From Blastococcus colisei (lineage in GTDB: Bacteria; Actinomycetota; Actinomycetes; Mycobacteriales; Geodermatophilaceae), in NCBI RefSeq assembly GCF_006717095.1, contig NZ_VFQE01000001.1, forward strand, positions 2,604,001 through 2,668,000: a DNA stretch of 64,000 bases, given 5' to 3'. Positions within the stretch are counted from its first letter, which is position 1; the number at the start of each line of letters is the position of its first letter. Under the pieces are notes generated by a model, which saw only the letters and a list, made by a program, of their open reading frames with translations, made no database searches and was not told the origin of the DNA. This document shows positions 1-64,000 of the stretch, one piece after another. Both the position numbers and the translations under genes were made by a program.

Positions 1-2
1 CG

Positions 3-1190
3 CTCATCGGGCGGGCGCGGCCGGTGGTCGAGTCCCCGGTCAGCGACATCCCCTCCAACGCCAGCTTCCCCAGCGGGCACGCCATGGTCTCGGTGGTCAC
101 CTTCGGCATGCTCGCCCTGCTGGTGCTGCCCGCCGTCCGTCGCCGGGCGCGGCCGTGGGTCGTCGTCGCCGCCGTCCTCGTCGCCCTGGTGGTGGGCTTC
201 ACCCGGCTGGCGCTCGGCGTGCACTTCGTCTCCGACGTCCTCGCCGGATGGTTCCTCGGGGCCGGCCTGCTGGCGGTGACCACGGCGGCGTTCCGCGTGT
301 GGCAGCACCACCTCGGGCACCGGACGGCCGAGCCCCTGGACCCGCTGGAGGTCGAGGCACGGGACGCGCCCCACCTCGCCCTCCCCGGGCGGCGCGTCCT
401 TCCGGACGGGCGGCGCACCGTGCTGGCCCTCCTCGGGTGGGCGACCGCCATCGCCGTCACCCTCATCGTCCTCGGCCTGCTGGTCACCGGCGCGCTCACC
501 GACACCGTCGTGGGCAGGTTCGACCGGGCCGTCGTGCGCACCTTCCTGGAGTGGCGCGGTGAGACGCTGACCGACGTCGCCACGCTGGTCGGCACGCTGT
601 CGGGGACGCGGATGGTGATCGCGGTGTCGCTGACCCTCGCGGTGGTGGCTCTCGCGGTCACGGCCAGCTGGCGGCCGGTCGTCTTCGTCCTCGTCAGCGT
701 GCTCGGCGAGGTCGGGCTGTACGTCGTCGTCTCGCGGCTGGTCGACCGCGTTCGGCCGACGGTGCTCGACCTGACGTCCGGGCTGCCCACCGGGGCGAGC
801 TGGCCGTCAGGGCACTCCGCGGCCGCGGTGGCGATCTACGGGGCGCTGGCCGCCCTGGTGATCGCCTGCGCCCGCGGCCGTCGGCGCCGGCTGGTGCTGG
901 TCGTCCCGGTGCTGATCGCGCCGGCGGTGAGCCTGTCGCGGATCTACACGGCCGCCCACTACCCCACGGACGTGCTGGCCGGGATGCTGCTCGGCACTGC
1001 CTGGGTCCTCGTGTGCGCCCACTACCTCCTCCCGGGGTCGCCGAGCAGGTGCGCTACCCGGCGCGCGCCGGGGCCGGCCGGGAGGACGCCGTGCCCCGAT
1101 CGACCGGGCAGCCGGTCCCGCGGCGCACGGCAGCTCGGACACGGGTCCGGCAGAGTGCCGATTCGGGCCGCGGGTAGCCCTCCCGCATGA
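3..1190 (+). CDS. Double PAP2-domain membrane phosphatase, 5' partial
   Basis: Membrane acid phosphatase of the PAP2 (type 2 phosphatidic acid phosphatase) superfamily, predicted to act on lipid phosphates or pyrophosphates at the outer face of the membrane. The reading frame is open to the left edge, so the N-terminus is missing. Two complete PAP2 signatures are visible in tandem: first RARPVV, FPSGHA and TRLALGVHFVSD; then DRVRPT, WPSGHS and SRIYTAAHYPTD. Both therefore keep the KxxxxxxRP-like, PSGH and SRxxxxxHxxxD elements. Several hydrophobic segments separate them. The last 50 residues are Pro/Arg/Gly-rich and poorly protein-like, so the true stop may reflect a 3' extension. The stop overlaps the next start (ATGA). 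Two PAP2 modules in one chain are unusual but known in actinobacteria; the substrate is unknown. Confidence 0.85.
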   Translation, partial: LIGRARPVVESPVSDIPSNASFPSGHAMVSVVTFGMLALLVLPAVRRRARPWVVVAAVLVALVVGFTRLALGVHFVSDVLAGWFLGAGLLAVTTAAFRVWQHHLGHRTAEPLDPLEVEARDAPHLALPGRRVLPDGRRTVLALLGWATAIAVTLIVLGLLVTGALTDTVVGRFDRAVVRTFLEWRGETLTDVATLVGTLSGTRMVIAVSLTLAVVALAVTASWRPVVFVLVSVLGEVGLYVVVSRLVDRVRPTVLDLTSGLPTGASWPSGHSAAAVAIYGALAALVIACARGRRRRLVLVVPVLIAPAVSLSRIYTAAHYPTDVLAGMLLGTAWVLVCAHYLLPGSPSRCATRRAPGPAGRTPCPDRPGSRSRGARQLGHGSGRVPIRAAGSPPA

Positions 1191-2068
1191 CCGACGTGAC
1201 CTCCTTCGACGGCACCCGCCTGGCGCTCAGCTCCTGGGGACCGCCCGACGCTCCCCCGCTGCTGCTCGTGCACGGGCTCGGGCTGTCCACCGAGTCCTGG
1301 GGGGCGGTGCCGGAGCGGCTCGCCGACCGCTACCGGGTGACCGCCTACGACCTGCGCGGTCACGCCCAGAGCGGCGACGCGAGATCCGGTGGCTACACCA
1401 TGACGGCCCACGCCAGAGACCTCGGCGCGGTGCTCGACGAGGTGGTGCCGGACGGCGCTCGGGTCGTCGTGGTGGGGCACAGCCTCGGCGGCGGCATCCT
1501 CCTCACACATCTGGACGCCGAGGCCGACGACCGGATCGCAGGTGCGGTGCTCGTGGGTTCGGGCGCGTCGGGTGTCACCGCGCCGGGGTTGCCGGCCCGG
1601 AACCTGCCGCGCTGGGCCCGGCTGCGGCTCCGTTCGGGCTGGTGGACGCTCCTGCGCTCGGCCGTCCGGATCGGCCGGCGGATCAAGAGCGTCCAGCCGG
1701 TGTCCGACCGGCTGATCCGCCGGGCCGCGTTCGCCCCGGGGGAGCCTCAGGAACTGGTGGCCCGTGTGCGGGACAGCTTCTTCGGCAGCCGTCCCCTGGC
1801 ACTCGCCGGTACGACGATGGCCAGCCTCAGCCACGACGGCGTCCAGCTGGCACCGGCGATGCGCGTCCCCACGCTGGTGGTGCACGGCAGTCGCGACCCC
1901 GAGGTCCCCGGTGAGGAGGTCGAGGAACTCATGTCCGTGCTGCCGGACGGCGAGCTGTTCACCATCCCGGACGCCGGTCACATGCTGCCGCTGACCCATC
2001 CCGACGTCGTCGTCGCGCAGGTGCGCCGATGGATGGACCGGCTCACCACGGGCACCGGTCGACCGTGA
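1187..2068 (+). CDS. Alpha/beta hydrolase
   Basis: Cytoplasmic serine hydrolase of the alpha/beta-hydrolase fold (293 residues). The HGLGLSTESW segment forms the oxyanion-hole loop. The nucleophile elbow is GHSLGGG with the catalytic serine. An acid is expected in HGSRDPEVPGEE, and the catalytic histidine lies in DAGHMLPLTHPD near the C-terminus. Length and motif order fit the esterase/lactonase/haloperoxidase-like branch; no substrate can be assigned. The start overlaps the PAP2 stop by ATGA, so the two are translationally coupled. It ends 25 bases before the convergent molybdoenzyme gene. Confidence 0.88.
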   Translation: MTDVTSFDGTRLALSSWGPPDAPPLLLVHGLGLSTESWGAVPERLADRYRVTAYDLRGHAQSGDARSGGYTMTAHARDLGAVLDEVVPDGARVVVVGHSLGGGILLTHLDAEADDRIAGAVLVGSGASGVTAPGLPARNLPRWARLRLRSGWWTLLRSAVRIGRRIKSVQPVSDRLIRRAAFAPGEPQELVARVRDSFFGSRPLALAGTTMASLSHDGVQLAPAMRVPTLVVHGSRDPEVPGEEVEELMSVLPDGELFTIPDAGHMLPLTHPDVVVAQVRRWMDRLTTGTGRP

Positions 2069-2093
2069 TGGCCGGCCGGTCGGCCGGTCGCGC

Positions 2094-3755
2094 TCAGGCC
2101 TGGACCTCGACCTCGATGATCGGGTAGCCGGAGGCGCCGTCCGGTGCAACCGGTGTCCGCTCGTCGGTCTGGACCTCTCCGCGTCCGTCGGTGGCCCGCG
2201 CCCGGATCACGTGCCGCCCAGCCGTGGCGTCCCAGGGCAGGTACCACTGCCGCCAGCAGTCGACGTCGAGCCGCTCGGCCAGCTCGGCCGCCCGCCACGG
2301 GCCGTCGTCGACGCGCACCTCGACCCCCTCGATCCCGCGCGTCGGCGCCCAGGCAACGCCCGCGATCGGCTGCCGCCCGGCCGCCACGGTCGCTCCGGGC
2401 CGGGGGACGTCGATCCGGGACTGCGTCTTGATCGGCCCCTCCTTGGCCCAGCCGCGGGGGATCCAGTAGCCGTCGACGTCCCAGTCCGTGAGCTCGATGG
2501 CCGCGAGCCACTTGGTCGCCGAGACGTACCCGTACAGCCCCGGCACCACCAGACGAGCGGGAAACCCGTGCTCGGCCGGCAGCGGCTCGCCGTTCATCGC
2601 GACGGCGACCATCGCCTCCTCCAGATCCAGGGCGGTGATCGTCGGGAACCCGGCGGTGAAGCCGTCCACCGACCGGCCGAGGAGCTGGGTCGCGCCCTCC
2701 TGCACGCCCGCCCGATCCAGGAGGGCGCGCAGCGGCACGCCCTGCCAGCGGGCGTTGCCGACCAGGTCCCCGCCGACCTCGTTGGACACGCAGGCCAGCG
2801 TGATGTCGGCTTCGATCTGCGGCAGCTCCATGAGCTCGGCGTAGGTGAGGGTGAACGGCTCGTCCACCATGCCGCGTACCTGCAGCTGCCAACTCTCGGT
2901 GTCGACGATCGGGACCCGCAGCGCCGTGTCGATCCGGTAGAAGTCCTCGTTCGGGGTGAACAGCGGGGTGAGGCCGGGGATCTCGAGGTCCGCCCCCGGT
3001 GGAACGGGCTCGGCGCGGCGCACCGGGACGGGCAGCCGGATGGATGCGATCAGCTCACCCAGCCGCTCGCGCCCGGAGAGCAGGAAGCCACCGACACCGG
3101 CCAGGACGGCCAGCGCGGTGGTTCCACCTGCCACGGTGAGAAAACGTCTGCGGCCGGCGTCCACCGTGCCCGCCCGCTCGGCGACGCCCTCTGCGCGGGC
3201 TACCGGAATGGCCTCGCTCGCAGCCCGTCCCGGGAGGCGCCCCGTCCGGGCCACGCCCATCAGCAGGAACAGCACGCCGATGCCCGTCGCCGCCCCGAGG
3301 ACGCCGACGAGCACCGTGAGCAGGACCGCGCCGCGAGGATCGGCCTGCGCCGCAGCGATCCCGAGCCCGGCGAACAGTGCGATGCCCGCGGCGGCCAGCA
3401 CCTGCCGCCGCCGGGCCAGGATGCCGAGGCCGGCGGCGATCAGGGTCGAGACGACCAGGATCCCGGCGAGCAGCACCGGCTTGTCGGCCCGGCCGAGGGT
3501 CGCGATCGCCCAGCGCTCCAACCACCCGGGCACGCTGTCGATGACGACGTCCCCGACGGCGATGATCAGCGACGGGGCACGCTGGAGCACTCCGGCGACC
3601 AGCTCGGCCACCCCGAGGGCGGCCGCCACCGACGCGATCCCGGCCAGCGCGGCGGTGCCACGGCTCACCGGTCGCGCCTGGACCGCGCGGTCAGCCGACA
3701 CTTCGGATCTCTGCGTCACACGGGTGGCGATGTCCGGCAGAACCGGCCGGGACAC
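2094..3755 (-). CDS. Membrane-anchored sulfite-oxidase-family molybdopterin oxidoreductase
   Basis: Molybdenum-cofactor enzyme of the sulfite oxidase/MsrP-like family (553 residues). About 200 N-terminal residues contain four to five hydrophobic segments. A further hydrophobic stretch (TVAGGTTALAVLAGVGGFLL) precedes the catalytic part and resembles a twin-arginine/membrane anchor after GRRRFLTVAGG. The catalytic domain carries ITLACVSNEVGG, whose cysteine is the expected molybdenum ligand, and GFPARLVVPGLYGYVSATKW, typical of this family. The C-terminal portion (from about residue 440) resembles the dimerisation/Ig-like domain. It should act outside the membrane; the electron donor, acceptor and substrate are unknown. 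It is a lone gene facing the hydrolase. Confidence 0.88.
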   Translation of the reverse strand: MSRPVLPDIATRVTQRSEVSADRAVQARPVSRGTAALAGIASVAAALGVAELVAGVLQRAPSLIIAVGDVVIDSVPGWLERWAIATLGRADKPVLLAGILVVSTLIAAGLGILARRRQVLAAAGIALFAGLGIAAAQADPRGAVLLTVLVGVLGAATGIGVLFLLMGVARTGRLPGRAASEAIPVARAEGVAERAGTVDAGRRRFLTVAGGTTALAVLAGVGGFLLSGRERLGELIASIRLPVPVRRAEPVPPGADLEIPGLTPLFTPNEDFYRIDTALRVPIVDTESWQLQVRGMVDEPFTLTYAELMELPQIEADITLACVSNEVGGDLVGNARWQGVPLRALLDRAGVQEGATQLLGRSVDGFTAGFPTITALDLEEAMVAVAMNGEPLPAEHGFPARLVVPGLYGYVSATKWLAAIELTDWDVDGYWIPRGWAKEGPIKTQSRIDVPRPGATVAAGRQPIAGVAWAPTRGIEGVEVRVDDGPWRAAELAERLDVDCWRQWYLPWDATAGRHVIRARATDGRGEVQTDERTPVAPDGASGYPIIEVEVQA

Positions 3756-3860
3756 GAGCCGTCGCGATTCGACTCGGGATCGTCATGCGGCGCCTGGCGG
3801 CCTCCCCCTCGGTCCGGCGACGGTGGACGTGAGCAGAGCGCTGCACTGGCGGCCGGTGAC

Positions 3861-5078
3861 TCAGGGGCGCCGGTCGGCCAGCCCGATGGATCCCCAGCCA
3901 CGGATCGGGCGGCCGACCACGTCCGAAGCGAGCTCCAGCGCGCGACGCCGTATCCCGCGCGACCGCCACTCCTCCGGCAGGACGCGTCGGCTGAGGCTCA
4001 GGTCCTCGTCGAAGTGCCCGTCCAGCACCGCCAGGACCGCCCGGTCCTCGATCACCAGGGCCACCTGTTCGTTGAGGGCCAACGAGCGGACGTCGAAGTT
4101 CGTCGTGCCCACCATGGCCACGGCGCCGTCGACGGTGATCGCCTTGGTGTGGAACAGCGAAGGCTGGTAGCGCCAGATCTCCACGTCTGCGTCGAGGAGG
4201 GGCTGGAAGTCCACCTCCCCCTGCAACTGCACCCCGGGCCGCTCGACGTGCGGCCCGGAGACGAGCAGCTGCACCTGCACTCCACGTGCGGTTGTGGCCT
4301 GCACGAGGTTCAGGAGCCACCGGGGCAGGCGCGCGTACGGTGTCGCGATCCGCACCCGCCGGCGGGCGGTGTGGAGGAGTGCCGCGATGGCGATCGCCGC
4401 CTCGCTCCAGCCGGGCTGCGACGGCGGCCGGAGTACCTGGACCGCGACGTCGCCCACCGGTGCCAGCGGCGGAAAGCTGTCGCGGTCGGACAACAGCGGA
4501 CCCGGGAGGCGGACCTGCGCCTGCATCCACGCGGACACGAAGGCCGAGCGCAGTCCGGCGACCGCGGGGCCCTGCACGCGATAGGAGGTGTCCCGCCAGT
4601 CCTGCGGCCGGCGTCCGTCCCCGTCCCAGTTCGGATCGATACCGGTTCCTCCGGTGAACGCCACGGTCTCGTCGCACAGGAGCACACGGCGGTGCGAGCG
4701 CATGTTCCACACCGTGGGTCGCCAGCTGGGCACCTGCCGGTAGTAGAAGGTCAGGCAGCCGGCGTCCCGCAGCTGTCGGAGTTGCGCGGGCTCCATGTCC
4801 TTGGACCCGAAGCCGTCCAGCAGAACGCGCACCCGGACCCCGTGACGGGCACGCTCGGCGAGAGCTTCGGTCACCTGCCGGCTGACCCCACCGCCGGCCC
4901 AGGCGAACCAGAGCATGTCGATCGTCCGGCGGGCTCCTGCGATGGCCTCCAGGAGCGCGGGGAAGGTCTCGTCGCCGTTCTTGAGGACGTCGACACGGTT
5001 ACCCTCGGTGAACGGCGTCCCGACCACCGCCTCGAGCACCGGGCGGGCCGAGATCGCGGCCGTGCGCTGATCAGTCAT
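3861..5078 (-). CDS. Phospholipase D-like / cardiolipin synthase family protein
   Basis: Phosphodiesterase or phosphatidyltransferase of the PLD superfamily (405 residues) with two catalytic repeats. The second repeat has a canonical HxKxxxxD motif (FHTKAITVDGAVAMVGTTNFD, near residue 315). The first reads SHRRVLLCDETVAFTGG, so H129 and D136 are kept but the lysine position is arginine (R131). The layout, with an N-terminal DTFPALLEAIAGARR-like region and a GTGID stretch after the first motif, fits cardiolipin synthases, although no N-terminal membrane segments are seen. It could make or remodel phospholipids, or cleave another phosphodiester. The gene starts with ATG at 5078 and stands alone. 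Confidence 0.85.
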   Translation of the reverse strand: MTDQRTAAISARPVLEAVVGTPFTEGNRVDVLKNGDETFPALLEAIAGARRTIDMLWFAWAGGGVSRQVTEALAERARHGVRVRVLLDGFGSKDMEPAQLRQLRDAGCLTFYYRQVPSWRPTVWNMRSHRRVLLCDETVAFTGGTGIDPNWDGDGRRPQDWRDTSYRVQGPAVAGLRSAFVSAWMQAQVRLPGPLLSDRDSFPPLAPVGDVAVQVLRPPSQPGWSEAAIAIAALLHTARRRVRIATPYARLPRWLLNLVQATTARGVQVQLLVSGPHVERPGVQLQGEVDFQPLLDADVEIWRYQPSLFHTKAITVDGAVAMVGTTNFDVRSLALNEQVALVIEDRAVLAVLDGHFDEDLSLSRRVLPEEWRSRGIRRRALELASDVVGRPIRGWGSIGLADRRP

Positions 5079-5646
5079 CGCCTATCCAGCGGCCCACGGA
5101 GGGTCATCGCTGCGCTCCTCTCAACGCAGGGCTTCGGGGCCCGCGTCCATCCGGTGGGGAGCCGACCCGCAGCCACGCGGTATCCGCTCCTCGGCGACGG
5201 TCCGTGATCCGCTGCCCGCCGGGCCGGACCCGAAACGCCCGACGGGACCCATGACACGCACATGACATCGGCATTCGAGTGGCGAGGAAACCTGAGGGCC
5301 TCGACCTGGAGAACTGCTCGACATCATCGAGGCCGAGCTGCGAGACGCCGCGGATCGCGTGCAGTGGGCGATGAACCACTGCTGGCTCAGATCGGGATCG
5401 GGACAACTGCTGGGAGACCGTCGGACGGGCTGTAGGACAACGCCTGCGGGACAGCACCCAGCGTGCCGCGGTGCGCGAGCTCGCGCAGGAGCCGGAGTCT
5501 CCGCAGGTCCAGCACGTGGCCCACCACCTCGTCGTGCACATCATTCGATGAGGCCGAACGGTGATCGTCGAGGACATTCGCTGGACGGATGGATCGCTGG
5601 GCCCGACTGTGGTCGGGAACATGACGACCGTGCCGAAGGAGACACC
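5079..5646. other. Intergenic region with a degenerate ORF remnant
   Basis: A 568-base gap between divergent genes. No intact gene is seen. Two open stretches in neighbouring + frames look protein-like: one from about 5299 to 5385 (reading LLDIIEAELRDAADRVQWAM) and one from about 5396 to 5551 (reading NCWETVGRAVGQRLRDSTQ, then VRELAQEPESPQVQHVAHH before a stop). Together they suggest the decayed remains of a small alpha-helical protein with a frameshift. The family is not recognised. The right end must hold the promoter of the carbamoylase operon. Confidence 0.3.
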
Positions 5647-6926
5647 GTGACCCGTCCTCTGCTGCGGATCAACCGCGAACGGCTGTGGGCGAACCTCATG
5701 CAGCTCAAGGACATCGGGGGCTACGACGACGCCTCGACGGGCCTGCGCGGGGTCCGGCGGCTGGCCCTCACCGACGAGGACGCCGAGGCCCGCCGGCTGG
5801 TCGTGTCGTGGATGCGCGAGGCGGGCCTCCGCGTGCGGGTGGACCGGATGGCAACGTGTACGCCGAGCGCGCCGGGGAGGACCCGTCGCTGCCCTGCGTC
5901 CTCATGGGCAGCCACATCGACACCGTCGCCACCGGCGGCGCGTTCGACGGCACGCTCGGCGTGCTGGGCGGCATCGAGGTCATGCGCGCCCTCGACGAGG
6001 CGGGCATCCGCACCCGGCGCTCGATCGAGGTCGGCTTCTTCACCGAGGAGGAGGGAGTGCGATTCGGCACCGACATGCTCGGCTCGGCGGTCACGGCCGG
6101 GCGACTCCCCCTCGAGTACGCGCACAACCTCACCGACGCCGACGGTGCCAGGGTCGAGGACGAGCTCGTCCGGATCGGCTTCGACGGGGACACGCCGGAG
6201 ATCCGGCCGGTCCCCCACGCCTACATCGAGTGCCACATCGAGCAGGGCCCGATCCTGGCCAACGCGGGCGTGGACGTCGGGATCGTCACCGGCGTCCAGG
6301 CGATCTCCTGGCAGCGTCTCACCATCAATGGGGCCGCCGCGCACGCCGGCACCACGCCGATCGAGGCGCGCCAGGACGCCGGCCTCGCCGCGGCCGAGGT
6401 CGTCGTCGAGATCCGGCGGATGTGCGACAGCGGACGGTTCGGCCGGCTGCGTGGCACCGTCGGCAACCTCGCCGTGCAGCCCGCGCAGACCAACGTCATC
6501 CCGTCCGAGGCCGTCCTCACCGTCGACCTGCGCAATCCCGATGACGACCTCATGACCGCCGCCGAGAAGCATCTCGCCGCGTTCGTCGACGACCTGCAGC
6601 GGCGCCACGGGGCCACCGCCACGTGGGAGCGGATGGCGAAGACGGGCATGGTGCCGTTCTCCGAGACGATCCAGGACGTCATCGCGGCCAGCGCCGAGCG
6701 GCTCGGCCTGCCCTACGTGATGGCGATGTCCGGCGCCGGCCACGACGCCCAGGAGATCGCCGCCACCTGCCCCACCGCGATGGTCTTCGTCGCCGGCGAG
6801 CACGGCGGGATCAGCCACACGCCCCGCGAGTACTCCCGACCCGACGCGTGCGGAAACGGCATCGACGTCCTCGCCAATGCCATCCTCGCCCTCGCCGAAC
6901 CCGTCGACACCGATCCCGCCGCATGA
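5647..6926 (+). pseudogene. M20-family N-carbamoyl-L-amino acid hydrolase (frameshifted)
   Basis: Zinc-dependent amidase of the hydantoinase/carbamoylase branch of peptidase family M20. It would cleave N-carbamoyl amino acids or related ureido compounds. The start is GTG 5647 (MTRPLLRINRERLW). The frame runs to VRVDRM near 5850, then the homology continues one base out of phase as GNVYAERAGEDPSLPC. The run reads gaccggatggcaac where gaccggatNggcaac is expected, so one base is missing at about 5848-5851. Downstream, the metal and active-site motifs are intact: GSHIDTVATGGAFDG, EEEGVRFGTD, ECHIEQGP, GAAAHAGTTP, GAGHDAQ and GGISHTPREY. It heads an operon with ATGA coupling to the next gene. Either a pseudogene or a base-call error. 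Confidence 0.82.
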
Positions 6927-8164
6927 GCCCCACCCCCATGAGTCAGGACCTCGCCGCACGAGTGCGCCGCTGGCGCCACGACCTGCACCAGATCCCCGAG
7001 ACCGGTCTGCAGGAGCACCGCACCGGCGACTACCTGGCCACCGAGCTGGAGGCCATGGGCGTCGAGGTCACCCGCGGCATCGGCGGGACCGGCCTGGTCG
7101 CCACCCTCCGCCGCGACGAGGCGGGCACCACCGGCCGGCCTGCGATCGCCCTGTGCGCCGACATGGACGGGCTCCCGCTTGCCGAGCGCGGCGACCGCCC
7201 GTACCGGTCGCGGCACGACGGCGTCATGCATGCCTGCGGCCACGACGGCCACATGGCCATGGTCCTCGGCGCCGGGCACGTCCTGGCCGCCGAGGGCGGC
7301 TTCACCGGTGCCGTCCACCTGGTGTTCCAGCCCGCCGAGGAGCACGGGCTCGGAGCCGAGGCGATGATCGCCGACGGGCTGTTCGACCGGTTCCCCGTCG
7401 AGGCCATCTTCGGGTTGCACAACATGCCCGGTCATCCCGCGGGCCGGATCAGCACCCGCGCGGGCGCCCTGATGGCCGGCGAGGACAACTTCGAGATCCT
7501 CGTCACCGGCCGCGGCGGGCACGCCGCCCGGCCACAGATGGTCATCGACCCCATCGTCGTCGCCGCCCAGATCGTGCTGGCGCTGCAGACCGCCGTGTCC
7601 CGCAACCTCGACCCCGCCGACCCCGCCGTCGTCTCGTGCACCGAGATCACCACCGACGGCGCACGCAACGCCATCCCCGGGGAGGTCGTCATCCGGGGCG
7701 ACACCCGCAGCTTCACACCCGGCGTGCGTGCCGTCCTCGAGCAGCGCATCCGCGAGATCTCCGCGGGCATCAGCGCCGCGCACGGAGCCAGCTGCGCGGT
7801 CACCTACACCCATGAGTTCGAACCCACCGTCAACGAGCCGGCCGCCACCGTCCTGGCCCTCACCGCCGCCGCACTCACCGTTCCCGACGATCAGGTCGAT
7901 CCCGACACCGCACCGTGGACGGCAAGCGAGGACTTCGGCGCCTTCCTCCGCGAGGTCCCCGGCTGCTTCGCCCTCCTCGGCACCGGCGAGGCCGGCGCCG
8001 CCGGCGGCACCCCGCTGCACAGCCCGGACTACGACTTCAACGACGACGTCCTCGAGACCGGTGTCGCGTACTTCGTCAACCTCGTCCGCACCGCCCTGCC
8101 CACCGGCGGCCCGACCGGTACGCCCGTCCGTCCAGAGCCGCCCGCCCCCCAGGGACCCCGATGA
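6923..8164 (+). CDS. M20D-family amidohydrolase
   Basis: Metal-dependent amidohydrolase of the aminoacylase/IAA-amino acid hydrolase type (M20D, 413 residues), expected to hydrolyse N-acyl amino acids or similar amides in the cytoplasm. Family motifs are in order: CADMDGLPL, HACGHDGHMAMVLGA, QPAEEHGLGAEAMI, GLHNMPGHPAG, GRGGHAARPQ and ASEDFGAF, followed by a C-terminal HSPDYDFND segment. Length is normal for the family. ATG 6923 overlaps the carbamoylase stop and the stop overlaps the next ATG, so the operon is translationally coupled. A second in-frame ATG at 6938 is a less likely start. The pairing with diaminopropionate ammonia-lyase recalls the ygeX-ygeY arrangement of enterobacteria. Confidence 0.9.
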   Translation: MSPTPMSQDLAARVRRWRHDLHQIPETGLQEHRTGDYLATELEAMGVEVTRGIGGTGLVATLRRDEAGTTGRPAIALCADMDGLPLAERGDRPYRSRHDGVMHACGHDGHMAMVLGAGHVLAAEGGFTGAVHLVFQPAEEHGLGAEAMIADGLFDRFPVEAIFGLHNMPGHPAGRISTRAGALMAGEDNFEILVTGRGGHAARPQMVIDPIVVAAQIVLALQTAVSRNLDPADPAVVSCTEITTDGARNAIPGEVVIRGDTRSFTPGVRAVLEQRIREISAGISAAHGASCAVTYTHEFEPTVNEPAATVLALTAAALTVPDDQVDPDTAPWTASEDFGAFLREVPGCFALLGTGEAGAAGGTPLHSPDYDFNDDVLETGVAYFVNLVRTALPTGGPTGTPVRPEPPAPQGPR

Positions 8165-9318
8165 CGACCTCCGAGCCCATGTCCGCGTCGAGCGACGACC
8201 CCGGAGACGGGACGTGGTTCCTCAACCCCGGCCGCTACCCGGCCTGGACATGCCCGGCCCCGCCCCCCGACGTCCGGGACTTCCACCGCACACTGCCGGG
8301 CTACGCACCGACCGGCCTGGCCGACCTGCCTGCCCTCGCCCGGGAGTTGGGAGTGGCCCACGTCGTCGCGAAGGACGAGTCCAACCGCCTCGGATTGCCG
8401 GCGTTCAAGGGGCTGGGCGCGTCCTGGGCCATCCACCGCGCGTTGAGCGGCCGCACCGGAAGCGGCGCGGGTGAGCACGTCACGATCGTCACCGCGACCG
8501 ACGGCAACCACGGCCGCGCCGTCGCCCGGTTCGCACGACTGTTCGGCCACCGCGCGGACGTCTTCGTGCCCGACGGCGTGCACCCGGCGGCGGTGCAGGC
8601 CATCCATGACGAAGGCGCCCAGGTCAGCCAGCTCGCCGGGACCTACGACGAAGCCGTGCACGCGGCGGCCACCCACGCGGCCCAGCACGACGACCGTCTG
8701 CTCGTGCAGGACACCGCCTGGGACGGCTACGAGGACGTCCCCAACTGGATCGTCGACGGGTACTCCACCCTCTTCGCCGAGATCGACGACCAGCTCCGGG
8801 CCCGCGAACTGACCCGGCCCGACCTCGTCGTCGTCCCCACCGGTGTCGGCTCCCTCCTGCAGGCGGCCCTGGCCCACTACCGCAGCAACCCGGACCTGCT
8901 CGCCACGTCGGTCGTCTCGGCCGAACCCGTCCACGCGGCCTGCGTCCTCGCCAGCGTCACCGCCGGCCGGCCGGTCGCCGTGGGCACCGGACCGACCGCC
9001 ATGGCCGGCCTCAACTGCGGCACCGTATCCACGCTCGCCTGGCCGTACATCGCCCCGGGTCTCGACGCCTGCGTCACCGTCACCGACGCCCAGGCGGCCC
9101 GGGCCGCCCGGGACCTGCAAGCCCTCGGCGTCCCGACCGGCCCCTGCGGGGCCGCACCGCTGGCCGCGGTGCGGACGCTCAACGCCGTCGCAGGGCAGGG
9201 ACGCAGCAGCTCCCCCGGGAGGTCGCTCGACCTCTCCCCCACCGCCACGGTCGTCCTGCTCGTCACCGAGGGCACCGCAGCCAATCCGGGACTCCTCCCC
9301 ACCGGGAGCGCCGAATGA
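8161..9318 (+). CDS. Diaminopropionate ammonia-lyase family PLP enzyme
   Basis: Fold-type II PLP enzyme (385 residues) matching diaminopropionate ammonia-lyase (DpaL/YgeX). That enzyme splits 2,3-diaminopropionate into pyruvate and two ammonia. The Schiff-base lysine lies in [36 protein letters not shown] is the substrate and PLP-phosphate region with the DGNHG signature. [19 protein letters not shown] is diagnostic of DpaL rather than threonine dehydratase. A glycine-rich [13 protein letters not shown] loop follows. ATG 8161 overlaps the preceding stop. Co-transcription with two M20 enzymes suggests that the operon frees an amino acid from a carbamoyl or acyl derivative and deaminates it; the natural substrate could instead be another beta-substituted amino acid. 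Confidence 0.88.
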
Positions 9319-9344
9319 TCCCGTACCGAGAAGGAAGACATGCG

Positions 9345-9911
9345 ATGTCGCGCGTGATGTGGTTCTTCACCCCTCCGGAGGAGTCATCCCTGCCGGAGCG
9401 CCTGCAGGGCTTGTTCCAGAAGGCGCGCGAATCAGTGGGCTTCGTCCCCAACGTCTTTCGCGCATACAGCTACCGACCAGAGCGGTTGTCAGCGTGGTTC
9501 GGCCACTTCAAGCAGCTGCACGTGTCCACGGAGCATCTCGACGAAGCCGACCGGGAGATGATCGCGGTCGTCGTCAGCGCCTGGAACCGGTGCTCCTATT
9601 GCATCGTCGCCCATGGGCACGCTCTCCGCGTCGCTCTGGACGATCAGGTGCAGGCCGACCTGATCGCGATCAACTGGCGCCATGCGGGCCTCGACCAACG
9701 CCGCACCGCCATCTGCGAGTTCGCCGAGAAGCTCACCGCGACCCCTCACGAGATGGCCGAAAGAGATCTGCACAGGTTGCGCGACGTCGGGCTGACCGAC
9801 GAAGAGGTGTGGGACGTCGCGGAGATCGCATCGATGTACAACTTCACCAACCGCATGGCGCTTGCCCTCGACCAACGACCGAACGAGGAGTACCACCGGC
9901 TCGACCGCTGA
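9345..9911 (+). CDS. AhpD/carboxymuconolactone decarboxylase-like peroxidase-related protein
   Basis: Alkylhydroperoxidase D-like protein (188 residues) of the uncharacterised peroxidase-related group. The [12 protein letters not shown] segment holds the CxxC pair and histidine of the AhpD active site. The preceding [17 protein letters not shown] and the C-terminal [20 protein letters not shown] are typical of the family. An in-frame ATG at 9315 overlaps the DpaL stop, but ATG 9345 has a good ribosome site (AAGGAAG at about 9331-9337) and gives the family's usual N-terminus, so it was preferred. As the last gene of the operon it may deal with peroxide or a reactive catabolic by-product; that role is inferred. 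Confidence 0.85.
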
Positions 9912-10435
9912 GATCGCGGTCCGGGCGTGTGATCGCCTTCGCCGAGCATGGCTCTGCAGCGAGGCGCTGCCCATCACCCACGTCTCCCACGATGGCGCCC
10001 GCCACGCCATGGACGCGCTCGCCGACCGAGAGCCCGTCCGGTGCCGGCAACTGCCGCTCTTCCGCTCGCTCGCAGACGCGGCGGCGGCGTTGGACGACCC
10101 CCGTCAGCTTTCCGGCACGCTCGCTCACTCGGTCGGCGGCCTTCTTGTGCTCGTCGTGGTCCCCTCGGACGCGATGGACTCCGAGTTACTCGAGATCCCG
10201 GCGTGGGGAGTCGACGCTCGCCTCGTGGAGGGAACCTCCCGGGTCACCGTCGCATCGACAGGCCCGCTTGCCGAGCATGACGTCAGATCTGCCATCGAGC
10301 AGGCGGGCTACCGCCTCGTTCGAGCCGGGTCCCGGAACCGCGCCCGCGCCTCACGCGCACGCCACGCAGCTCACCGCCCCGGTCGGCGAGCCGTGCTCCG
10401 CAACGGACCGCGGACCGGGGCGAGCGCACCGCAGC
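9912..10435 (+). other. Possible degenerate coding stretch between convergent operons
   Basis: No confident gene. One + frame (codons in phase with 9862, open to 10521) reads as real protein from about 9920 to 10325. It includes LSGTLAHSVGGLLVLVVV and, at the end, VTVASTGPLAEHDVRSAIEQ followed by AGYRLV, which resembles the second half of a heavy-metal-associated (HMA) domain without its CxxC. After that the frame turns into Arg/Ala-rich nonsense and runs antisense into nuoN. ATG 10009 is the first usable start. It may be a small hypothetical protein or a decayed metal-binding protein. Confidence 0.3.
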
Positions 10436-11908
10436 TCATGTTCCGCTCGTCGCCACACCTACCCACATGCCAGCCCCCAGCCCCAAGAGCAGCGAGACCA
10501 CGGCGGCCATATGAAGGATGATCACAGGATGGCGTTGGAGCCTCTGTGCCGTGCCGGCAGCGGTACGCGGACCGCTGCCGGGCGCTCCCTCCCCCGCCGA
10601 GGGTGCGGCAGGTATCCCGGCGAACGCCGGGGCGATCCACCGCAGGTAGTAGAAGAGGCTGGCGACGGTGTTGATCGCCGCGACGACGACCAGCCAGATC
10701 AGATCCCCGTCCCACGCCGCAACGAAGACGGCCAGCTTGCCGATGAAGACCGCGGTCGGTGGCGTCCCGACCAGGCCCAGGAGGCACACGGCGAGGCTCA
10801 CCACCAGCCAGCGGTGGCGCCCGACCGCAGTGGCCCAGTCGGTGATCGTGCGCGCTGCGGGGGTGGCCGCAACGGCGGCGAACGCGCCGATGTTGGTCAC
10901 GGCGTAGCCGGCCAGATAGACCGCCAGGGCCGGGACGGCGAGGTCGGTGCGGGCTGCTACGGCGACGACCATGAACAGGTAGCCCACCTGGCTGACCGTC
11001 GAGTAGGCCAGCAGCCGCAGGACGTCGGTCTGGCTGAAGGCGGCCAGGTTGCCCAGGGTCATGCTGACCGCGGCGATGACGGCGACCAGTAAGGGCACGT
11101 CGAGCGGGACGCCGGCGAAAAGCTCCGCGAGCAGCCGGAACGCGGCGGCGACCGCGCCGATCTTGGGAATCGTGGTGATGTAGGCGGCCATCGGCGGGGT
11201 GGTGCCGGCCGTGACGTCGGGAACCCAGAAGTGCACCGGGACCGCACCGGCCTTGAAGGCGACCCCGGCGAGCACGCCGAGGACGCCCACCGCGAGCAGC
11301 GCCGGCGATGCCTCCGGGAGCAGCGCGGCGAGGTCGAGGTAGCCGGTCGTGCCGGCGGCGAGCACCAGGGCGGCGACGCCGACGAGCATCAGCACGCCCA
11401 CGAAGGCACCCATGAGGTAGTACTTCATCGTCGCCTCGACACCGGCGGAGTCCTTGGCGAAGCCGGCCAGCGCATACAGCGGGACGCTGGCCAGCAGGTA
11501 GCCGGCGACCAACAGCAGCAGGTCGCCGCTAGCGGCCAGCGCGATGCTGCCGAGCCCACCGAGCAGCATGAGGACGTAGGCCTCGGTCTCCCGCGGATGT
11601 CCGGCCAGCGAGGCCGACGCCAACCAGACCAGGACAGCCACACCGAGAGCGACCACGATCCGGACGACGCCGGTGGTGGTGTCGACGACCCAGGTGCCCT
11701 CGAACACCCGCTCCGCCGGCTCGAACAGCGCGACAGCAGCGGCGATCGCACTGGCCAGGCACGCTGCGGTGACCAGGAGCCGGACCCGCCACTGCCGGTG
11801 CTGCGGCGTCCAGAGGCCCAGCAGCAGGCCGCCGACGGCGCCGAGAAGCAGGAGCAGTTCGGGAAGCAGGGCGAGCACCCGCTCGCCGCCCCCCGACATG
11901 CCGGTCAC
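10436..11908 (-). CDS. nuoN: NADH-quinone oxidoreductase subunit N-like antiporter subunit
   Basis: Proton-pumping membrane subunit of a complex I-like enzyme (490 residues if GTG 11908 is used). It has about 13-14 hydrophobic segments. The MrpA/D antiporter signature appears as GVAFKAGAVPVHFWVPDVTA with the transmembrane lysine, and a second key stretch is TDVLRLLAYSTVSQVGY. GTG 11908 overlaps the nuoM stop (GTGA), favouring coupling; ATG 11899 is an alternative start nine bases downstream. It is the last gene of the cluster, as in canonical nuo operons. It is recognisably NuoN but, given the missing electron-input subunits, its partner enzyme is not standard complex I. Confidence 0.88.
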   Translation of the reverse strand: MTGMSGGGERVLALLPELLLLLGAVGGLLLGLWTPQHRQWRVRLLVTAACLASAIAAAVALFEPAERVFEGTWVVDTTTGVVRIVVALGVAVLVWLASASLAGHPRETEAYVLMLLGGLGSIALAASGDLLLLVAGYLLASVPLYALAGFAKDSAGVEATMKYYLMGAFVGVLMLVGVAALVLAAGTTGYLDLAALLPEASPALLAVGVLGVLAGVAFKAGAVPVHFWVPDVTAGTTPPMAAYITTIPKIGAVAAAFRLLAELFAGVPLDVPLLVAVIAAVSMTLGNLAAFSQTDVLRLLAYSTVSQVGYLFMVVAVAARTDLAVPALAVYLAGYAVTNIGAFAAVAATPAARTITDWATAVGRHRWLVVSLAVCLLGLVGTPPTAVFIGKLAVFVAAWDGDLIWLVVVAAINTVASLFYYLRWIAPAFAGIPAAPSAGEGAPGSGPRTAAGTAQRLQRHPVIILHMAAVVSLLLGLGAGMWVGVATSGT

Positions 11909-13503
11909 CGGCCCACCAACTCCACCACCGCCATGGCGGCCGGCTCCAGCACGTCCAGCAGAACCCGCGGAACCAACCCGAGAATCACGGCGAGTACCAG
12001 CAGCGGGACGACCGAGGCCACCTCGTGGCCGCGCAGGTCCTGCATCCGGGTCGCCGTCCGCGGCCGGATGGCGGTCGCCGTCGTGCCGTCCGGCCGGTCC
12101 AGATCCGGGCCCTCCTCCGTCGTGTCGGGGTCTGCCTCGGATGGGACGGCGGTGTCGCCGGCGAGCAGCCGCTGCAGCGCCAGCAGAAACAGCCCGGCGG
12201 TCACGAGGATGCCGATGACGGCGATCACCGTGGCCACCGGCGCCGCCTGCAGCGCGCCGGTGAACACCTGGAACTCGGCGATGAACCCGGAGAACCCGGG
12301 CAGCCCCAGGGAGCCGAACGCGGCGACCGCGAAGCAGGCGGCGAACACCGGCGCGGGACGAGCCAGACCGCCCCAGCGGTCGAAGGCGTAGGTGTGTCCG
12401 CGGGACCACAGGACGCCGCTGAGCAGGAAGAGCGCGCCGGTGAGCAGGCCGTGGCTGACCATCTGGTACATCGCCCCGACCGTGGCCACGATCCGCGCCT
12501 CCTCGTCGGCGGAGGCGACCAGGCCGGCCGCGCCCAGGCCGAGCAGCACGTAGCCCATGTGGTTGACCGACGTGTAGGCGATCATCCGCTTGACGTCGGT
12601 CTGGGCCAGCGCCACGAAGGCGCCCCACAGCACGCTGATCACCCCGACGACGACGGCCACCATGGCCCACCGCTGCCAGGCATCGGGGAGGATCGGCATG
12701 GCGATCCGCACGAACCCGTAGGTGCCGAGCTTCAACAGGATCCCGGCCAGCACAGCCGACCCGGCGGCCGGGGCGTCGGTGTGCGCGTCGGGCAGCCAGG
12801 TGTGGAACGGGAACAGCGGCGTCTTCACCGCCAGCCCCAGGCCGATCGCCAGCAGGACCAGGCCGCCGGCGACCGGTGAGTCCGCGAGCGGCGGGTTCGC
12901 GGCCAGCGCCACCATGTCGAAGGTGCGCTCCTCACTGCCGAGGAACAGCCCGATGAAGCCCACGAGCAGTGCCAGCGACCCGATGAAGGTGTAGAGGAAG
13001 AACTTCAGCGCGCTGCGCCGGGCGTTGCCGTGCCCCCAGCCGGCGATGACGAAGTACATCCCCACGATCGACAGGTCGAAGAAGACGAAGAACAGGATCA
13101 GGTCGAGCGAGGCGAACGTGCCCAGGCAGGCGGTTTGGAGGAAGAGGAACAGCGCGGCGTAGGTGTGCGGCCGGTCCGGCTCACGCAGTGAGTAGATGGC
13201 GCAGGCCAGGAACAGCACCCCGGTCAGGGCCAGCAGCGGCAGCGAGAGCCCGTCGACGCCGACGTGGTAGCCCGCATCGACGGTCGGGATCCACTGCAGA
13301 TTCACCTCGTACGCCAGGCCGTCGACGACTCCCGAGGCGCCCTCGCCGGGCTCGAAGCGCCACGACATCCAGCCGACCAGCGCCAGGTCGACGGCGGAGG
13401 CAGCCACCCACACCCCGATCGCCGCGCGACTGGGGATCCTCGGGACTGCCAGCAGCACACCAGCAGCCAGCAACGGCAGGAAGATCACGACGGTCAGCAG
13501 CAC
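11905..13503 (-). CDS. nuoM: NADH-quinone oxidoreductase subunit M-like antiporter subunit
   Basis: Antiporter-like membrane subunit (532 residues). It keeps VKTPLFPFHTWLPDAH with the conserved lysine, the following SAVLAGILLKLGTYGFVR, and DVKRMIAYTSVNHMGYVLLG. An early glutamate-containing helix expected in NuoM is replaced by a less conserved LDLILFFVFFDLSIVGMYF segment (aspartate instead of the usual WE pair), which may affect coupling. A charged Asp/Glu/Pro-rich insert (about residues 453-490) precedes the last transmembrane helix. It lies two bases after nuoL and overlaps nuoN. Confidence 0.9.
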   Translation of the reverse strand: MLLTVVIFLPLLAAGVLLAVPRIPSRAAIGVWVAASAVDLALVGWMSWRFEPGEGASGVVDGLAYEVNLQWIPTVDAGYHVGVDGLSLPLLALTGVLFLACAIYSLREPDRPHTYAALFLFLQTACLGTFASLDLILFFVFFDLSIVGMYFVIAGWGHGNARRSALKFFLYTFIGSLALLVGFIGLFLGSEERTFDMVALAANPPLADSPVAGGLVLLAIGLGLAVKTPLFPFHTWLPDAHTDAPAAGSAVLAGILLKLGTYGFVRIAMPILPDAWQRWAMVAVVVGVISVLWGAFVALAQTDVKRMIAYTSVNHMGYVLLGLGAAGLVASADEEARIVATVGAMYQMVSHGLLTGALFLLSGVLWSRGHTYAFDRWGGLARPAPVFAACFAVAAFGSLGLPGFSGFIAEFQVFTGALQAAPVATVIAVIGILVTAGLFLLALQRLLAGDTAVPSEADPDTTEEGPDLDRPDGTTATAIRPRTATRMQDLRGHEVASVVPLLVLAVILGLVPRVLLDVLEPAAMAVVELVGR

Positions 13504-13505
13504 GA

Positions 13506-15443
13506 CTACCTCACCACGAGCAGGAGGACGAGCAGGAACCCCAGACCGACGACGGCCTGGGCGTAGTACTGGTGCAGCAGCCCGGTCTGTGGGCGGCGGG
13601 CGGCGCTCCCCGCGCGGCGGAACGCCCTCGCCGTTGCACGTACGAGGCCGTCCACCACGCCGGTGTCGATCCGCGCGGAGCCGGCCGCGGTGCGGCGGGT
13701 CGCCGCGGCGACGCCGGACACCGCGCCGTCCAGGACGCCGTCATCCGCCCGGCCTGCCATGCCCGCAATCCGCCGGGCTCCGACGGCCACACCCATGACC
13801 GCCCGGTCGATCAGCATGTCGTCGATGACTGCCAGGGTGCGGGCGACCGCCATGGCCGGCCGGGGCGACAGCAGTCGTCTCAGCCCGGCCCACGACGCGA
13901 GCGGACTCCGGGACAGCTGCTCCGCGACGGCGGGGCGGGCCCCGACCACCGCGACGGTCAGTCCCAGCACCACCACCGCCAGAACCGCGGAGAACACCAG
14001 CTCCCCCAGCCCCGGAGACGGCTCCCCTTCCACGCCCAGGACCGCCTTGACTTCTTCTGCCACGGCCGGCAGCGCGAGCACACCAAGCCCGGCGGCGAAC
14101 ACGGCCAGCACGCCGGCGACGACGCTGACGGCGCCGGGCACGCGCCGGGTGCCCGGCTCCTCTGCGTCGAACGCCTCGTCCCCGGCCGGTCGGGCGAGGA
14201 CGATGGCGAGGATCCGTCCTGCGTAGACAGCCGACACCGCGGCGGCGGCCAGGCCGACCACGTGCAGCGCTGTTCCGTCGACACCGGCGAGTACCTCGTC
14301 CTTGGTGGCCCACAGCGACAGCGGCGGCACGCCGGCCAGGGCGAGGGCGGCGACGGTGGCCGCTGCCCCCATTCCCGGGTACCGGCGGGCGGCGCCCCGG
14401 AGACCGGCCAGTTGCTTGGTGCCGAGCGCGGTGAGCCAGGCGCCGGCGGCGACGAAGAGTCCGGCTTTGACCGCGGCGTGCGCAACCAGCTGGGCGGTGC
14501 CGCCTGCGGTGGCGCCCACCCCGGCGGCGAGGACGACGAAGCCGATCTGCGCGGCGGTGCTGGCCGCGAGCAGCTGCTTGAGGTCGGTCTGCGCCACGGC
14601 CACCGCACCCAGGACCAGGGCGGTCAACGCCCCCGCCCACGCCGCCGCCGTCGCGGCCCAACCCGTCGCCGCGAGCAGCGGCTGCATCCGGATGAGCAGG
14701 TACCCGCCGGCGGCCACCATCGTGGCCGAGTGCAGCAGCGCGCTCACCGGGCTCGGCCCCTGCATCGCGGCCGAGAGCCAGGCCGAGAAGGGCAGCTGCG
14801 CCGACTTGCCCAGCGCGGCGATCAGCACGCCGGCGGCGGCCAGGTCCGCCCAGCCGCCGTCCGCGCTCTCCAGGTCAGTCAGCACCAGGCTCCCGGTCGC
14901 GGCCAGCGCCGCCCCGGCGGCGACGTACAGGCCGAGGTCACCGGCCCGGGTGGTCACGAACGCCCGGGTGCCGGCGGCCAGCTTGCCCGACTCGTCCCAG
15001 TGGTAGGCGATGAGCGCATAGCTGGTCGCCCCCATGACCTCCCAGGCCAGCAGAAGCGTGGGCAAGGTTGCCGCGGTGACCGTCGCCAGCATGGCCGCGA
15101 CGAACAGCAGCAGGTAGCCGAAGAACCGCCCCCGAGCGGCATCCGCCGGCAGGTCCACGACGGCGAACACGGTGACCAGCAGGGCGATGCCGGCCACCAG
15201 GACGACGAGCACGGCGGAGAGCCCGTCGACGACCAGGCGCAGATCCCCGCCTTCGACGATCCCGAGGAACGGCACGGACAGGCGCGGCCGGGTCCCGGCC
15301 ATCAGCGCAGCCACCACCACACCTGCCGCGGTGACGGCCACGGCCAGCGGACCGGCGACGCGGTCGGCCCCCCGCCCGCCGACAAGCAAGGCGGCCCCGC
15401 TCAGGGCGGGGAGCAGCACCAGGGCGCCGAGGACGGCGCTCAT
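13506..15443 (-). CDS. nuoL: NADH-quinone oxidoreductase subunit L-like antiporter subunit
   Basis: Largest antiporter-like subunit (645 residues). Typical NuoL elements are LLLAWEVMGATSYALIAYHW, GKSAQLPFSAWLSAAMQGP with the conserved lysine, SALLHSATMVAAGGYLLIR, and TDLKQLLAASTAAQIGFVV. The C-terminal part, which in NuoL holds the lateral helix, here is an Arg/Ala-rich amphipathic stretch (about residues 540-620) followed by one last hydrophobic segment, VVGLGFLLVLLLVVR. Start ATG 15443 overlaps the nuoK stop. It should conduct protons in the membrane arm. Confidence 0.9.
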   Translation of the reverse strand: MSAVLGALVLLPALSGAALLVGGRGADRVAGPLAVAVTAAGVVVAALMAGTRPRLSVPFLGIVEGGDLRLVVDGLSAVLVVLVAGIALLVTVFAVVDLPADAARGRFFGYLLLFVAAMLATVTAATLPTLLLAWEVMGATSYALIAYHWDESGKLAAGTRAFVTTRAGDLGLYVAAGAALAATGSLVLTDLESADGGWADLAAAGVLIAALGKSAQLPFSAWLSAAMQGPSPVSALLHSATMVAAGGYLLIRMQPLLAATGWAATAAAWAGALTALVLGAVAVAQTDLKQLLAASTAAQIGFVVLAAGVGATAGGTAQLVAHAAVKAGLFVAAGAWLTALGTKQLAGLRGAARRYPGMGAAATVAALALAGVPPLSLWATKDEVLAGVDGTALHVVGLAAAAVSAVYAGRILAIVLARPAGDEAFDAEEPGTRRVPGAVSVVAGVLAVFAAGLGVLALPAVAEEVKAVLGVEGEPSPGLGELVFSAVLAVVVLGLTVAVVGARPAVAEQLSRSPLASWAGLRRLLSPRPAMAVARTLAVIDDMLIDRAVMGVAVGARRIAGMAGRADDGVLDGAVSGVAAATRRTAAGSARIDTGVVDGLVRATARAFRRAGSAARRPQTGLLHQYYAQAVVGLGFLLVLLLVVR

Positions 15444-15757
15444 CCGCGCAGGTCCGACGCCATGTCGATCATGTCGAGCTGCCGAGCTCGATAGAAGGCG
15501 ACGGTGACGGCGAAGCCCATGGCCATCTCCACCGCCATGACCACCAGCGCCACGACGACCAGCACCTGGGCGTCGGGCAGCTCCGGTGCGAGGAAGTACC
15601 AGGCCGCTCCCCCGGCCAGCAGGACGCCGTTGAGGACGAGTTCAAGGCCCATCATCACCATGACGATCGTCTGCTGGGACAACGCCCCGAAAAGCCCGAC
15701 ACCGATCAGGCCGGCGGCGACGGTCAGCACGATCTGGAGCACCATCTCGGCGGTCAT
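15440..15757 (-). CDS. nuoK: NADH-quinone oxidoreductase subunit K-like protein
   Basis: Small three-helix membrane subunit (105 residues). It retains GLELVLNGVLLAGG with the buried glutamate of helix 2 and VMAVEMAMGFAVTVAFYR with the second glutamate of helix 3; both are the proton-channel residues of NuoK. Its length is typical. It overlaps nuoJ and nuoL by ATGA on both sides, so the whole membrane module is translated as a coupled block. Confidence 0.9.
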   Translation of the reverse strand: MTAEMVLQIVLTVAAGLIGVGLFGALSQQTIVMVMMGLELVLNGVLLAGGAAWYFLAPELPDAQVLVVVALVVMAVEMAMGFAVTVAFYRARQLDMIDMASDLRG

Positions 15758-16335
15758 CGGGGCAGTCCCCCGGCCACCGGGTCGTCGGGACGCTGCGCGT
15801 CCAGACCCGGGCCGAGGCGATCGTAACGGCCACGCGCGGTGGCCAGGACGGTGCCGGCCAGGATCGTGGCGAACAGCCCGATGCCGATCACCAGCATGAC
15901 GAGCATGTGGCTGCCCATTATCGCCTCGCCGAGCTGGCGGGTGCTGTCAGCCGGGCGGGAGGTGTTCCGCGTGGGCCAGTCGATCGTCCAGATGCCGGCG
16001 ACGAGGACGACGAACGCACCCGCACCCGTCACGGCCGAGCCCTTGGCGTTGTGCACCATCGTCATCGGCATGAGCCCGGCCGGGTTCATCATGAACATGA
16101 TCATGAAGACGGCCATGATCGCCATCTCGATCGTCATCATCAGTGCCGTCACGACGGCCAGGTAGACCAGGTCGAGGGCGAGCAAGATGCCCGCCACGGC
16201 GAGGAACGACGCCAGCAGGGCGAAGGTCGCCCGTGCCATCGAGTCGACGACGAAGACGGCGACCCCAGCGGCGACCGAGAGGACACCGAGGGCGGCGACT
16301 GCCGCGATCGCCCAGCCGGAGAGCTCGGTCAGCAT
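15754..16335 (-). CDS. nuoJ: NADH-quinone oxidoreductase subunit J-like protein
   Basis: Membrane subunit with about five hydrophobic helices (193 residues). VYLAVVTALMMTIEMAIMAVF corresponds to the helix-3 region of NuoJ, but is unusually methionine-rich, as is the next stretch FMIMFMMNPAGLMPMTMVHN. In ordinary NuoJ this region is less Met-dense, so the methionines may be a copper-related feature or simply drift. Ten bases separate it from nuoH; nuoK overlaps it. Confidence 0.85.
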   Translation of the reverse strand: MLTELSGWAIAAVAALGVLSVAAGVAVFVVDSMARATFALLASFLAVAGILLALDLVYLAVVTALMMTIEMAIMAVFMIMFMMNPAGLMPMTMVHNAKGSAVTGAGAFVVLVAGIWTIDWPTRNTSRPADSTRQLGEAIMGSHMLVMLVIGIGLFATILAGTVLATARGRYDRLGPGLDAQRPDDPVAGGLPR

Positions 16336-16345
16336 CCCGCCCCCC

Positions 16346-17284
16346 TCACGCGTAGAAGCCGTTCAGAACGAGCACGGCGACGACCAGCGCCTGCAGCAGC
16401 GTCAGTGGGACGAGGACCATCCAGCCGACCTCCACCGTTCGGTCGGGCCGCAGCACCGGCATCCGTCGTCCCACCCAGACCAGAGCAGCGACAACGGCCA
16501 GCGTCTTCAGCAGGTGCCACAGCGGGCCGGGCAACCAGGGGCCGGAGTCGCCGCCGAGGAACAGCGCCGCCGCCATGGCCGCGCTCGCGCCGAGGAAGAC
16601 GGCGCGACCGGCCTCCACCAGCAGCCGGTCCACCCCGGACAGTTCCGAGGCGACGCCGCCGGCGATGTCCGGACCGGCGGGTGCGGCGAACGGGCCCCAG
16701 AACGCGAAGGCCGCGGCGCTGGCCACGAAGACGACGAAGGCGACCGGCATCGTCACCACGAACCACAGATTCTCTTGGGTGGCGAGAATGTCCGTCGTCC
16801 GCAGGGAACCCGCTGCCAGGCCGGCCGTGATGAGCGCGAACATCAGCGGCAGCTCGTACGCCAGGCCCTGCGCGAGGAACCGGTATCCACCGGTCAGCGC
16901 ATGGACCGCGTTCGGGCCCCAGCCGACCAGCCACACCGCCGCCCACAGCAACGCCTCCATGGCGTTGAACCACACGAGGTCGGCGCTGGTCGACCACAAC
17001 GTCCGACCGCCTACGGGCACCACCGCCAGAGACAGCAGCGCCAGTGTCGGCACGGCGACGCATCCGATCCGCCACAGCAGCCGATCCGGCGCCAGCATCG
17101 TCCGCCGCTGCTCGACGAGCAGACGTGCGCCGAAGCGGATCGGCTCTACAGCGGCCCGCGACGCGCCGAGGACGACGACGCGGTCGACCGCCGCCACCAC
17201 GACGCCCAGGACCAGACCGACCGCCACGATCCCAAGGACTGCCGGGACCAGCCCCCACACCTCCGCCAGAGTCTGCTCAGGCAT
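16346..17284 (-). CDS. nuoH: NADH-quinone oxidoreductase subunit H-like protein (divergent)
   Basis: Membrane subunit that in complex I forms the quinone chamber with NuoB and NuoD (312 residues, about eight helices). General layout and the C-terminal PVLRPDRTVEVGWMVLVPLT agree with NuoH. The signature acidic quinone-site loop is much altered: GPDIAGGVASELSGVDRLLV replaces the usual stretch with several glutamates, leaving one clear glutamate. An N-terminal RRTMLAPDRLLWRIG segment is also kept. It overlaps the NuoB/D-like fusion gene by eight bases. The divergence suggests a changed or absent quinone site. Confidence 0.85.
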   Translation of the reverse strand: MPEQTLAEVWGLVPAVLGIVAVGLVLGVVVAAVDRVVVLGASRAAVEPIRFGARLLVEQRRTMLAPDRLLWRIGCVAVPTLALLSLAVVPVGGRTLWSTSADLVWFNAMEALLWAAVWLVGWGPNAVHALTGGYRFLAQGLAYELPLMFALITAGLAAGSLRTTDILATQENLWFVVTMPVAFVVFVASAAAFAFWGPFAAPAGPDIAGGVASELSGVDRLLVEAGRAVFLGASAAMAAALFLGGDSGPWLPGPLWHLLKTLAVVAALVWVGRRMPVLRPDRTVEVGWMVLVPLTLLQALVVAVLVLNGFYA

Positions 17285-18413
17285 GCACGTGCCCCGGAGC
17301 CGACACCGCGGACACGGGGCTGAGGTCGAGGCTGGCCACGATCAACCGTGCGCTCCCGATCTCCGCGCCCTCCACCAGGGCTGCGACGCCGTCCAGTGAC
17401 ATCGCGGGCAAGTCCTCGACCGACTGCCCCGACGCCATGTCGCACCAACGCCTGACCCGGTCCAGGGCCTCTCCCCCAGACCCGCGCCTCCCGATGCCGC
17501 CGGCCGTCCACGCCAAGGTCCGCGACCGGCTCACCCGCCGCGCCAGGGCCTCGGCAAGCCGTTGCGCCTCATCTCGGTTGGCCCCCTCGGCCGCCCCGTC
17601 CCTGGCACGGCGTGCGTCTCGGGCAGCCGTCGGCCAGCCGGCCACGTCCAGGAAGCGGGCGAGCCGGTCGAGTGCGGCCCGCTGGGAGTCGGACTGCTGC
17701 TGGGCGGGTGGGGCGGTGCCGGCGTCGAGCCAGGCCAGTTCTGCGGAGGTGAGGACGTCACCCTGCAGATCCGCCCGCAACACCAGACCCGTCGGCCAGC
17801 CCGGCAGTACCGGCCCGAGCGCCACCTTCAGAACGTCAAGTTCGAGCCCGTCCCGGTCCGGGCCGGTCGAGGCCATCGGCAGCCCGGCCACCTCACCACC
17901 GTGGTCCATGCCCTCGTGACCACTCCCGTGGTCCATGCCCTCGTGACCACTCCCGTGGTCCATGCCCTCGTGACCACTCCCGTGGTCCATGCCCTCGTGA
18001 CCACTCCCGTGGTCCATGCCCTCGTCGTCGGCGTCCTCGTCCTCGTTCTTGCCGAGCAACGAGGCCGGCGACGACCGGTCGTCTCCTCTTGCTCCTGATC
18101 CGGCCCGCCGGACCAGCGCCGCTCGGCCCTCGTCCAGAGCGACGGCGACGTCTCTGGCGCGCTGGACGTCCACCCGGTGCCGCGGCTCGGGAACCTGGCT
18201 CCACAGCACGTCGACGGCTTCTGCGAGCGCCGGACCGGGCCCGCCAAGGACGACCAGCAGATCGGTGTCCGCGGGTGACACGGCGCGCCGCCAGCCGCGC
18301 CGGTCCAACTCGGCCTCGACGGACCACCGGAACGTCGTCGCACCCGGGGCATCGACGAGCAGCACCCGCGGCCTCGCCAGCGCCCAGTTCCGCAGGCGGG
18401 CGATCAGGTCCAT
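17277..18413 (-). CDS. NuoB/NuoD-like fusion protein with Met/His tandem repeat
   Basis: Not a standard Nuo subunit (378 residues). Residues 15-85 resemble NuoB: PRVLLVDAPGATTFRWSVEA, then DTDLLVVLGGPGPALAEAVDVLW and VPEPRHRVDV, matching the NuoB core around its usual PEPR motif. All four Fe-S cysteines are absent; the only cysteine is in RRWCDMAS near the C-terminus. Residues about 130-171 are a nine-residue repeat, GMDHGSGHE, four times plus a partial copy. The part after residue 180 (LKVALGPVLPGWPTGLVLRA) resembles the start of NuoD/hydrogenase large subunits. It overlaps nuoA and nuoH. Predicted soluble and attached to NuoH; it could bind copper or another metal through Met/His instead of transferring electrons by Fe-S. 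Function unknown. Confidence 0.8.
   Translation of the reverse strand: MDLIARLRNWALARPRVLLVDAPGATTFRWSVEAELDRRGWRRAVSPADTDLLVVLGGPGPALAEAVDVLWSQVPEPRHRVDVQRARDVAVALDEGRAALVRRAGSGARGDDRSSPASLLGKNEDEDADDEGMDHGSGHEGMDHGSGHEGMDHGSGHEGMDHGSGHEGMDHGGEVAGLPMASTGPDRDGLELDVLKVALGPVLPGWPTGLVLRADLQGDVLTSAELAWLDAGTAPPAQQQSDSQRAALDRLARFLDVAGWPTAARDARRARDGAAEGANRDEAQRLAEALARRVSRSRTLAWTAGGIGRRGSGGEALDRVRRWCDMASGQSVEDLPAMSLDGVAALVEGAEIGSARLIVASLDLSPVSAVSAPGHVHA
17901..18025. repeat. 27-bp perfect tandem repeat, about 4.6 copies
   Basis: Four identical 27-base units start at 17901, 17928, 17955 and 17982, with a 17-base partial fifth copy from 18009. The unit is in frame in the NuoB/D-like gene and encodes nine residues, GMDHGSGHE. 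Perfect nucleotide identity implies recent expansion or homogenisation, so copy number may vary between strains without shifting the frame. Confidence 0.95.
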
Positions 18414-18745
18414 CGCAGCGCACCTTCACGCCAGACGTAGGTGACACCGACAAGCAGAACGGCGAGGAAGCCGAACATCTCGACGACCGCCGCCGCCCCC
18501 ATGTCCGCGACCACGACCGCCCACGGGTACATGAAGATCATCTCCATGTCGAAGGCAAGAAAGAGGACCGTGACCGCGTACCACCGCGCGTGGTAGCGAG
18601 AGACGGCGTGCTGCTGCGGGAGCAGGCCCGACTCGTACGACAGGACGGCGGCGGGCTCCCGGGCGGTGCGCAACGCCGACGACAGCGCGTACAGCCCGAC
18701 GATCCCGGCCGCGACCAGGGCAGCCAGCGACAGCAGCGCAACCAT
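18404..18745 (-). CDS. nuoA: NADH-quinone oxidoreductase subunit A-like protein
   Basis: Three-helix membrane subunit (113 residues) that heads the complex I-like cluster. The diagnostic NuoA stretch is VSRYHARWYAVTVLFLAFD followed by MEMIFMYPWAVV, aligned to the usual FDVE...LYPWA motif, with the aspartate and glutamate kept. Length is normal. The stop overlaps the start of the NuoB/D-like gene by ten bases. The upstream 175 bases contain a strong inverted repeat (18815-18836), so the promoter is probably regulated. Confidence 0.9.
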   Translation of the reverse strand: MVALLSLAALVAAGIVGLYALSSALRTAREPAAVLSYESGLLPQQHAVSRYHARWYAVTVLFLAFDMEMIFMYPWAVVVADMGAAAVVEMFGFLAVLLVGVTYVWREGALRWT

Positions 18746-18814
18746 GGCGCCCTCCTCGCCTCAACGGAGATGCCGCTGGGGACGGCCGGTACTGGGTCAG
18801 GGAAAGACAGTGAT

Positions 18815-18836
18815 CATCCGGACGACCGTCCGGATG
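18815..18836. promoter_or_regulatory. Inverted repeat upstream of the nuo-like operon
   Basis: Nine-base arms CATCCGGAC and GTCCGGATG flank a four-base GACC spacer, a perfect dyad 70 bases upstream of nuoA. The inner 12 bases CCGGACGACCGT recur exactly at 21285-21296 in the promoter region of the DUF305/DUF6153-like genes. It is a probable operator; ArsR (18922-19299) or the TetR protein (22209-22841) are the nearest candidate regulators. Confidence 0.6.
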
Positions 18837-18921
18837 TGGCCGACTGTAGGGGCGGTCGGAGATGTTCGCGCGGCGACGATCACCCGCCTTGACAACCGCG
18901 CCAGCCTCGACACGCCACCTG

Positions 18922-19299
18922 TCAGTCGTCGTCCGGCGCCGCGTCTGAGAGGACCACCAACTGGCGGAGGCAGTGCTCCCGCAGTGGCTCGGGAAAGCCT
19001 TCGGCGAGGCGGTAGAACACGACGCGCCCCTGCTTCCGGTTGGTCACCAGTCCCGCCGTGCGCAACAACCGGAGCGCGTACCCCACGGCGTCCTCGTTGG
19101 CCTCCAAGGCCAGAGCCAGGTCGCCGACGCAGAGCTCCTCGACCAGGTCGAGCGCGAACAGGACGCGGGCCCGGGTGGGATCGGCCATCAGGCTCAGCAC
19201 GCTGGTCAGCTGGGCGGCTTCCTCCCGGCTGGGCAGCCGGGCTCGGGCATGCGCGACACGTTCTGGGTCGACCGGATGCGCGTGATCAGGTTCGGACAT
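18922..19299 (-). CDS. ArsR/SmtB-family metal-sensing repressor
   Basis: Winged-helix metalloregulator (125 residues). The core runs from ADPTRARVLFALDLVEELCV through DLALALEANEDAVGYALRLL to GLVTNRKQGRVVFYRL. A cysteine sits in ELCVGDLA of the helix that carries the ligand in CadC/CmtR/ArsR-type sensors. The N-terminus has DHAHPVDP, and HCLR near the end offers another His/Cys pair. A good ribosome site (AGGAGG) precedes ATG 19299. It is divergent from the copper-storage gene and upstream of the Nuo-like operon, so Cu(I) or another soft metal is the likely effector. Confidence 0.88.
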   Translation of the reverse strand: MSEPDHAHPVDPERVAHARARLPSREEAAQLTSVLSLMADPTRARVLFALDLVEELCVGDLALALEANEDAVGYALRLLRTAGLVTNRKQGRVVFYRLAEGFPEPLREHCLRQLVVLSDAAPDDD

Positions 19300-19324
19300 C
19301 GAGAAACACCTCCTGGCCGCTCAT

Positions 19325-19336
19325 ACCCGTACGGGT
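19325..19336. promoter_or_regulatory. Palindromic operator between arsR and csp-like gene
   Basis: ACCCGTACGGGT is a perfect 12-base palindrome in the 118-base divergent region. An overlapping wider dyad is TACCCG/CGGGTA. The same CCGTACGG core appears at 21294-21300 and a variant (CCGTCCGG) at 18827-18834, so a common regulator, probably the adjacent ArsR, is plausible. Confidence 0.5.
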
Positions 19337-19417
19337 CTGCGGGTACCGCCGGACTCGTCGGCGCCACATCCGGGCGACATCCGAGCCGTCCGGCGCCGAG
19401 CATCCGAGGAGACAACC

Positions 19418-19825
19418 ATGACCGTGGCAGCCCAGATGCTCGACACCTACCCCAAGGACCTCGGCGGAGTGGACAAGCAGAAGCTCCTCGAGTGCATCGA
19501 GGCCTGCTTCGAGTGCGCCCAGGCCTGCACCGCCTGCGCCGACGCCTGCCTCAGCGAGGACAAAGTCGCCGAGCTGACCAAGTGCATTCGCAGCAACACC
19601 GACTGCGCCGACATCTGCGACACGACCGGTCGCGTGCTCTCCCGGCACACCGGCTACGACGCCAACCTCACCCGCGCCGTCCTCGAAGCCTGCGCCGCCG
19701 CCTGCAAGGCATGCGGTGACGAATGCGAGAGCCACGCCTCGATGCACGAGCACTGCCGCGTCTGCGCCGAGGCCTGCCGGCGCTGCGAGAAGGCCTGCCG
19801 AGACCTCATCACGTCGCTGGGCTGA
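19418..19825 (+). CDS. Four-helix bundle copper-binding protein (Csp-like)
   Basis: Cytosolic copper-storage protein type (135 residues). The sequence is almost wholly helical with cysteines spaced along helices: LLECIEACFECAQACTACAD, CIRSNTDCADICD, ACAAACKACGDECESH, then HCRVCAEACRRCEKACRD. Such cysteine-lined four-helix bundles (DUF326/Csp) hold many Cu(I) ions. No signal peptide is seen. ATG 19418 has GGAG upstream. Its divergence from ArsR across a palindrome indicates metal-induced expression. Confidence 0.92.
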   Translation: MTVAAQMLDTYPKDLGGVDKQKLLECIEACFECAQACTACADACLSEDKVAELTKCIRSNTDCADICDTTGRVLSRHTGYDANLTRAVLEACAAACKACGDECESHASMHEHCRVCAEACRRCEKACRDLITSLG

Positions 19826-20013
19826 CACCGTCCGTTGATCCACAGCCCCGACCGGCTGCCGGACGCCCAGCCAAGGATATGCGGGTTGGGCGCCCGGCCC
19901 TGATGTCTCATGAATCATCGGCGTCGGGCCGACGACGCAGGTCTTCCCCCAGCACCGAGAGCCGCCGTCTTCTGACGTGAGTGCATCCGACGGATAGAGG
20001 CCGCGGGGAGCGC

Positions 20014-20039
20014 GGGGGCGGCACAAGAAGCCGCACCCC
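20014..20039 (-). terminator. Hairpin downstream of the DUF305 lipoprotein gene
   Basis: GGGGGCGGC and GCCGCACCCC can pair around an ACAAGAA loop a dozen bases past the stop of the leftward gene. There is no clear T-tract, so it is a weak terminator call. Confidence 0.35.
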
Positions 20040-20051
20040 ACGGCCCCCGAC

Positions 20052-20666
20052 TCAGCCGCCGAGTTCGTTCAGCAGCTGCTGCATCTCGTTGATCTCGTCG
20101 TTCTGCGTCTCGACGATGACCCGAGCTAGGTCGATCGCTTCCTCGTTCGCGCCATCGTCGATTTCGATCTGCGCCATGATCACCGCGCCGTCGTGGTGCT
20201 CGATCATCGACTGCAGCCACATGACGTCGAAGTCGGGACCGGCGGCCGGCATGTCCCCCATGCCGTCCGAGCCATGGTCCATGCCGCCGTCGGATCCGTG
20301 ATCCATACCCCCCGTGCCACTGGACTCCACCGGCTCTCCCCACTCCTCCAGCCAGCCGGTCATCAGATCGATCTCCGGTTCCTGACCGGCCTGGATGCGC
20401 TCGGCCAGGTCGAGCACGCGAGGATCGCTGGCGCGCTCCAGGGCCATCTCAGCCATCCCCAGGGCACCTTCGTGATGCGGGATCATCCCCTGCGCGAAGG
20501 CGACGTCGGCGTCGTTGAACTCTTCGGACACGATTGCCGAGCTGTCGGCGGAAGTGTTCCTGTCTGCCGCGGTGCCGTCGACGGCGCTGGAGCAGCCGCC
20601 GAGAAGGACTGCGCCGGCGACCAAGCCACCGGCGATACGGACGAGTCGAGCTGTCGTGCGGACCAT
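20052..20666 (-). CDS. DUF305 lipoprotein, copper-associated
   Basis: Secreted, lipid-anchored DUF305 protein (204 residues). A signal peptide ends in LLGGCSS with the lipidated C25. Two DUF305 halves follow: DVAFAQGMIPHHEGALGMAE and MWLQSMIEHHDGAVIMAQ, each a ferritin-like helix with a conserved HH pair. The linker between them carries GMDHGSDGGMDHGSDGMGDM, Met/His repeats similar to those in the NuoB/D-like protein. The family often sits beside copper-resistance genes and may bind metal outside the membrane. ATG 20666 has GGAG upstream; the longer upstream reading frame has no sensible N-terminus. Confidence 0.88.
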   Translation of the reverse strand: MVRTTARLVRIAGGLVAGAVLLGGCSSAVDGTAADRNTSADSSAIVSEEFNDADVAFAQGMIPHHEGALGMAEMALERASDPRVLDLAERIQAGQEPEIDLMTGWLEEWGEPVESSGTGGMDHGSDGGMDHGSDGMGDMPAAGPDFDVMWLQSMIEHHDGAVIMAQIEIDDGANEEAIDLARVIVETQNDEINEMQQLLNELGG

Positions 20667-20746
20667 TGCGAGTCTCCTGTCAGTGGGTTCTGGACCTGCC
20701 TGAGCGACCCCGCCCAGCGGACGCTGGCGGGGTCGGGGCGTTCGGC

Positions 20747-21175
20747 CTAGATCCGCAGGAGGCAGAGAGCCGAGAGATCCGGCGCAGGGGGCAGCCGGTG
20801 GAGCTGCCGCAGCCCGCGCAGGGGAGGTGGCGGGCCTCGCACGCAGAGGGCGGCCCACCCACGGACCAGCATCGCGATGCCCGCCAGCGCCAGCGCTGCG
20901 AACACCACAGCCAGGCAGATGGTCCAGATCTCCGCTCCATGGGCCGGCAAGCCGTCAGCAGCGGCGTGGTTTGGCATGGTCGCGTCCGCGCCGAGGGCGG
21001 CGACCTGGTGGGTTCCGGCAGGGAACGCGATCAAGCCGCCGTCGAACACGGTGAGAGAGGCGGCTGCTGACACGGTGACGTGGGCAGAGCCGACAGATCC
21101 GCTCATGCATTGCACCCCGTGCATGGCCAGGACGGCGGCCACGATGAGCAGTGCCCGGATCCGCCGGCCTCGCAT
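20747..21175 (-). CDS. Small DUF6153-like membrane protein
   Basis: Membrane protein of about 142 residues starting at ATG 21175 (preceded by GGGGGT). The first helix ALLIVAAVLAMHGVQCM contains the HG.QC element common in small actinobacterial proteins beside DUF305 genes. A loop with MPNHAAADGLPAHGAEIW precedes a second helix, and the tail is Pro/Arg/Cys-rich (ALCVRGPPPPLRGLR, LSALCLLRI). The DUF6153 assignment is from memory of this layout, hence moderate confidence. It lies upstream of, and in the same direction as, the DUF305 lipoprotein. Confidence 0.65.
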   Translation of the reverse strand: MRGRRIRALLIVAAVLAMHGVQCMSGSVGSAHVTVSAAASLTVFDGGLIAFPAGTHQVAALGADATMPNHAAADGLPAHGAEIWTICLAVVFAALALAGIAMLVRGWAALCVRGPPPPLRGLRQLHRLPPAPDLSALCLLRI

Positions 21176-21248
21176 GACACCCCCGCTCCACACCGCCGAC
21201 CGACCGTGCCTGCAGGCTCGACGGCGGGCACGACGCTACCTGTTCCGA

Positions 21249-21302
21249 TTGTCCGGACGAGAGCACCGAGCCACTCATGTTTGTCCGGACGACCGTACGG
21301 GC
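21249..21302. promoter_or_regulatory. Direct repeats in the divergent DUF305 promoter
   Basis: TTGTCCGGACGA occurs twice, at 21249-21260 and 21281-21292, start to start 32 bases apart (about three helical turns). GTCCGGAC within it is itself a palindrome. The second copy runs on into CCGTACGGGC, sharing a core with the ArsR palindrome and 12 bases with the site before nuoA. It is likely a regulator-binding region for the two divergent transcription units. Confidence 0.55.
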
Positions 21303-21489
21303 ATGCGGACGCCGTTCCACAGACTCACAGTCTGCGCACGCACAGTCCCGGCCTCACGCGCGGACTTGCCGATCCCACGCCACGCGCCTGTGACGCAACC
21401 AGCATGTGACGGGCGGGCCCGGTGACGAGGAGCCGTACGACGTCCAGCGCCCTTCCAACCCGACGACAGCAGAAACGGAGATCGGTTCC

Positions 21490-22092
21490 ATGGCGACGAA
21501 GAAGAGCGACGAGGCGAACGAACAGCAGCGTCACGGCGGCAAGCTGTCGCACGAGACGAAGATGTACCTGCGCTTCGCGGCCATGATCTCGACGGCCATG
21601 GTCGTCATGTACTGGACGATGTTCGCCGGCACGTGGGAGTGGAGCCACGTCCAATTCAGCGAGAGCCGTGTGTTCATGGCGATCACCATGGGCGGCACCA
21701 TGGGGCTGGTCATGCTGGGCTGGATGCTCAACATGTACAAGAACATGAAGGGCAACATCGCCATCGTGGCGGCGAGCCTGCTGCTGCTGGGCGGCGGCAT
21801 CGCCCTCGACCGCACCCAGGTCACCGTGGACGATCTCGGCTGGATGAAGGCGATGATCCCGCACCACTCGCTGGCCATCACGCGATCCGAGCGTGCCGAC
21901 ATCGATGACGTCCGCGTGTGCCAGCTCGCCGTCGACATCATCCGGGCACAGGAGATCGAGATCAGCGAGATGGAGTGGCTCATCGAGGACATCGAGGAGA
22001 ACGGCGAGGCCGAGACCCTCGAGGAGGCGCAGGCGCGACCCGTCCCCGAGTTCGAGGCGTCGGCACTGCGCGACTGCCCTCCGTCGAACTGA
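21490..22092 (+). CDS. Membrane-bound DUF305 protein
   Basis: Protein of 200 residues with three predicted helices (FAAMISTAMVVMYWTMFAGT, FMAITMGGTMGLVMLGWMLN, GNIAIVAASLLLLGGGIAL) followed by a C-terminal half-DUF305 domain, LGWMKAMIPHHSLAITRSER, with the HH pair and an amphipathic RAQEIEISEMEWLIEDIEE helix. The membrane part is methionine-rich. ATG 21490 follows GGAG at a good distance; the upstream extension of the frame is less protein-like. It is divergent from the other DUF305 unit and probably co-induced by metal. Confidence 0.85.
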   Translation: MATKKSDEANEQQRHGGKLSHETKMYLRFAAMISTAMVVMYWTMFAGTWEWSHVQFSESRVFMAITMGGTMGLVMLGWMLNMYKNMKGNIAIVAASLLLLGGGIALDRTQVTVDDLGWMKAMIPHHSLAITRSERADIDDVRVCQLAVDIIRAQEIEISEMEWLIEDIEENGEAETLEEAQARPVPEFEASALRDCPPSN

Positions 22093-22208
22093 CCACGACA
22101 TAACCGGCGCACCGGGGCCGGTGGGTGAGCACCCTTCCAGGGGCCCCGCCGGTGGAGTGGGAAGTGGCCGATGGGGCGACCAGGGGGGCCAATCGACCAG
22201 CACGGTTT

Positions 22209-22841
22209 TCAGCCTTGAGGACTGACCCCCGCCAAAGTGACATCGACCAGCCGCCGGACCGCAGCCTCGGACGGCAGGCTCCCCGCGGCCGTCAGAGCGT
22301 GTAGGCAGTAGCTCGCGAGCTCGTCCGGTGCCAGGTCGTCCCGGAGCCCGTCGGCGGCAGCCACTTCTACGAGCAGGTCCCGGATCAGGTCGACGATCTG
22401 CTGCTGCGCGCGGTCGACGCGCTCTCCACGGTTCAGGAGAGCACTGAGCTCCTCGGTGCCATGGCGTCCACGGTGATGCGCGATGAGGGCATACGCCTCC
22501 AAGACGCCTCTCAGTCGTGTGCCGGCGTCGCCGGGTCGGTTCCGCAGCTCGGCCAGGCGACCGAGGTGCTCGGCCACATGGCGCTCATGGCAGGCGAACA
22601 GGATCGTCTCGACGTCGGGAAAGTACTTGCACAGCGTCGCGCGGCCGATCCCGGCCTTCTCGGCGATCTGCGACATCGTCACCGCCAGCAGGCCGCGCTC
22701 GGTCACCAACGCCCAAGTGGTGTCCAGGAGCGTCTCGCGGACGGCGTGCCGGTGCGTCGCGATCGTCTCGGTCCACAGCTTCGGCACCGGGGAAGCCGAC
22801 GATGCGCCGCTGGCCGAACACCATGTGTTGAGCGCAGACAT
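22209..22841 (-). CDS. TetR-family transcriptional regulator
   Basis: Repressor of 210 residues. The N-terminal helix-turn-helix is RETLLDTTWALVTERGLLAV followed by TMSQIAEKAGIGRATLCKYF, with the standard TetR recognition helix (KYFPD). The C-terminal ligand domain holds HHRGRHGTEEL and several Cys/His residues. ATG 22841 lies in AGACA-TGG-TGTCT, a small dyad that could be an autoregulatory site. It is divergent from a small membrane protein and a CopD-like protein, which it may control. The ligand is unknown. Confidence 0.85.
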   Translation of the reverse strand: MSALNTWCSASGASSASPVPKLWTETIATHRHAVRETLLDTTWALVTERGLLAVTMSQIAEKAGIGRATLCKYFPDVETILFACHERHVAEHLGRLAELRNRPGDAGTRLRGVLEAYALIAHHRGRHGTEELSALLNRGERVDRAQQQIVDLIRDLLVEVAAADGLRDDLAPDELASYCLHALTAAGSLPSEAAVRRLVDVTLAGVSPQG

Positions 22842-22901
22842 GGTGTCTCGATAACCTGCACCCGGTCGCCCACTCGGTCGGCCAGAACAGAGGACGCTGA
22901 G

Positions 22902-23135
22902 ATGGCCGAGACAACTCCCCGCCCAGGCGCCGACCACGGAACGCCGCCGCGTATGCCCCGTTGGGTGAAGGTGGCCGCGATTGTCGTCGGTCTGCTGGTC
23001 CTGCTGTTCGTCGTCCTGCAGCTGACAGGTATCGGCGGCGTGCACGGTCCGGAACGGCACATGTCCGGGGCACCCACACCCCACGCCGGTACGCCAGCCG
23101 TCGCGCACGCGTCGGCGGCCCCTGTTCTCGGATGA
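22902..23135 (+). CDS. Small single-pass membrane protein
   Basis: A 77-residue protein with one strong transmembrane helix (WVKVAAIVVGLLVLLFVVLQ) followed by GGVHGPERHMSGAPTPHAG, a His/Met-bearing external tail. A ribosome site (AGAGGA) precedes ATG 22902. Small proteins of this form commonly sit between DUF305 and CopD-like genes in actinobacteria. The stop overlaps the next ATG. A metal relay role is only inferred. Confidence 0.75.
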   Translation: MAETTPRPGADHGTPPRMPRWVKVAAIVVGLLVLLFVVLQLTGIGGVHGPERHMSGAPTPHAGTPAVAHASAAPVLG

Positions 23136-23665
23136 CCATGCCGCCTCGCCTGCGCAAGGCGATCCTGATCACACATGTCACGACTTCGGTGGGCTGGCTG
23201 GGTGCGGCCCTCGCCTACATCGCTCTCGATGTCACCGCCGTCGTCAGCACGGACGTCGAGCGGGTGCGTTCTGCCTATCTCGCGATGGACGTCATCATCA
23301 GCTATGCCATCGTTCCGCTGGCCCTTGCATCGGTGCTCGTCGGGATCGTCAACGCATTGGGTACGTCCTGGGGCTTGTTCCGTCACTACTGGGTCCTGGT
23401 GAAGCTCCTGCTCACCCTCGTCGCCACGACCATTCTGCTGCTCGAGGCGCAGACGATCCGTTCGCTGGCCGAGGCCGCAGGGTCGGGTGCCGATCCGCAT
23501 GGATTTCCGGGCTCGTTACCGCACTCCGTCGGCGGTGTCATGGTGCTGTTCCTCATCACGGTCCTCTCGATCTACAAACCAAGAGGCCTGACGCGGCACG
23601 GCTGGCGCAAGCAGCAGGACGAGCGGCGTCGCCACCAGGAGCAGCCCACGACACCGGTGGCCTAG
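23132..23665 (+). CDS. Four-helix integral membrane protein (CopD/DUF2269-like)
   Basis: A 177-residue protein with about four membrane helices: LITHVTTSVGWLGAALAYIA, VIISYAIVPLALASVLVGIV, YWVLVKLLLTLVATTILLLE and HSVGGVMVLFLITVLSIYK. Histidines in helices 1 and 4 and in FRHYW are positioned as in haem- or copper-binding CopD/DUF2269 proteins. A basic, Gln-rich cytoplasmic tail follows. It is coupled by ATGA to the small membrane protein. Likely metal- or haem-related; the exact family is uncertain. Confidence 0.7.
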   Translation: MTMPPRLRKAILITHVTTSVGWLGAALAYIALDVTAVVSTDVERVRSAYLAMDVIISYAIVPLALASVLVGIVNALGTSWGLFRHYWVLVKLLLTLVATTILLLEAQTIRSLAEAAGSGADPHGFPGSLPHSVGGVMVLFLITVLSIYKPRGLTRHGWRKQQDERRRHQEQPTTPVA

Positions 23666-23861
23666 TAGTAGTCCAGTCCTCGGACTCACCGACGACATCC
23701 TCGCCGTGGTCCCACTACCGCTGTCAGCGTGTTCTCGATCAGGCAGGTCATCGCGAACCAGCACCACCGCGAGGGTGGCGATCGTGCCGGGGGCCGCCGG
23801 CATCAGGCGCTTGTCGGCCAGCCCACCGCGCCTGCCACGATCGGACAGAGTGACCGGGGCC
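23666..23861. other. Non-coding stretch before the BlaI-type operator
   Basis: About 200 bases with no gene on either strand. Its right end leads directly into the AT-richer operator/promoter of the SCO1 gene. Confidence 0.6.
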
Positions 23862-23878
23862 TACGATAGGCGATAGTA
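23862..23878 (+). promoter_or_regulatory. BlaI/CopY-type operator before SCO1
   Basis: TACGAT-AGGCG-ATAGTA fits the six-five-six dyad shared by the whole regulon. A -10-like TAGAAT overlaps its right edge (23877-23882), so binding of a repressor would block RNA polymerase. The SCO1 start lies about 50 bases downstream. Confidence 0.75.
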
Positions 23879-23926
23879 GAATATTGCTTGGTCCGAACCC
23901 GGACGGCCAGTAGCTCAGGAGGTCCC

Positions 23927-24664
23927 GTGCCAGGAGCCCCAGGCCGAGCCGCCCTCGGCTCTGCCGTTCTGGTCGGCGGGCTACTGCTGACCGGCTGCGG
24001 CCAGGGCGCCACGGGAGCGGTCGAGGCCTCGCCGGCGGGCGGGGCCCGCGTCACGACGCAGGACGATGGCTTCCACGGCACCCGGATGCAGCAGGCCCAG
24101 CCCCGACCGGACCTGACACTGCCCACCACCAGCGGCGACCTATTCGACCTCGGCGACCGCCCCGAGGACGAGATCACGCTGCTGTTCTTCGGCTACACGC
24201 ACTGCCCGGACCTGTGCCCGACCACGATGGCCGACCTCGCGCTGGCGCGAGACATGCTCGCCCCGGAGATCCGCGACCGGGTGCAGGTGGTGTTCGTGAC
24301 CGAGGATCCGGAGCGGGACACCCCGGAGGCGCTGCGGGAGTGGCTGGACCGGTTCGATCCGGAGTTCATCGGGCTCATCGGCGGCAACGAGGCCACAGCC
24401 GCGGCGCTGCGGGAGCTGTACCTGCCTGAGAGCGCGCAGGTGGCTGACCCGTCGACAGCGATCGTCCACCCGCACGAGGCCGACGAGCACGCCGGGGAAG
24501 CACACGGGCAGGACGGGGGCGGGCACAGTCACGGGAACTACGGGGTCGACCACGCCGGAGCGGTGTACGCCTGGGGGCCCGGGAGCCGGTCGATCGTCTA
24601 CACCGGCGGAACCACGCCGGACCAGTACGCCGAGGATCTAACCCGACTGGCCGCCGCCGACTGA
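23927..24664 (+). CDS. SCO1/SenC/PrrC-family copper chaperone lipoprotein
   Basis: Extracytoplasmic copper chaperone with a thioredoxin fold (245 residues), of the type that delivers Cu to cytochrome oxidase CuA. The signal peptide ends in LLLTGCGQ with lipidated C24. The copper-binding CxxxC is GYTHCPDLCPTTM (C93, C97) and the third ligand is H209 in VDHAGAVYAW. A His/Glu-rich loop (residues 181-203, including HPHEADEHAGEAH and GGGHSHG) is an unusual extra metal site. GTG 23927 with AGGAGG was chosen over the TTG at 23888, which lies in the promoter. It is controlled by the operator at 23862. Confidence 0.92.
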   Translation: MPGAPGRAALGSAVLVGGLLLTGCGQGATGAVEASPAGGARVTTQDDGFHGTRMQQAQPRPDLTLPTTSGDLFDLGDRPEDEITLLFFGYTHCPDLCPTTMADLALARDMLAPEIRDRVQVVFVTEDPERDTPEALREWLDRFDPEFIGLIGGNEATAAALRELYLPESAQVADPSTAIVHPHEADEHAGEAHGQDGGGHSHGNYGVDHAGAVYAWGPGSRSIVYTGGTTPDQYAEDLTRLAAAD

Positions 24665-24751
24665 GCCGGCCGAACCGGCCCCGGCTGGAACGTGGCGCGG
24701 GCGAGTGGACCGCCGCTCCGGCGCGGGCCCACGCCTCGGCGGCCGGTCGGG

Positions 24752-25051
24752 TCAATCCCCGGACAGGTCGCGCTGCATCCGGAGGTACTCCTCGCGGTCG
24801 ATCTCGCCAGCGGCGTAGCGGCGGCGCAGCAGCTCCTGCGCGCTAGCCACCTCGTCGCGCTTGCCCGGTGCAGTGGGGGTCGTGTCCGGCCGGGCCGGGG
24901 AACGGTGCTTGACCAACCAGATGGCCGCAAGGACCGCAACCACCAGGACGGCGATCCCGACCAGGGTCCAGAGCAGCATCCAGCCGCCCATCATCCCCAT
25001 CATTCCGCCCTCCATCATCCCGCCTTCCATCATTCCGCCGTCATGGCCCAC
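24752..25051 (-). CDS. SHOCT-domain membrane protein with Met/Gly-rich N-terminus
   Basis: Protein of 99 residues. The N-terminus is a Met/Gly array (GHDGGMMEGGMMEGGMMGMM) resembling copper-binding Met motifs, followed by one transmembrane helix (LLWTLVGIAVLVVAVLAAIW) and a C-terminal SHOCT domain (ELLRRRYAAGEIDREEYLRM). The start is GTG 25051 with GAAGGAG upstream. It is the second gene of a leftward unit behind the operator at 25433. The role is unknown; external metal capture is inferred from the methionines. Confidence 0.82.
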   Translation of the reverse strand: MGHDGGMMEGGMMEGGMMGMMGGWMLLWTLVGIAVLVVAVLAAIWLVKHRSPARPDTTPTAPGKRDEVASAQELLRRRYAAGEIDREEYLRMQRDLSGD

Positions 25052-25138
25052 CGGCCGCTCCTTCCCTCGAGTCGGCGGGGCGCCCCCGGGAGCGCCCTGC
25101 CGCGTGTCGTCTGCCGCTACCGGCGGCCGGCTGACCGA

Positions 25139-25390
25139 TCAAGCGTGGTCGGGGGCGCCCTGGTGCATCAGCTCGCACATCTGCGTCATGCCGGGGTTGC
25201 CCTCCTGCATGAGCTCGTGCATCTGGGTCATGCCGAGGTTGCGCTGCTCCATGAGCTCGTGCATCTGCGCCATTCCAGCGGGCGCGTCGGGCGGCCCGCC
25301 ATCGCCACCGCCAGGGTGAGCCTGGGCCGCTCGGGCGGGAACTGCGACTCCTCCTGCGACCAGTGCAGCGACCAACGGAGACCTCACCAT
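25139..25390 (-). CDS. Small secreted Met-rich protein with MHELM repeats
   Basis: An 83-residue protein with a signal peptide (VAALVAGGVAVPARAAQAH) and three imperfect repeats: MAQMHELMEQRN, MTQMHELMQEGN and MTQMCELMHQGA. Each repeat places Met, Met-His and Met close together, with a cysteine replacing the histidine in the third; this suits soft-metal binding. ATG 25390 has GAGGAACAGG upstream. It lies 43 bases behind the operator at 25433-25449 and before the SHOCT gene. No family is recognised with confidence. Confidence 0.78.
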   Translation of the reverse strand: MVRSPLVAALVAGGVAVPARAAQAHPGGGDGGPPDAPAGMAQMHELMEQRNLGMTQMHELMQEGNPGMTQMCELMHQGAPDHA

Positions 25391-25432
25391 GACCTGTTCC
25401 TCATTCCCGTATGCGCTTTCGACTAGCTCGAC

Positions 25433-25449
25433 TACTATGGAAGATAGTA
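25433..25449. promoter_or_regulatory. BlaI/CopY-type operator, perfect dyad
   Basis: TACTAT-GGAAG-ATAGTA has perfect six-base arms and is the best copy in the regulon. It lies between the leftward MHELM/SHOCT unit and the rightward copA-remnant/hydrolase unit, so it could control both. Confidence 0.85.
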
Positions 25450-25567
25450 CGCCACTTTCACAGGGCGACCGTCTCCAGCTCGGGTAGCGACCAGAGGCGC
25501 GGGCGGGTCGACCAGGAGAACGTGGCGGGCAAAGGCACAGGAATCGCGATGGCGGTGAGGCCAGCAG

Positions 25568-25884
25568 ATGACCACCAGTGAGCTTTTTGTCGTACTCGGC
25601 GGGATCGCGCTGGTTGCCGCGCTGGCCTGGCATCCGGGTACAACACCGCGGCCATCCCGGTTGCCGCCGGTCTGCTCTACCCGGTCACCGGCGCGCTGCT
25701 CTCCCCGATGATCGCCGCGACGGCGATGGCGCTGTCCAGCATCAGCGTCGTGCTCAACGCTGCCCGGCTCGATCGCTTCACCTCGCCGCCGGTACCCGAG
25801 ACCGGGCGGACATCCCCCGCTCGGCACCCGACGCCGGTGGGCACGTCGGCCGGCCCGTCTCTGCCACCAGCGGAACGGCGGTGA
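25568..25884 (+). pseudogene. Remnant of a copper-transporting P-type ATPase (C-terminus)
   Basis: From 25636 to 25884 one frame reads [20 protein letters not shown], then [20 protein letters not shown] and NAARL, which is the last two membrane helices of a CopA-type P1B ATPase. Before it, ATG 25568 opens a different frame ([20 protein letters not shown], then WHPG) that looks like the start of a small membrane or cupredoxin-type protein. The two pieces meet near 25631 out of phase. The ATP-binding, phosphorylation (DKTGT) and CPC regions are all missing. It is best read as a deletion fusion of an old Cu exporter gene. The final TGA overlaps the hydrolase GTG. Confidence 0.75.
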
Positions 25885-26837
25885 CAAGCGCGTCTGTCCT
25901 GCGCGGCTATCCAGTCCTCGGCAGTGGCGCCCTGGGGCTGGCGGCTGCCTGCAGTTGGTGGGCGCTGCGGCATCAACGGTCTCTGGCTGTGGCCCGGTGG
26001 GCTCCGGGCCGGGGCCGGCAGCGCCGGGCCGGGCCGCTGCACGTGCGCGTCCTGGGCTCGGGCGAACCGGTGCTCCTGCTGCTGCACGGCCTGGCCGGGG
26101 CGGGCAACAAATTCGGCGCCGCCTACGACGAACTGGCGCGAGCAGCGACTGTGGTCGTCCCCGATCTGCTCGGATTCGGCGGGTCGATGGACGTGACCGG
26201 ACCTGCCGACGTGCAGGCGCACCTCGCGGCCCTGGACGCCGCCCTGGACGCCCTCGGCCTGCAGGACCGGCCGACCGTCGTGTCCGGGCACTCGATGGGC
26301 GGCGTCCTCGCGATCCGCTGGGCCGCTCAGCACAGCCAGAAGGTGCGCTCGGTGCTCACCTTCGGAGCGCCGCTATACCTCACCCGGGCCGAGGCCGACG
26401 CGCACATCGACGCGATCGGGCGGATGGAGGCCCTGCTCGCCGGCGACGGACCCCTGCCCCGCGCCGCCTGCGCCTGGATGTGCCGCCACCGGACGCTCGC
26501 CTCCTGGATCGCCGTCGCCGACCGCCCGGATCTTCCGGTCCCGGTGGCCCGGTCAGGGGTCAAGCACACCTGGGACACCTACTCCAGCGCGATGGACGGC
26601 CTCATCCGCGATGACGGGTGGCTTCCTGCCCTCGATGGACTGACTCGAGTACCGCTGACCCTGGCGGCCGGCCAGTGCGATCCCGTGCCGGTACCCGGGC
26701 GAGCTGTCGAGCTGGCCCGCACCCGACCTGCCCTCCGGCCCGTCGTCCATCCGGAGGCCGACCACGGGCTTCCGTTCACCCATCCGGACTGGTGCCGGCA
26801 GTTGATCGCGGAGGCGCTGACGATCGAGCCGCACTGA
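25881..26837 (+). CDS. Alpha/beta hydrolase
   Basis: Alpha/beta-hydrolase (318 residues) starting at GTG 25881, which overlaps the copA remnant stop (GTGA). An N-terminal hydrophobic stretch ([18 protein letters not shown]) may anchor it. Motifs: [14 protein letters not shown] for the oxyanion loop, [11 protein letters not shown] with the nucleophilic serine, [12 protein letters not shown] near the acid position and [13 protein letters not shown] with the catalytic histidine. The substrate is unknown. Its place in a metal island probably reflects the operon architecture before the ATPase was lost. Confidence 0.85.
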
Positions 26838-26843
26838 AGACGC

Positions 26844-27429
26844 TCAGGCGTCCCCGGAGCGGAGGAGGTCGTCGATCAGGCGCTGCAGCTCCTCGGAGGT
26901 CAGCTGGCCGACCACCCGGTCGATGACGCGGCCGTCGGCGTCGAGCGCGAGGGTCACCGGCAGCCCCCGAACTCCCAGCTCCTTCAGCAGTTCGCCGTCG
27001 ACGTCGACGGCGTGCGGGTAGTCGATGTCGTGCTCGTCGAGGAACCAGCGGGCGGCCTGGATCGTCCTGCACGTCCACACCCAGGAAGCGGACCAGCTCG
27101 CCGTGTCGCGCGTAGGCCTCCTGCAACATCGGCATCTCCTCCCGGCACGGGCCGCACCAGGTCGCCCACAGATTGACCAGGGTCGGGCGGCCGGTGAGCC
27201 GGTCCAGCGCCACGTCCGTGCCCGGACCCAGGCAGGGCAGGGTGAGCTGCGGCAGGGCGTCCGCGCCGGCCGGCACGATGTCCTCGGGCAGCTGCTCGCA
27301 GGCCGGTGCCGGCGGAGCCGCCTCGGCGGTCGCGGGCCCAGTCCTCGCAGTGGTCACGTTCGGCTCGGCGGTGGCGCAGCCGGCCAGCAGGGCGGCCGTC
27401 AGCAGCCCGCCGGCCAGCCGCACCGGCAT
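26844..27429 (-). pseudogene. TlpA/ResA-type thioredoxin lipoprotein (frameshifted)
   Basis: Thiol-disulfide oxidoreductase with a lipoprotein signal (GGLLTAALLAGCATAEP). The active site is NLWATWCGPCREEMPMLQEA. The frame is good to FLGVDVQDD, then one base is missing near 27055-27062; the homologous end continues in the next frame as AARWFLDEHDIDYPHAVDVD, with LGVRGLPVTLALDADGRVID (the cis-proline region) and TSEELQRLIDDLL. As read, translation would give a scrambled basic tail. ATG 27429 overlaps the stop of the preceding gene. Repair by one C would yield a full-length protein of about 194 residues. Confidence 0.85.
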
Positions 27430-28379
27430 CAGGACTCCTGGTACAGCTCGGTGAAGGTCTCCCCACCGTCGGAGGAGGCCAGGACCGCGCCGTCAACGGC
27501 GACGTAGACGTCGTCCCCCTCCACGGTCAGCGCCTCCGGCGCGCCGCCGACACTGCCGCGCTCGGCCCAGGTCCGTCCGCCGTCGGTGCTCACGAACACC
27601 GTGCCGTCGGGGGCAACGCCGACCGTGGAACCGCCTTCGGCGGCGATGTCCACCAGCACCATCAGGGGGGCGCCGGCGACGGCGGTGAAGTCCTTCCCGG
27701 CGTCCTCGCTCACCATCAGGCCGGCCTCGGTGGTGGCCAGCAATCGTTGCGGATCGGTGGGATCGGCAGCCAGGTCGGCGATCCGCATCTCCCCGCGGTC
27801 AGCCCACTCGACGCCGTCCTCGCTGACCAGCAACCGGCCACCGCTGTAGCCGAAGATCACGCCGTCGGCGGCATCCAGAGCGTGGAAGTCGGCCTCACCC
27901 GCCAGCGACAGCGTCTCCCAAGTCTCCCCGCCATCGGTGCTTTCGATCAGACCCAGGTTGCCCGGGCCGTCCTGGCCTGCGCCGGGGTGTCCGCTGGCCA
28001 GATAGTGCTCGGGACCGACGACGGTGAAGCCCATGAAGTCCTGCACCCGGTCGGCGATGCGCGTCAGCTCCCCGTACGGAGAGATGCGCACCAGTCCGTA
28101 GTGCGTGCCGGCGTAGAGGGCCTCGTCGGCCGGGTCGACGCCCAGCCCGTGCACGTGCTCGAGGGTCAGGTCCTCCGGGTGGGGATGGGTGCCGTCGTCG
28201 TGGCTGTGCGTCTCGCCGTCAGCCGCGGTCTGGTCTCCGGCAGTTGCGTCGGTGCCGCACCCGGCGAGGAGCAGCGATCCCGCCGCAGCGGCGCCCACTA
28301 GTACCCGGCGGCGACCGGCTGCCCACGGGGCAGGCAGAGAGGACCGGGTGGATCGGGACGGCAGGACGGACGGTGACAT
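27429..28379 (-). CDS. F510_1955-type beta-propeller lipoprotein
   Basis: Exported lipoprotein of 316 residues (lipobox LLLAGCGTD) with a His-rich linker (ETHSHDDGTHPHPED) and a BNR/Asp-box beta-propeller: repeated S.DGG.TW elements at STDGGETWETL, SEDAGKDF, STDGGRTWAERG and SSDGGETFTELY. It matches the family annotated as F510_1955 glycosylhydrolase-like proteins often found near copper genes; real glycosidase activity is doubtful. ATG 28379 has GGGAG upstream and lies behind the operator at 28406. It is coupled to the TlpA gene. Confidence 0.8.
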   Translation of the reverse strand: MSPSVLPSRSTRSSLPAPWAAGRRRVLVGAAAAGSLLLAGCGTDATAGDQTAADGETHSHDDGTHPHPEDLTLEHVHGLGVDPADEALYAGTHYGLVRISPYGELTRIADRVQDFMGFTVVGPEHYLASGHPGAGQDGPGNLGLIESTDGGETWETLSLAGEADFHALDAADGVIFGYSGGRLLVSEDGVEWADRGEMRIADLAADPTDPQRLLATTEAGLMVSEDAGKDFTAVAGAPLMVLVDIAAEGGSTVGVAPDGTVFVSTDGGRTWAERGSVGGAPEALTVEGDDVYVAVDGAVLASSDGGETFTELYQES

Positions 28380-28405
28380 GAGCTCCCCACAAGACCAGAC
28401 GGACG

Positions 28406-28422
28406 TACTACCTCAGATAGTA
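28406..28422. promoter_or_regulatory. BlaI/CopY-type operator before the propeller lipoprotein
   Basis: TACTAC-CTCAG-ATAGTA, five of six arm pairs matched, sits 27 bases upstream of the ATG at 28379. It lies between that leftward gene and the end of the M56 gene, so it can only serve the propeller/TlpA unit. Confidence 0.8.
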
Positions 28423-28445
28423 GACGCTTCTGGCGGCCGCGGAGC

Positions 28446-29402
28446 TCAGCTCCAGTCGGCTCCGGGGAGGACGCACAGCCCGCTGGAGACCGCGGACACC
28501 AGCGGCCAGGCAGCCAGCGCCACCGGCCCGGCCACCACCAGCACCGCCGCTGTGGCGGCGACCATGCGTTGCGCGGCGCCGAGAGGAGCGGCCGGCCGCA
28601 GCAGCCGGCCCACACGGAGCACGCCGGCACCCTGCGCGGCGGCCAGCGCCGGGGCAGGGGCGCGCATGCCGGCGAGGGTCACCAGGGCGGAGGCGACCTC
28701 CACCCGGTTCACCTGCCGGGCGGCGGCGTCGTCGGCCAGCAGCTCGACCAGCCGCTCGATCTCCGCCCGGCTCCGGGAGAAGAGGGGCACTCCGGGGAAG
28801 GCCCGGTCCAGGATCCGGGCGGTGCCCACGGCCAGGTGGTGGCGACCGCGCAGATGGGCTCGCTCGTGGGCCAACACGGCGGCGAGCTCGTCGGCGGAGA
28901 GCGCGTGGAGGGCCGCGGTGGTCACCACGACCGTACGGAGCCGTCCGGGCAGGCAGAAGGCGGCCGCGTGGTCGGACTCCAGCAGCACTGCTCCGAGCGA
29001 CTGCTCGGGGCGAGCACCAACCAGGATCGTCGCGCGCAGCCGGCGCCGCTCCCGCTGGTCGCGCAGGCGAGTGCGGACGGCGACCCAGCCCAGGCGTAGG
29101 AGCACCCCGCCCGACAGCAGGACGCCGGCGAGCACGGCGGCCAGTTGCCCGGGCGAGCCGTAGACGGCGGCGATGGTCGCCGCGCAGGCGTCGAGGATCG
29201 ATGCCAGGCCGTCGGCCACCGCACCGGCCGGCACCAGCAGCGCCAGGCCCGCGAGCACCACGGACACGAGCACGCCGGCAGACACCGCCTGCCAGGCGGC
29301 GACCGCCAGCCGCGGCGAGCGATCGGCCCAGCCGCCGATCGCCCGCGGAGCCAGCACCACCAGCGCCGCGGCGAAGGTCAGCAGCGCGACGGTGGTGGTC
29401 AC
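28446..29402 (-). CDS. M56-family membrane metalloprotease (BlaR1/MecR1-like sensor)
   Basis: Integral membrane zinc protease (318 residues). Three to four helices precede the catalytic HExxH at residues 179-183 (LAHERAHLRGRHH); the downstream IERLVELLADDAA supplies the third ligand region. The C-terminus has one more helix. It lacks the extracellular penicillin-binding domain of BlaR1, so it does not sense beta-lactams in the usual way. GTG 29402 overlaps the blaI stop, as in known BlaI-BlaR pairs. It probably senses a metal or redox signal and triggers loss of the BlaI-type repressor. Confidence 0.88.
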   Translation of the reverse strand: MTTTVALLTFAAALVVLAPRAIGGWADRSPRLAVAAWQAVSAGVLVSVVLAGLALLVPAGAVADGLASILDACAATIAAVYGSPGQLAAVLAGVLLSGGVLLRLGWVAVRTRLRDQRERRRLRATILVGARPEQSLGAVLLESDHAAAFCLPGRLRTVVVTTAALHALSADELAAVLAHERAHLRGRHHLAVGTARILDRAFPGVPLFSRSRAEIERLVELLADDAAARQVNRVEVASALVTLAGMRAPAPALAAAQGAGVLRVGRLLRPAAPLGAAQRMVAATAAVLVVAGPVALAAWPLVSAVSSGLCVLPGADWS

Positions 29403-29767
29403 GACCTCTGCGCCTGCCGGGCCGATTCCACCGCTGTCCGCAGGCTGGCCACCGCATCGGCGTCGAGGTCGGCGACGAAGTGCATGAGCACCTCGTCGCG
29501 ATCCCCGGCCGCACTCAGCACGTCCTGCAGCATCGCCGCGGAGTGCTCCGCGCGGGTCCGGGTGGGGCGGTACCGCCAGGCCCGGCCTTCCATCTCGCGG
29601 CTCAGCGCGCCCTTGCGGTGCAGGTTGTCCAGCACCGTCATCACGGTCGTGTAGGCCAGCGCGCGGGATGCGGTCAGCTCGGCGAGCACCTCCCGGACGG
29701 TCGCCGCCTCGCCACGGCGCCACAGCATGTCCATCACGACGGCTTCCAGCTCACCGAACGGGCGCAC
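29399..29767 (-). CDS. BlaI/MecI/CopY-family repressor
   Basis: Winged-helix dimeric repressor of 122 residues. The N-terminal domain reads RPFGELEAVVMDMLWRRGEA, TVREVLAELTASRALAYTTV and MTVLDNLHRKGAL, all typical of BlaI. The EGRAWRYRPTRTRAEHSA wing and a helical dimerisation tail follow. GTG 29767 was chosen because AGGAGG stands seven bases before it, giving the usual family length; upstream ATGs (29782, 29833) would add a non-conserved extension. The operator at 29854 should autoregulate the pair. No CopY-like CxC tail is seen, so inactivation probably depends on the M56 partner. Confidence 0.9.
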   Translation of the reverse strand: MRPFGELEAVVMDMLWRRGEAATVREVLAELTASRALAYTTVMTVLDNLHRKGALSREMEGRAWRYRPTRTRAEHSAAMLQDVLSAAGDRDEVLMHFVADLDADAVASLRTAVESARQAQRS

Positions 29768-29853
29768 TCGCCACCTCCTCATCCCCTCCGCGCCGCTGCG
29801 CGACCCGGTCAGCTCCAGCAACCCGTCGGCCATGGCGCAGCTTCCCGTCACAG

Positions 29854-29870
29854 TACTACCGGCGGTAGTG
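29854..29870. promoter_or_regulatory. BlaI/CopY-type operator before blaI
   Basis: TACTAC-CGGCG-GTAGTG is 87 bases upstream of the blaI start and overlaps the last codons of the upstream lgt gene. The dyad extends through the spacer (ACTACCGGCGGTAGT), consistent with autoregulation. Confidence 0.75.
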
Positions 29871-30662
29871 GACGACGTCCCTGTCGGTGGTGCCGCCCGG
29901 CGCCATCTCATCAGGGCCAGCACCCCCGGGCGGCCGGCCCCGCAACGACCCGATCCTCAGCAGGGCCACTCCCACGGCGACCAGCAGCGCTGACCACAGC
30001 TGCGGCTGGGTCAACCCGAGCACCGCCTCCGGGTTGACCCGAATCTCCTCGACGAGGAACCGCGCCGACCCGCTGAGTACTGCGTACAGCCCGAAGACGT
30101 GCAGCGGTGACCACCGGGTCCGCAGAATCCACAGCAGCCCGCCGACGGCCAGTGCGACGACGGCTTCGTACAGCGCTGCGGGATGCACCGGCACGAAGGT
30201 GGGCACCATGCCGTCGGGGAACGCGGTCGCCCAAGGCAGGTCCGAGGGCTGGCCGTAGGAGCCGTCTCCGGCCAGGAAGCAGCCGATCCGGCCGATCCCG
30301 TAGGCCACCGACAGGGGCGCGGCCGCGACACCGGCCAACTGCGCCAGCGGCAGCCCGTAGCGGCGGGCCATCACCACCACTGTGGCGACCCCGGCGATCA
30401 GGCCGCCGTACCAGGTGAACCCCGACGGCCCGGAGGAGTGCGCCGACAGGTCCCCGGCGTGCTCGGCCAGGTAGTACAGCTTGCCGCCGACGAACCCGAC
30501 GACGGTGGCTGCGACCACGATCGACCAGGCCCGGTCCGGATGCCAGCCCAAGCGGCGGAACTCCCGGGCCAGCAGGTAGCCGGCCACCAGCGCGGCCGCG
30601 GCCTTGCTCACTCCGTAGCTGTGGATGGGGAGGCTGAAGACCTCGAACAGGACAGGTCTCAC
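29856..30662 (-). CDS. lgt: Prolipoprotein diacylglyceryl transferase
   Basis: Membrane enzyme (268 residues, about seven helices) that moves diacylglycerol from phosphatidylglycerol to the lipobox cysteine of prolipoproteins. The Lgt signature GRIGCFLAGDGSYGQPSDLP is clear, with VVGFVGGKLYYL and FTWYGGLIAG upstream and VPVHPAALYEA after. It starts at GTG 30662. Bacteria normally have a housekeeping Lgt elsewhere beside trp genes; this copy sits inside a regulon rich in lipoproteins (SCO1, propeller, TlpA, ResA), so it may be an inducible paralogue. Its 3' end overlaps the blaI operator. Confidence 0.9.
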   Translation of the reverse strand: MRPVLFEVFSLPIHSYGVSKAAAALVAGYLLAREFRRLGWHPDRAWSIVVAATVVGFVGGKLYYLAEHAGDLSAHSSGPSGFTWYGGLIAGVATVVVMARRYGLPLAQLAGVAAAPLSVAYGIGRIGCFLAGDGSYGQPSDLPWATAFPDGMVPTFVPVHPAALYEAVVALAVGGLLWILRTRWSPLHVFGLYAVLSGSARFLVEEIRVNPEAVLGLTQPQLWSALLVAVGVALLRIGSLRGRPPGGAGPDEMAPGGTTDRDVVHYRR

Positions 30663-30755
30663 CGCTGGGTGCCTCTCTCGGTGCTCGGGATGGAAGGTGT
30701 CGCAGTGGCCGCGATCACGAGCCCGGGAAGGACCGGAGCTCCGGCCGCAGGTCGA

Positions 30756-30944
30756 TTACTGGGCGCGCAGCCGGTCCCGCTCGGCGCGCGCCTGACGGAG
30801 CTGCCGCTGCAAGCCGTCGTCCGCCGTCGGCGTCCGGGCCGGAGCGGGGTGGCAGACTCCGCCGCGCATTGGCCGCAGGCAGCACCGGTAGGTGGCGGCC
30901 AGGGCCGCCACCAGGACCAGGGCCGGCAGCAGCCAGCCGCTCAT
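30756..30944 (-). CDS. Small membrane protein with coiled-coil tail
   Basis: A 62-residue protein: one helix (GWLLPALVLVAALAATY), then RCCLRPMRGGVCH with three cysteines, and a basic coiled-coil end (LQRQLRQARAERDRLRAQ). ATG 30944 overlaps the preceding stop (ATGA). No family is recognised. The CC...C...H cluster just after the membrane could bind metal. Confidence 0.6.
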   Translation of the reverse strand: MSGWLLPALVLVAALAATYRCCLRPMRGGVCHPAPARTPTADDGLQRQLRQARAERDRLRAQ

Positions 30945-31153
30945 CGGCTGGACTCGGTCAACCTCGGGTCGCCGCCGTCGCCGGAGCGCTCTGCACGCAG
31001 CTGGTCGATCTCGGCACGCAGGCCGGCGAGCTCGGCCTGCTTGTCCTCGGCCGGCTGCGGCGCCGATCCGTGGCCGCGGCTCATCATCCACATCATGGCG
31101 CCCATGCCGACCGGGCAGGCCAACAACGCCAACAGGTAGAACAGCTCCGACAT
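30941..31153 (-). CDS. Small DUF2933-like membrane protein
   Basis: A 70-residue protein starting at ATG 31153 with GGAGG six bases before it. The helix LFYLLALLACPVGMGAMMWM and the following MSRGHG resemble DUF2933 proteins found in copper and mercury operons; the C-terminal half is an acidic/basic coiled coil (LAGLRAEIDQLRAER). It is the first gene of the leftward unit behind the operators at 31191-31233. Confidence 0.65.
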   Translation of the reverse strand: MSELFYLLALLACPVGMGAMMWMMSRGHGSAPQPAEDKQAELAGLRAEIDQLRAERSGDGGDPRLTESSR

Positions 31154-31190
31154 CGGTGCCTCCAACGGCTGTCGGGCGCCACACTGGCGC

Positions 31191-31207
31191 CACTATGCCC
31201 GATAGTA
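31191..31207. promoter_or_regulatory. BlaI/CopY-type operator, divergent promoter, left copy
   Basis: CACTAT-GCCCG-ATAGTA, 38 bases upstream of the DUF2933-like start. It is paired with a second copy 26 bases to the right. Confidence 0.8.
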
Positions 31208-31216
31208 GACCGCTGC

Positions 31217-31233
31217 TCCTACCTGTCATAGTA
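31217..31233. promoter_or_regulatory. BlaI/CopY-type operator, divergent promoter, right copy
   Basis: TCCTAC-CTGTC-ATAGTA; the right arm is exact and the left arm weaker. It lies about 75 bases before the ResA-like gene. The start-to-start distance of 26 bases from the left copy would allow two dimers on nearly the same face of DNA. Confidence 0.65.
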
Positions 31234-31306
31234 GGGATGTGGTGAGGACGCATCTCAGTCGTACAGCCAGCCGCCGCCTCTCGGGTTCCACCGCGGCGGC
31301 ACGCCG

Positions 31307-31903
31307 ATGAGCCGGCCGCTCAGTCGCCGGACCCTCTTGCTGGCCGCCGGTGGCGCCGCCGCAGGCGCGCTGGTCGGCTGCTCCACCGGCGGGAACGACA
31401 CCGTGAGCTCCACCGGGGAGTACGAGTTCACCGAACCCACGCCGGCGGCGACGGTGGTCGCTGAGGATCAGCGGTCACCTGCCCCGGCCTTCTCCGGCGA
31501 GCTGCTCGACGGCACTCCGTTCGAGTCCTCGTCGCTGGCCGGGGACGTCGCGGTCATCAACTTCTGGGGGTCCTGGTGCGTGCCGTGCCGGGTGGAGACC
31601 CCGGAGTTCCAAGCCGTGCACGCCGACGTCGCCGACCGTGGCGTGCAGTTCCTCGGCATCGACGTCAAGGACCAGCGGCAGATGGCCGTCGCCTTCGTCG
31701 AGCGGCTGGGGGTGGCCTACCCGTCGGTGTTCGATCCGCGCGGTGAGGTGGCGATGGCGTTCCGCGGGTTCCCGGCCAACGTGGTGCCCTCGACCATCCT
31801 GCTGGACCGCGACGGCCGCGTGGCCGCCGTCTACACCGGCCAGGTCCGCGGTGAGGACTTGCGCGCCGCCGTCGAACTGCTGCTCGCCGAGGACCGAGCG
31901 TGA
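31307..31903 (+). CDS. ResA/CcsX-type thioredoxin-fold lipoprotein
   Basis: Extracytoplasmic thiol-disulfide reductase (198 residues). The N-terminus has an RR and a lipobox (GGAAAGALVGCSTGG). The active site is INFWGSWCVPCRVETPEF, with FLGIDVKDQRQMAVAFVERL and the cis-proline region FPANVVPSTILLDRDG following, as in ResA/TlpA. It can keep haem-binding or copper-binding cysteines reduced. It is coupled to CcdA by GTGA, a classical pair in which CcdA supplies electrons across the membrane. It is probably controlled by the two operators at 31191-31233. Confidence 0.9.
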   Translation: MSRPLSRRTLLLAAGGAAAGALVGCSTGGNDTVSSTGEYEFTEPTPAATVVAEDQRSPAPAFSGELLDGTPFESSSLAGDVAVINFWGSWCVPCRVETPEFQAVHADVADRGVQFLGIDVKDQRQMAVAFVERLGVAYPSVFDPRGEVAMAFRGFPANVVPSTILLDRDGRVAAVYTGQVRGEDLRAAVELLLAEDRA

Positions 31904-32775
31904 GCGAGCTCGGGGCGACCTTCGCCCGCATCGTCACCGACGGCTCGCTGCTGGTGGCCATCGCGGTGGCCGCGCTGGTCGTGCTGATCAGCTTCGCTTC
32001 CCCCTGCTGCCTGCCACTGATCCCCGGCTACGTCAGCTACATCGCCGGGCTCGCCGGCTCCCAGGCCACCGCCGGCCGGCCCCGAGTTCCGCAGCCTGCT
32101 GGCGGTGGGCCAGCCGGCGCGACATCGGCCGGCTGTGCTGCCGAGGCCGGCACCGCCCCCTCACCGCCGGCGGCCCCGGCCGCTGCCGGCCGCGGCCGGG
32201 TGCTGGCCGGGTCCCTGCTGTTCATCGCCGGCTTCAGCGCCGTCTTCGTCTCCTTCGGCGCCCTCTTCGGCGGCCTGGGCCGGCTGCTGCTGGAGTGGTC
32301 GCCGGTGCTCACCCGGGTCGCCGGCGTCGTCGTGATCGCGATGGGGCTGTCGTTCCTCGGCGCGATCCCCTGGCTGATGCGCGAACGCCGCATCCACCGC
32401 CGGCCGCCGGCCGGCCTGGCCGGTGCCCCCGTCCTCGGCGTCGTGTTCGGCCTCGGGTGGACGCCCTGCCTGGGCCCGACGCTCGCCGCGGTGAACACGC
32501 TGGCCTACACCCAGGCCTCGGCCGGCCGCGGTGCCATCCTCGCCCTGGCCTACTGCCTGGGACTGGGCATCCCGTTCGTCCTGGTGGCCCTCGGCGCCCG
32601 CCGCGCCCTGGCGTTCTCCGACCTGGCCCGCCGGCACGCCCCTACCGTCATGCGGGTCGGTGGGGGCCTGATGATCGCCTTGGGCATCCTGCTGCTGACC
32701 GGCTGGTGGGACGCGCTGATGATCTGGCTGCGGGCCTGGCTGGGGGCTACGGGTCTTGGATCATCCGCGTTGTGA
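31900..32775 (+). CDS. CcdA/DsbD-family transmembrane electron carrier
   Basis: Cytochrome c biogenesis protein CcdA type (291 residues, six helices). The redox cysteines lie in FASPCCLPLIPGYVSYIAGL (helix 1) and VFGLGWTPCLGPTLAAVNTL (helix 4). A long Ala/Pro/Gly-rich loop between helices 1 and 2 (about residues 55-100) is an insertion relative to shorter CcdA proteins. GTG 31900 overlaps the ResA stop. It passes electrons from cytosolic thioredoxin to ResA/TlpA-type lipoproteins. Confidence 0.9.
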   Translation: MSELGATFARIVTDGSLLVAIAVAALVVLISFASPCCLPLIPGYVSYIAGLAGSQATAGRPRVPQPAGGGPAGATSAGCAAEAGTAPSPPAAPAAAGRGRVLAGSLLFIAGFSAVFVSFGALFGGLGRLLLEWSPVLTRVAGVVVIAMGLSFLGAIPWLMRERRIHRRPPAGLAGAPVLGVVFGLGWTPCLGPTLAAVNTLAYTQASAGRGAILALAYCLGLGIPFVLVALGARRALAFSDLARRHAPTVMRVGGGLMIALGILLLTGWWDALMIWLRAWLGATGLGSSAL

Positions 32776-32998
32776 CGGGACGAGTTGGTTCTCCGCGGAT
32801 CTCACGGGCGTCCGGATCAAGCGGGCTTCTTCTCAGCGCCGTAATAGGTCACTCCGACGGCGCGAGCCAATGCGCCAACCACGAATTCCAGTAGTCATTC
32901 CACTTCTGGCATGGGACAGACGGGGAACACTGACAGCGACGACCGAAATCGCCCCTTCCGGGTCCCGCAGGACCACCGCCCGATCAAAGCGTCGCCGC
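32776..32998. other. Intergenic region between CcdA and the ZIP transporter
   Basis: A gap of 223 bases between converging units. It has somewhat more A+T than its surroundings and no supportable gene. It may be a scar between two separately acquired modules. Confidence 0.4.
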
Positions 32999-33733
32999 TT
33001 ACGCCCCCACGTAGACGGAGATGGCGCCGAAGACGGCGAATCCGGCGGTGAGGAAGATGGGCCCCAGCCGTGAAGTCTCACCTTCGTGCGCCTCTCCGAT
33101 CATCTCCTCGACCACGACAGCCGTGAGCGCGCCACCGGTAAGCGCGAGCACCGACAAGGTGACGATCTCGGGGGCGTCCCGGAGGGCGAAGTAGCCGAGC
33201 GTGGCGCCGAGGAAGATCGGGACGGCGAAGCCTGCCGCGAGCAGCACCCGCCGACCGCGGCTGATGCCGGCCCTGCGCATCGTCGCGATGGCCGCAAAGC
33301 CCTCCGGGACATCGGCGGGGACCTGCCCAAGGGCAAGGAGAAGGCCCAGAGCTGGGTTGAGGACCGTGCCGGTGCCGATCATGACGCCGTCACTGAACAG
33401 GTCCAACGAGACGCCGGAGAAGATCCCCAGTGCGCTCCCCTGCTTCTCGCCCCCGCCCATCCTCGCCTGGACATAGCCGATGGCTCGGTCGAGGCCGATG
33501 AAGGCAGCGCCTCCCCCCACGAACGCCAACAAGGGGACCCACGGGAGACCTGCCGCCAGAGCCTCGGGCATCAGCTCGAGGCCCACGACGGCGAGCACGA
33601 TGCCGGCCGCGAGGTGCAGCGCGAGGCTGAGCGTGCGTTCGGAGACGCGAAACGACTCGGCGAGCACTCCCCCGGCGAAGTTTCCGGCCGCGGGCAGAGC
33701 CGCGAGGCCCAGGACGAGCAGGTATCCGCTCAC
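32999..33733 (-). CDS. ZIP-family divalent metal transporter
   Basis: Membrane protein of 244 residues with about eight helices. The ZIP signature is visible as LHLAAGIVLAVVGLELMPEA (helix 2 with H and E), SLDLFSDGVMIGTGTVLNPA (helix 4 region with D in place of the usual H) and GQVPADVPEGFAAIA (helix 5 with E). GTG 33733 overlaps the CDF gene stop, so import and export genes are co-translated. Zinc is the likely ion. A ZIP next to a CDF could serve homeostasis, or export if it runs in reverse. Confidence 0.85.
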   Translation of the reverse strand: MSGYLLVLGLAALPAAGNFAGGVLAESFRVSERTLSLALHLAAGIVLAVVGLELMPEALAAGLPWVPLLAFVGGGAAFIGLDRAIGYVQARMGGGEKQGSALGIFSGVSLDLFSDGVMIGTGTVLNPALGLLLALGQVPADVPEGFAAIATMRRAGISRGRRVLLAAGFAVPIFLGATLGYFALRDAPEIVTLSVLALTGGALTAVVVEEMIGEAHEGETSRLGPIFLTAGFAVFGAISVYVGA

Positions 33734-34383
33734 GTCTCGTCCTCGTCGTCCTCGACCAGCTCGCCTTCCCAGGCTTCACGGCCCTCGTGGACGGCGAAAG
33801 ATGCGATCACGAAGCCGGCCACCGGGTCGAGCCACGGCCATCCGACCACGGCGTAGAGGCCGAGGCCGAGCAGGGTGGAGATGCTCAGCAGCACGCAGAT
33901 CCGGGTCTCGGCGGCGTCAGCAAGGATGAGCGGGTCCCGCAGCCGCTCGCCGACGTGGCGCTTGGCGCGAGCCAGGAGGGGCATGACGACGATGGAGGCG
34001 GCGAGCAGCACGAGGGCGACAACCGACGTGTCGGGGTTGTCCCCGCCCACGAGGCTGCGGATGCCCTCGAACGTCACGTAGGCGGCCAGCACGAAGAAGG
34101 TGACGGCCACTGCCTTGAGGGTGCGGCGCTCCTTGGCCTCGTCGGCCTCGCCATGGCGCAGGCGCGCAGCCAGGCGCAGGCCGACCAGTACCGCTGCCAC
34201 CGACTCGATACCGGAGTCGAACCCGAAGCCGATCATCGAAACGAGACCGGCGAGGATGCCGACCGTGACGGCGATGGCGCCCTCGACGACGTTGTAGGCG
34301 ACGGTGAACTGTGCCAGGCGCAACCCTCGCCTGGTGAGCCGTTCGATCTGGACCGGGCTCAGGGTGGCATTCGTGTCGCTCAC
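33730..34383 (-). CDS. Cation diffusion facilitator family transporter
   Basis: CDF-type efflux protein of 217 residues with five to six helices. Typical stretches are AYNVVEGAIAVTVGILAGLV and MIGFGFDSGIESVAAVLVGL (helix 2 with D and E ligands), and LADAAETRICVLLSISTLLG (helix 5). The C-terminal cytoplasmic domain of larger CDFs is absent; the tail is acidic (ELVEDDEDE). GTG 34383 with GGAGG upstream was chosen over ATG 34410, which lacks a ribosome site. It is coupled to the ZIP gene. Confidence 0.85.
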   Translation of the reverse strand: MSDTNATLSPVQIERLTRRGLRLAQFTVAYNVVEGAIAVTVGILAGLVSMIGFGFDSGIESVAAVLVGLRLAARLRHGEADEAKERRTLKAVAVTFFVLAAYVTFEGIRSLVGGDNPDTSVVALVLLAASIVVMPLLARAKRHVGERLRDPLILADAAETRICVLLSISTLLGLGLYAVVGWPWLDPVAGFVIASFAVHEGREAWEGELVEDDEDET

Positions 34384-34531
34384 CGGACCGGTCCTCCGTG
34401 ATGCAGCCATGGCGACCGGAGGCATGCATGCGGCTGCACAGAGAGCCATCGCCGTTCGGTGCTCGTTCCGGTGCCGGACGTGGCGCGTGCTCCGTGGTCG
34501 GTCCGGGCGGCCGCAGGCCTGAGCGGGCCGA

Positions 34532-35305
34532 TCACCGGGCCTGTTCCCGGATCGTGATCTGAAGGGTCCCGGACGCCGGCGCGGCGCTGGGCACGCAGCA
34601 GGCGTCGGTGCACCCATCGGCGCAGCCGCACGTCGAACGTGCGTCGTCGGGGGTCCCACCGGGACGGGCAGGGGCACAGCAGCCCTCGCCGCGCCAGGCT
34701 TCAAGGCCCTCCTTGACCGCGACGGCAGCGATGACCAGCCCGGCGACCGGGTCGGCCCAGCCCCAGCCGAGCGTGGCGTTGAGGATCAGCCCCACGAGCA
34801 GTACCGCGGACAGGTAGGTGCACAGCAGCGTCTGGGTTCCGTCGGCGACGACGGCATTCGATCCGAGCGCGCGGCCGGTGCGCCGTTGTGCCCAGGACAG
34901 GAAGGGCATGACGATCAGCGAGGCGATCGCGAGGCCGATCCCGACCATCGACGACTTCGGTTCGGTGCCGGAGACGAGGGCGCGGACGGACTCGAAGGTG
35001 ACGTAGCCGGCCAGGGCGAAGAACGACAGCGCCATCAACCGCAGCGCTGTCCGCTCCCGGCTTTCAGGTAGCCGGTGGCGGAACTGCCACAGGATGATCA
35101 GGCCGCTGGAGACCTCGACGATCGAATCGAGGCCGAAGCCGATCAGCGCCACCGAGCCGGCGGCGACCCCTGCGGTGATGGCGATGACCGCTTCGACGAC
35201 GTTGTAGCTGACCGACGCGCCGGCCAAGAGCTGCGCCCGGCGACCGAGCCGGCGGCGCGTCTCCGCGGAGACCTCACGGTGGCCGTGGGCGGGAACAGCG
35301 CTCAT
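34532..35305 (-). CDS. Cation diffusion facilitator transporter with Cys-rich tail
   Basis: CDF-family transporter (257 residues). Helix 2 carries IGFGLDSIVEVSSGLIILW and helix 5 VVADGTQTLLCTYLSAVLLV. After the last helix comes EAWRGEGCCAPARP and then STCGCADGCTDACCVPS, a tail with nine cysteines that should bind soft metal such as Cd, Zn or Cu. ATG 35305 overlaps the ArsR stop. It is a paralogue of the CDF at 33730, with the same helix motifs but a different tail, pointing to different metals. Confidence 0.87.
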   Translation of the reverse strand: MSAVPAHGHREVSAETRRRLGRRAQLLAGASVSYNVVEAVIAITAGVAAGSVALIGFGLDSIVEVSSGLIILWQFRHRLPESRERTALRLMALSFFALAGYVTFESVRALVSGTEPKSSMVGIGLAIASLIVMPFLSWAQRRTGRALGSNAVVADGTQTLLCTYLSAVLLVGLILNATLGWGWADPVAGLVIAAVAVKEGLEAWRGEGCCAPARPGGTPDDARSTCGCADGCTDACCVPSAAPASGTLQITIREQAR

Positions 35306-35682
35306 CGGCTCGCTTCCTCGCCGTAGGCCGGACAGAGGGCCACGGCATCGCCGGTCGTGGCGAGCAGCCGCTCGGCGGCGGCGAGCACATCCAGCAGTTC
35401 TGCCCCGGTCGCCAGTGACCACATCGACGCCCGCCCCTGCGGCCGGGAGGTCACCAACCCGCAGTCCCGCAGGCAGGCGAGGTGCGCGGAGACTGTCGAC
35501 TGCGCCAACCCGAGGTGGGCGGTCAGCTCGACGACCTTGTGCTCACCTAGCGCGAGGTGCCGGAGGATGGCGAGCCGCGTGGGATCGCCCAGGCTGCGGA
35601 ACATGCACGCCGCCGCGGACAGTGCGGCGGCTTCGTTGACCCCCGCCTCCGCGGCGCTGTCCATCATCGAGTTCATCGCCAT
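35302..35682 (-). CDS. ArsR/SmtB-family metal-sensing repressor
   Basis: Winged-helix repressor of about 126 residues. The core is MFRSLGDPTRLAILRHLALG, VELTAHLGLAQSTVSAHLAC and LRDCGLVTSRPQGRASMWSL. Cysteines in SAAACMF, HLACLRDCG and VALCPAYGE are placed as in CadC/CmtR/KmtR-like sensors, the first two in the DNA-reading helix region. It starts at ATG 35682 or ATG 35676. It overlaps the CDF gene downstream and should repress it until metal binds. Confidence 0.88.
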   Translation of the reverse strand: MAMNSMMDSAAEAGVNEAAALSAAACMFRSLGDPTRLAILRHLALGEHKVVELTAHLGLAQSTVSAHLACLRDCGLVTSRPQGRASMWSLATGAELLDVLAAAERLLATTGDAVALCPAYGEEASR

Positions 35683-35692
35683 GCGGCGATGA
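35673..35692. promoter_or_regulatory. Inverted repeat over the arsR start
   Basis: TCATCGCC and GGCGATGA are perfect eight-base arms around ATGC, overlapping the start codons. This position and symmetry suit an ArsR/SmtB autoregulatory operator. Confidence 0.6.
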
Positions 35693-35933
35693 TAGCCAAT
35701 ATCACCGGCGGCAACCGGGCGACCAAGGAATCGAGTCTCGCTCACGCAAGGCCACCCCGTGGGCTGCGGTGACGCCTGTCCGGTCGTCTTCCCGGGCAAG
35801 CGCAACCTCGCTGCGTCCTGACGGACCAGGCTGGCAAGGGGGTCGAGTCGGTGAGCCATCCGCGACCAGATCGAAGCCCGCGTCCGCGGGCTGCTCACCG
35901 GGATGCAGGTGTGCATGCGCCCCAGCCACTGAG

Positions 35934-37134
35934 CTACGCATCGGCGGACGGTGCGGGTGTGCGGCTGGCGGCGAAGCCGACAGCGGCGGCCAGCAACAGC
36001 AGCATGCCCCCGAGGTAGTAGACGGCGCGGATGCCCACGGTGTCGGCGAGCAGCCCGCCGACGCCGAGGCTGGCCAGGCGCCCGCTCTGCCAGAGCAGGT
36101 CCATCAGGGCGAAGACCCGCCCGCGCGTGCGGTCGGTGACGTGCGACTGCAGCAGGCTGTTGAAGGTGACAGCGCCGGTGGAGGTTCCGACGCCGTACAT
36201 GGCGAGGGCGGCGGCGGCGACCGGCAGCGAGCGGACCGAGGCCAGCACCAGGTCGACAACGCCCCGCAGCACATACGAGCCGAACACGTACAGCGGGCGG
36301 CGCGGATCGGGGATCAGCCGCAGCAGCAAAGTGGGACCCAGAGCGGCGCCCACGCCGATCGCGCCGACCAGGATCCCGTAGGCGTCCGCCGGCGCGCCCA
36401 GGTGCTCGGCGGCCAGCACCACCAGCAACGCACTGGTCGCGCCGGCCGACAGCGCGGCCAGCAGCTGTCCGATGGCCAGCGCGCGCAGCAACCGGTCCCG
36501 GCCGACCAGCGCCACACCCTCGCGGGCGTCGGCGAGCAGCCGGCGGCGGCCGACCTCGCCCGGCGGCTCGACCAGCCGCAGGCCACGCAGCGCCAGCGCC
36601 GAGACGAGGAAGCTCGCGGCGTTGAGGCCGAACGCCCAGCCGGGACCGACCAGTGCGACCAGGCCTCCAGCCAGCGGCGCGAGGACGACCTGTGACAGCA
36701 CCGCCGCCGTCCAGACGGCGCTGTTGGCCGCGACGATCTCCCGGTCGGCCACGACCGAGGACAGCACGCTGTGGGCGGCCGGGTTGAAGAGCGCCGCACC
36801 GGCCGACAGGCCGAACGCGACCGCGTAGATGCCCAGCGGGTCGTCGTGCCAGACCACCAGCACGCCGGCCAGGGCGGCACGGAGTACGTCGGCGGCAACC
36901 ATCCCCTGGACGCGGGCAGCCGGTCGACGACCACGCCGGCGAACGGGGCGATGAGCAGCACCGGGATGATCTCGGCGACGACGACGCCCGCCACGCCCAG
37001 CCCCGAGCCGGTCAGCCGGTCAGCCGGTAGATCAGGATGGCCAGCGCAACGAAACCGAAGATGTCACCCCACTGACTGACGGTGCGCGCCACCCACAGCC
37101 GCCGGAAAGCGGACTGCGCCAGCACCGCGCGCAT
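35934..37134 (-). pseudogene. MFS transporter, broken by two frameshifts
   Basis: Major facilitator of the multidrug/enterobactin-exporter type. ATG 37134 begins VLAQSAFRRLWVARTVSQWG and continues FVALAILIYRLTG, then hits a stop because CCGGTCAG is duplicated in tandem (37008-37023). Past it the next frame reads VVVAEIIPVLLIAPFAGVVV and DRLP; a single missing C near 36915 shifts to the main frame, which is intact from 36902 (MVAADVLRAALAGVLVVWH) to the end, giving about ten more helices. A GTG at 37161 is an alternative start. Removal of eight bases and one added base would restore one frame. The function is therefore probably lost. Confidence 0.85.
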
Positions 37135-37313
37135 CCCCGGCCGCCGTCGAGCCTCCGCCACGACCCGCCCGCCTCTCGCCGTCCCCGTCGTTCAGCCGTA
37201 TCCGGACCACCTGTCCCGGGCCGGTCCTGCTGGCACGTGGCCAGCTCGCAGAGCCCCCGCACGGCAGTTCTGTCACACGCCGCGAGGCCCGTGCAGCCGA
37301 GCAACCGCCGGGC

Positions 37314-38663
37314 CTACAGGTCCAGCGCCTCGAGCGCGGTCAGGTATCCCTCGGTGTAGGTGGGGAACTGTGCGACCTGGTCGAGCAGGGTGTCGATGCC
37401 GATGCCGGCGCGGATGGCCAGGGACGCCTGGTGGATCCACTCCCCCGCCTGCGGGGCGACCGCCCAGGCGCCCAGCAGCACCCGGCGGTCCGGATCGGCG
37501 AGCAAGCCCAGGTGGCCGCGGGGATCCCGCTCGTAGGTCCACGGCCGGGCGATGGCCTGCGCGAGGTCGACCTCGGCGCTCACCGTCGTCAGTCCCTGCT
37601 CGTGGGCCTGGCCCTCGGTGAGCCCGGCGGCGGCGATCTCCGGATCGGCGAAGACGACGCGCGGGATGCCGTCGTACCGGGCGGCGCGAGGCCGGCCGAG
37701 AATGGCGTCGGCGACGATGCGGCCCTGGTACTTGGCGACGTGGGTGAACGGCAGGACGCCGGTGACGTCGCCGAGAGCCCACACACCCTCGGCGGCACGG
37801 CAGTGCTCGTCCACCACGATTCCACCGGACTCGGCGATCTGGACTCCGGCGTCCTCGAGGCCGAACCCCTCGGTACGAGGGATACGGCCGGTGGCGACGA
37901 TGACCACGTCGCCGCGGACGGAGCTGCCGTCGGCGAGGTCGAGCACAGAGTCGGCACCGTCCCGGCGCGCCTGCACCGGCTCGTTACCCGTGCGGACGTC
38001 GACGCCGGCTGCCCGCAGGTGAGCCTCGGTCAGCTCCCCGACGCGCGCATCCTCGCGGCTCATCAGCCGGTCGCCGCGCTGCAGGAGCGTGACCTGGACA
38101 CCGAAGCGGACGAGGAACTGCGCCGTCTCCACACCGACGGCGCTGCCGCCCACGATCAGAGCCCGGCCGGGCAGGTCCGCGGCGGTGTAGGTCTCGCGGT
38201 TGGTCCACACGGTGACCTGGCCGAGGCCGTCGATCGGTGGGACGCGCGACTCCGAGCCGGTGGCGATGATGACGTGATCGGCGGTGAGCTCCCGGCCGTC
38301 CACGGTGACCCGTCCCGGACCGCTGATCCGGGCATCGCCCTTCAGCACCAGCGCGCCAGCGTCCCGGTAGCCGCTGACCTGGCCGGCGTCGTCGAGGTGG
38401 CGGGCCATGTAGTCGCGATAGTCACGCGCGGTGGGCCAGTCCAGCCGCGCGCCCTCGGCGCCCGGAGCGCGATCGACCCCGCCGGCAGCTTCTGGGGACC
38501 GCAGCACGGTCTTGGACGGGATGCAGGCCCAGTAGGCGCATTCTCCCCCGATCAACTCACGTTCGATCACCGCGACCCGCCGTCCGCCGGACAGCAACCG
38601 ACTTGCGGCGACCTCACCGCCCGGGCCCATGCCGATCACGGCGACGTCCACGTGCTCTGTCAT
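37314..38663 (-). CDS. FAD-dependent pyridine nucleotide-disulfide oxidoreductase
   Basis: Flavoprotein of 449 residues. An FAD-binding GMGPGGEVAASRLL, the redox-active disulfide ECAYWACIPSK (C42, C47), an NAD(P) site IVGGSAVGVETAQFLVRFG, the second FAD motif GVWALGDVTGVLPFTHVA and the C-terminal dimerisation domain are present. It resembles mercuric reductase or dihydrolipoamide dehydrogenase but has no C-terminal Cys pair, so Hg(II) reduction is unlikely. The expected C-terminal His-Glu pair is not evident (QFPTYTEGY is seen in its place), so the disulfide substrate is uncertain. It lies 55 bases after merA and may share its transcript. Confidence 0.87.
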   Translation of the reverse strand: MTEHVDVAVIGMGPGGEVAASRLLSGGRRVAVIERELIGGECAYWACIPSKTVLRSPEAAGGVDRAPGAEGARLDWPTARDYRDYMARHLDDAGQVSGYRDAGALVLKGDARISGPGRVTVDGRELTADHVIIATGSESRVPPIDGLGQVTVWTNRETYTAADLPGRALIVGGSAVGVETAQFLVRFGVQVTLLQRGDRLMSREDARVGELTEAHLRAAGVDVRTGNEPVQARRDGADSVLDLADGSSVRGDVVIVATGRIPRTEGFGLEDAGVQIAESGGIVVDEHCRAAEGVWALGDVTGVLPFTHVAKYQGRIVADAILGRPRAARYDGIPRVVFADPEIAAAGLTEGQAHEQGLTTVSAEVDLAQAIARPWTYERDPRGHLGLLADPDRRVLLGAWAVAPQAGEWIHQASLAIRAGIGIDTLLDQVAQFPTYTEGYLTALEALDL

Positions 38664-38718
38664 CGCTCTTCCCCTCGTCGATGTGCGTGAACGGGCGGTC
38701 CTGCGGATGCGCTGGTAC

Positions 38719-40110
38719 TCAGGCGCAGCAGGAGGTCGGCATCTGGTTGCGGAAGAGTCCGGCCGCGATGCGCAGGCCCTCCGCCATCGTCAGGTAGGGC
38801 GCCCATGTGTCGGCCACGTCGTCGACAGTCATCCGGGCCTTGATGGCGTAAGTAGCGGCGAGCATCATCTCGCCGGCCCCCTCGCCCAGGGCGTGCACAC
38901 CCAGCACCCGGCCGGAGTCGGCATCGGCGACCACCTTCACCCCGCCGCGGGTGTCTCGGTTGACCAGCGCCCTCGGGACGTCGGTCAGTCCCAGCACCCG
39001 GCATTCGCAGCGGTGCCCGGCCGCGAGCGCCTCCGCCTCGGTCAAGCCGGCGGAGGCCAGCTGAGGACGCGTGAAGACGACGGCAGGCAGACCGGTGTAG
39101 TCGACGCGGGCCGGCTCGGTGCCGCCGCCGGCGCCCAGTGCGTTCAGTGCCGCTACCCGGCCGCCCGCGGCGGCGACGTAGACGTACTGCGGTGCGCCGC
39201 ACACGTCCCCGGCCGCGAAGATCCGCGGGTTGCTGGTGCGCTGCTGGTCGTCGGTGACGACGAAGCCGCGAGCGTCGGTGCGCACCCCGGCGGCTTCGAG
39301 CGCCAGACCATCGGTCTGCGCCCGCCGGCCGGTCGCGACGAGCAACCGTTGCCCACTCACCTGCCGGCCCGATGCGGTCGTCACGGTCGCGCCATCACCG
39401 GTGCCCCTCACCGTGTCGGCGCGCTCCTCGACGACGGTGATCCCGTCGTCGGCGAAGATCTGGCACAACTCCTCGGTGAGTTCGGGCTCTGCGTGCGGAG
39501 CCAGGCGGCCGACGACGGTCACGTCCGCGCCCAGGTGGGCGAACAGTTGCGCCTGCTCCATTCCCACGTAGCCACCCCCGATCACGACCAGCGACTCGGG
39601 TACCGCAGTCAGCTCCATGGCGGTGGTGGAGGTCAGGTGCTGCAGCTGGTCCAACCCCGGCAGCGCCGGCACGTCCGGTACAGCACCGGTCGCGACCACG
39701 TAGGCCCCAGCGCGCAGCGGGACGCCGTCGATCTCCACGGTGTCCCTGTCGCGGAAACGTGTCTCCCCCTGCCGGACGGGAAAGCCGTAGGCGTCTGCAA
39801 CGTCGGCGTACTTGGCCTGGCGCATTCCGGCGATCAGGCCGTCCTTCTGGGCGACCAGGGCCGCCAGGTCCACCCCGTCGGCGGACAGGGCCACCCCTGT
39901 GTACGGGTTGGTCATCGCGGCGTGCCGGAGACCGGCCGCGGCCAGCAGCGTCTTCGATGGCACGCATCCTACGTTGACGCACGTGCCTCCCAGGGTGCCT
40001 CGCTCGACGAGCACGACCTGCGCCCCGGCCTGTCGCGCGGCGATCGCCGCGGCCATCGCCGCGCCTCCGGAACCGATCACCGCCAGATCGACGTCCTGGT
40101 CGATGGCCAT
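38719..40110 (-). CDS. merA: Mercury(II) reductase
   Basis: Cytoplasmic flavoenzyme that reduces Hg(II) to Hg(0) with NADPH (463 residues). The FAD motif is VIGSGGAAMAAAIAARQAGA, and the active-site pair C44/C49 lies in GGTCVNVGCVPSKTL. The MerA-specific features are tyrosines around VYVAAAGG and the C-terminal CC pair (C461, C462 in TSCCA) that passes Hg to the active site of the other subunit. The N-terminal MerP-like metal-binding domain is absent, as in many actinobacterial MerA. ATG 40110 has GGAG upstream. It is transcribed from a MerR-type promoter and divergent from merR. Confidence 0.93.
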   Translation of the reverse strand: MAIDQDVDLAVIGSGGAAMAAAIAARQAGAQVVLVERGTLGGTCVNVGCVPSKTLLAAAGLRHAAMTNPYTGVALSADGVDLAALVAQKDGLIAGMRQAKYADVADAYGFPVRQGETRFRDRDTVEIDGVPLRAGAYVVATGAVPDVPALPGLDQLQHLTSTTAMELTAVPESLVVIGGGYVGMEQAQLFAHLGADVTVVGRLAPHAEPELTEELCQIFADDGITVVEERADTVRGTGDGATVTTASGRQVSGQRLLVATGRRAQTDGLALEAAGVRTDARGFVVTDDQQRTSNPRIFAAGDVCGAPQYVYVAAAGGRVAALNALGAGGGTEPARVDYTGLPAVVFTRPQLASAGLTEAEALAAGHRCECRVLGLTDVPRALVNRDTRGGVKVVADADSGRVLGVHALGEGAGEMMLAATYAIKARMTVDDVADTWAPYLTMAEGLRIAAGLFRNQMPTSCCA

Positions 40111-40156
40111 CGCACGCTCCCTCGGTTTGCCGGTCGGCCGTCCACGCCCAAGGCTG

Positions 40157-40180
40157 GACCTTCCAGTGCAGGGAAAGGTC
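40157..40180. promoter_or_regulatory. MerR-type promoter/operator between merA and merR
   Basis: A dyad with arms GACCTTCCAGTG and GGGAAAGGTC-like halves spans 24 bases. On the minus strand a -35 TTGACC (complement of 40177-40182) is followed by the dyad, with the long -35/-10 spacing that MerR regulators correct by twisting DNA. Confidence 0.8.
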
Positions 40181-40200
40181 AAGCCGGAAGGGGAACCGAC

Positions 40201-40590
40201 GTGCGGATCGGCGAGCTGGCGGCGACCACCGGCACCACCACCAAGACGTTGCGCTTCTACGAGGCCGCCGGGCTGCTCCCACCCCCGCAGCGCACCTCCG
40301 CCGGCTACCGCACCTACGACCCGGCCGTCACCGAGCGGCTGGACTTCATCCAGCGCAGCCAACGCGCTGGTCTCACCCTGGCCCAGATCCGTGAGGTACT
40401 GGCGATCCGCGACGGCGGCAATGCGCCCTGCTCCCACGTGCAGCATCTGCTGGGCGATCGGCTGGCCGACCTCGACCGCCAGCTCGCCGACCTCACGGCG
40501 CTACGCGCCACCGTCGCCGCCCTGCTCGACCAGGCCGACACGGTCGCACCCGACGCCTGCCCGCCCGCCACTGTCTGCCGCTACCTCTGA
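40201..40590 (+). CDS. merR: MerR-family heavy-metal regulator
   Basis: MerR-type activator/repressor of 129 residues. The N-terminal HTH is RIGELAATTGTTTKTLRFYE, with GLLPPPQRTSAGYRTYDP as the wing. The dimerisation helix follows, then metal-loop cysteines: one in GNAPCSHVQHL and two in the C-terminal PDACPPATVCRYL. These are spaced as in mercury or zinc/cadmium sensors. GTG 40201 has GGAAGGGGAA before it. Divergence from merA over a typical dyad makes Hg(II) the likely ligand, though CueR or CadR-like specificity cannot be excluded. Confidence 0.88.
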   Translation: MRIGELAATTGTTTKTLRFYEAAGLLPPPQRTSAGYRTYDPAVTERLDFIQRSQRAGLTLAQIREVLAIRDGGNAPCSHVQHLLGDRLADLDRQLADLTALRATVAALLDQADTVAPDACPPATVCRYL

Positions 40591-40639
40591 TCACTGATCC
40601 GGCTCAGCGGCCCGCGCAGGACTCCCGTGGCCTCAATTG

Positions 40640-40680
40640 CTGAGCCCCGCTGTCTTTTCGACGGCGGGGCTCAGTTCTTA
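40640..40680. terminator. Strong bidirectional-type hairpin terminator
   Basis: A 15-base stem (CTGAGCCCCGCTGTC paired with GACGGCGGGGCTCAG, one G-T type mismatch) closes a TTTTC loop and is followed by TTCTTA. It stands 50 bases past merR and just past the leftward pseudogene, so it can end both transcripts. Confidence 0.85.
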
Positions 40681-41114
40681 GTGCTGCCAGATTCAGTCGG
40701 CATCACTGCGTCCGGCTCAACACGGAGGACGCCGCTGTCGCACATTCTGTGGATGGAGCGCTGGATGACATCGAGCGACTCTTGCTGCGCGAGGACCGGG
40801 CCTGACGCGTGAGTGCCGCCACCACGCGGTGGCACTGCCGGGCCAGCTCCTTCAGCTGGTCGCCCTCCAGGCTGCGCTGGACTCCCCGGAGGGCGCCGCC
40901 AAGTTCCCCGAGGCGGCTCATCTCCTCCCGGTTCCCGCCGGGTCAGCGTGTCGAGCACCCAGGCCGCGGTCGAGTGTTTCCGCAGCTTCCCGATCTCCCG
41001 CGCCAGCTGGCGGTCGCCGTCGGCACCTGCCTCCTTCCGGCGGCCCGTGCGGGTGTCGATGAACTCCTCCGGTGGCACGCCGTACAGGTCCTCGGCGACG
41101 TCGGAGAGCCTCAC
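40671..41114 (-). pseudogene. Conserved actinobacterial hypothetical protein, frameshifted remnant
   Basis: From GTG 41114 the frame reads RLSDVAEDLYGVPPEEFIDT, LAREIGKLRKHSTAAWVLDT and LTRREP, the typical start of an actinobacterial hypothetical family. One extra G near 40925 moves the homology to the next frame (MSRLGELGGALRGVQRSLEG, LARQCHRVVAALTRQAR), and a missing base near 40815 returns it to the first (LAQQESLDVIQRSIHRM). The downstream part of the family protein is also missing. It overlaps the glycosyltransferase stop by GTGA. Function unknown. Confidence 0.65.
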
Positions 41115-42181
41115 GGCGAACCCTCGGGTCCCCTACGCCGCGCGCGCTCGAGGACGGCGAAGGTCCGCTCGGCCATCAGGCCGGCGTCCATCTCCTGGAC
41201 CGCGCGCCGGCGGGCCCGGACGCCCAGCCCCGCACGGCGAGCGGGATCGGACAACACGGCGGTGAGCGCCACGGACAGCGCCGTCACGTCACCAGGCGGG
41301 ACGACCAGGGCGTCCTCCCCCACGGCCACGGCCACGTCGCCCACGTCGGTCGCCACACACGGCAGGCCCTCGGCCATCGCCTCGAGCAGCACCAGAGGCA
41401 GCGCTTCATGGCGTGAGGACAGGCAGAACACGTCGAGGCCGGCGAGGAACGCCCGGACGTCCGTCACGAAGCCGCAGAAGGTCACCGGCAGCCCCGCCGC
41501 CATGGCGCGCAGCGCGGCCTCGTCCCGACCGGCACCCCCGATGACCACCTCCACCGGCCTCCCGTCCGCGACCAACGACCCGACCGCATCGATCAGGACG
41601 TCGAAGCCCTTCTGCCCGGTCAGCCGGCCGAGCGCCCCGACCCGGGGCACCGAGCGGCCGGCCGGTCCGCTGGGGACGGCGGGGACGGCGACACCGTTGG
41701 GGACGACGTGCGCCCGCTCCCCCGACACGCCCAGCTCGGACGTCACCTGCCGGCGGCCCTCGGCCGAGGGGCTCACCACGGCCGCCAGACGCCGGTACAG
41801 CGCCGCGAGCGCGTTCCGTCGCTCCCCGGACCCGGTGTCCCCGGCCAGGTGGAGGACCCCCACGGTCGGCGCGACCGCGAGCCCGGCGGCGAGGGCGGCC
41901 GCGTTGGAGGGCGGGTCCACGAGGTTGACCGCCACGACGTCCGGATGCCGCGCGGCGACGGCGGAGCGGATCGCCGGGGCCTCGGGCCGGCGCCGGGCCA
42001 GCGGCACGACCGTGAGCCGGTCCGTGGGAACCATCGCGGCGAAGCGTTCGGCCACGGGCTCGGCGCAGACAAGTGAGGCCGCCCACTCGTTGTCCTCCGC
42101 CCGCTCCATCAGGTGGGTCAGGTACACCTCGGCACCGCCCCAGGCGTCGCTGTCGGCCACGAAGGCGACCCGGGGGCTCAC
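41111..42181 (-). CDS. GT4-family glycosyltransferase
   Basis: Retaining glycosyltransferase of the GT-B fold (356 residues from GTG 42181). The N-terminal domain starts VAFVADSDAWGGAEVYLTHL with the glycine-rich acceptor loop. The C-terminal donor domain has GALGRLTGQKGFDVLIDAVG, the FCLSSRHEALPLVLLEAMAE motif with the two glutamates that hold the nucleotide sugar, and GLPCVATDVGDVAVAVGED. GTG 42181 overlaps the GT9 gene stop. Product unknown; neighbours suggest a surface glycan. Confidence 0.88.
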   Translation of the reverse strand: MSPRVAFVADSDAWGGAEVYLTHLMERAEDNEWAASLVCAEPVAERFAAMVPTDRLTVVPLARRRPEAPAIRSAVAARHPDVVAVNLVDPPSNAAALAAGLAVAPTVGVLHLAGDTGSGERRNALAALYRRLAAVVSPSAEGRRQVTSELGVSGERAHVVPNGVAVPAVPSGPAGRSVPRVGALGRLTGQKGFDVLIDAVGSLVADGRPVEVVIGGAGRDEAALRAMAAGLPVTFCGFVTDVRAFLAGLDVFCLSSRHEALPLVLLEAMAEGLPCVATDVGDVAVAVGEDALVVPPGDVTALSVALTAVLSDPARRAGLGVRARRRAVQEMDAGLMAERTFAVLERARRRGPEGSP

Positions 42182-43248
42182 CAGGCGCCCTGGCCGAGCA
42201 GGTCGCGGGCTGCCGCGAGCACCTCCCCGGGGCGGACCGAGGCCGCGCACCGGAAGTCGATCGGGCAGACCAGATGGGGGCAGGGCGCGCACTCCACGTC
42301 GGCGGCCACCGTCCGGTGCCGCGGGCCGGGATGCGCCCAGCGGACCGGATCGCCGGGCAGGAAGACCGTCACGGTGAACGCCCCCACGGCCGCGGCCAGG
42401 TGGGCGGAACCGGTGTCGTTACCGACGAGCACCGCGCAGTCCCGGAGGAGCGCGGCCAGGCCGCCGAGGCTGGTCGCCCCTGTGAGGTCGGTGGCCGGCG
42501 CGCCCATCCGCGACTGCACCGCGGCGCTGATCGGCCGCTCCCCCGCCACCCCGGTCAGCACGACGTCCCACCCGACGGCGGCCAGCGCGTCGCCGACCGC
42601 CGCATAGCACTCGGCCGGCCACCGCCGGGTCGGGGACGAGGCGCCCGGATGCAGCACCACGTACCGGCCGGGGACCAGACCGGTGTTCCCGAGCGTGGTG
42701 GCGTGCTCGGCGTCGTCCGCCTCCGAGATGGGGAAGCTCATCCGCGCCGGAGGCCCCGAAGGCACGCCGAGCTGTTCGAACAGCCGCAGATGACGATCGG
42801 TCTCGTGCAGGTGCGCCGGGTACCGCAGGTAGAGCGGCGCGGTGTCGGCGGGAGGGTCCCATCCGGTGGGGGCGAAGCCGCCGACCAGACGCGCGCCGAG
42901 GGCCGCGGTCACGCGGTTGGCGGCCGGCCGGTCCCCGTAGACCTGCAGAGCCAGGTCGAACCGCCGTTCTGCCGCAGCGCACATGAAGGATGCCCAGCCG
43001 TCGGGGTCCGGCGTCCGTTCGGGGATGCCCTCGGCACCGGGGAAGGGCAGGAGCTCGTCGACCATGCGCCCCATCCGGTCGACGATCGGGGCCGTTTCCG
43101 GCCAGGTGATGAGGCTGACGTGCACGTCCGGTCGGGCCGAGCGCAGCCGACCGAGCGCCGGCATGGAACAGAGCAGATCACCCAGCCCCACCCGCAGGCG
43201 GACCAGCGCCACCCGCCGGACGGACCGGTCGGCGAACGGGGCACGCAC
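42178..43248 (-). CDS. GT9-family (heptosyltransferase-like) glycosyltransferase
   Basis: Inverting GT-B enzyme of family 9 (356 residues from GTG 43248). Family features: RRVALVRLRVGLGDLLCSMP near the start, VVLHPGASSPTRRWPAECYA, and the donor-site DCAVLVGNDTGSAHLAAAVG followed by FLPGDPVRWAHPGPRHRTV. The PCPHLVCPIDFRC stretch with several cysteines is common in actinobacterial GT9 proteins. In Gram-negatives the family adds heptose to LPS; here the donor and acceptor are unknown. The divergent region of 73 bases to the next GT gene holds the promoters. Confidence 0.87.
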   Translation of the reverse strand: MRAPFADRSVRRVALVRLRVGLGDLLCSMPALGRLRSARPDVHVSLITWPETAPIVDRMGRMVDELLPFPGAEGIPERTPDPDGWASFMCAAAERRFDLALQVYGDRPAANRVTAALGARLVGGFAPTGWDPPADTAPLYLRYPAHLHETDRHLRLFEQLGVPSGPPARMSFPISEADDAEHATTLGNTGLVPGRYVVLHPGASSPTRRWPAECYAAVGDALAAVGWDVVLTGVAGERPISAAVQSRMGAPATDLTGATSLGGLAALLRDCAVLVGNDTGSAHLAAAVGAFTVTVFLPGDPVRWAHPGPRHRTVAADVECAPCPHLVCPIDFRCAASVRPGEVLAAARDLLGQGAW

Positions 43249-43321
43249 GGCGGGATCCTGCCCGCCCGCCCGAGCGGGCAATCCCGTGCTTCACTGCAGG
43301 TCGCCGAACAGGGAGGCGCGG

Positions 43322-44590
43322 ATGCCGGGTTCCATCGACACCGTCGTCGAGCGTCACGTACTCCGGCTGTGCAGCGTGTTCGAGCCGTCGACGGGCACGG
43401 AACAGGGGGCGGCCGGCCATCCCGGTGAGCTGGATCCCCGGGCCACCCGGTTCGACCCGATCGGCGGCATGCAGAACCACACCGCCGCCCTCACCCGCGC
43501 CCTGGACACGCAGGCCGTCCAACAGACGGTGGTCACCTCCCGACTCGCCGCGCCGCGGTCGGTCACCCGGCTCGGGCAGTCGGCGCAGGTCCACCGGAGG
43601 GGCCTGCCCATCCCGGGCCTGCGTCAGCTGTGGGCTCTGACCGCCCTGGCGCACGTGCTCCGCCGTCCGCCCGCCGGCGCCGTCCGGCCGGTCGATCTGG
43701 TGCACGCCCACCAGGGAGAGGACATCGCGACGCTGCTGCTGGCGCGGCTGGCCGCGCGCCGGCACCGCGCCCGGCTGGTCGTCACCGTGCACTGCAGCGT
43801 GGGCCACACCCTGCGCGGCGGCACGCTCCGGGTCCGGCTGCTGCGTTCGCTGGGCGGCGTCGTGGAGCGGAGCACGCTCCACCGGGCCGACGCGGTGATC
43901 GTGCTGACCCAGCGGACCGCAGCTGCCCTGCGGTCCGACGGCGTCGACGCGGACCGGATCCACACGATCCCGTCCGGCTTCGAGCCGTCCCTGTTCACCG
44001 CGGCCGAGAACGACACGCGGCCGCCATCGGCGCGTCCCCGGATCGGCTACGTCGGGCGCCTGGCTCCGCAGAAGCGGGCCGACCTCCTGGTCCGCGCGTT
44101 CGGCCGGATGCGCCGGCGGGCCGAACTCGTGATCGTGGGCGACGGGCCCGACCGCCGGCGGGTCGCGCACCTGATCCGCGAGAGCCCGGCCGCCGACCGG
44201 ATCACGATGACCGGGTTCGTCGAGCACTCCGCCGTCCCGGGGGTGCTGTCCTCCCTCGACGTGCTGGTGCTGCCCTCGGCCTACGAGGAGATGGGATCGG
44301 TCCTGGTGGAGGCCATGGCCGCCGGCCTGCCCGTGGTGGCGAGCGACGTCGGCGGCATCCCGGAGGTCGTGCGACACGGGGAGACCGGCCTGCTCGTCCC
44401 GCCAGGCGACGTGGACTGCCTGGCGGAGACGCTGGACCGGCTGGTGGCCGACCCCCAGCTCCGGGCCCGCCTCTCGGCCGGGGCGCGGGCCCGGGCGCGG
44501 GCCTACGCCTGGCCGGCGCTGGCCGCCCGCGTCACCGGCGTGTACGCGGCGGTCATGGAACCCGACGCGTCGTCCGTTCCCCTTGCGTGA
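43322..44590 (+). CDS. GT4-family glycosyltransferase
   Basis: GT-B glycosyltransferase of 422 residues. The early RFDPIGGMQNHTAALTRALD is the acceptor-side glycine loop; VHAHQGEDIATLLLARLAAR and the donor motifs RIGYVGRLAPQKRADLLVRA, LPSAYEEMGSVLVEAMAAGL and VASDVGGIPEVVRHGETGLL are typical of GT4. ATG 43322 has GGGAGG before it. The stop overlaps the TTG start of the next gene. It is first in a two-gene operon. Confidence 0.9.
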   Translation: MPGSIDTVVERHVLRLCSVFEPSTGTEQGAAGHPGELDPRATRFDPIGGMQNHTAALTRALDTQAVQQTVVTSRLAAPRSVTRLGQSAQVHRRGLPIPGLRQLWALTALAHVLRRPPAGAVRPVDLVHAHQGEDIATLLLARLAARRHRARLVVTVHCSVGHTLRGGTLRVRLLRSLGGVVERSTLHRADAVIVLTQRTAAALRSDGVDADRIHTIPSGFEPSLFTAAENDTRPPSARPRIGYVGRLAPQKRADLLVRAFGRMRRRAELVIVGDGPDRRRVAHLIRESPAADRITMTGFVEHSAVPGVLSSLDVLVLPSAYEEMGSVLVEAMAAGLPVVASDVGGIPEVVRHGETGLLVPPGDVDCLAETLDRLVADPQLRARLSAGARARARAYAWPALAARVTGVYAAVMEPDASSVPLA

Positions 44591-46397
44591 CCCCGCTCCC
44601 CGGGTCTCCGTGCTGGTCCCCGTCCACGACCAGTCCGCCTTCCTGCCCCGGGCCCTGGACAGCCTCCTCGGTCAGCAGGTCTGCGACTGGGAAGCCCTCG
44701 TCCTGGACGACGGCTCTCCCGACCCGGAGGCCGTGGCCGCCGTGGTCGCCGCGCTCGCGGACCCCCGGATCCGGCTCGTCGGCTGGCCGGACAACCGCGG
44801 GGTCGGTGCCACGCTCAACGCGGGACTGGACGGAACCGCCGCGCCGGTCGTCGCCCTGCTGCCCGCCGACGACGTCTGGCACTCCGACCACCTGTCCCGG
44901 GTCCTCGACTGCCTGAGCGACCCCGAGGTCGTGCTCGTCCGTTCCGGCCTGTCCGAGCCGGCGGGTACGCCCTACGCCCAGCTGGTCCAGGTGGCGCACC
45001 GCCGCACCGGGGACCGGTGGACGGAACGGGCCGAGCTGGAGACCGACGACCTGGAGCGGCTGTTCTGGGCACGGTTGGCGGCCCGCGGACGCACCGCGGA
45101 CACCGGCCGGGTCACCTGTTCCTGGACCCGCCACCCCGCGCAGCGGTCCCGCGCCATCCGGGAGTCCTTCGACGGCGGCCTCAACGTCTTCCGCAGCCGG
45201 TACCGGGTCGCCGGGCCGCTGCGCTTCGCCTCCACCGACAGCGGAGAGGTCGACGAGGTGGCGCGATACGCCCGCTTCCGGGACGCCCGGTACCCGGCGG
45301 CACCGCACGGCCTCAACGTGCTCGTGGTCGGCGAGCTGGCGTTCAACCCGGAGCGGGTCCTCGCCCTGGCCGAGCGCGGCCACCGGCTCGGCGGCCTGTG
45401 GACGACCGACGGGCTGGGCGACGCCACCGTCGGGCCGTTGCCCTTCGGGCACGTCCCCGACCTGGCACGCGAGCGCTGGCCTGAGGCGGTACGCCGGCTG
45501 CGGCCGGACGTCGTCTGGGCGCAGCTCAACTGGCGAGCCGTCCCGCTCGCGCATGCGGTGCGGGCGGCCTTCCCCGAACTGCCCTTCGTCTGGCACTTCA
45601 AGGAGTCACCCCAGCGCAGCATCGTCCGCGGCGAGTGGCCGCTGCTCGCCGACCTCGTCACGCACGCCGACGCCTGCCTCCTGGCCACCGACGAGGAGCG
45701 GGACTGGTTCGCCGCGGCCCTGCGGGGACGGGTCGATCCCGCGCGGCTCGGCGTGCTCGACGGCGACCTACCGAAGCGGCAATGGCTGGACGCGCCGCTC
45801 GCCGACAAGCTCTCCGAGGCCGACGGTGAGGCGCACACGGTCGTCGTGGGCCGGCCGGCCGGCCTCGACGCTGCCTGGGTCCTCGACCTGGCCCGGCGCG
45901 GCATCCACACCCACCTCTACGGCCAGGTCCGGGCACCGGGCCCGAAGGGGTCATGGACCACCTGGCTCGACGAGGCGCTCACCGCCGCCCCCGACCACGT
46001 GCACCTGCACCCGCCGGTAGGCCCCGAGGACTGGGTCGGCGAGCTCTCCCGGTACGACGCCGGCTGGCTGCACCGCTTCGACAGCGACAACGGCGGCGAA
46101 CTGCACCGAGCGGGCTGGGACGACCTCAACTCCCCCGCCCGGCTGCCCGTGCTGCTGGCCGCCGGGCTGCCACTCCTGCAGCAGGCCAACCCCGGATCGC
46201 TGGTCTCCGTCGAGCGGGTGCTGCGGACGGAGGGGACCGGGTTGTTCTACCGCTCGGCCGACGACGTACGGGCCGTCCTGGCCGGGGAGCTGGCCGACCG
46301 CCGCGGCGGCACGGCAGCCCTCGCCGTCCGGGAGCGGCACACCTTCGACGCCCACGCCGACCGGCTGGTCGAGCTCTTCCGGTCCGTGCTGCGCTGA
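44583..46397 (+). CDS. Bifunctional GT2 / GT-B-like glycosyltransferase
   Basis: Protein of 604 residues with two parts. Residues 1-105 are a GT-A/GT2 core: VSVLVPVHDQSAFLPRALDS, LVLDDGSPDPEA, and the PADDVWHSDH metal-binding DxD. From about residue 245 a second domain begins (GLNVLVVGELAFNPERVLAL) with a GT-B-like layout to LAAGLPLLQQANPGSLVSVE. No GT signature is certain in the second part. The start is a TTG overlapping the previous stop; a later GTG at 44610 would remove the first strand of the GT2 fold. It may both add and extend a sugar chain. Confidence 0.82.
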   Translation: MRDPAPRVSVLVPVHDQSAFLPRALDSLLGQQVCDWEALVLDDGSPDPEAVAAVVAALADPRIRLVGWPDNRGVGATLNAGLDGTAAPVVALLPADDVWHSDHLSRVLDCLSDPEVVLVRSGLSEPAGTPYAQLVQVAHRRTGDRWTERAELETDDLERLFWARLAARGRTADTGRVTCSWTRHPAQRSRAIRESFDGGLNVFRSRYRVAGPLRFASTDSGEVDEVARYARFRDARYPAAPHGLNVLVVGELAFNPERVLALAERGHRLGGLWTTDGLGDATVGPLPFGHVPDLARERWPEAVRRLRPDVVWAQLNWRAVPLAHAVRAAFPELPFVWHFKESPQRSIVRGEWPLLADLVTHADACLLATDEERDWFAAALRGRVDPARLGVLDGDLPKRQWLDAPLADKLSEADGEAHTVVVGRPAGLDAAWVLDLARRGIHTHLYGQVRAPGPKGSWTTWLDEALTAAPDHVHLHPPVGPEDWVGELSRYDAGWLHRFDSDNGGELHRAGWDDLNSPARLPVLLAAGLPLLQQANPGSLVSVERVLRTEGTGLFYRSADDVRAVLAGELADRRGGTAALAVRERHTFDAHADRLVELFRSVLR

Positions 46398-46589
46398 GTC
46401 AGAGAGGGGCGGCTGTCGTTGTGACCTCTGGTCGCCCGGGGATGCGGACCGTGGGGTCGGCGCTTCGATGTCCCGCTGGGCGTGGACCGCACATCGGACG
46501 GGGCATCGCTGGCGGTTCGGTGTCCGGTCGCGCACGTGACTGGCAACCACTCGAGCGGCGGAGCCGACGAGTCGGACCCGCACGGCGGA
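46398..46589. other. Convergent intergenic region in the glycan cluster
   Basis: A gap of 192 bases between the ends of the rightward GT operon and the leftward dehydrogenase operon. No gene, repeat or clear terminator hairpin is seen. Confidence 0.5.
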
Positions 46590-47693
46590 TCAGTCGGCGT
46601 CGAAGCGCAGCACCGCCTGGAGCGTGGCCCGCCGACGGGCGGCGAGGTCGGCCAGCAGCTGCGGGCCGTCGTCGAACGGCACGATGTCGGTGACGAGCTG
46701 GGTACGGATGTCCTGTCCCCGCTCGCGCAGCAGGTCGAGGGTGACGGCGGCCAGTGCCGCGCGCGGCCAGGTCCCGGCCATGCCGCGCGGCACGCGGCCG
46801 ATCTGGGCGCAGACGACGCTCAGGCCGTTGTGGTGGAACTCCTCGCCCAGCCGGACCGCCTCGGCGCCCGCCTGGTAGAAGCCCAGGTCGACCACGGTGC
46901 CCTGCGGTCGCAGGGCCTTGAGGGCGGTGGCCAGGGAGACGTCGTGGCCCCGGCACTGCAGCACCACATCCGCGCCGACGTCCCCGGGACCGTGCCGCCA
47001 CCGCTGCTTGACCTCGAGCCACGCCGCCCCGTCGGCGTCGTCGACGCTGTCCAGCCCCAGTGCCGCGGCGACGGCGCGGCGCTCCGGCGAGGGCTCGGCG
47101 ACCAGCATGGCTGCCGCTCCGTGCCGGACTGCGAGCAGTGCGGACAGCAGGCCGATGACGCCGGCGCCGGTCACCAGGACGTGCCGGTCGCGGACGCCGG
47201 CGTCGACGGTCGCGCCGGGGCCGGCGAGGTTCGCGGCGGCGTGCAGCAGCCCGTTGACACAGATGGGACCCATCTGGGCCAGGTAGACGCCCAGCAGCGG
47301 ATCGAGGTCGTCAGGCACCGGGACGACCGTCGTACGAGCGGGATCGGCGCACCGGCCGGTGCGGTGGCCGTAGGCCATGGCCACCAGGGAGCCTTCGGGC
47401 ATGGAGCCGACGCGGCTCTCGGTGACCCGGCCGACCTCCATGTAGCCCAGCCCCCGGATGGGATAGCCGGCGGGCGGGCCGTTCCCGTCGAACGACCGCA
47501 GATCGGGATCCCAGCGCAGCTGGTGGTGCGGGTCGGTGCCGCGCACGAGCGCCACCTCCGTCCCCGCGCTGACGCCGCTCCACTCGGTTCGGACCCACGC
47601 CTGCCCGGGCCCGGGCTCGGATTCGACGTCGTCCAGCATCTCCGGCCGGCCCGGCGTGGCCACGCCGATGGACCGGACCGGTCGCTCACTCAT
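46590..47693 (-). CDS. Zinc-type alcohol/sugar dehydrogenase family protein
   Basis: MDR-superfamily oxidoreductase (367 residues). A GroES-like N-terminal domain (WVRTEWSGVSAGTEVALVRG) is followed by a Rossmann domain with HVLVTGAGVIGLLSALLAVR and a LVAEPSPERRAVAAALGLDS strand, then VVLQCRGHDVSLATALKALR. The catalytic zinc cysteine of classical ADHs is replaced by serine (WSGVSAGTE), as in the BchC/threonine dehydrogenase-like branch that works with Gfo/Idh/MocA partners on sugars. ATG 47693 overlaps the upstream gene by eight bases. Confidence 0.82.
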   Translation of the reverse strand: MSERPVRSIGVATPGRPEMLDDVESEPGPGQAWVRTEWSGVSAGTEVALVRGTDPHHQLRWDPDLRSFDGNGPPAGYPIRGLGYMEVGRVTESRVGSMPEGSLVAMAYGHRTGRCADPARTTVVPVPDDLDPLLGVYLAQMGPICVNGLLHAAANLAGPGATVDAGVRDRHVLVTGAGVIGLLSALLAVRHGAAAMLVAEPSPERRAVAAALGLDSVDDADGAAWLEVKQRWRHGPGDVGADVVLQCRGHDVSLATALKALRPQGTVVDLGFYQAGAEAVRLGEEFHHNGLSVVCAQIGRVPRGMAGTWPRAALAAVTLDLLRERGQDIRTQLVTDIVPFDDGPQLLADLAARRRATLQAVLRFDAD

Positions 47694-48705
47694 GGAACGG
47701 CTCCGCCGCTGCCCTCGCGGCGGTGTCCAGCCGCACCGGGATCCCCTCGCGGGCGGAGCGATCGGCCGCGCAGGCCAGCGCGTGGGTGCGAAGCCCCTCC
47801 TCGTAGGGGACGCGGACGCGCGGGGCCTGTCCGAGCAGGACATCGAGGAACTCCCGGTCCTCGCGGGCGACCGGGTCCTGCTCCGACCGGACGAGCTGCT
47901 CCTCACCCGTGCCGCTGACCACCCGCAGCTCGTGGTCGGTCAGGCCCCGTTCGGAGACCTCGAGGGCCCGGCCTTCGGCCACCAGGTGCAGCCCGACGAG
48001 GTGCCGCCAGCCGAGGACGCGGGCCGACGAGATGCTTCCCACCGCGCCCGAGGTGAAGGCGAGCAGTGCCGTGGCGGCGGTCGGCACCTCACCGTCCCGC
48101 CCCGTCTCGGGAGTCACGGCGTGTTCGAGAGCCGAGACGCTGTCGACCTCGCCGACGAGCAGACGGGCCAGGTCGAAGATGTGCGTGGTCTGCTCGATGA
48201 CCTGACCGTCCGACCCGGAGCGGAACGTCCACCACGGCACCCGCGGGGTCTTGTCCAGCCAGTAGCCGGAGACCAGCTGCGCCGGCGTCTCCCTCAGCAT
48301 GTCCGCCGCCTGCTGCACCACCTCCAGGTGCCGCCAGTGGTAGCCGACCGCAGTGACCAGGCCGCAGGCGGCGACCTGCCGCGCCACGGTCCGGGCGGTA
48401 TCCAGGGCCAGGGCGAGCGGCTTCTCCACGAAGAACGGCAGCCCTCGGGCGACGGCCGCCGTCTCCAGGGGGCCGTGCGCGAACGGGGGCACGCAGAGCC
48501 AGACGGCGTCGAGTTCCTCCTCCTCCAGCAGCGCGAGGCCGTCCGCGTACGGCCGGGCCCCGCATCGGATGGAGGCCGCCTCGGCGCGTTCGGGCACGGC
48601 GTCAGCGACCGCGACGACTTCGACGTCGTCGAAACCGGACAGGGCGCCGAGGTGCTGTCCGGCGATGAAGCCGGTGCCCACGCAGGCCACACGCAACCGG
48701 CTCAT
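47686..48705 (-). CDS. Gfo/Idh/MocA-family oxidoreductase
   Basis: NAD(P)-dependent sugar oxidoreductase of 339 residues. The Rossmann motif is RVACVGTGFIAGQHLGALSG; LPFFVEKPLALALDTAR contains the EKP signature; GYHWRHLEVVQQAADML and the THIFDLARLLVGEV segment give the catalytic His/Asp region. ATG 48705 overlaps the upstream glycosyltransferase stop. Probably modifies a nucleotide sugar or inositol-type donor used by the neighbouring transferases. Confidence 0.87.
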   Translation of the reverse strand: MSRLRVACVGTGFIAGQHLGALSGFDDVEVVAVADAVPERAEAASIRCGARPYADGLALLEEEELDAVWLCVPPFAHGPLETAAVARGLPFFVEKPLALALDTARTVARQVAACGLVTAVGYHWRHLEVVQQAADMLRETPAQLVSGYWLDKTPRVPWWTFRSGSDGQVIEQTTHIFDLARLLVGEVDSVSALEHAVTPETGRDGEVPTAATALLAFTSGAVGSISSARVLGWRHLVGLHLVAEGRALEVSERGLTDHELRVVSGTGEEQLVRSEQDPVAREDREFLDVLLGQAPRVRVPYEEGLRTHALACAADRSAREGIPVRLDTAARAAAEPFHE

Positions 48706-49256
48706 CCCCGCCTCACGACGGCGGCCAGCAGCTCTCGCTCGTAGACGTCGGCCGTCCGGGCGGCCGTCCGCTCCCGGGTGGACTCGGCCAGGTACCGGCG
48801 CCGGCCCGCGGCGCCTCGGCTGTGGCGGAGCCGGGGATCGGGGAACAGGGCCGCGATCGCGGCGCGCAGCGCGGCCGGATCCGCCGGCTGCACCAGGTAC
48901 GGCAGGTGCCGGGTCTGCACCACGACCCGGCATCCGGCTAGGCGAGCGAGGCGGACCCCGTCCCGGTCCTCGGACCTCGTTCCGACGTGGCAGTGGAAGA
49001 CGTCCGCCGGGTGGCCCGCGAGGAAGCCGCCGATCAACTCGGCGAACCGCGGATCGCGGGGCGACGGCAGCCGGAGCATCCGAGCTCCCAGCTCGGCCGC
49101 CCGATGCAGCATCCGTCGGCCACCGTCCGTCGGACGGACCATCACCGAGACGTCGGCCGCCCCGGAGTACTCGGTGATCAGGTCGAGCACGTGCACACGC
49201 ATCCCCGACGGATCCGTCGAGGATGTGTGGAAGCAGATCGACCGCCGTCCGGGCAC
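48702..49256 (-). CDS. Truncated GT4-type glycosyltransferase
   Basis: Protein of about 184 residues from GTG 49256. The first part (ICFHTSSTDPSGMRVHVLDL, VFHCHVGTRSEDRDGVRLAR and VVVQTRHLPYLVQP) is the acceptor half of a GT-B enzyme. It then passes directly to DPAALRAAIAALFPDPRLR and an Arg-rich end typical of the C-terminal tail. The whole donor domain with the E-x7-E motif is missing, about half the usual length, so an internal in-frame deletion is likely and catalysis doubtful. ATG 49202 is an alternative start. It heads the sugar-oxidoreductase operon. Confidence 0.65.
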   Translation of the reverse strand: MPGRRSICFHTSSTDPSGMRVHVLDLITEYSGAADVSVMVRPTDGGRRMLHRAAELGARMLRLPSPRDPRFAELIGGFLAGHPADVFHCHVGTRSEDRDGVRLARLAGCRVVVQTRHLPYLVQPADPAALRAAIAALFPDPRLRHSRGAAGRRRYLAESTRERTAARTADVYERELLAAVVRRG

Positions 49257-49332
49257 CGTTGCCCCCCACCGCCGCTGGCTTGACCCCGCCGTCTCCGGGG
49301 CTGGAGACGAGCTACCTCGGCACCGGCGACAG

Positions 49333-49393
49333 GAAACCCCCACCGGCTCCGTCGGCGCCCTCATCCCCTGGGAGCCGCGGCGGGGGTCTCCTG
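49333..49393. other. Imperfect inverted repeat upstream of folP-like gene
   Basis: ACCCCCACCGGCTCC and GGAGCCGCGGCGGGGGT can form a long GC-rich stem with a loop of about 20 bases in the divergent region. Its role (leader hairpin or terminator remnant) is unclear. Confidence 0.35.
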
Positions 49394-49425
49394 TGGATCG
49401 ACCGCGGGTCTGGTAAGCCGGGCGG

Positions 49426-50271
49426 ATGCTCCTTCGACTCGGCACCCGACACTTCGACCTCGCCGAGCGGCCGGTGGTCATCGGAATCCTCAACCGGACC
49501 CGCGACTCCTTCTCCGACCGGGGCGCCTACTACGAGCTCGACCGGTTGCTCACCCGCGCCGAGCAGTTGGTGGCCGACGGCGCCGACGTCCTGGAGGTGG
49601 GCGCCCGTCCGGGCGGGGTCGGGGTTGCCGAGGTCGGTCCGGACGAGGAACGCGACCTCGCGGCCGAGACCATCGCCGCGCTGCGATCGCGGTTCGACGT
49701 CCCCCTTGCCGTGGACACGACCCGGGCCGGCGTGGCCGAGGCGGCATTCGCAGAGGGAGCCGTGCTCGGCAACGACATGAGCGGCTGCCTCGACCCGGCC
49801 TACCTACCGACGGTGGCGGCGGCCGACGCGGCGGTGGTGGTGACCCACATCCGCCGTCCTCCGGGCGTCCCCGATCCTGACCCGGTCTACGCCGATCTCC
49901 TCGGTGAGGTCAGCGACCGGCTCACGGCGCTGGCGCAGGCGGCTCAGGACGCCGGTATCGACGGCGATCGGGTGATCGTCGACCCTGGCATCGACCTGGG
50001 GAAATCCTGGCGCCAGTCGCTGCAGCTGCTCGCCCGCCTCGACGACATCGTCTCGCTGGACTGTCCCGTCCTGGTCGCCGTCTCCAACAAGATCTTCCTG
50101 CGCCGCACCCTCGGGCTCGACGGCGCTCCCCTGGACGTCGCGACGGCGGCGGCCTGCGCGCTCGGCGCTTCGGTCGGAGGACACGTCATCCGCGTCCACG
50201 ACGCCCGGATCGGCCGCCAGGCCGCCGACCTGGCCTATGCCCTCGCAGCGGCGCGGGGCCGAGGAACATGA
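49426..50271 (+). CDS. FolP2-like dihydropteroate synthase homologue
   Basis: TIM-barrel pterin-binding protein of 281 residues. It keeps the overall DHPS order: VVIGILNRTRDSFSDRGAYY, VADGADVLEVGARPGG, PLAVDTTRAGVAEAAF, GNDMSGCLDP and RVIVDPGIDLGKSW. The first motif reads NRTRDSFSDRG instead of NVTPDSFSDGG. That change resembles the FolP2 paralogue of mycobacteria, which is not thought to make folate, so the activity is uncertain. The true folate gene cluster is not present here. It is followed by a DNA methyltransferase ten bases on. Confidence 0.8.
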   Translation: MLLRLGTRHFDLAERPVVIGILNRTRDSFSDRGAYYELDRLLTRAEQLVADGADVLEVGARPGGVGVAEVGPDEERDLAAETIAALRSRFDVPLAVDTTRAGVAEAAFAEGAVLGNDMSGCLDPAYLPTVAAADAAVVVTHIRRPPGVPDPDPVYADLLGEVSDRLTALAQAAQDAGIDGDRVIVDPGIDLGKSWRQSLQLLARLDDIVSLDCPVLVAVSNKIFLRRTLGLDGAPLDVATAAACALGASVGGHVIRVHDARIGRQAADLAYALAAARGRGT

Positions 50272-50281
50272 CTTCCGGGCG

Positions 50282-50983
50282 ATGGTGACTCGAGAGGCCG
50301 GACGGCCGGACGGCGGACCGGAGAGACCGGCGAGGCACCGGCGGCCGCCCTCCGACGTGTCGGCGCGTGCCCTCGTGGTGTGTGCGGACGCGACGCAGAT
50401 GCTCCCGGCGCTGCCGAGCGACTGCGTCGACGCGGTCGTCACGGATCCGCCGTGGAATCTGGGCCGGCCGTACGGGAGGAACCGGGATCAGTTGCCCGAT
50501 GAGGACTACGTGTCCTGGCTCAACGAAGCACTGGCGGAGTGCTGCCGGGTCAGCACGGGACCTGTGGTCGCCTGCATCGGCGCCCACAACGCGCAACGGA
50601 TCGACCAACTCCTCCTCGGAACGGGTCTGCAGGTCGCCCACCGGCTCTCCTGGCACCGCGAGTCCGGGAAACCGGAGACCGTGGTCGTCGCCGCACCGCC
50701 TGGCTGGGCAGCTGCCCGGCCTCGGGTCGACGCGGCAGACCGTGTGCTGCGACGGACGCCGGAACTCCGCCGGCGATGGGCCCACCCGGTTCCCAAGCCG
50801 GTCGCCATGATGGCCGCACTGGTGCAGCTGGCCTGCCCGCGGGGTGGCCTGCTGCTCGATCCCTTCGCGGGCACCGGCTCGACGCTCGTCGCCGCACACC
50901 GGGCCGGACGGCGATCGATCGGCCTGGAACTGGAAGAGGACTATTGCCGGACAGCCGTTCGCCGGCTGCGACATGGGCCCTGA
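50282..50983 (+). CDS. DNA methyltransferase (N4-cytosine/N6-adenine type)
   Basis: S-adenosylmethionine-dependent DNA amino-methylase of 233 residues. The catalytic motif is VVTDPPWNLGRPYG, and the SAM-binding region with LLLDPFAGTGSTLVAAHRAG and RRSIGLELEEDYC lies at the C-terminus. That order (DPPW before the FxGxG motif) is the beta class. No restriction enzyme gene is adjacent, so it appears to be an orphan methylase. ATG 50282 is the first good start after the folP stop; GTG 50357 is possible. Target sequence unknown. Confidence 0.85.
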   Translation: MVTREAGRPDGGPERPARHRRPPSDVSARALVVCADATQMLPALPSDCVDAVVTDPPWNLGRPYGRNRDQLPDEDYVSWLNEALAECCRVSTGPVVACIGAHNAQRIDQLLLGTGLQVAHRLSWHRESGKPETVVVAAPPGWAAARPRVDAADRVLRRTPELRRRWAHPVPKPVAMMAALVQLACPRGGLLLDPFAGTGSTLVAAHRAGRRSIGLELEEDYCRTAVRRLRHGP

Positions 50984-51562
50984 ACCGGGCGCCTCTCCAG
51001 GCACGGCTTGCTCGAGAACCGCCTGGACCCGGACGTGCACCGGCGGGTCGGCGGCCGCTACCGGCCGGTGCCGCGCCGGGTCACCGCATCCGCCGCGGTG
51101 CTGCATCCAGCTGAGCCGAGATCGCGTCGCCGACTTCGGCGGCCGGGACGGAACCATCATCTGTGTCGCCGCGGGCAGGGCTTCGTGGCCAGTAGCGCGT
51201 TGGCCGGCGTCCTGACGTCACCGGGACAGACAGACGCCGTCGACCTGCCCGATCGATCGCGCCCCTGATCAGCTGACCGACGCCGGTCGCCCCGTCAGGA
51301 CGGAGGTCACCACGGGTTGCAATCAGATGCGGTCGACGTGGCCTTGCGTAGCCGCAGGATCCGCTCGCTCAGCCGCCTGGCCAAGGCCGGGACACCGGTG
51401 AGCTGGACCAAGGCCTCCTTCTTCCCTCGGACACGGCGAGGACGCCGTGCGTGCGCCGCGGCGCGACGGGTACGCCGGGGATCACGACAGGACGGTGCTC
51501 CTCCGACGTCGCCCCGTGGTCGGCCACGGCCATCGCCCCCGTTACGAGAAGGGATCCAGCGA
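50984..51562. other. Long intergenic region without an identifiable gene
   Basis: A gap of 579 bases. Candidate frames on both strands are Arg-rich shadows. One minus-strand stretch near 51310-51430 (KKEALVQLTGVPALARRLSE, then RILRLRK) reads like protein but has no start with a ribosome site and no recognisable family; it may be a gene remnant. Confidence 0.4.
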
Positions 51563-52186
51563 ATGAGCAACGAGACCCCCGACACCCCGGGGCTGAGCGA
51601 GACCGAGCTGCGGCAGATGAAGGTCGACGAACTCCGGGACAAGGCCCAGGAGGCCGGCGTCAGCGGCGCCTCCTCCATGAAGAAGGACGAGCTGGTCGAG
51701 GCCATCTCCCATGCCTACCGCGAGGACGGTAGCCACGAGAGCGACGGGTCGGCCGGCCCCGCGAACGGGACCGGTGAGGGAGAGGCTGGACTGCCCGGCG
51801 ACCGCGGTCCCGACGACGGGCAGCTGCGCACCGGCGAGCAGACGTCCAAGTCACTCAAGTACTCGCAGGAGATCACCTCCCTCGAGGACGATCCCGAGCG
51901 CGAAGGTCGGAGCCTGGCCACCACGAGCCACGAGGTCATCCGCCGGTGGGCCGAGGAACGCAGCGCGGTACCGGCGACCGTGGAAGGCACGGAGCATGGT
52001 GACCATCTCGGCGTGCTGCGCTTCGACTTCGGCGGGGACTCCGAGCGGCTGCGACACGTGAGCTGGGACGAGTGGTTCGAGACCTTCGACGTCCGCAAGC
52101 TCAACTTCCTCTACCAGGATCAGCGCAAGGACGGGAATCAGAGCAACTTCTTCCGTCTGGAGAGCCCCGACCGCGAGGACGCCTGA
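51563..52186 (+). CDS. Rho N-terminal-domain protein of unknown function
   Basis: Acidic protein of 207 residues. Residues 12-48 form a Rho-N/SAP-like helical domain (ETELRQMKVDELRDKAQEAG and SSMKKDELVEAISHAYR). A long disordered Gly/Asp/Glu linker follows, then a conserved C-terminal domain: VIRRWAEERSAVPATVEGTE, HLGVLRFDFGGDSERLRHVS and WDEWFETFDVRKLNFLYQDQ, the form of small proteins annotated as hypothetical in many actinobacteria and proteobacteria. The ribosome site GAGAAGGGA precedes ATG 51563. It may bind nucleic acid through the Rho-N part; nothing more can be said. Confidence 0.8.
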   Translation: MSNETPDTPGLSETELRQMKVDELRDKAQEAGVSGASSMKKDELVEAISHAYREDGSHESDGSAGPANGTGEGEAGLPGDRGPDDGQLRTGEQTSKSLKYSQEITSLEDDPEREGRSLATTSHEVIRRWAEERSAVPATVEGTEHGDHLGVLRFDFGGDSERLRHVSWDEWFETFDVRKLNFLYQDQRKDGNQSNFFRLESPDREDA

Positions 52187-52220
52187 CCGACGAACGGGGG
52201 GGGCAACGGCCGGCCCGCGC

Positions 52221-52967
52221 GTGGCCGACCGTGGTCAGGCGGATGACGAGGTGGGCTGCGGAGGAAGCCGCGGACAGTGGCCGGTGGACGCCGATGCCGT
52301 CCTGGCCGAGCAGCAGCGGCTGGCCGCCCTGCAGCCATCGGCCTGGTACCCCGAGAGGACGCCCCTCGAGGTGGCGGCCGCGGTCGTGACCTACGGCTGC
52401 GGCGGCCAGGGACACAGCGGGGCCGATGAACCCGCCTGGGCGAGCGCTGTCCTGCTGCGCGGATCGCAGCTCATCGCCGCGCGGGTCCTCGAAGGCGTCG
52501 CCCGAGCCGGCTACGTCCCTGCCTTGCTGGCCGTTCGCGAGGGGCCGCTGCTCGCCGCAGCGGTGGAGTCCCTCGGGACACGGCCCGACGTCCTCCTCCT
52601 CGCCGCCGCTGGCCGGGATCATCCTCGACGTGCAGGCCTCGCCCTGCACCTGGGCGCCATGCTCGACGTCCCGAGCATCGGCGTCACCGACCGTCCCCTC
52701 CTCGCTCGGGGCGCTCAGCCCGGGGCCCACCGCGGGGACACCTCTCCGCTGCTGCTCCACGGCGCCGAGGTCGCGCGCTGGGTGCGGACGGCGACGGGCG
52801 TTCGTCCGCTCGCCGCCCACGCCGCGTGGCGCACCACCGCAACCGTGGCCGCCACCGTCCTGCTCACGACGACCTCAGGGGTACGGACACCGCAGCCCCT
52901 GCGCGAAGCACGTCGACTGGCCCGGGAGGCCCGGGACCGACGACGAGTCGAGCGACCTGGTTGGTGA
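52221..52967 (+). CDS. Endonuclease V-like protein lacking catalytic aspartates
   Basis: Related to endonuclease V, the deoxyinosine repair nuclease (248 residues from GTG 52221; GTG at about 52285 is an alternative start). It keeps the family layout: LAEQQRLAALQPSAWYPERT, AWASAVLLRGSQLIA, YVPALLAVREGPLLAAAVES with the metal-binding glutamate, and DHPRRAGLALHLGAMLDVPS. The aspartate of the usual GVDVSY motif is replaced (AAVVTYG), and the one in LLVDGHG is replaced by alanine (LLLAAAGRD). Two of the three metal ligands are therefore lost and nuclease activity is unlikely; nucleic-acid binding is possible. Confidence 0.7.
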   Translation: MADRGQADDEVGCGGSRGQWPVDADAVLAEQQRLAALQPSAWYPERTPLEVAAAVVTYGCGGQGHSGADEPAWASAVLLRGSQLIAARVLEGVARAGYVPALLAVREGPLLAAAVESLGTRPDVLLLAAAGRDHPRRAGLALHLGAMLDVPSIGVTDRPLLARGAQPGAHRGDTSPLLLHGAEVARWVRTATGVRPLAAHAAWRTTATVAATVLLTTTSGVRTPQPLREARRLAREARDRRRVERPGW

Positions 52968-53099
52968 GGGAGACTCTGTCCGTACAGGTCCAGCAGCACA
53001 ACGAGTTCTTCGGGATCCGCACGCCGTGCCACTCGATCTCCGCGGTGCCCGGCCGCCGGTGAACGGGGCGAACGGGTAGAAGCGCCGCACCTCGTGGGG

Positions 53100-53290
53100 C
53101 TCGCTGCGGCGCTCCGCAGCGAGCTTCCTGCTGGCGGCCGGAACACACACCAAGATCGTCCAGGAGCACCTGGGTCACTCGTCGTACGCCATCACAGCGG
53201 ACATCTACAGCCACGTCGGTCCCGTCAGCATCGGGAGGCGGCGGTTCGCTCGACGAGGCGCTCCGGTGGGGACCGTTGCTGCACTCCGGC
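53100..53290 (+). pseudogene. C-terminal remnant of a tyrosine recombinase/integrase
   Basis: One frame reads LRRSAASFLLAAGTHTKIVQ, then EHLGHSSYAITADIYSHVGP, the last helix region of a phage/ICE-type integrase with the catalytic LGH and tyrosine (DIYSH). The upstream catalytic parts are absent. After VGP the homologous tail (REAAVRLDEALRW) appears only by changing frame twice, so it is frameshifted as well. It lies about 90 bases from the 3' end of tRNA-Pro, a usual attachment target, and is probably all that is left of an integrated element. Confidence 0.75.
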
Positions 53291-53323
53291 CGCATTGCTG
53301 TACCCCGTTGCTGTATAAACGCA

Positions 53324-53358
53324 GGAGGCGGGCCGACCTTCACGGCCGACCCGCCTCT
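53324..53358 (-). terminator. Hairpin just past tRNA-Pro
   Basis: AGGCGGG and CCCGCCT pair, with a partly matched inner stem (CCGACC against GGCCGA), in the direction of tRNA transcription. There is no strong T-tract. It could terminate the tRNA transcript or be part of the attachment-site scar. Confidence 0.45.
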
Positions 53359-53375
53359 GACCTGCAGTTCTTCTG

Positions 53376-53449
53376 TCGGGCTGACAGGATTTGAACCTGC
53401 GACCCCCTGACCCCCAGTCAGGTGCGCTACCAAGCTGCGCTACAGCCCG
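53376..53449 (-). tRNA. tRNA-Pro (anticodon GGG)
   Basis: A full cloverleaf of 74 bases on the minus strand. The acceptor arms CGGGCTG/CAGCCCG pair perfectly. The D arm is GCGC-AGCTTGGTA-GCGC, the anticodon arm CCTGA/TCAGG with loop CTGGGGG (anticodon GGG), and the T arm GCAGG-TTCAAAT-CCTGT. Discriminator A; CCA is not encoded. The nearby integrase remnant suggests past use as an insertion site. Confidence 0.95.
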
Positions 53450-53662
53450 CGTGCCGCGTGCTTCCCGGAGACTCCCAGGCCGCGCGACGACCGCCTGAGC
53501 AGGTTACCGCACCGCCAGGTCCTCTTCGCCGCCCCCTGGACCTCCCGCGCCGGGCCGCACGCAAAGGCGGTGACAGCCGACGGAGCCTGTCGCTAGCGTC
53601 GCGGCACGGGGATTCCACCGCGCAGCCGAGCGCGGGCACCACAGGTGCCGGAGGTGTCCGTC

Positions 53663-55822
53663 ATGGGCAGGTCGTTCGCTTCCCGAGTCAGCCACCCGAA
53701 GCTGAAGTGGGTCGTCCTCGTCTTCTGGCTGGTGCTGGCCGCCGCCTCGGCGCCGCTGGCAGGCGGCCTCACCGACGAGCAGGACAACGAGATCTCCTCG
53801 TGGCTGCCCGGCGATGCCGAGTCGACGCTCGCCCTCGAGCAGCAGACCGACCTGGGCTCCGATCCCGACATCATCACCACGGTCCTCGTCTACGAGCGGC
53901 CCGAGGGGCTCACGCCGGCCGACCTCGCCGCCGTGGTGGAGAACGCGGAGGTCTTCGGGCAGCTCGCCGAGGTCGACGGCGACGTCCTGGGACCCATCCC
54001 GGCCGAGGACGGGCAGGCCGCGCAGCTCGTGGTGCCGCTCAACGTCGGCCCCGACGGGTGGGTGGCGATCGCCCCGCTCGTGGACGGCATGCGCGCCGAG
54101 GCCAGGGACGGACCGGACGGGCTCGAGGTCTACGTGACGGGCCCGGGCGGGTTCGCGGCAGACTCGTCCGATGCCTTCGCGGGCATCGACGGCACGTTGC
54201 TGTACGCCGCCCTGGGTGTCGTCATCCTGATCCTGCTGTTCACCTACCGCAGCCCGGTCCTGTGGATCCTGCCGATCTTCTCGGCGGTGGTCGCCCTGTT
54301 CTGCGCACAGGCGCTCATCTACCTGCTCGCCCGCTACGCCGATCTCACGGTGAACGCCCAGAGCGCGAGCATCCTCACCGTCCTGGTCATCGGCGCGGGC
54401 ACCGACTACGCCCTGCTGCTCGTCGCCCGCTACCGCGAGGAACTACGGCTGCACGCCGACCGGCACGAGGCCATGACCGAGGCCGTCCACCGCACGGGCC
54501 CGGCCGTCCTGGCCAGCGGGAGCACGGTGATCCTCGGAATGCTGTGCCTGATCGCGGCCACCATGAACTCGACCAGGGGTCTGGGTCCGGTCGCTGCCAT
54601 CGGCGTCGGTGTGAGCCTCGCGGTCCTCATGACCCTGTTGCCCGCGCTGCTGGTCATCTGCGGGCGCTGGGTGTTCTGGCCGGTGCGCCCGGCCCTGGGC
54701 AGCCCCGAGCCGACCGCGACCGGGCTGTGGGCGCGCGTGGGGTCGGCGGTCCGCCCGCGCCCGCGCGTGGTCTGGATCGTGACCAGCGCCGCGCTGCTGG
54801 TGGCCTGCCTGGGGGTGTTCACCCTGAACGCGAAGGGCCTGTCCCAGGCCGAGTCGTTCCGCGGCACGCCGGAGTCGGTCGTCGGCCAGGAGGTGGCGGC
54901 CCGGCACTTCCCCGCCGCCGCGGGCGACCCCCTCTACGTGCTCACGAGCGCCGGGACGGCCGAAGAGGTCGCGAGTGCGGTGGCCGCGAACGACGGCATC
55001 GGCTCGACCGCGGACCCGTTGATCATCGGGGACACCGCGCTGATCGAGGCGACGCTGGCCGACCCCGCGGACAGCCAGGCCGCCTACGACAGCGTCGACG
55101 CGCTGCGGTCCGAGCTCGACGACGTGGGTGACGGCGAGGCGCTGGTCGGCGGCAACACCGCCATCAACCTCGACGTCCAGACCGCGTCCCAGCGCGACAA
55201 CCGGGTCATCATCCCGCTGATCATGGCCGTGGTGCTGCTCGTGCTCGGCGTGCTGCTGAGGGCCGTGGTGGCGCCGCTGATCCTCGTCGCGACGGTGGTG
55301 CTGTCCTACGGTGCCGCGCTGGGGTTGAGCGCGCTGATCTTCGACTGGACGATCGACGTCGACTCCACCGACAGCGCCTTCCCGCTGTTCGTCTTCGTGT
55401 TCCTCGTCGCGCTGGGCATCGACTACAACATCTTCCTGATGACCCGCGTGCGGGAGGAGGCGTCCGACCACGGCACGCGGCGTGCGGCGCTGGTCGGGCT
55501 CGCCGCCACCGGCGGGGTGATCACGTCGGCCGGCCTCGTCCTCGCCGCGACGTTCGCCGTGCTGGCGACGCTGCCGCTGACGTTCGTCACCCAGCTCGGC
55601 ATCGCGGTCGCGCTCGGCGTGCTGCTCGACACGATCGTCGTGCGCTCGGTGCTCGTCACCGCGCTCACGCTCGACGTCGGGCGGTGGATGTGGTGGCCCA
55701 GCACGCTCACGCACCGACCCGACGAGCCTGAGCCGGCGTCCGGGGTGGGGGCCGAGGGCGCTCGGGTGCCGGTCCCGCGCGCGAACGCGGACGCCGTCCA
55801 GGACGTCCGGCCGGGGAACTGA
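53663..55822 (+). CDS. MMPL-family RND transporter
   Basis: Large membrane exporter of 719 residues from ATG 53663, preceded by GGAGG. Two RND halves are visible, each with one helix, an external domain and a five-helix bundle. Helix 4 residues of the MMPL type appear as VLVIGAGTDYALLLVARYRE in the first half and VFLVALGIDYNIFLMTRVRE in the second, with the paired Asp-Tyr residues needed for proton coupling. In mycobacteria such proteins export lipids; the cargo here is unknown. An in-frame GTG at 53645 is a weaker start. A short convergent gap separates it from der. Confidence 0.92.
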   Translation: MGRSFASRVSHPKLKWVVLVFWLVLAAASAPLAGGLTDEQDNEISSWLPGDAESTLALEQQTDLGSDPDIITTVLVYERPEGLTPADLAAVVENAEVFGQLAEVDGDVLGPIPAEDGQAAQLVVPLNVGPDGWVAIAPLVDGMRAEARDGPDGLEVYVTGPGGFAADSSDAFAGIDGTLLYAALGVVILILLFTYRSPVLWILPIFSAVVALFCAQALIYLLARYADLTVNAQSASILTVLVIGAGTDYALLLVARYREELRLHADRHEAMTEAVHRTGPAVLASGSTVILGMLCLIAATMNSTRGLGPVAAIGVGVSLAVLMTLLPALLVICGRWVFWPVRPALGSPEPTATGLWARVGSAVRPRPRVVWIVTSAALLVACLGVFTLNAKGLSQAESFRGTPESVVGQEVAARHFPAAAGDPLYVLTSAGTAEEVASAVAANDGIGSTADPLIIGDTALIEATLADPADSQAAYDSVDALRSELDDVGDGEALVGGNTAINLDVQTASQRDNRVIIPLIMAVVLLVLGVLLRAVVAPLILVATVVLSYGAALGLSALIFDWTIDVDSTDSAFPLFVFVFLVALGIDYNIFLMTRVREEASDHGTRRAALVGLAATGGVITSAGLVLAATFAVLATLPLTFVTQLGIAVALGVLLDTIVVRSVLVTALTLDVGRWMWWPSTLTHRPDEPEPASGVGAEGARVPVPRANADAVQDVRPGN

Positions 55823-55838
55823 GGGAGCGCCGCCCGGC

Positions 55839-57185
55839 TCAGCCCTTCGGGCGCTCGCTCCCCCGGCCCTCGCGGACCTTGACCGAGACCTCGATCGGCG
55901 TCCCCTCGAAACCCCAGCGCTCGCGCAGCTTGCGCTCGAGGAAGCGGCGGTAGCCGGCCTCCAGGAACCCCGTGGAGAAGACCACGAACCGCGGCGGCCG
56001 GACGTCGGCCTGCGTGACGTACTTGATCTTCGGGGCGCGCCCGCCGCGTGCCGGTGGCGGCGTCTCCTGGACCAGAGCCCGCACGAACGTGTTCAGCTCC
56101 GACGTGGGCACCCGCGACTCCCACGACGCCAGCGCCGACCGGAGGTGGTCGGCGAGCTTGTTCACCCCGCGCCCGGACTGGGCCGAGATGTTCACGCGGG
56201 TCGCCCAGCGCACCCGCGCCAGCTCGCGCTCGATCTCCTTCTCCAGCTGGAAGTGCCGGTCCTCGTCGAGGGTGTCCCACTTGTTGATCGCGATGACCAG
56301 TGCCCGGCCGGCGTCGACCACCTGGCTGATCACGCGCTGGTCCTGCTCGCTGATCACCTCGTCGGCGGCCAGCAGGACGACGGCGACCTCGGCCGCCTGG
56401 ATGGCGGCCTCGGTGCGGAGGCTGGCGTAGTACTCCATGCCGCTGGCGGTGTTCACCTTGCGGCGCAGCCCCGCGGTGTCGACGAAGCGCCACTCCTCGC
56501 CGCCCAGGGTGACGATCGAGTCGACCGGGTCGACCGTCGTGCCGGCCACGGAGTCGACGACGGAGCGCTCTTCCTTGGCCAGCCGGTTGATCAGGCTGGA
56601 CTTGCCGACGTTGGGCCGCCCGACCAGCGCCACCCGGCGCGGGCCGCCCTCCTCCAACTGCTCGCGTGGCGCGGTCGGCATCGCCTCGAGGACGAGGTCG
56701 AGCAGGTCGCCGCTGGAGCGGCCGTGCAGGGCGCTCACCGGCTGCGGCTCACCCATGCCGAGCGACCACAGCTCGGCGGCGTTGGCCTCGCTGCGCTCGT
56801 CGTCGACCTTGTTCGCCACGAGGATCACCGGACGGTCGCTGCGGCGCAGGATGCGGGCCGCGGCGAGATCGGTGTCGGTGGCCCCCACCTGGCTGTCCAC
56901 GACGAACACGATCACGTCGGCGGTCTTCATCGCGTACTCGGCCTGGCGGGTGATCGCCGCGCCCAGGCCGGCGGCCTTCGGGTCCCAGCCGCCGGTGTCG
57001 ACGACGGTGAACCGCTTGCCGTTCCACAGCGCCTCGTAGCTGATCCGGTCGCGGGTGACGCCCGGGACGTCCTGGACGACGGCGGCGCGCCGCCCCAGGA
57101 ACCGGTTGACCAGCGTGGACTTGCCGACGTTGGGCCGGCCGACGATCGCGACGACGGGCAGCGGCCCGCTCTGCTCCTCGCTCAT
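55839..57185 (-). CDS. der: Ribosome-assembly GTPase Der (EngA)
   Basis: Double-GTPase essential for 50S ribosome maturation (448 residues). G-domain 1: [29 protein letters not shown] and [11 protein letters not shown]-domain 2: [29 protein letters not shown] and [13 protein letters not shown]-like C-terminal domain follows, ending [21 protein letters not shown] 57185 overlaps the cmk stop by ATGA, as in most actinobacteria. Confidence 0.96.
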
Positions 57186-57877
57186 GCCCGCTCCCCTGCC
57201 GCGACGGTCGACGCCGCGAGCTCCACGATCCTGGCGACGACGCCCTGCTGGTCGAGGTCGGTGCTGTCCACCACGACGGAGTCCTCGGCCGGGCGCAGCG
57301 GGCTGTCGGCCCGGCTGCTGTCGTACTCGTCCCGGCGGCGCAGGTCGGCGGCGAGCACGGCGATCTCCGCCGCGTCGGTGATGCCCAGCTGACCGGCCCG
57401 GCGCTCGGCACGCACCTCCGGCGCGGCGGTCAGGTAGATCTTCAGCGTCGCGTCCGGGAGCACGACCGTGCCGATGTCGCGGCCCTCCACGACGACTACC
57501 TCGGCCGAGGCCACGAGCGCCCGCTGCTGGTCCACCAGCTGACGACGGACGGCGGGGACAGCGGAGACGGCGGACACGGCACGGGTGACTTCGGCGCTCC
57601 GGATGCGCGTGGCGACGTCCACTCCGTCGACCAGGACGAGCTCCGTGCCGGCCTCCGTGCCGACCTCGATCCGCGCCGCGGCGACCGTGCGGGCCACCGC
57701 GTCGGCGTCGTGCGGGTCGACCCCGGCGTCGAGGACGGCGACGGTGGCCGCCCGGTACATCGCTCCGGTGTCCAGGTAGGCGGCCCCGAGCCGCGCCGCG
57801 ACGCCGCGGGCCACGGTGGACTTGCCGGTGCCCGACGGCCCGTCGAGCGTGATCTGCCCCCGGAACGCGCCTCTCAC
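57182..57877 (-). CDS. cmk: Cytidylate kinase
   Basis: Phosphorylates CMP and dCMP with ATP (231 residues). P-loop [20 protein letters not shown] near the start, [18 protein letters not shown] for the CMP site, [20 protein letters not shown] and [20 protein letters not shown] for the family core. GTG 57877 overlaps the aroH stop and gives the normal length; an upstream extension of the frame is antisense to aroH and not protein-like. Confidence 0.95.
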
Positions 57878-58236
57878 TGGGCGATGTCCCGTCGCAGAGC
57901 CACGGCGCCGCGCAGGTACACGTGCTGGATCTCGCTCCGCGGCCTGTCGGTCTCCACGTGGGCCATGAGTCGCAGCACCCGCGGCAGGGCGTGCGCGACG
58001 TCGATCTCGGAGGCGCACATCAGCGGCACGTCGCCGAACCCGAGCTCGCGCGCGGCCAGCGCAGGGAACTCCGAGACCAGGTCGGGAGTGGCGGTGAACA
58101 GGATGCTGATGACGTCGTCGCGGTCGAGCTGGTTGCGCTCCATCACCGTGCTGACCAGCTCACGGGTGGCCTCGAGCACCTGCTCCCGGTCGTCGGCGTC
58201 GACCTGGGTCGCGCCCCGGATGGCTCGGACGGCCAT
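57874..58236 (-). CDS. aroH: Chorismate mutase, AroH type
   Basis: Converts chorismate to prephenate for Phe/Tyr synthesis (120 residues). The AroH-class trimer fold is recognised by [40 protein letters not shown] with the catalytic TPDL region, [20 protein letters not shown] and the final [20 protein letters not shown] 58236 has GGAG upstream. It is coupled to cmk. Confidence 0.94.
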
Positions 58237-58330
58237 GTACAACTCCTCGATCGATTGCAGCACCCGGATCGCCGGGGCCCCGTCGAGTCTAGGGAGGCCG
58301 CGCGACCGGCCCGCTGCCACGTGCCTGAGG

Positions 58331-58408
58331 GCAACTGTGTGCGCGCATGCGCAGAAATCCAGACGGAAGCTGCGCATCCGCGCACACCGTTGCGTTCCCG
58401 CGGGAACG
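58331..58408. repeat. 24-nt imperfect inverted repeat plus 16-bp palindrome
   Basis: Arms at 58331-58354 and 58370-58393 match at 22 of 24 bases around a 15-base loop, and a perfect palindrome CGTTCCCGCGGGAACG follows at 58393-58408, ending right at the rluB stop codon. It may act as terminator, RNA-stability element or protein-binding site between rluB and aroH. Confidence 0.8.
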
Positions 58409-59266
58409 TCAGAGGCCGACGAGCTCCTGGAGGGTGCCGAGCTCCTCCTTGGACAGCTTGCGGATCGAGCCCGAGCGCATCCGCTGCAACTGGATGGGGC
58501 CGACGGCGGTACGCGTGAGCCGCGAGACGGGCAGACCGACGTGCGCCAGCAGGCGCCGGACGATGTGCTTGCGGCCCTCGTGCAGGACGACCTCGGCGAC
58601 CGACTGCCCGGCGTGGGTGTCGACGACCCGGAAGCTGTCCGCCTTCACCGGCCCGTCGTCCAGCTCCACCCCCGAGCGGAGCCTGCGGGCCAGGTCGCGG
58701 GGCACCGACCCCGACACCTGGGCGAGGTAGGTCTTGCGGACCTCGTAGGAGGGATGGGCGAGCCGGTGAGCCAGTTCGCCGTCGTTGGTGAGGAGCAGCA
58801 GCCCCTCGGTGTCCTGGTCCAGCCGGCCGACGTGGACCAGACCCTTGGCCAGGTCGCCGACCATGTCACCGACGCAGGCGCGGTTGCGGTCATCACTCAT
58901 TGCGGTGATGACGCCCGGTGGCTTGTTCATCGCGTAGGTGACCCGGTCCTCGCGGATCTCGATCCGGACGCCGTCGACGGCGATCTTGTCCTTGGCCGGG
59001 TCGACGCGCATGCCCTGCACCTGGACCACGGCGCCGTTCACGCTGATCCGGCCGGCCTCGATCATGTCCTCGCACACGCGTCGCGAGCCGACCCCGGCCC
59101 GCGCGAGCACCTTCTGCAGCCGCTCGCCCTCACGGTCCTCGTCGGGTTCGGCCGAGGGCCGGTCGCCGGGGTGGACCGGGGCCAGCTCCATGTCCTCCGA
59201 CCAGCCCTCGCCGGCGTCGGTGGTGCTCTCGTCGAGCGGATCGGAGTCGTCGGGTACGGCGTTCAT
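58409..59266 (-). CDS. rluB: Pseudouridine synthase RluB-type
   Basis: Makes pseudouridine in 23S rRNA (285 residues). After a disordered acidic N-terminus (about 45 residues) comes an S4 RNA-binding domain (RLQKVLARAGVGSRRVCEDM) and the RsuA/RluB catalytic domain with HVGRLDQDTEGLLLLTNDGE, where the aspartate is catalytic, and HEGRKHIVRRLLAHVGLPVS. ATG 59266 is the first start in a frame that continues antisense through scpB. It lies 53 bases after scpB. Confidence 0.94.
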   Translation of the reverse strand: MNAVPDDSDPLDESTTDAGEGWSEDMELAPVHPGDRPSAEPDEDREGERLQKVLARAGVGSRRVCEDMIEAGRISVNGAVVQVQGMRVDPAKDKIAVDGVRIEIREDRVTYAMNKPPGVITAMSDDRNRACVGDMVGDLAKGLVHVGRLDQDTEGLLLLTNDGELAHRLAHPSYEVRKTYLAQVSGSVPRDLARRLRSGVELDDGPVKADSFRVVDTHAGQSVAEVVLHEGRKHIVRRLLAHVGLPVSRLTRTAVGPIQLQRMRSGSIRKLSKEELGTLQELVGL

Positions 59267-59319
59267 CGCCGCCCAGTCTCCCACCCCCGGGAAAGGTCGC
59301 CGGTCACACCGAAGGCGGG

Positions 59320-60210
59320 TCAGGAGTCGGGGTGTTCGTCCAGCATCGCCGCGGTCTCCGGCAGGAAGGGTGCGAGCTCCGGGAGGTCGGCCAGGCTCTC
59401 CAGCCCGAGCCGTTCCAGGAACAGCGGCGTCGTGGCGTACAGGCCACCACCGCTGTCGGGGTCGCTGCCCACCTCGTGCACCAGCCCGCGGGTGAGCAGG
59501 GTGCGCATGACGCCGTCCACCCCGACGCCGCGGATGGCCGAGACCCGGGCCCGGGTGACCGGCTGGCGGTAGGCGATCACCGCCAGCGTCTCCAGTGCGG
59601 CCTGGGTCAGCCGGCTGCGCTGCCCGTCGACCAGGTAGCGCTCCACGACCGGGGCGTGCTCGTCGCGGGTGTAGAGCCGCCAGCCCTCCCCCACCCGCCG
59701 CAGCACGAGCCCCGAGCGCCTCCGGTCGTAGTCCTCGGCGAGCGCTGCCAGCCCGGTGCGCGCCTGCTCGACCGGGCACCGCAGCGCGGCCGCGAGCGTC
59801 TCGACGTCGACCGGGTCGTCCATGACGAACAGCAGGGCCTCGAGGCCGCCCTGGAGCTCCTCGGGGTCGAGCAGCTCGAGCTCGTCCGCCGGCTCCTCGG
59901 GCGCCGGCTCCCCTGCCGGCACGTCGGCCGGCGTGGGGTCCTGCGGCGGGGCAGGCCGGGGATCGGGCTCCTGCGGGGCCGGCGCCGGCTCCGGAGACGG
60001 CTCGACCGGCTGCTCGGCCACCCGCGCGGCCAGCTCGGCAGCGACGGCGTCCCATGCGCCGGGGTCCTGCTCGCCGCGCCCCTCGGCGAGCTCACGGGTC
60101 GCGGCGAGCTCCGCGGCCAGCGCCTCCCAGGAGATGGGTGCGTGGTCCTGCTCCGGACGGTCGAGCCCCTCCGGGAGGTCCTGGCCCGGTGGTCCCTGTT
60201 CGCCGCTCAC
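59320..60210 (-). CDS. scpB: Segregation and condensation protein B
   Basis: Winged-helix subunit of the SMC-ScpAB condensin (296 residues). Residues 1-115 are a Pro/Glu-rich extension. The core starts ELQGGLEALLFVMDDPVDVE and continues LTQAALETLAVIAYRQPVTR, AIRGVGVDGVMRTLLTRGLV and GGLYATTPLFLERLGLESLA. GTG 60210 overlaps the scpA stop. It works with ScpA and SMC in chromosome compaction. Confidence 0.95.
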   Translation of the reverse strand: MSGEQGPPGQDLPEGLDRPEQDHAPISWEALAAELAATRELAEGRGEQDPGAWDAVAAELAARVAEQPVEPSPEPAPAPQEPDPRPAPPQDPTPADVPAGEPAPEEPADELELLDPEELQGGLEALLFVMDDPVDVETLAAALRCPVEQARTGLAALAEDYDRRRSGLVLRRVGEGWRLYTRDEHAPVVERYLVDGQRSRLTQAALETLAVIAYRQPVTRARVSAIRGVGVDGVMRTLLTRGLVHEVGSDPDSGGGLYATTPLFLERLGLESLADLPELAPFLPETAAMLDEHPDS

Positions 60211-61082
60211 GTGTACTCCTCGTCCACGTCGGGTTGCGCGCCGGCATCGTCGCCGGCGCCGTCCACGTCACCGCTCCGGCTGTCCGCCGGGGCGGTGCCG
60301 CCGGTCCAGCGCACGTGCAGCTCACCGAGGGGTGTCAGCTGCTCGAACACGACGCGCTGCTGCCGGTAGAGCTCCAGCAGCGCGAGGAAGCGGGCGACCA
60401 CCTCCAGGGTGTGCCCGCAGTCGGCGGTGAGCGCCCGGAAGGTCGCCGTCCCCGAGCGCACCAGGTGGTTGCGGACGGCCAGCAGCTGTTCGGCGACGCT
60501 GACCGGCGGGGCGTGCAGGTGGGAGACGCTCACGACCTCGGGCGCCTTGGGCGTCAGCACCCGGGCGGCCATGGCCGCGAACTGCTCGGGGCTCAGGTCC
60601 AGCAGCACCTCGGGCACGAGGTCGGCGAACCGCGGCTCGAGCGCCGCCGCGCGGGGATAGCGGTGCGCGGCCTCGGTCTCCCGTTCGCGCAGGAAGCGGG
60701 CCGCCTGCTTGTAGGCCTTGTACTGCAGCAGCCGGGCGAACAGCAGGTCACGCGCCTCCAGCAGCTCCAGGTCCTCCTCGTCCTCGACGTCGGCTGCCGG
60801 GAGGAGCCGGGCGGCCTTCAGGTCGAGCAGGGTGGAGGCCACGACCAGGAACTCGCTGGCCTGGTCGAGATCGAGCTGGTCGCCCAGCGCCCGCAGGTGG
60901 GCGATGAACTCGTCGGTGACCGTCGAGAGCGCGATCTCGGTGACGTCGAGCTTGTGCTTGCCGATCAGCTGCAGCAGCAGGTCGAACGGGCCCTCGAAGT
61001 TCGTGAGCTTGACCGTGAAACGCGCCGGCGCGGCCTCGGAGACCGGGGAGGTCTCCGAGGCCGCGCCGGCGTCACTGCTCAC
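60207..61082 (-). CDS. scpA: Segregation and condensation protein A
   Basis: Kleisin subunit of the SMC complex (291 residues from GTG 61082; GTG 61088 is also possible). VKLTNFEGPFDLLLQLIGKH and KLDVTEIALSTVTDEFIAHL form the N-terminal SMC-binding region, followed by LDQASEFLVVASTLLDLKAA and the C-terminal winged helix (LEVVARFLALLELYRQQRVV). Residues 5-20 are encoded by a perfect 21-base inverted repeat, which could fold the start of the message. Confidence 0.94.
   Translation of the reverse strand: MSSDAGAASETSPVSEAAPARFTVKLTNFEGPFDLLLQLIGKHKLDVTEIALSTVTDEFIAHLRALGDQLDLDQASEFLVVASTLLDLKAARLLPAADVEDEEDLELLEARDLLFARLLQYKAYKQAARFLRERETEAAHRYPRAAALEPRFADLVPEVLLDLSPEQFAAMAARVLTPKAPEVVSVSHLHAPPVSVAEQLLAVRNHLVRSGTATFRALTADCGHTLEVVARFLALLELYRQQRVVFEQLTPLGELHVRWTGGTAPADSRSGDVDGAGDDAGAQPDVDEEYT
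61024..61070. repeat. Perfect 21-bp inverted repeat in the 5' coding region of scpA
   Basis: Arms at 61024-61044 and 61050-61070 are exact reverse complements with a GGGGA spacer. The stem would be very stable in mRNA and begins 12 bases after the chosen start codon. Confidence 0.92.
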
Positions 61083-61122
61083 GGACACCGAGCCTAGGCC
61101 CGGCGGGTGGGAGGGCCGTCGT

Positions 61123-61638
61123 TCACTCCCCGCGCAGGCGCCGCACCAGGATGGACTCGTCGCCGCGCTCACCGAGGTCGGCGAGCAGGACCGAGATCGC
61201 CTCGCGCACGATCCGGCCACGGTCGGCCGCGACCCCGTGCTGGCCCCTGAGGGTCAGCCGGGCGCTCTCCAGGGCGAGCAGCTCGTCCGCGGAGATGTAG
61301 ACGGTGATCTTCTCGTCGTGCTTGGTGCGGTCCGCCCGGCGGACCGGCCGGCCACGGGTCGGGACGTGGGGCTGCAGGGTCGGGACCGGCTGCGCCACGC
61401 CGCGGAAGCCGGCGAGCTGGTCGCCCTGGGCCGCCGCGCCACCGGGGACGAGGGTCAGCGGCATGCTCTGCTGCGCCTCCCCCGTCTCGTCGCGGCGACC
61501 GGCGGAGGACCCGCGCAGGGCCGGCGAGCTGGTGGTCGAGCTCAGGCTGGGCAGCTCGGTCACCTCGGGAGTCGAGGATGCCGAGTCGGTGCGCCGGAAC
61601 AGCTCCGACGCTCCAGGCAGAACCGGACGACGCGTCAT
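61123..61638 (-). CDS. Ribbon-helix-helix-like protein of unknown function
   Basis: Protein of 171 residues. The first 105 are disordered and Ser/Pro/Thr-rich. The end (HDEKITVYISADELLALESA, RLTLRGQHGVAADRGRIVRE and AISVLLADL) looks like a ribbon-helix-helix/CopG-type DNA-binding domain. It sits between parA and scpA, where actinobacteria often have a small hypothetical gene; a role as a ParA partner is possible, but it is not ParB. Confidence 0.75.
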   Translation of the reverse strand: MTRRPVLPGASELFRRTDSASSTPEVTELPSLSSTTSSPALRGSSAGRRDETGEAQQSMPLTLVPGGAAAQGDQLAGFRGVAQPVPTLQPHVPTRGRPVRRADRTKHDEKITVYISADELLALESARLTLRGQHGVAADRGRIVREAISVLLADLGERGDESILVRRLRGE

Positions 61639-61698
61639 GCCGACACCTCTTCGCTGGCGCTCGTCGGCTGCATGACCCGAGTCGCTGTGCCCTTGGGC

Positions 61699-61794
61699 GA
61701 TCTCGCAAGCTCGATCACGACGCTCCTCGCTTCGCTCGTCGTCGCCGTGATCGGCGATGCTGTGTCCTCTTGTGACCTCGCAAGCTCGGTCACA
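61699..61794. repeat. Two related near-palindromes between parA and the RHH gene
   Basis: GATCTCGCAAGCTCGATC (61699-61716) and a longer 24-base copy at 61771-61794 (TGTGACCTCGCAAGC then TCGGTCACA) share CTCGCAAGCTCG and are each near-palindromic. The second overlaps the parA stop. They could be intergenic repeats, terminators or a binding site for the RHH protein. Confidence 0.6.
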
Positions 61795-62692
61795 GTGACA
61801 GCACCTCCTTGGCGAGGTCGCGGTACGCCGAGGCGCCCGACGACGTGGGCGCCCACGTGGTGATCGGCTGTCCGGCGACCGTGGTCTCCGGGAACCGCAC
61901 GGTGCGCTGGATGACGGTCTGGAACACCACGTCGTCGAAGGCCTCGACGACCCGGCTGAAGACCTCGCGGCAGTGCACGGTCCGCGAGTCGTACATCGTC
62001 GCCAGGATCCCGGAGATCTCCAGCGACGGGTTCAGCCGCTCCTTGACCTTGTCGATCGTGTCGACGAGCAGGGCCACGCCGCGGAGGGAGAAGAACTCGC
62101 ACTCCAGCGGGATGATCACGCCCTGGGCCGCGGTCAGCGCGTTGACCGTGAGCAGGCCCAACGAGGGCTGGCAGTCGATCAGGATGTAGTCGTAGTCGTT
62201 GCGCACGTCGGCGAGCACCCGCAGCAGCGTCTGCTCCCGGGCGACCTCGCTGACCAGCTGCACCTCGGCCGCGGACAGGTCGATGTTGCTCGGGACCAGG
62301 TCCAGCCCGGGGATGTCGGTCGGCACGCGCACGTCGGCCAGCGTGGTCTTCCGCTCCATGAGGGCGTTGTAGATCGTCCGGTCCATGTTCTGGGCCGGGA
62401 TGCCCAGACCGACCGACAGCGCACCCTGCGGGTCCAGGTCGATGAGCAGGACGCGGCGGCCGTACTCGGTCAGCGCCGCTCCCAGGTTGATGGTGGACGT
62501 CGTCTTGCCGACGCCACCCTTCTGGTTGCACATCGCGATGACGCGGGCGGGCCCGTGCTCCGTGAGGGGCTTGGGCTCCGGCAGGGGGCGCTGTCGTGCT
62601 CTCGCCGGGTCCTGCCGGGAGATCGCCCCCATCTCGGGGCCGCTGTCGTGCGGGCGCGCGACGGCAGAGGCCGCGTCCGCTCGGGTAGCCAT
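61790..62692 (-). CDS. parA: ParA/Soj-family chromosome-partitioning ATPase
   Basis: Deviant Walker ATPase (300 residues). MCNQKGGVGKTTSTINLGAA is the Walker A with signature lysine, VLLIDLDPQGALSVGLG the A' motif, and YILIDCQPSLGLLTVNALTA Walker B. It has a 50-residue disordered N-terminus. ParB is not adjacent, so this is the ParA-like protein of the scpAB locus rather than the origin-proximal parAB. ATG 62692 was chosen because the upstream frame is Arg-rich. Confidence 0.93.
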   Translation of the reverse strand: MATRADAASAVARPHDSGPEMGAISRQDPARARQRPLPEPKPLTEHGPARVIAMCNQKGGVGKTTSTINLGAALTEYGRRVLLIDLDPQGALSVGLGIPAQNMDRTIYNALMERKTTLADVRVPTDIPGLDLVPSNIDLSAAEVQLVSEVAREQTLLRVLADVRNDYDYILIDCQPSLGLLTVNALTAAQGVIIPLECEFFSLRGVALLVDTIDKVKERLNPSLEISGILATMYDSRTVHCREVFSRVVEAFDDVVFQTVIQRTVRFPETTVAGQPITTWAPTSSGASAYRDLAKEVLSL

Positions 62693-62905
62693 GGGTCTCG
62701 TTGCCTCCACCTCGTGCCGATCCCGGTCGTGCCGGGTGCGGTCAGCCGTCCTGACCGCTCGGGTGATGAGGACGCTACGAAGGGTGGCGAGGATTCCCGA
62801 ACAGGCACGCCGGACCACTTGTCGACATGGCGATTACTGACTACGCCTGTGACTGCTCCAGCCGAACCGGTTCCAGAACCTGCCAAAGCGCTCGGTCGCA
62901 TGGTG

Positions 62906-63835
62906 TCAGGTCAGGGCCCTCGGATGACTGGTCGCGTACACCTCGCGGAGCCGGTCGACGGTCACCAGCGTGTACACCTGCGTGGTGGTCACCGACGCGT
63001 GGCCGAGCAGCTCCTGGACCACGCGGACGTCGGCCCCGCCGTCGAGCAGGTGGGTCGCGAACGAGTGCCGCAGCGTGTGCGGTGAGACGGTCGCCGGCTC
63101 CAGGCCGGCACGCTCGGCGGCCGACCGCAGGATCGCCCACGCGCTCTGCCGCGAGAGCGGCCCACCCCGCACGTTGAGGAAGAGCGTGCCGCCTCGGACG
63201 CCGCCTCGCTTACCTGTCAGCCCGTTGGCCGCCAGCGCCGGACGCGCGCGCACCAGGTAGTCCTCCACCGCACGCAGGGCGTAACTGCCCACCGGGACGA
63301 CGCGTTCCTTGCCGCCCTTGCCCGCCAGCCGCACCGCCGCCTGCCCGCGGTCGAGGTCGTCGACGGCGAGGCCCACCGCCTCGGAGATGCGCGCTCCCGT
63401 GCCGTAGAGCAGCTCCAGCAGGGCGCGGTCCCGGAGGCCCCGCGGCGCCTCGACGGCACCCGCCGCCTCGATGAGGGCCACGACCGACTCGACCGGAACC
63501 GCCTTGGGCAGCCGGCGGGCGGGTGTCGGCGGGCGCACCTCGTGGGCGACGTCGTCGGGCACGATCCCGTCCAGCAACGCGAACCGGTGCAGGCCGCGGA
63601 CGGCGACCACCGCGCGCGCCGCCGACGTCGCCGACAACGGCGGGTGGTCGTCGTCCCCCTGTCGCAGGGCGGCCAGGAAGCCGGAGACGTCGGACTCGGC
63701 GACCTCACCCAGACCGCGCACGCCGGCGGCGGCCAGGTACTCGGCGTAGCGGCGCAGGTCGCGGCGGTAGGAGGCGATGGTGTTGGGCGCCAGCCCGCGC
63801 TCGACGGTGAGGTGGTCCAGGTAGCCGGTCACCAC
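62906..63835 (-). CDS. xerD: Tyrosine recombinase XerD
   Basis: Site-specific recombinase that resolves chromosome dimers at dif (309 residues). The SAM-like N-terminal domain starts [20 protein letters not shown]. The catalytic residues are in [19 protein letters not shown] (R), [14 protein letters not shown] (K), [17 protein letters not shown] (H and R) and [16 protein letters not shown] (H and Y). The start is GTG 63835, or 63832; AGGAGG farther upstream (about 63881) suggests that a non-standard CTG near 63873 might add about 12 residues. Confidence 0.95.
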
Positions 63836-63870
63836 CCGTTCGACGTGGGGGCCCGCGTTCAGCGTGGTCG

Positions 63871-64000
63871 TCAGGGCAGGACCTCCTGGAGCGGCACGGC
63901 GCTCAGGCCGTGCGCCTCGGCGACCTCCGGCAGGACCACCTGCCCGCCGACCACGTTGACGCCGTGGGCCAGAGCCGGATGGCTGCGGACCGCGGCAGCG
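63871..64000 (-). CDS. ald: Alanine dehydrogenase, C-terminal part
   Basis: Only the last 42 residues lie in the window: [30 protein letters not shown] and VPLQEVLP, which match the end of L-alanine dehydrogenase (NAD-dependent alanine to pyruvate). The start is beyond the right edge. Its position next to xerD agrees with actinobacterial gene order. Confidence 0.85.

Follow-up and report, generated by a model that had tools for sequence, protein, structure and literature searches.

A putative BlaI-protease regulon for copper and thiol genes in Blastococcus colisei, with a conserved cysteine pair in a protease that lacks the BlaR1 sensor domain

The staphylococcal BlaI-BlaR1 and MecI-MecR1 systems pair a winged-helix repressor with an adjacent membrane zinc protease (HExxH motif and glutamate ligand) and act through operator dyads as switches for beta-lactam resistance. 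In CopY/TcrY, members of the BlaI superfamily with a copper regulon, CopY binds metal through a C-terminal cysteine motif. The mycobacterial BlaI (Rv1846c) is accompanied by BlaR (Rv1845c), a protease without a sensor domain, and Sala et al. reportedly described in 2009 a mycobacterial BlaI regulon that includes ATP synthase. BlaR1 is described as domain-swapped (PMC9834060), with the extracytoplasmic loop EL1 of the Staphylococcus aureus protein docking into the sensor domain. How BlaR-type proteases that have no such domain perceive a signal is the question at stake here.

We analyzed a window of 64,000 nucleotides from Blastococcus colisei (contig NZ_VFQE01000001.1, positions 2,604,001 to 2,668,000), in which a repressor and protease of this kind lie among copper and thiol genes. 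With a probability of roughly 0.6, the sequence points to a single BlaI-protease regulon spanning the whole stretch from 23862 to 32775, with a cysteine pair in the protease as its copper or thiol-redox sensor. The repressor gene (29399..29776, minus strand) encodes a BlaI-type protein (Pfam PF03965, 93.1 versus 22.6 bits) whose nearest solved relative is 2g9w, which we take to be Rv1846c. It scores below the cut-offs of both the NCBIfam profile for BlaI of beta-lactamase systems (NF012168, 27.1 versus 180 bits) and the CopY/TcrY profile (TIGR02698, 39.1 versus 121.95 bits). Although it shares its superfamily and a copper regulon with CopY/TcrY, it contains no cysteine at all, the C-terminal metal-binding cysteines included, and is therefore not itself a CopY-type sensor.

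Six dyads of one type (TACTAY-N5-RTAGTA), described in an earlier sequence-only reading, are all present. These sites, which carry no strand, are exact at 25433..25449 and 28406..28422 and differ by one mismatch each at 23862..23878, 29854..29870, 31191..31207 and 31217..31233. The two exact copies are the only ones in the genome (5,160,276 bp, four contigs), and six of the seven places genome-wide with at most one mismatch fall within this 7.4 kb. A 10 kb stretch that holds all six was resampled 100 times with a Markov model, and none of the resamples contained a dyad of that quality. Two-mismatch dyads occur at 39 further places genome-wide; because the consensus read backwards gives more matches across the genome (166 places with up to two mismatches, versus 46 forward), we regard the two-mismatch class as noise.

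The sequence-only reading had placed these dyads ahead of every transcription-unit head in the stretch, which is borne out for all but a hydrolase gene. The first lies about 50 bp upstream of the GTG start of a SCO1/SenC copper chaperone (23927..24664, plus strand; Pfam PF02630, lipobox LTGC) and is conserved in Blastococcus saxobsidens. The second is 43 bp before a minus-strand pair: an exported Met/His-rich protein of no family with three MHELM-type repeats (25139..25390) and a Met-rich membrane protein with a SHOCT-like end (24752..25051; 26.5 bits, just below the 27-bit cut-off). On its other side lies what remains of the C-terminus of a heavy-metal P-type ATPase (25639..25881, plus strand; 59.7% over 89% in the first tblastn row, and nothing in Pfam). 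Because this relic and about 430 bp separate the site from the hydrolase, the latter is no clear unit head. The third site is 27 bp before a minus-strand unit encoding an F510_1955-family propeller lipoprotein (27429..28379; NCBIfam NF045728, 242.7 bits versus an equivalog cut-off of 175, with lipobox) and a TlpA-like thioredoxin lipoprotein (26844..27429), the latter in two reading frames with a break near 27.07 kb. The fourth precedes blaI itself and the protease gene, as would be expected of an actinobacterial BlaI operator.

The fifth and sixth sites share the region between two divergent units. On the minus strand, a small membrane protein (30941..31153; unassigned to any family, with homologues at 24 of the 118 related loci) heads a unit with a second small protein of no family (30756..30944) and the prolipoprotein diacylglyceryl transferase Lgt (29856..30662; Pfam PF01790), of which the B. 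saxobsidens locus has no homologue. The label "DUF2933-like", previously given to a 74-residue protein, had to be dropped: there is no Pfam match at E 0.01 and no NCBIfam match at E 0.001. On the plus strand are a ResA/TlpA-like thioredoxin lipoprotein (31307..31903; profile matches and lipobox) and a CcdA-type thiol electron transporter (31900..32775; DsbD_TM). The presumed target genes have copper and thiol functions, and many relatives of the system lie among TlpA, CcdA, CopC, multicopper oxidase, DUF305 and cytochrome-oxidase genes, which at the level of the genome supports the earlier proposal of metal delivery and thiol redox.

Across 80 related BlaI-protease loci of Actinomycetes, the exact operator core occurs 84 times, against zero in shuffles and zero in reverse. 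These loci were found through the protease; 34 have the exact core and 46 have none. Nine of 13 plasmid records carry it (17, 15, 13 and 11 copies in four of them) and four do not; given these negative loci and records, the operator cannot be called universal. Within four annotated plasmid regions, 43 of the 45 sites fall between genes, where 11.8 would be expected, and 32 are no more than 250 bp ahead of a gene start, against an expectation of 9.6. B. saxobsidens, the nearest relative, retains a site at all five promoters, with 57 of 60 arm bases but 16 of 25 spacer bases kept (one site pair per promoter). The motif thus tracks BlaI at the level of loci, whereas the genome-level table is weak. 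The description of the regulon as compact and self-contained fits the present genome; regulons of this type are widespread, however, and on some plasmids they run to 11 to 17 exact sites.

A second BlaI encoded in the genome goes with the operator TTCTAC-N5-GTAGAA, which is exact nowhere but at the promoter of that BlaI, and it has LTTVHTV where the regulon BlaI has YTTVMTV; from the BlaI fold we presume this segment to be the recognition helix. A different presumed helix would then be matched by a different operator. It is very improbable that the six dyads serve another regulator or are chance repeats. The consensus was originally read by eye, and two-mismatch matches are common in the genome; against these points stand the clustering in this stretch, the occurrence at BlaI loci in relatives, the promoter positions in the plasmid regions, the footprint conserved in B. 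saxobsidens and the separate operator of the paralogue.

The membrane protease (28446..29402, minus strand; 318 residues) has HExxH at 179-183 and E220, and H179, E180, H183 and E220 are invariant in a 69-sequence alignment. The sequence-only reading called it an M56 protein that keeps HExxH and lacks a beta-lactam-binding domain. The motif and the missing domain hold, but the protein fails the Pfam M56 cut-off (PF05569, 17.8 versus 31 bits) and passes M48 (PF01435, 43.6 versus 20.3 bits); most of its relatives are labeled M56 in RefSeq. In Foldseek searches with the model (pLDDT 91.6), the BlaR1 structures 8exq, 8exr (chains A and B), 8ext and 8exs are among the top eight matches, at E 0.057-0.91 and TMq 0.31-0.36. 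Probabilities are 0.97-0.99 for 8exq, 8exr_A, 8ext and 8exs but at E 0.057-0.41, and no match falls below 0.001. Lysine and arginine distribution and the model together place the zinc motif on the cytoplasmic side, in a domain flanked by transmembrane helices. Unlike BlaR1 and MecR1, the protease has no C-terminal penicillin-binding sensor domain, ending 12 residues past its last helix, and it carries Cys73 and Cys310.

These are two of its three cysteines, the other being Cys150. Cys73 (codon 29184..29186, minus strand) lies in the extracytoplasmic EL1 helix, and Cys310 (codon 28473..28475, minus strand) in the tail after the last transmembrane helix. Residues 32-102 and those after 279 lack lysine and arginine; from this charge pattern and the model, both cysteines face outward; model confidence is 63-71 for the EL1 blocks that cover residues 61-80, and 61 for the final block. 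Among 132 homologues, 110 have the pair (104 when the tail is counted as the last 18 residues only), 12 have neither cysteine, seven have Cys73 without a tail cysteine (some may be truncated) and three have the tail cysteine alone, two of these with adjacent CC in the tail. These counts are uncorrected for descent, and eight of the 12 sequences with neither cysteine belong to a single mycobacterial group. In the 69-sequence alignment Cys73 is a near-invariant column, as is Cys150 near the active site; the tail cysteine is conserved in presence rather than in exact column. The genome's own protease paralogue and the chromosomal mycobacterial type lack the pair.

Copper or thiol genes neighbor 57 of 80 loci with the pair and none of 11 without it (Fisher 6e-6, kinship ignored). 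The 11 exclude one further cysteine-less protease, on pRWAY03, which has none of seven copper/thiol families within 10 kb but has ctaD genes and four exact operators around it. The number of sites is not tied to the pair: at least two sites within one mismatch occur at 38 of 80 loci with it, and at two of three without it (L078 and L160).

The pair could instead be a structural EL1-tail disulfide only, the same regulon responding to cell-wall or respiratory damage, as has been proposed for mycobacterial BlaI. We consider this unlikely. An ATP-synthase operon is under BlaI control in Mycobacterium (PMC12565901); sites in plasmid relatives precede peptidoglycan enzymes (RipA, NlpC/P60, Ig-like proteins) and cytochrome oxidase; and all eight mycobacterial chromosomal blaI loci have a similar dyad (TACTAC-N5-GTCGTA, one strand). 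However, those eight, which we infer to be of the Rv1845c/Rv1846c type, lack both cysteines and have no copper or thiol homologues in their loci. The window regulon contains no peptidoglycan gene, and its protease has no beta-lactam-binding domain.

A second alternative, also improbable in our estimation, is that copper starvation is sensed, with empty cysteines as the signal and Sco1, CcdA and ResA feeding cytochrome oxidase assembly. Sco1, TlpA/ResA and CcdA are present here; relatives have CtaD, oxidase-assembly proteins, ResB and CcsB near or behind sites; and SigC of Mycobacterium tuberculosis is reported to prevent copper starvation (PMC7924339). Yet relatives also have multicopper oxidase, CopC and copper P-type ATPases, which are typical of excess, and the P-type ATPase relic adjoins the second site; the sequence by itself gives no direction between starvation and excess.

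Under our preferred reading, in which the pair senses copper or thiol redox, BlaI would bind TACTA-N7-TAGTA at every promoter, its own included, and keep the units off. The membrane protease, of BlaR1 mould, would be the sensor: Cys73 (EL1) and Cys310 (tail, at the place to which a sensor domain would be joined) would stand in for the beta-lactam sensor. Oxidation of the pair, or copper bound by it, may move EL1 and switch on the cytoplasmic protease, which would lead to cleavage of BlaI and free the promoters. Sco1, the TlpA/ResA lipoproteins and electrons supplied by CcdA could then re-establish copper delivery and extracytoplasmic thiol chemistry, with Lgt (lipoprotein maturation), the F510_1955 propeller and the Met-rich proteins as further products in the same restoration.

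What is new is a conserved Cys73/Cys310 pair in a protease without the BlaR1 sensor domain; the literature searched, with subscription papers mostly outside it, contained no description of such a regulon. The operator sites, their conservation and promoter positions, and the pair itself are features of the DNA and its translation. The pair, together with a paralogue in the same genome that lacks it, makes the question of signal perception directly testable by two point mutations.

This soil bacterium thus seems to have put a relative of the penicillin-resistance switch to work in copper handling and extracytoplasmic thiol chemistry. More tentatively, and with somewhat more doubt than conviction, we suggest that BlaR proteases without a sensor domain, forming a large lineage in actinobacteria, use the EL1-tail pair to detect copper or thiol oxidation on the outer side of the membrane and, with BlaI, run a mobile extracytoplasmic thiol-stress regulon that resupplies cysteine-dependent exported functions and copper-poisoned cytochrome oxidase. 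Up to 17 operators occur on one plasmid, and the functions concerned would include Sco, TlpA/ResA-CcdA, Lgt/Lnt, NlpC/P60, likely L,D-transpeptidase enzymes and rhodanese. If the cysteine-pair reading is right, an antibiotic-resistance switch would be a copper and thiol stress switch in many Actinomycetes, and its operator would offer a simple handle for finding the targets.

Six dyads of the consensus TACTAY-N5-RTAGTA are present where the sequence-only reading had placed them, at 23862, 25433, 28406, 29854, 31191 and 31217; those at 25433 and 28406 are exact, and the other four carry one mismatch each. Sites within one mismatch did not arise in resampled 10 kb sequence (0 in 100 trials). Across the whole B. 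colisei genome (5,160,276 bp, with the window at C1:2604001–2668000), the exact operator occurs at two places, both in the window regulon, which also holds six of the seven places within one mismatch; 39 further places, with two mismatches, are background. The seventh place within one mismatch (G000:C1:1202261-1202277, genome coordinates) is perhaps inside a gene, judged by its codon-like make-up. With gene starts set from the sequence and likely ribosome-binding sites, the dyads fall upstream of SCO1, the Met-rich/SHOCT pair, the propeller/TlpA pair, blaI–protease and the divergent lgt and resA–ccdA units, in agreement with the earlier assignment. That reading also had the dyad at 25433 (site 2) heading a hydrolase gene; the site is there, but a relic of a heavy-metal P-type ATPase C-terminus (25639-25881, + strand) intervenes, and the hydrolase lies beyond it. 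This relic has no Pfam match, and its position adjoining site 2 suggests that the promoter formerly drove a metal pump.

Pfam and NCBIfam matches among the regulon genes comprise SCO1/SenC, the thioredoxin-fold proteins TlpA and ResA, DsbD_TM/CcdA, Lgt, Penicillinase_R and the zinc protease, and the F510_1955 propeller matches its NCBIfam equivalog above cut-off. The TlpA-like gene (26844-27429, − strand) switches reading frame near 27.07 kb, and its pieces were searched separately. A lipobox cysteine in SCO1, the propeller, TlpA and ResA makes these four predicted lipoproteins among the exported products, so the inclusion of Lgt in the regulon makes sense. An exported protein with three Met/His-rich repeats (MHELM; 25139-25390, − strand) belongs to no known family and is a possible copper binder. 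The regulon very probably serves extracytoplasmic copper and thiol functions. Just outside it, two DUF305 genes, one encoding a predicted lipoprotein, lie at 20052-22092; DUF305 homologues occur in 42 of 118 related loci, a count that includes overlapping plasmid stretches. Neighboring metal and redox genes at 32999-40446 (− strand) encode a ZIP transporter, an ArsR-type regulator and two pyridine-nucleotide disulfide oxidoreductases, and this stretch contains no operator at up to three mismatches.

Blastococcus saxobsidens DSM 44509 has the same gene order (ccdA, resA, small membrane protein, blaI, protease, propeller, tlpA, Met-rich, SHOCT, SCO1), with a protease 89% identical to that of the window; no homologue of lgt or the hydrolase was found in this locus. 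A site is kept at all five promoters, with agreement at 57 of 60 bases in the arms and 16 of 25 in the spacers. The B. colisei genome itself encodes a second BlaI (C1:1711773; BlaI-protease pair G000:C1:1711691-1712099, loci L017 and L079), whose promoter carries two dyads of a different sequence, TTCTAC-N5-GTAGAA, which has no other exact copy in the genome. The presumed recognition helix reads LTTVHTV in this paralogue, compared with YTTVMTV in the window BlaI.

A de novo dyad search over whole loci was swamped by the coding periodicity of high-GC DNA (CGACGA-type pairs), TACTA-type dyads ranking first in few loci and not in the window stretch itself; we therefore continued with the named core, TACTA-N7-TAGTA, and blaI upstream regions. 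At the locus level the motif does track this BlaI clade, a check that the sequence-only reading had proposed: 80 loci from named genomes, located through the protease and spanning 1.48 Mb, contain 84 exact sites, while shuffled and reversed sequences contain none. They are spread over 34 loci; the other 46 have no exact site. Within one mismatch the reversed control is not empty (59 versus 149 forward), and the argument thus rests on exact sites. The genome-level test is weaker than the locus-level one. A hand cross-tally found the exact core in 112 of 240 BlaI-positive and 24 of 154 BlaI-negative genomes, and 18 of the latter 24 come from a single family whose genomes are small (f28); because the backwards-read control often exceeds the forward count per genome, this table alone proves nothing. 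Some lineages use a sister operator variant, represented by TACGAT-N5-ATCGTA-type dyads before blaI in four loci (L029, L030, L040 and L044) of family f20; the identity of L072 and L128 places Frankia in this family.

BlaI relatives were detected by tblastn in 109 plasmid records. Nine of the 13 scanned whole contain the exact core (17, 15, 13, 11, 6, 4, 4, 1 and 1 sites) and four have none; the backwards-read control gave counts of 0–2. Four annotated plasmid regions hold 45 sites, of which 43 are intergenic against 11.8 expected; because gene tables are incomplete, this class may include unlisted genes. A gene start follows within 250 bp downstream for 32 of the 45, against 9.6 expected. The test covers 12 of the 13 exact sites on the R. 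pseudokoreensis plasmid and 10 of the 11 on pMSPYR101, the remaining one in each case lying beyond the stretch used, and leaves out the Mycolicibacterium vanbaalenii plasmid (15 sites). Genome clustering, the plasmid scans and the BlaI–protease locus counts led us to reject a general promoter element. Taking co-occurrence, position, footprint and paralogue together, we predict, with a probability of about 0.9, that the six sites are operators of the window BlaI.

Genes neighboring the plasmid relatives encode TlpA, CcdA, ResB, CcsB, CopC, multicopper oxidase, DUF305, Lgt and Lnt, along with signal peptidase II, CtaD and peptidoglycan enzymes. Sites stand directly upstream of genes for CtaD (three on pRWAY03), TlpA, Lnt, NlpC/P60, rhodanese, Rieske and Lgt proteins, and for Ig-like proteins that we take to be L,D-transpeptidases. 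Many of these operator-preceded products need an extracytoplasmic cysteine. The Rhodococcus plasmid pRWAY03 (L081, L082) carries four BlaI genes and 17 exact operators across 85 kb, which precede three ctaD genes and those for TlpA, Lnt, rhodanese and NlpC/P60. In E. coli and V. cholerae, L,D-transpeptidases are reported to be inhibited by copper (PMC11390936).

The protease (28446..29402, − strand), encoded beside the repressor (29399..29776, − strand), has 318 residues, with cysteines at 73, 150 and 310 only. Its HExxH motif, noted previously, is invariant across 69 sequences together with E220. In the AlphaFold2 model (pLDDT 91.6, pTM 0.88), the last helix spans 276–306 and is followed by a short tail alone; a β-lactam sensor domain is thus absent, as had been proposed. 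The top eight Foldseek matches include M48 peptidases, Ste24-type proteases and S. aureus BlaR1, seven of the eight having probabilities of 0.97–1.00 yet weak E-values (0.039 and above). Residues 32–102 and those beyond 279 lack lysine and arginine, and by the positive-inside rule Cys73 and Cys310 are both predicted to face outward. Cys73 is near-invariant in the 69-sequence alignment, and a tail cysteine is kept in presence, although its exact column varies. After protease frames that ran off a contig or fell outside 230–480 aa were dropped, 132 homologues remained (131 distinct, some near-copies), of which 110 have both cysteines, 12 neither, seven Cys73 alone and three a tail cysteine alone, counting as tail any cysteine after residue 295 and thus including the end of the last helix. 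In two of the tail-only proteins the tail carries two cysteines side by side. Across the homologues the EL1 and tail cysteines co-occur (Fisher 5.6e-10, uncorrected for descent). Whether the pair is a switch is roughly an even call, the main alternative being that it forms a structural disulfide. By analogy with BlaR1, the protease itself is likely the sensor, with copper excess, copper lack and thiol oxidation as candidate signals, and its activation would lead to BlaI cleavage. A BlaR1 study (PMC9834060) describes how extracytoplasmic loop EL1 of the S. aureus protein (residues 56–96) extends into the sensor domain and how β-lactam displaces the loop; the window protease has one cysteine in EL1 and the other in the tail, where the sensor domain would begin.

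Proteases that lack the pair provide a natural control. In a tree built by a quick method, ten form one supported group (eight mycobacterial chromosomal proteins, the B. colisei paralogue and L078), and two more are scattered. Homologues of the seven copper/thiol families of the window occur in 57 of 80 Cys-pair loci and in 0 of 11 Cys-less loci (Fisher 6e-6). This tally drew on 89 loci (80 pair, six partial, three neither), after removal of those shorter than 17 kb and of the plasmid stretches L081–L085, which overlap; the 11 Cys-less loci, 15–21 kb long, are the three "neither" loci plus eight mycobacterial ones (15–19 kb, one of them reaching just 5 kb to one side). The six partial loci stand outside the Fisher test, and three have a copper/thiol neighbor; L066 and L077, whose proteases have the adjacent tail cysteines, also hold ResA and CcdA homologues. 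The twelfth Cys-less protease, one of four on pRWAY03 (in L082), was excluded with L081–L085 and examined separately: none of the seven families lies within 10 kb, and it is surrounded by ctaD genes and four exact operators. Each mycobacterial locus has a single site at up to one mismatch, and it stands at blaI. The cysteine groups cannot be told apart by site number at this threshold: the Cys-less L078 has three sites and the Cys-less L160 two, and at least two occur in only 38 of 80 Cys-pair loci.

The system probably resembles BlaI–BlaR1 in its working but lacks the sensor domain that defines β-lactam receptors, and its protease does not reach the Pfam M56 cut-off. Nor is it a CopY system: CopY-like copper sensing by BlaI itself is rejected, as the window BlaI has no cysteines, and five of 148 BlaI rows have at least two in the matched part. 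The nearest studied relative, mycobacterial BlaI–BlaR, is without the protease cysteines; it probably shares the operator type, and the operator itself is therefore not new. A search of the accessible literature found no description of such a regulon. What is new is the cysteine-pair lineage, its link to copper and thiol genes, and the size of the plasmid regulons.
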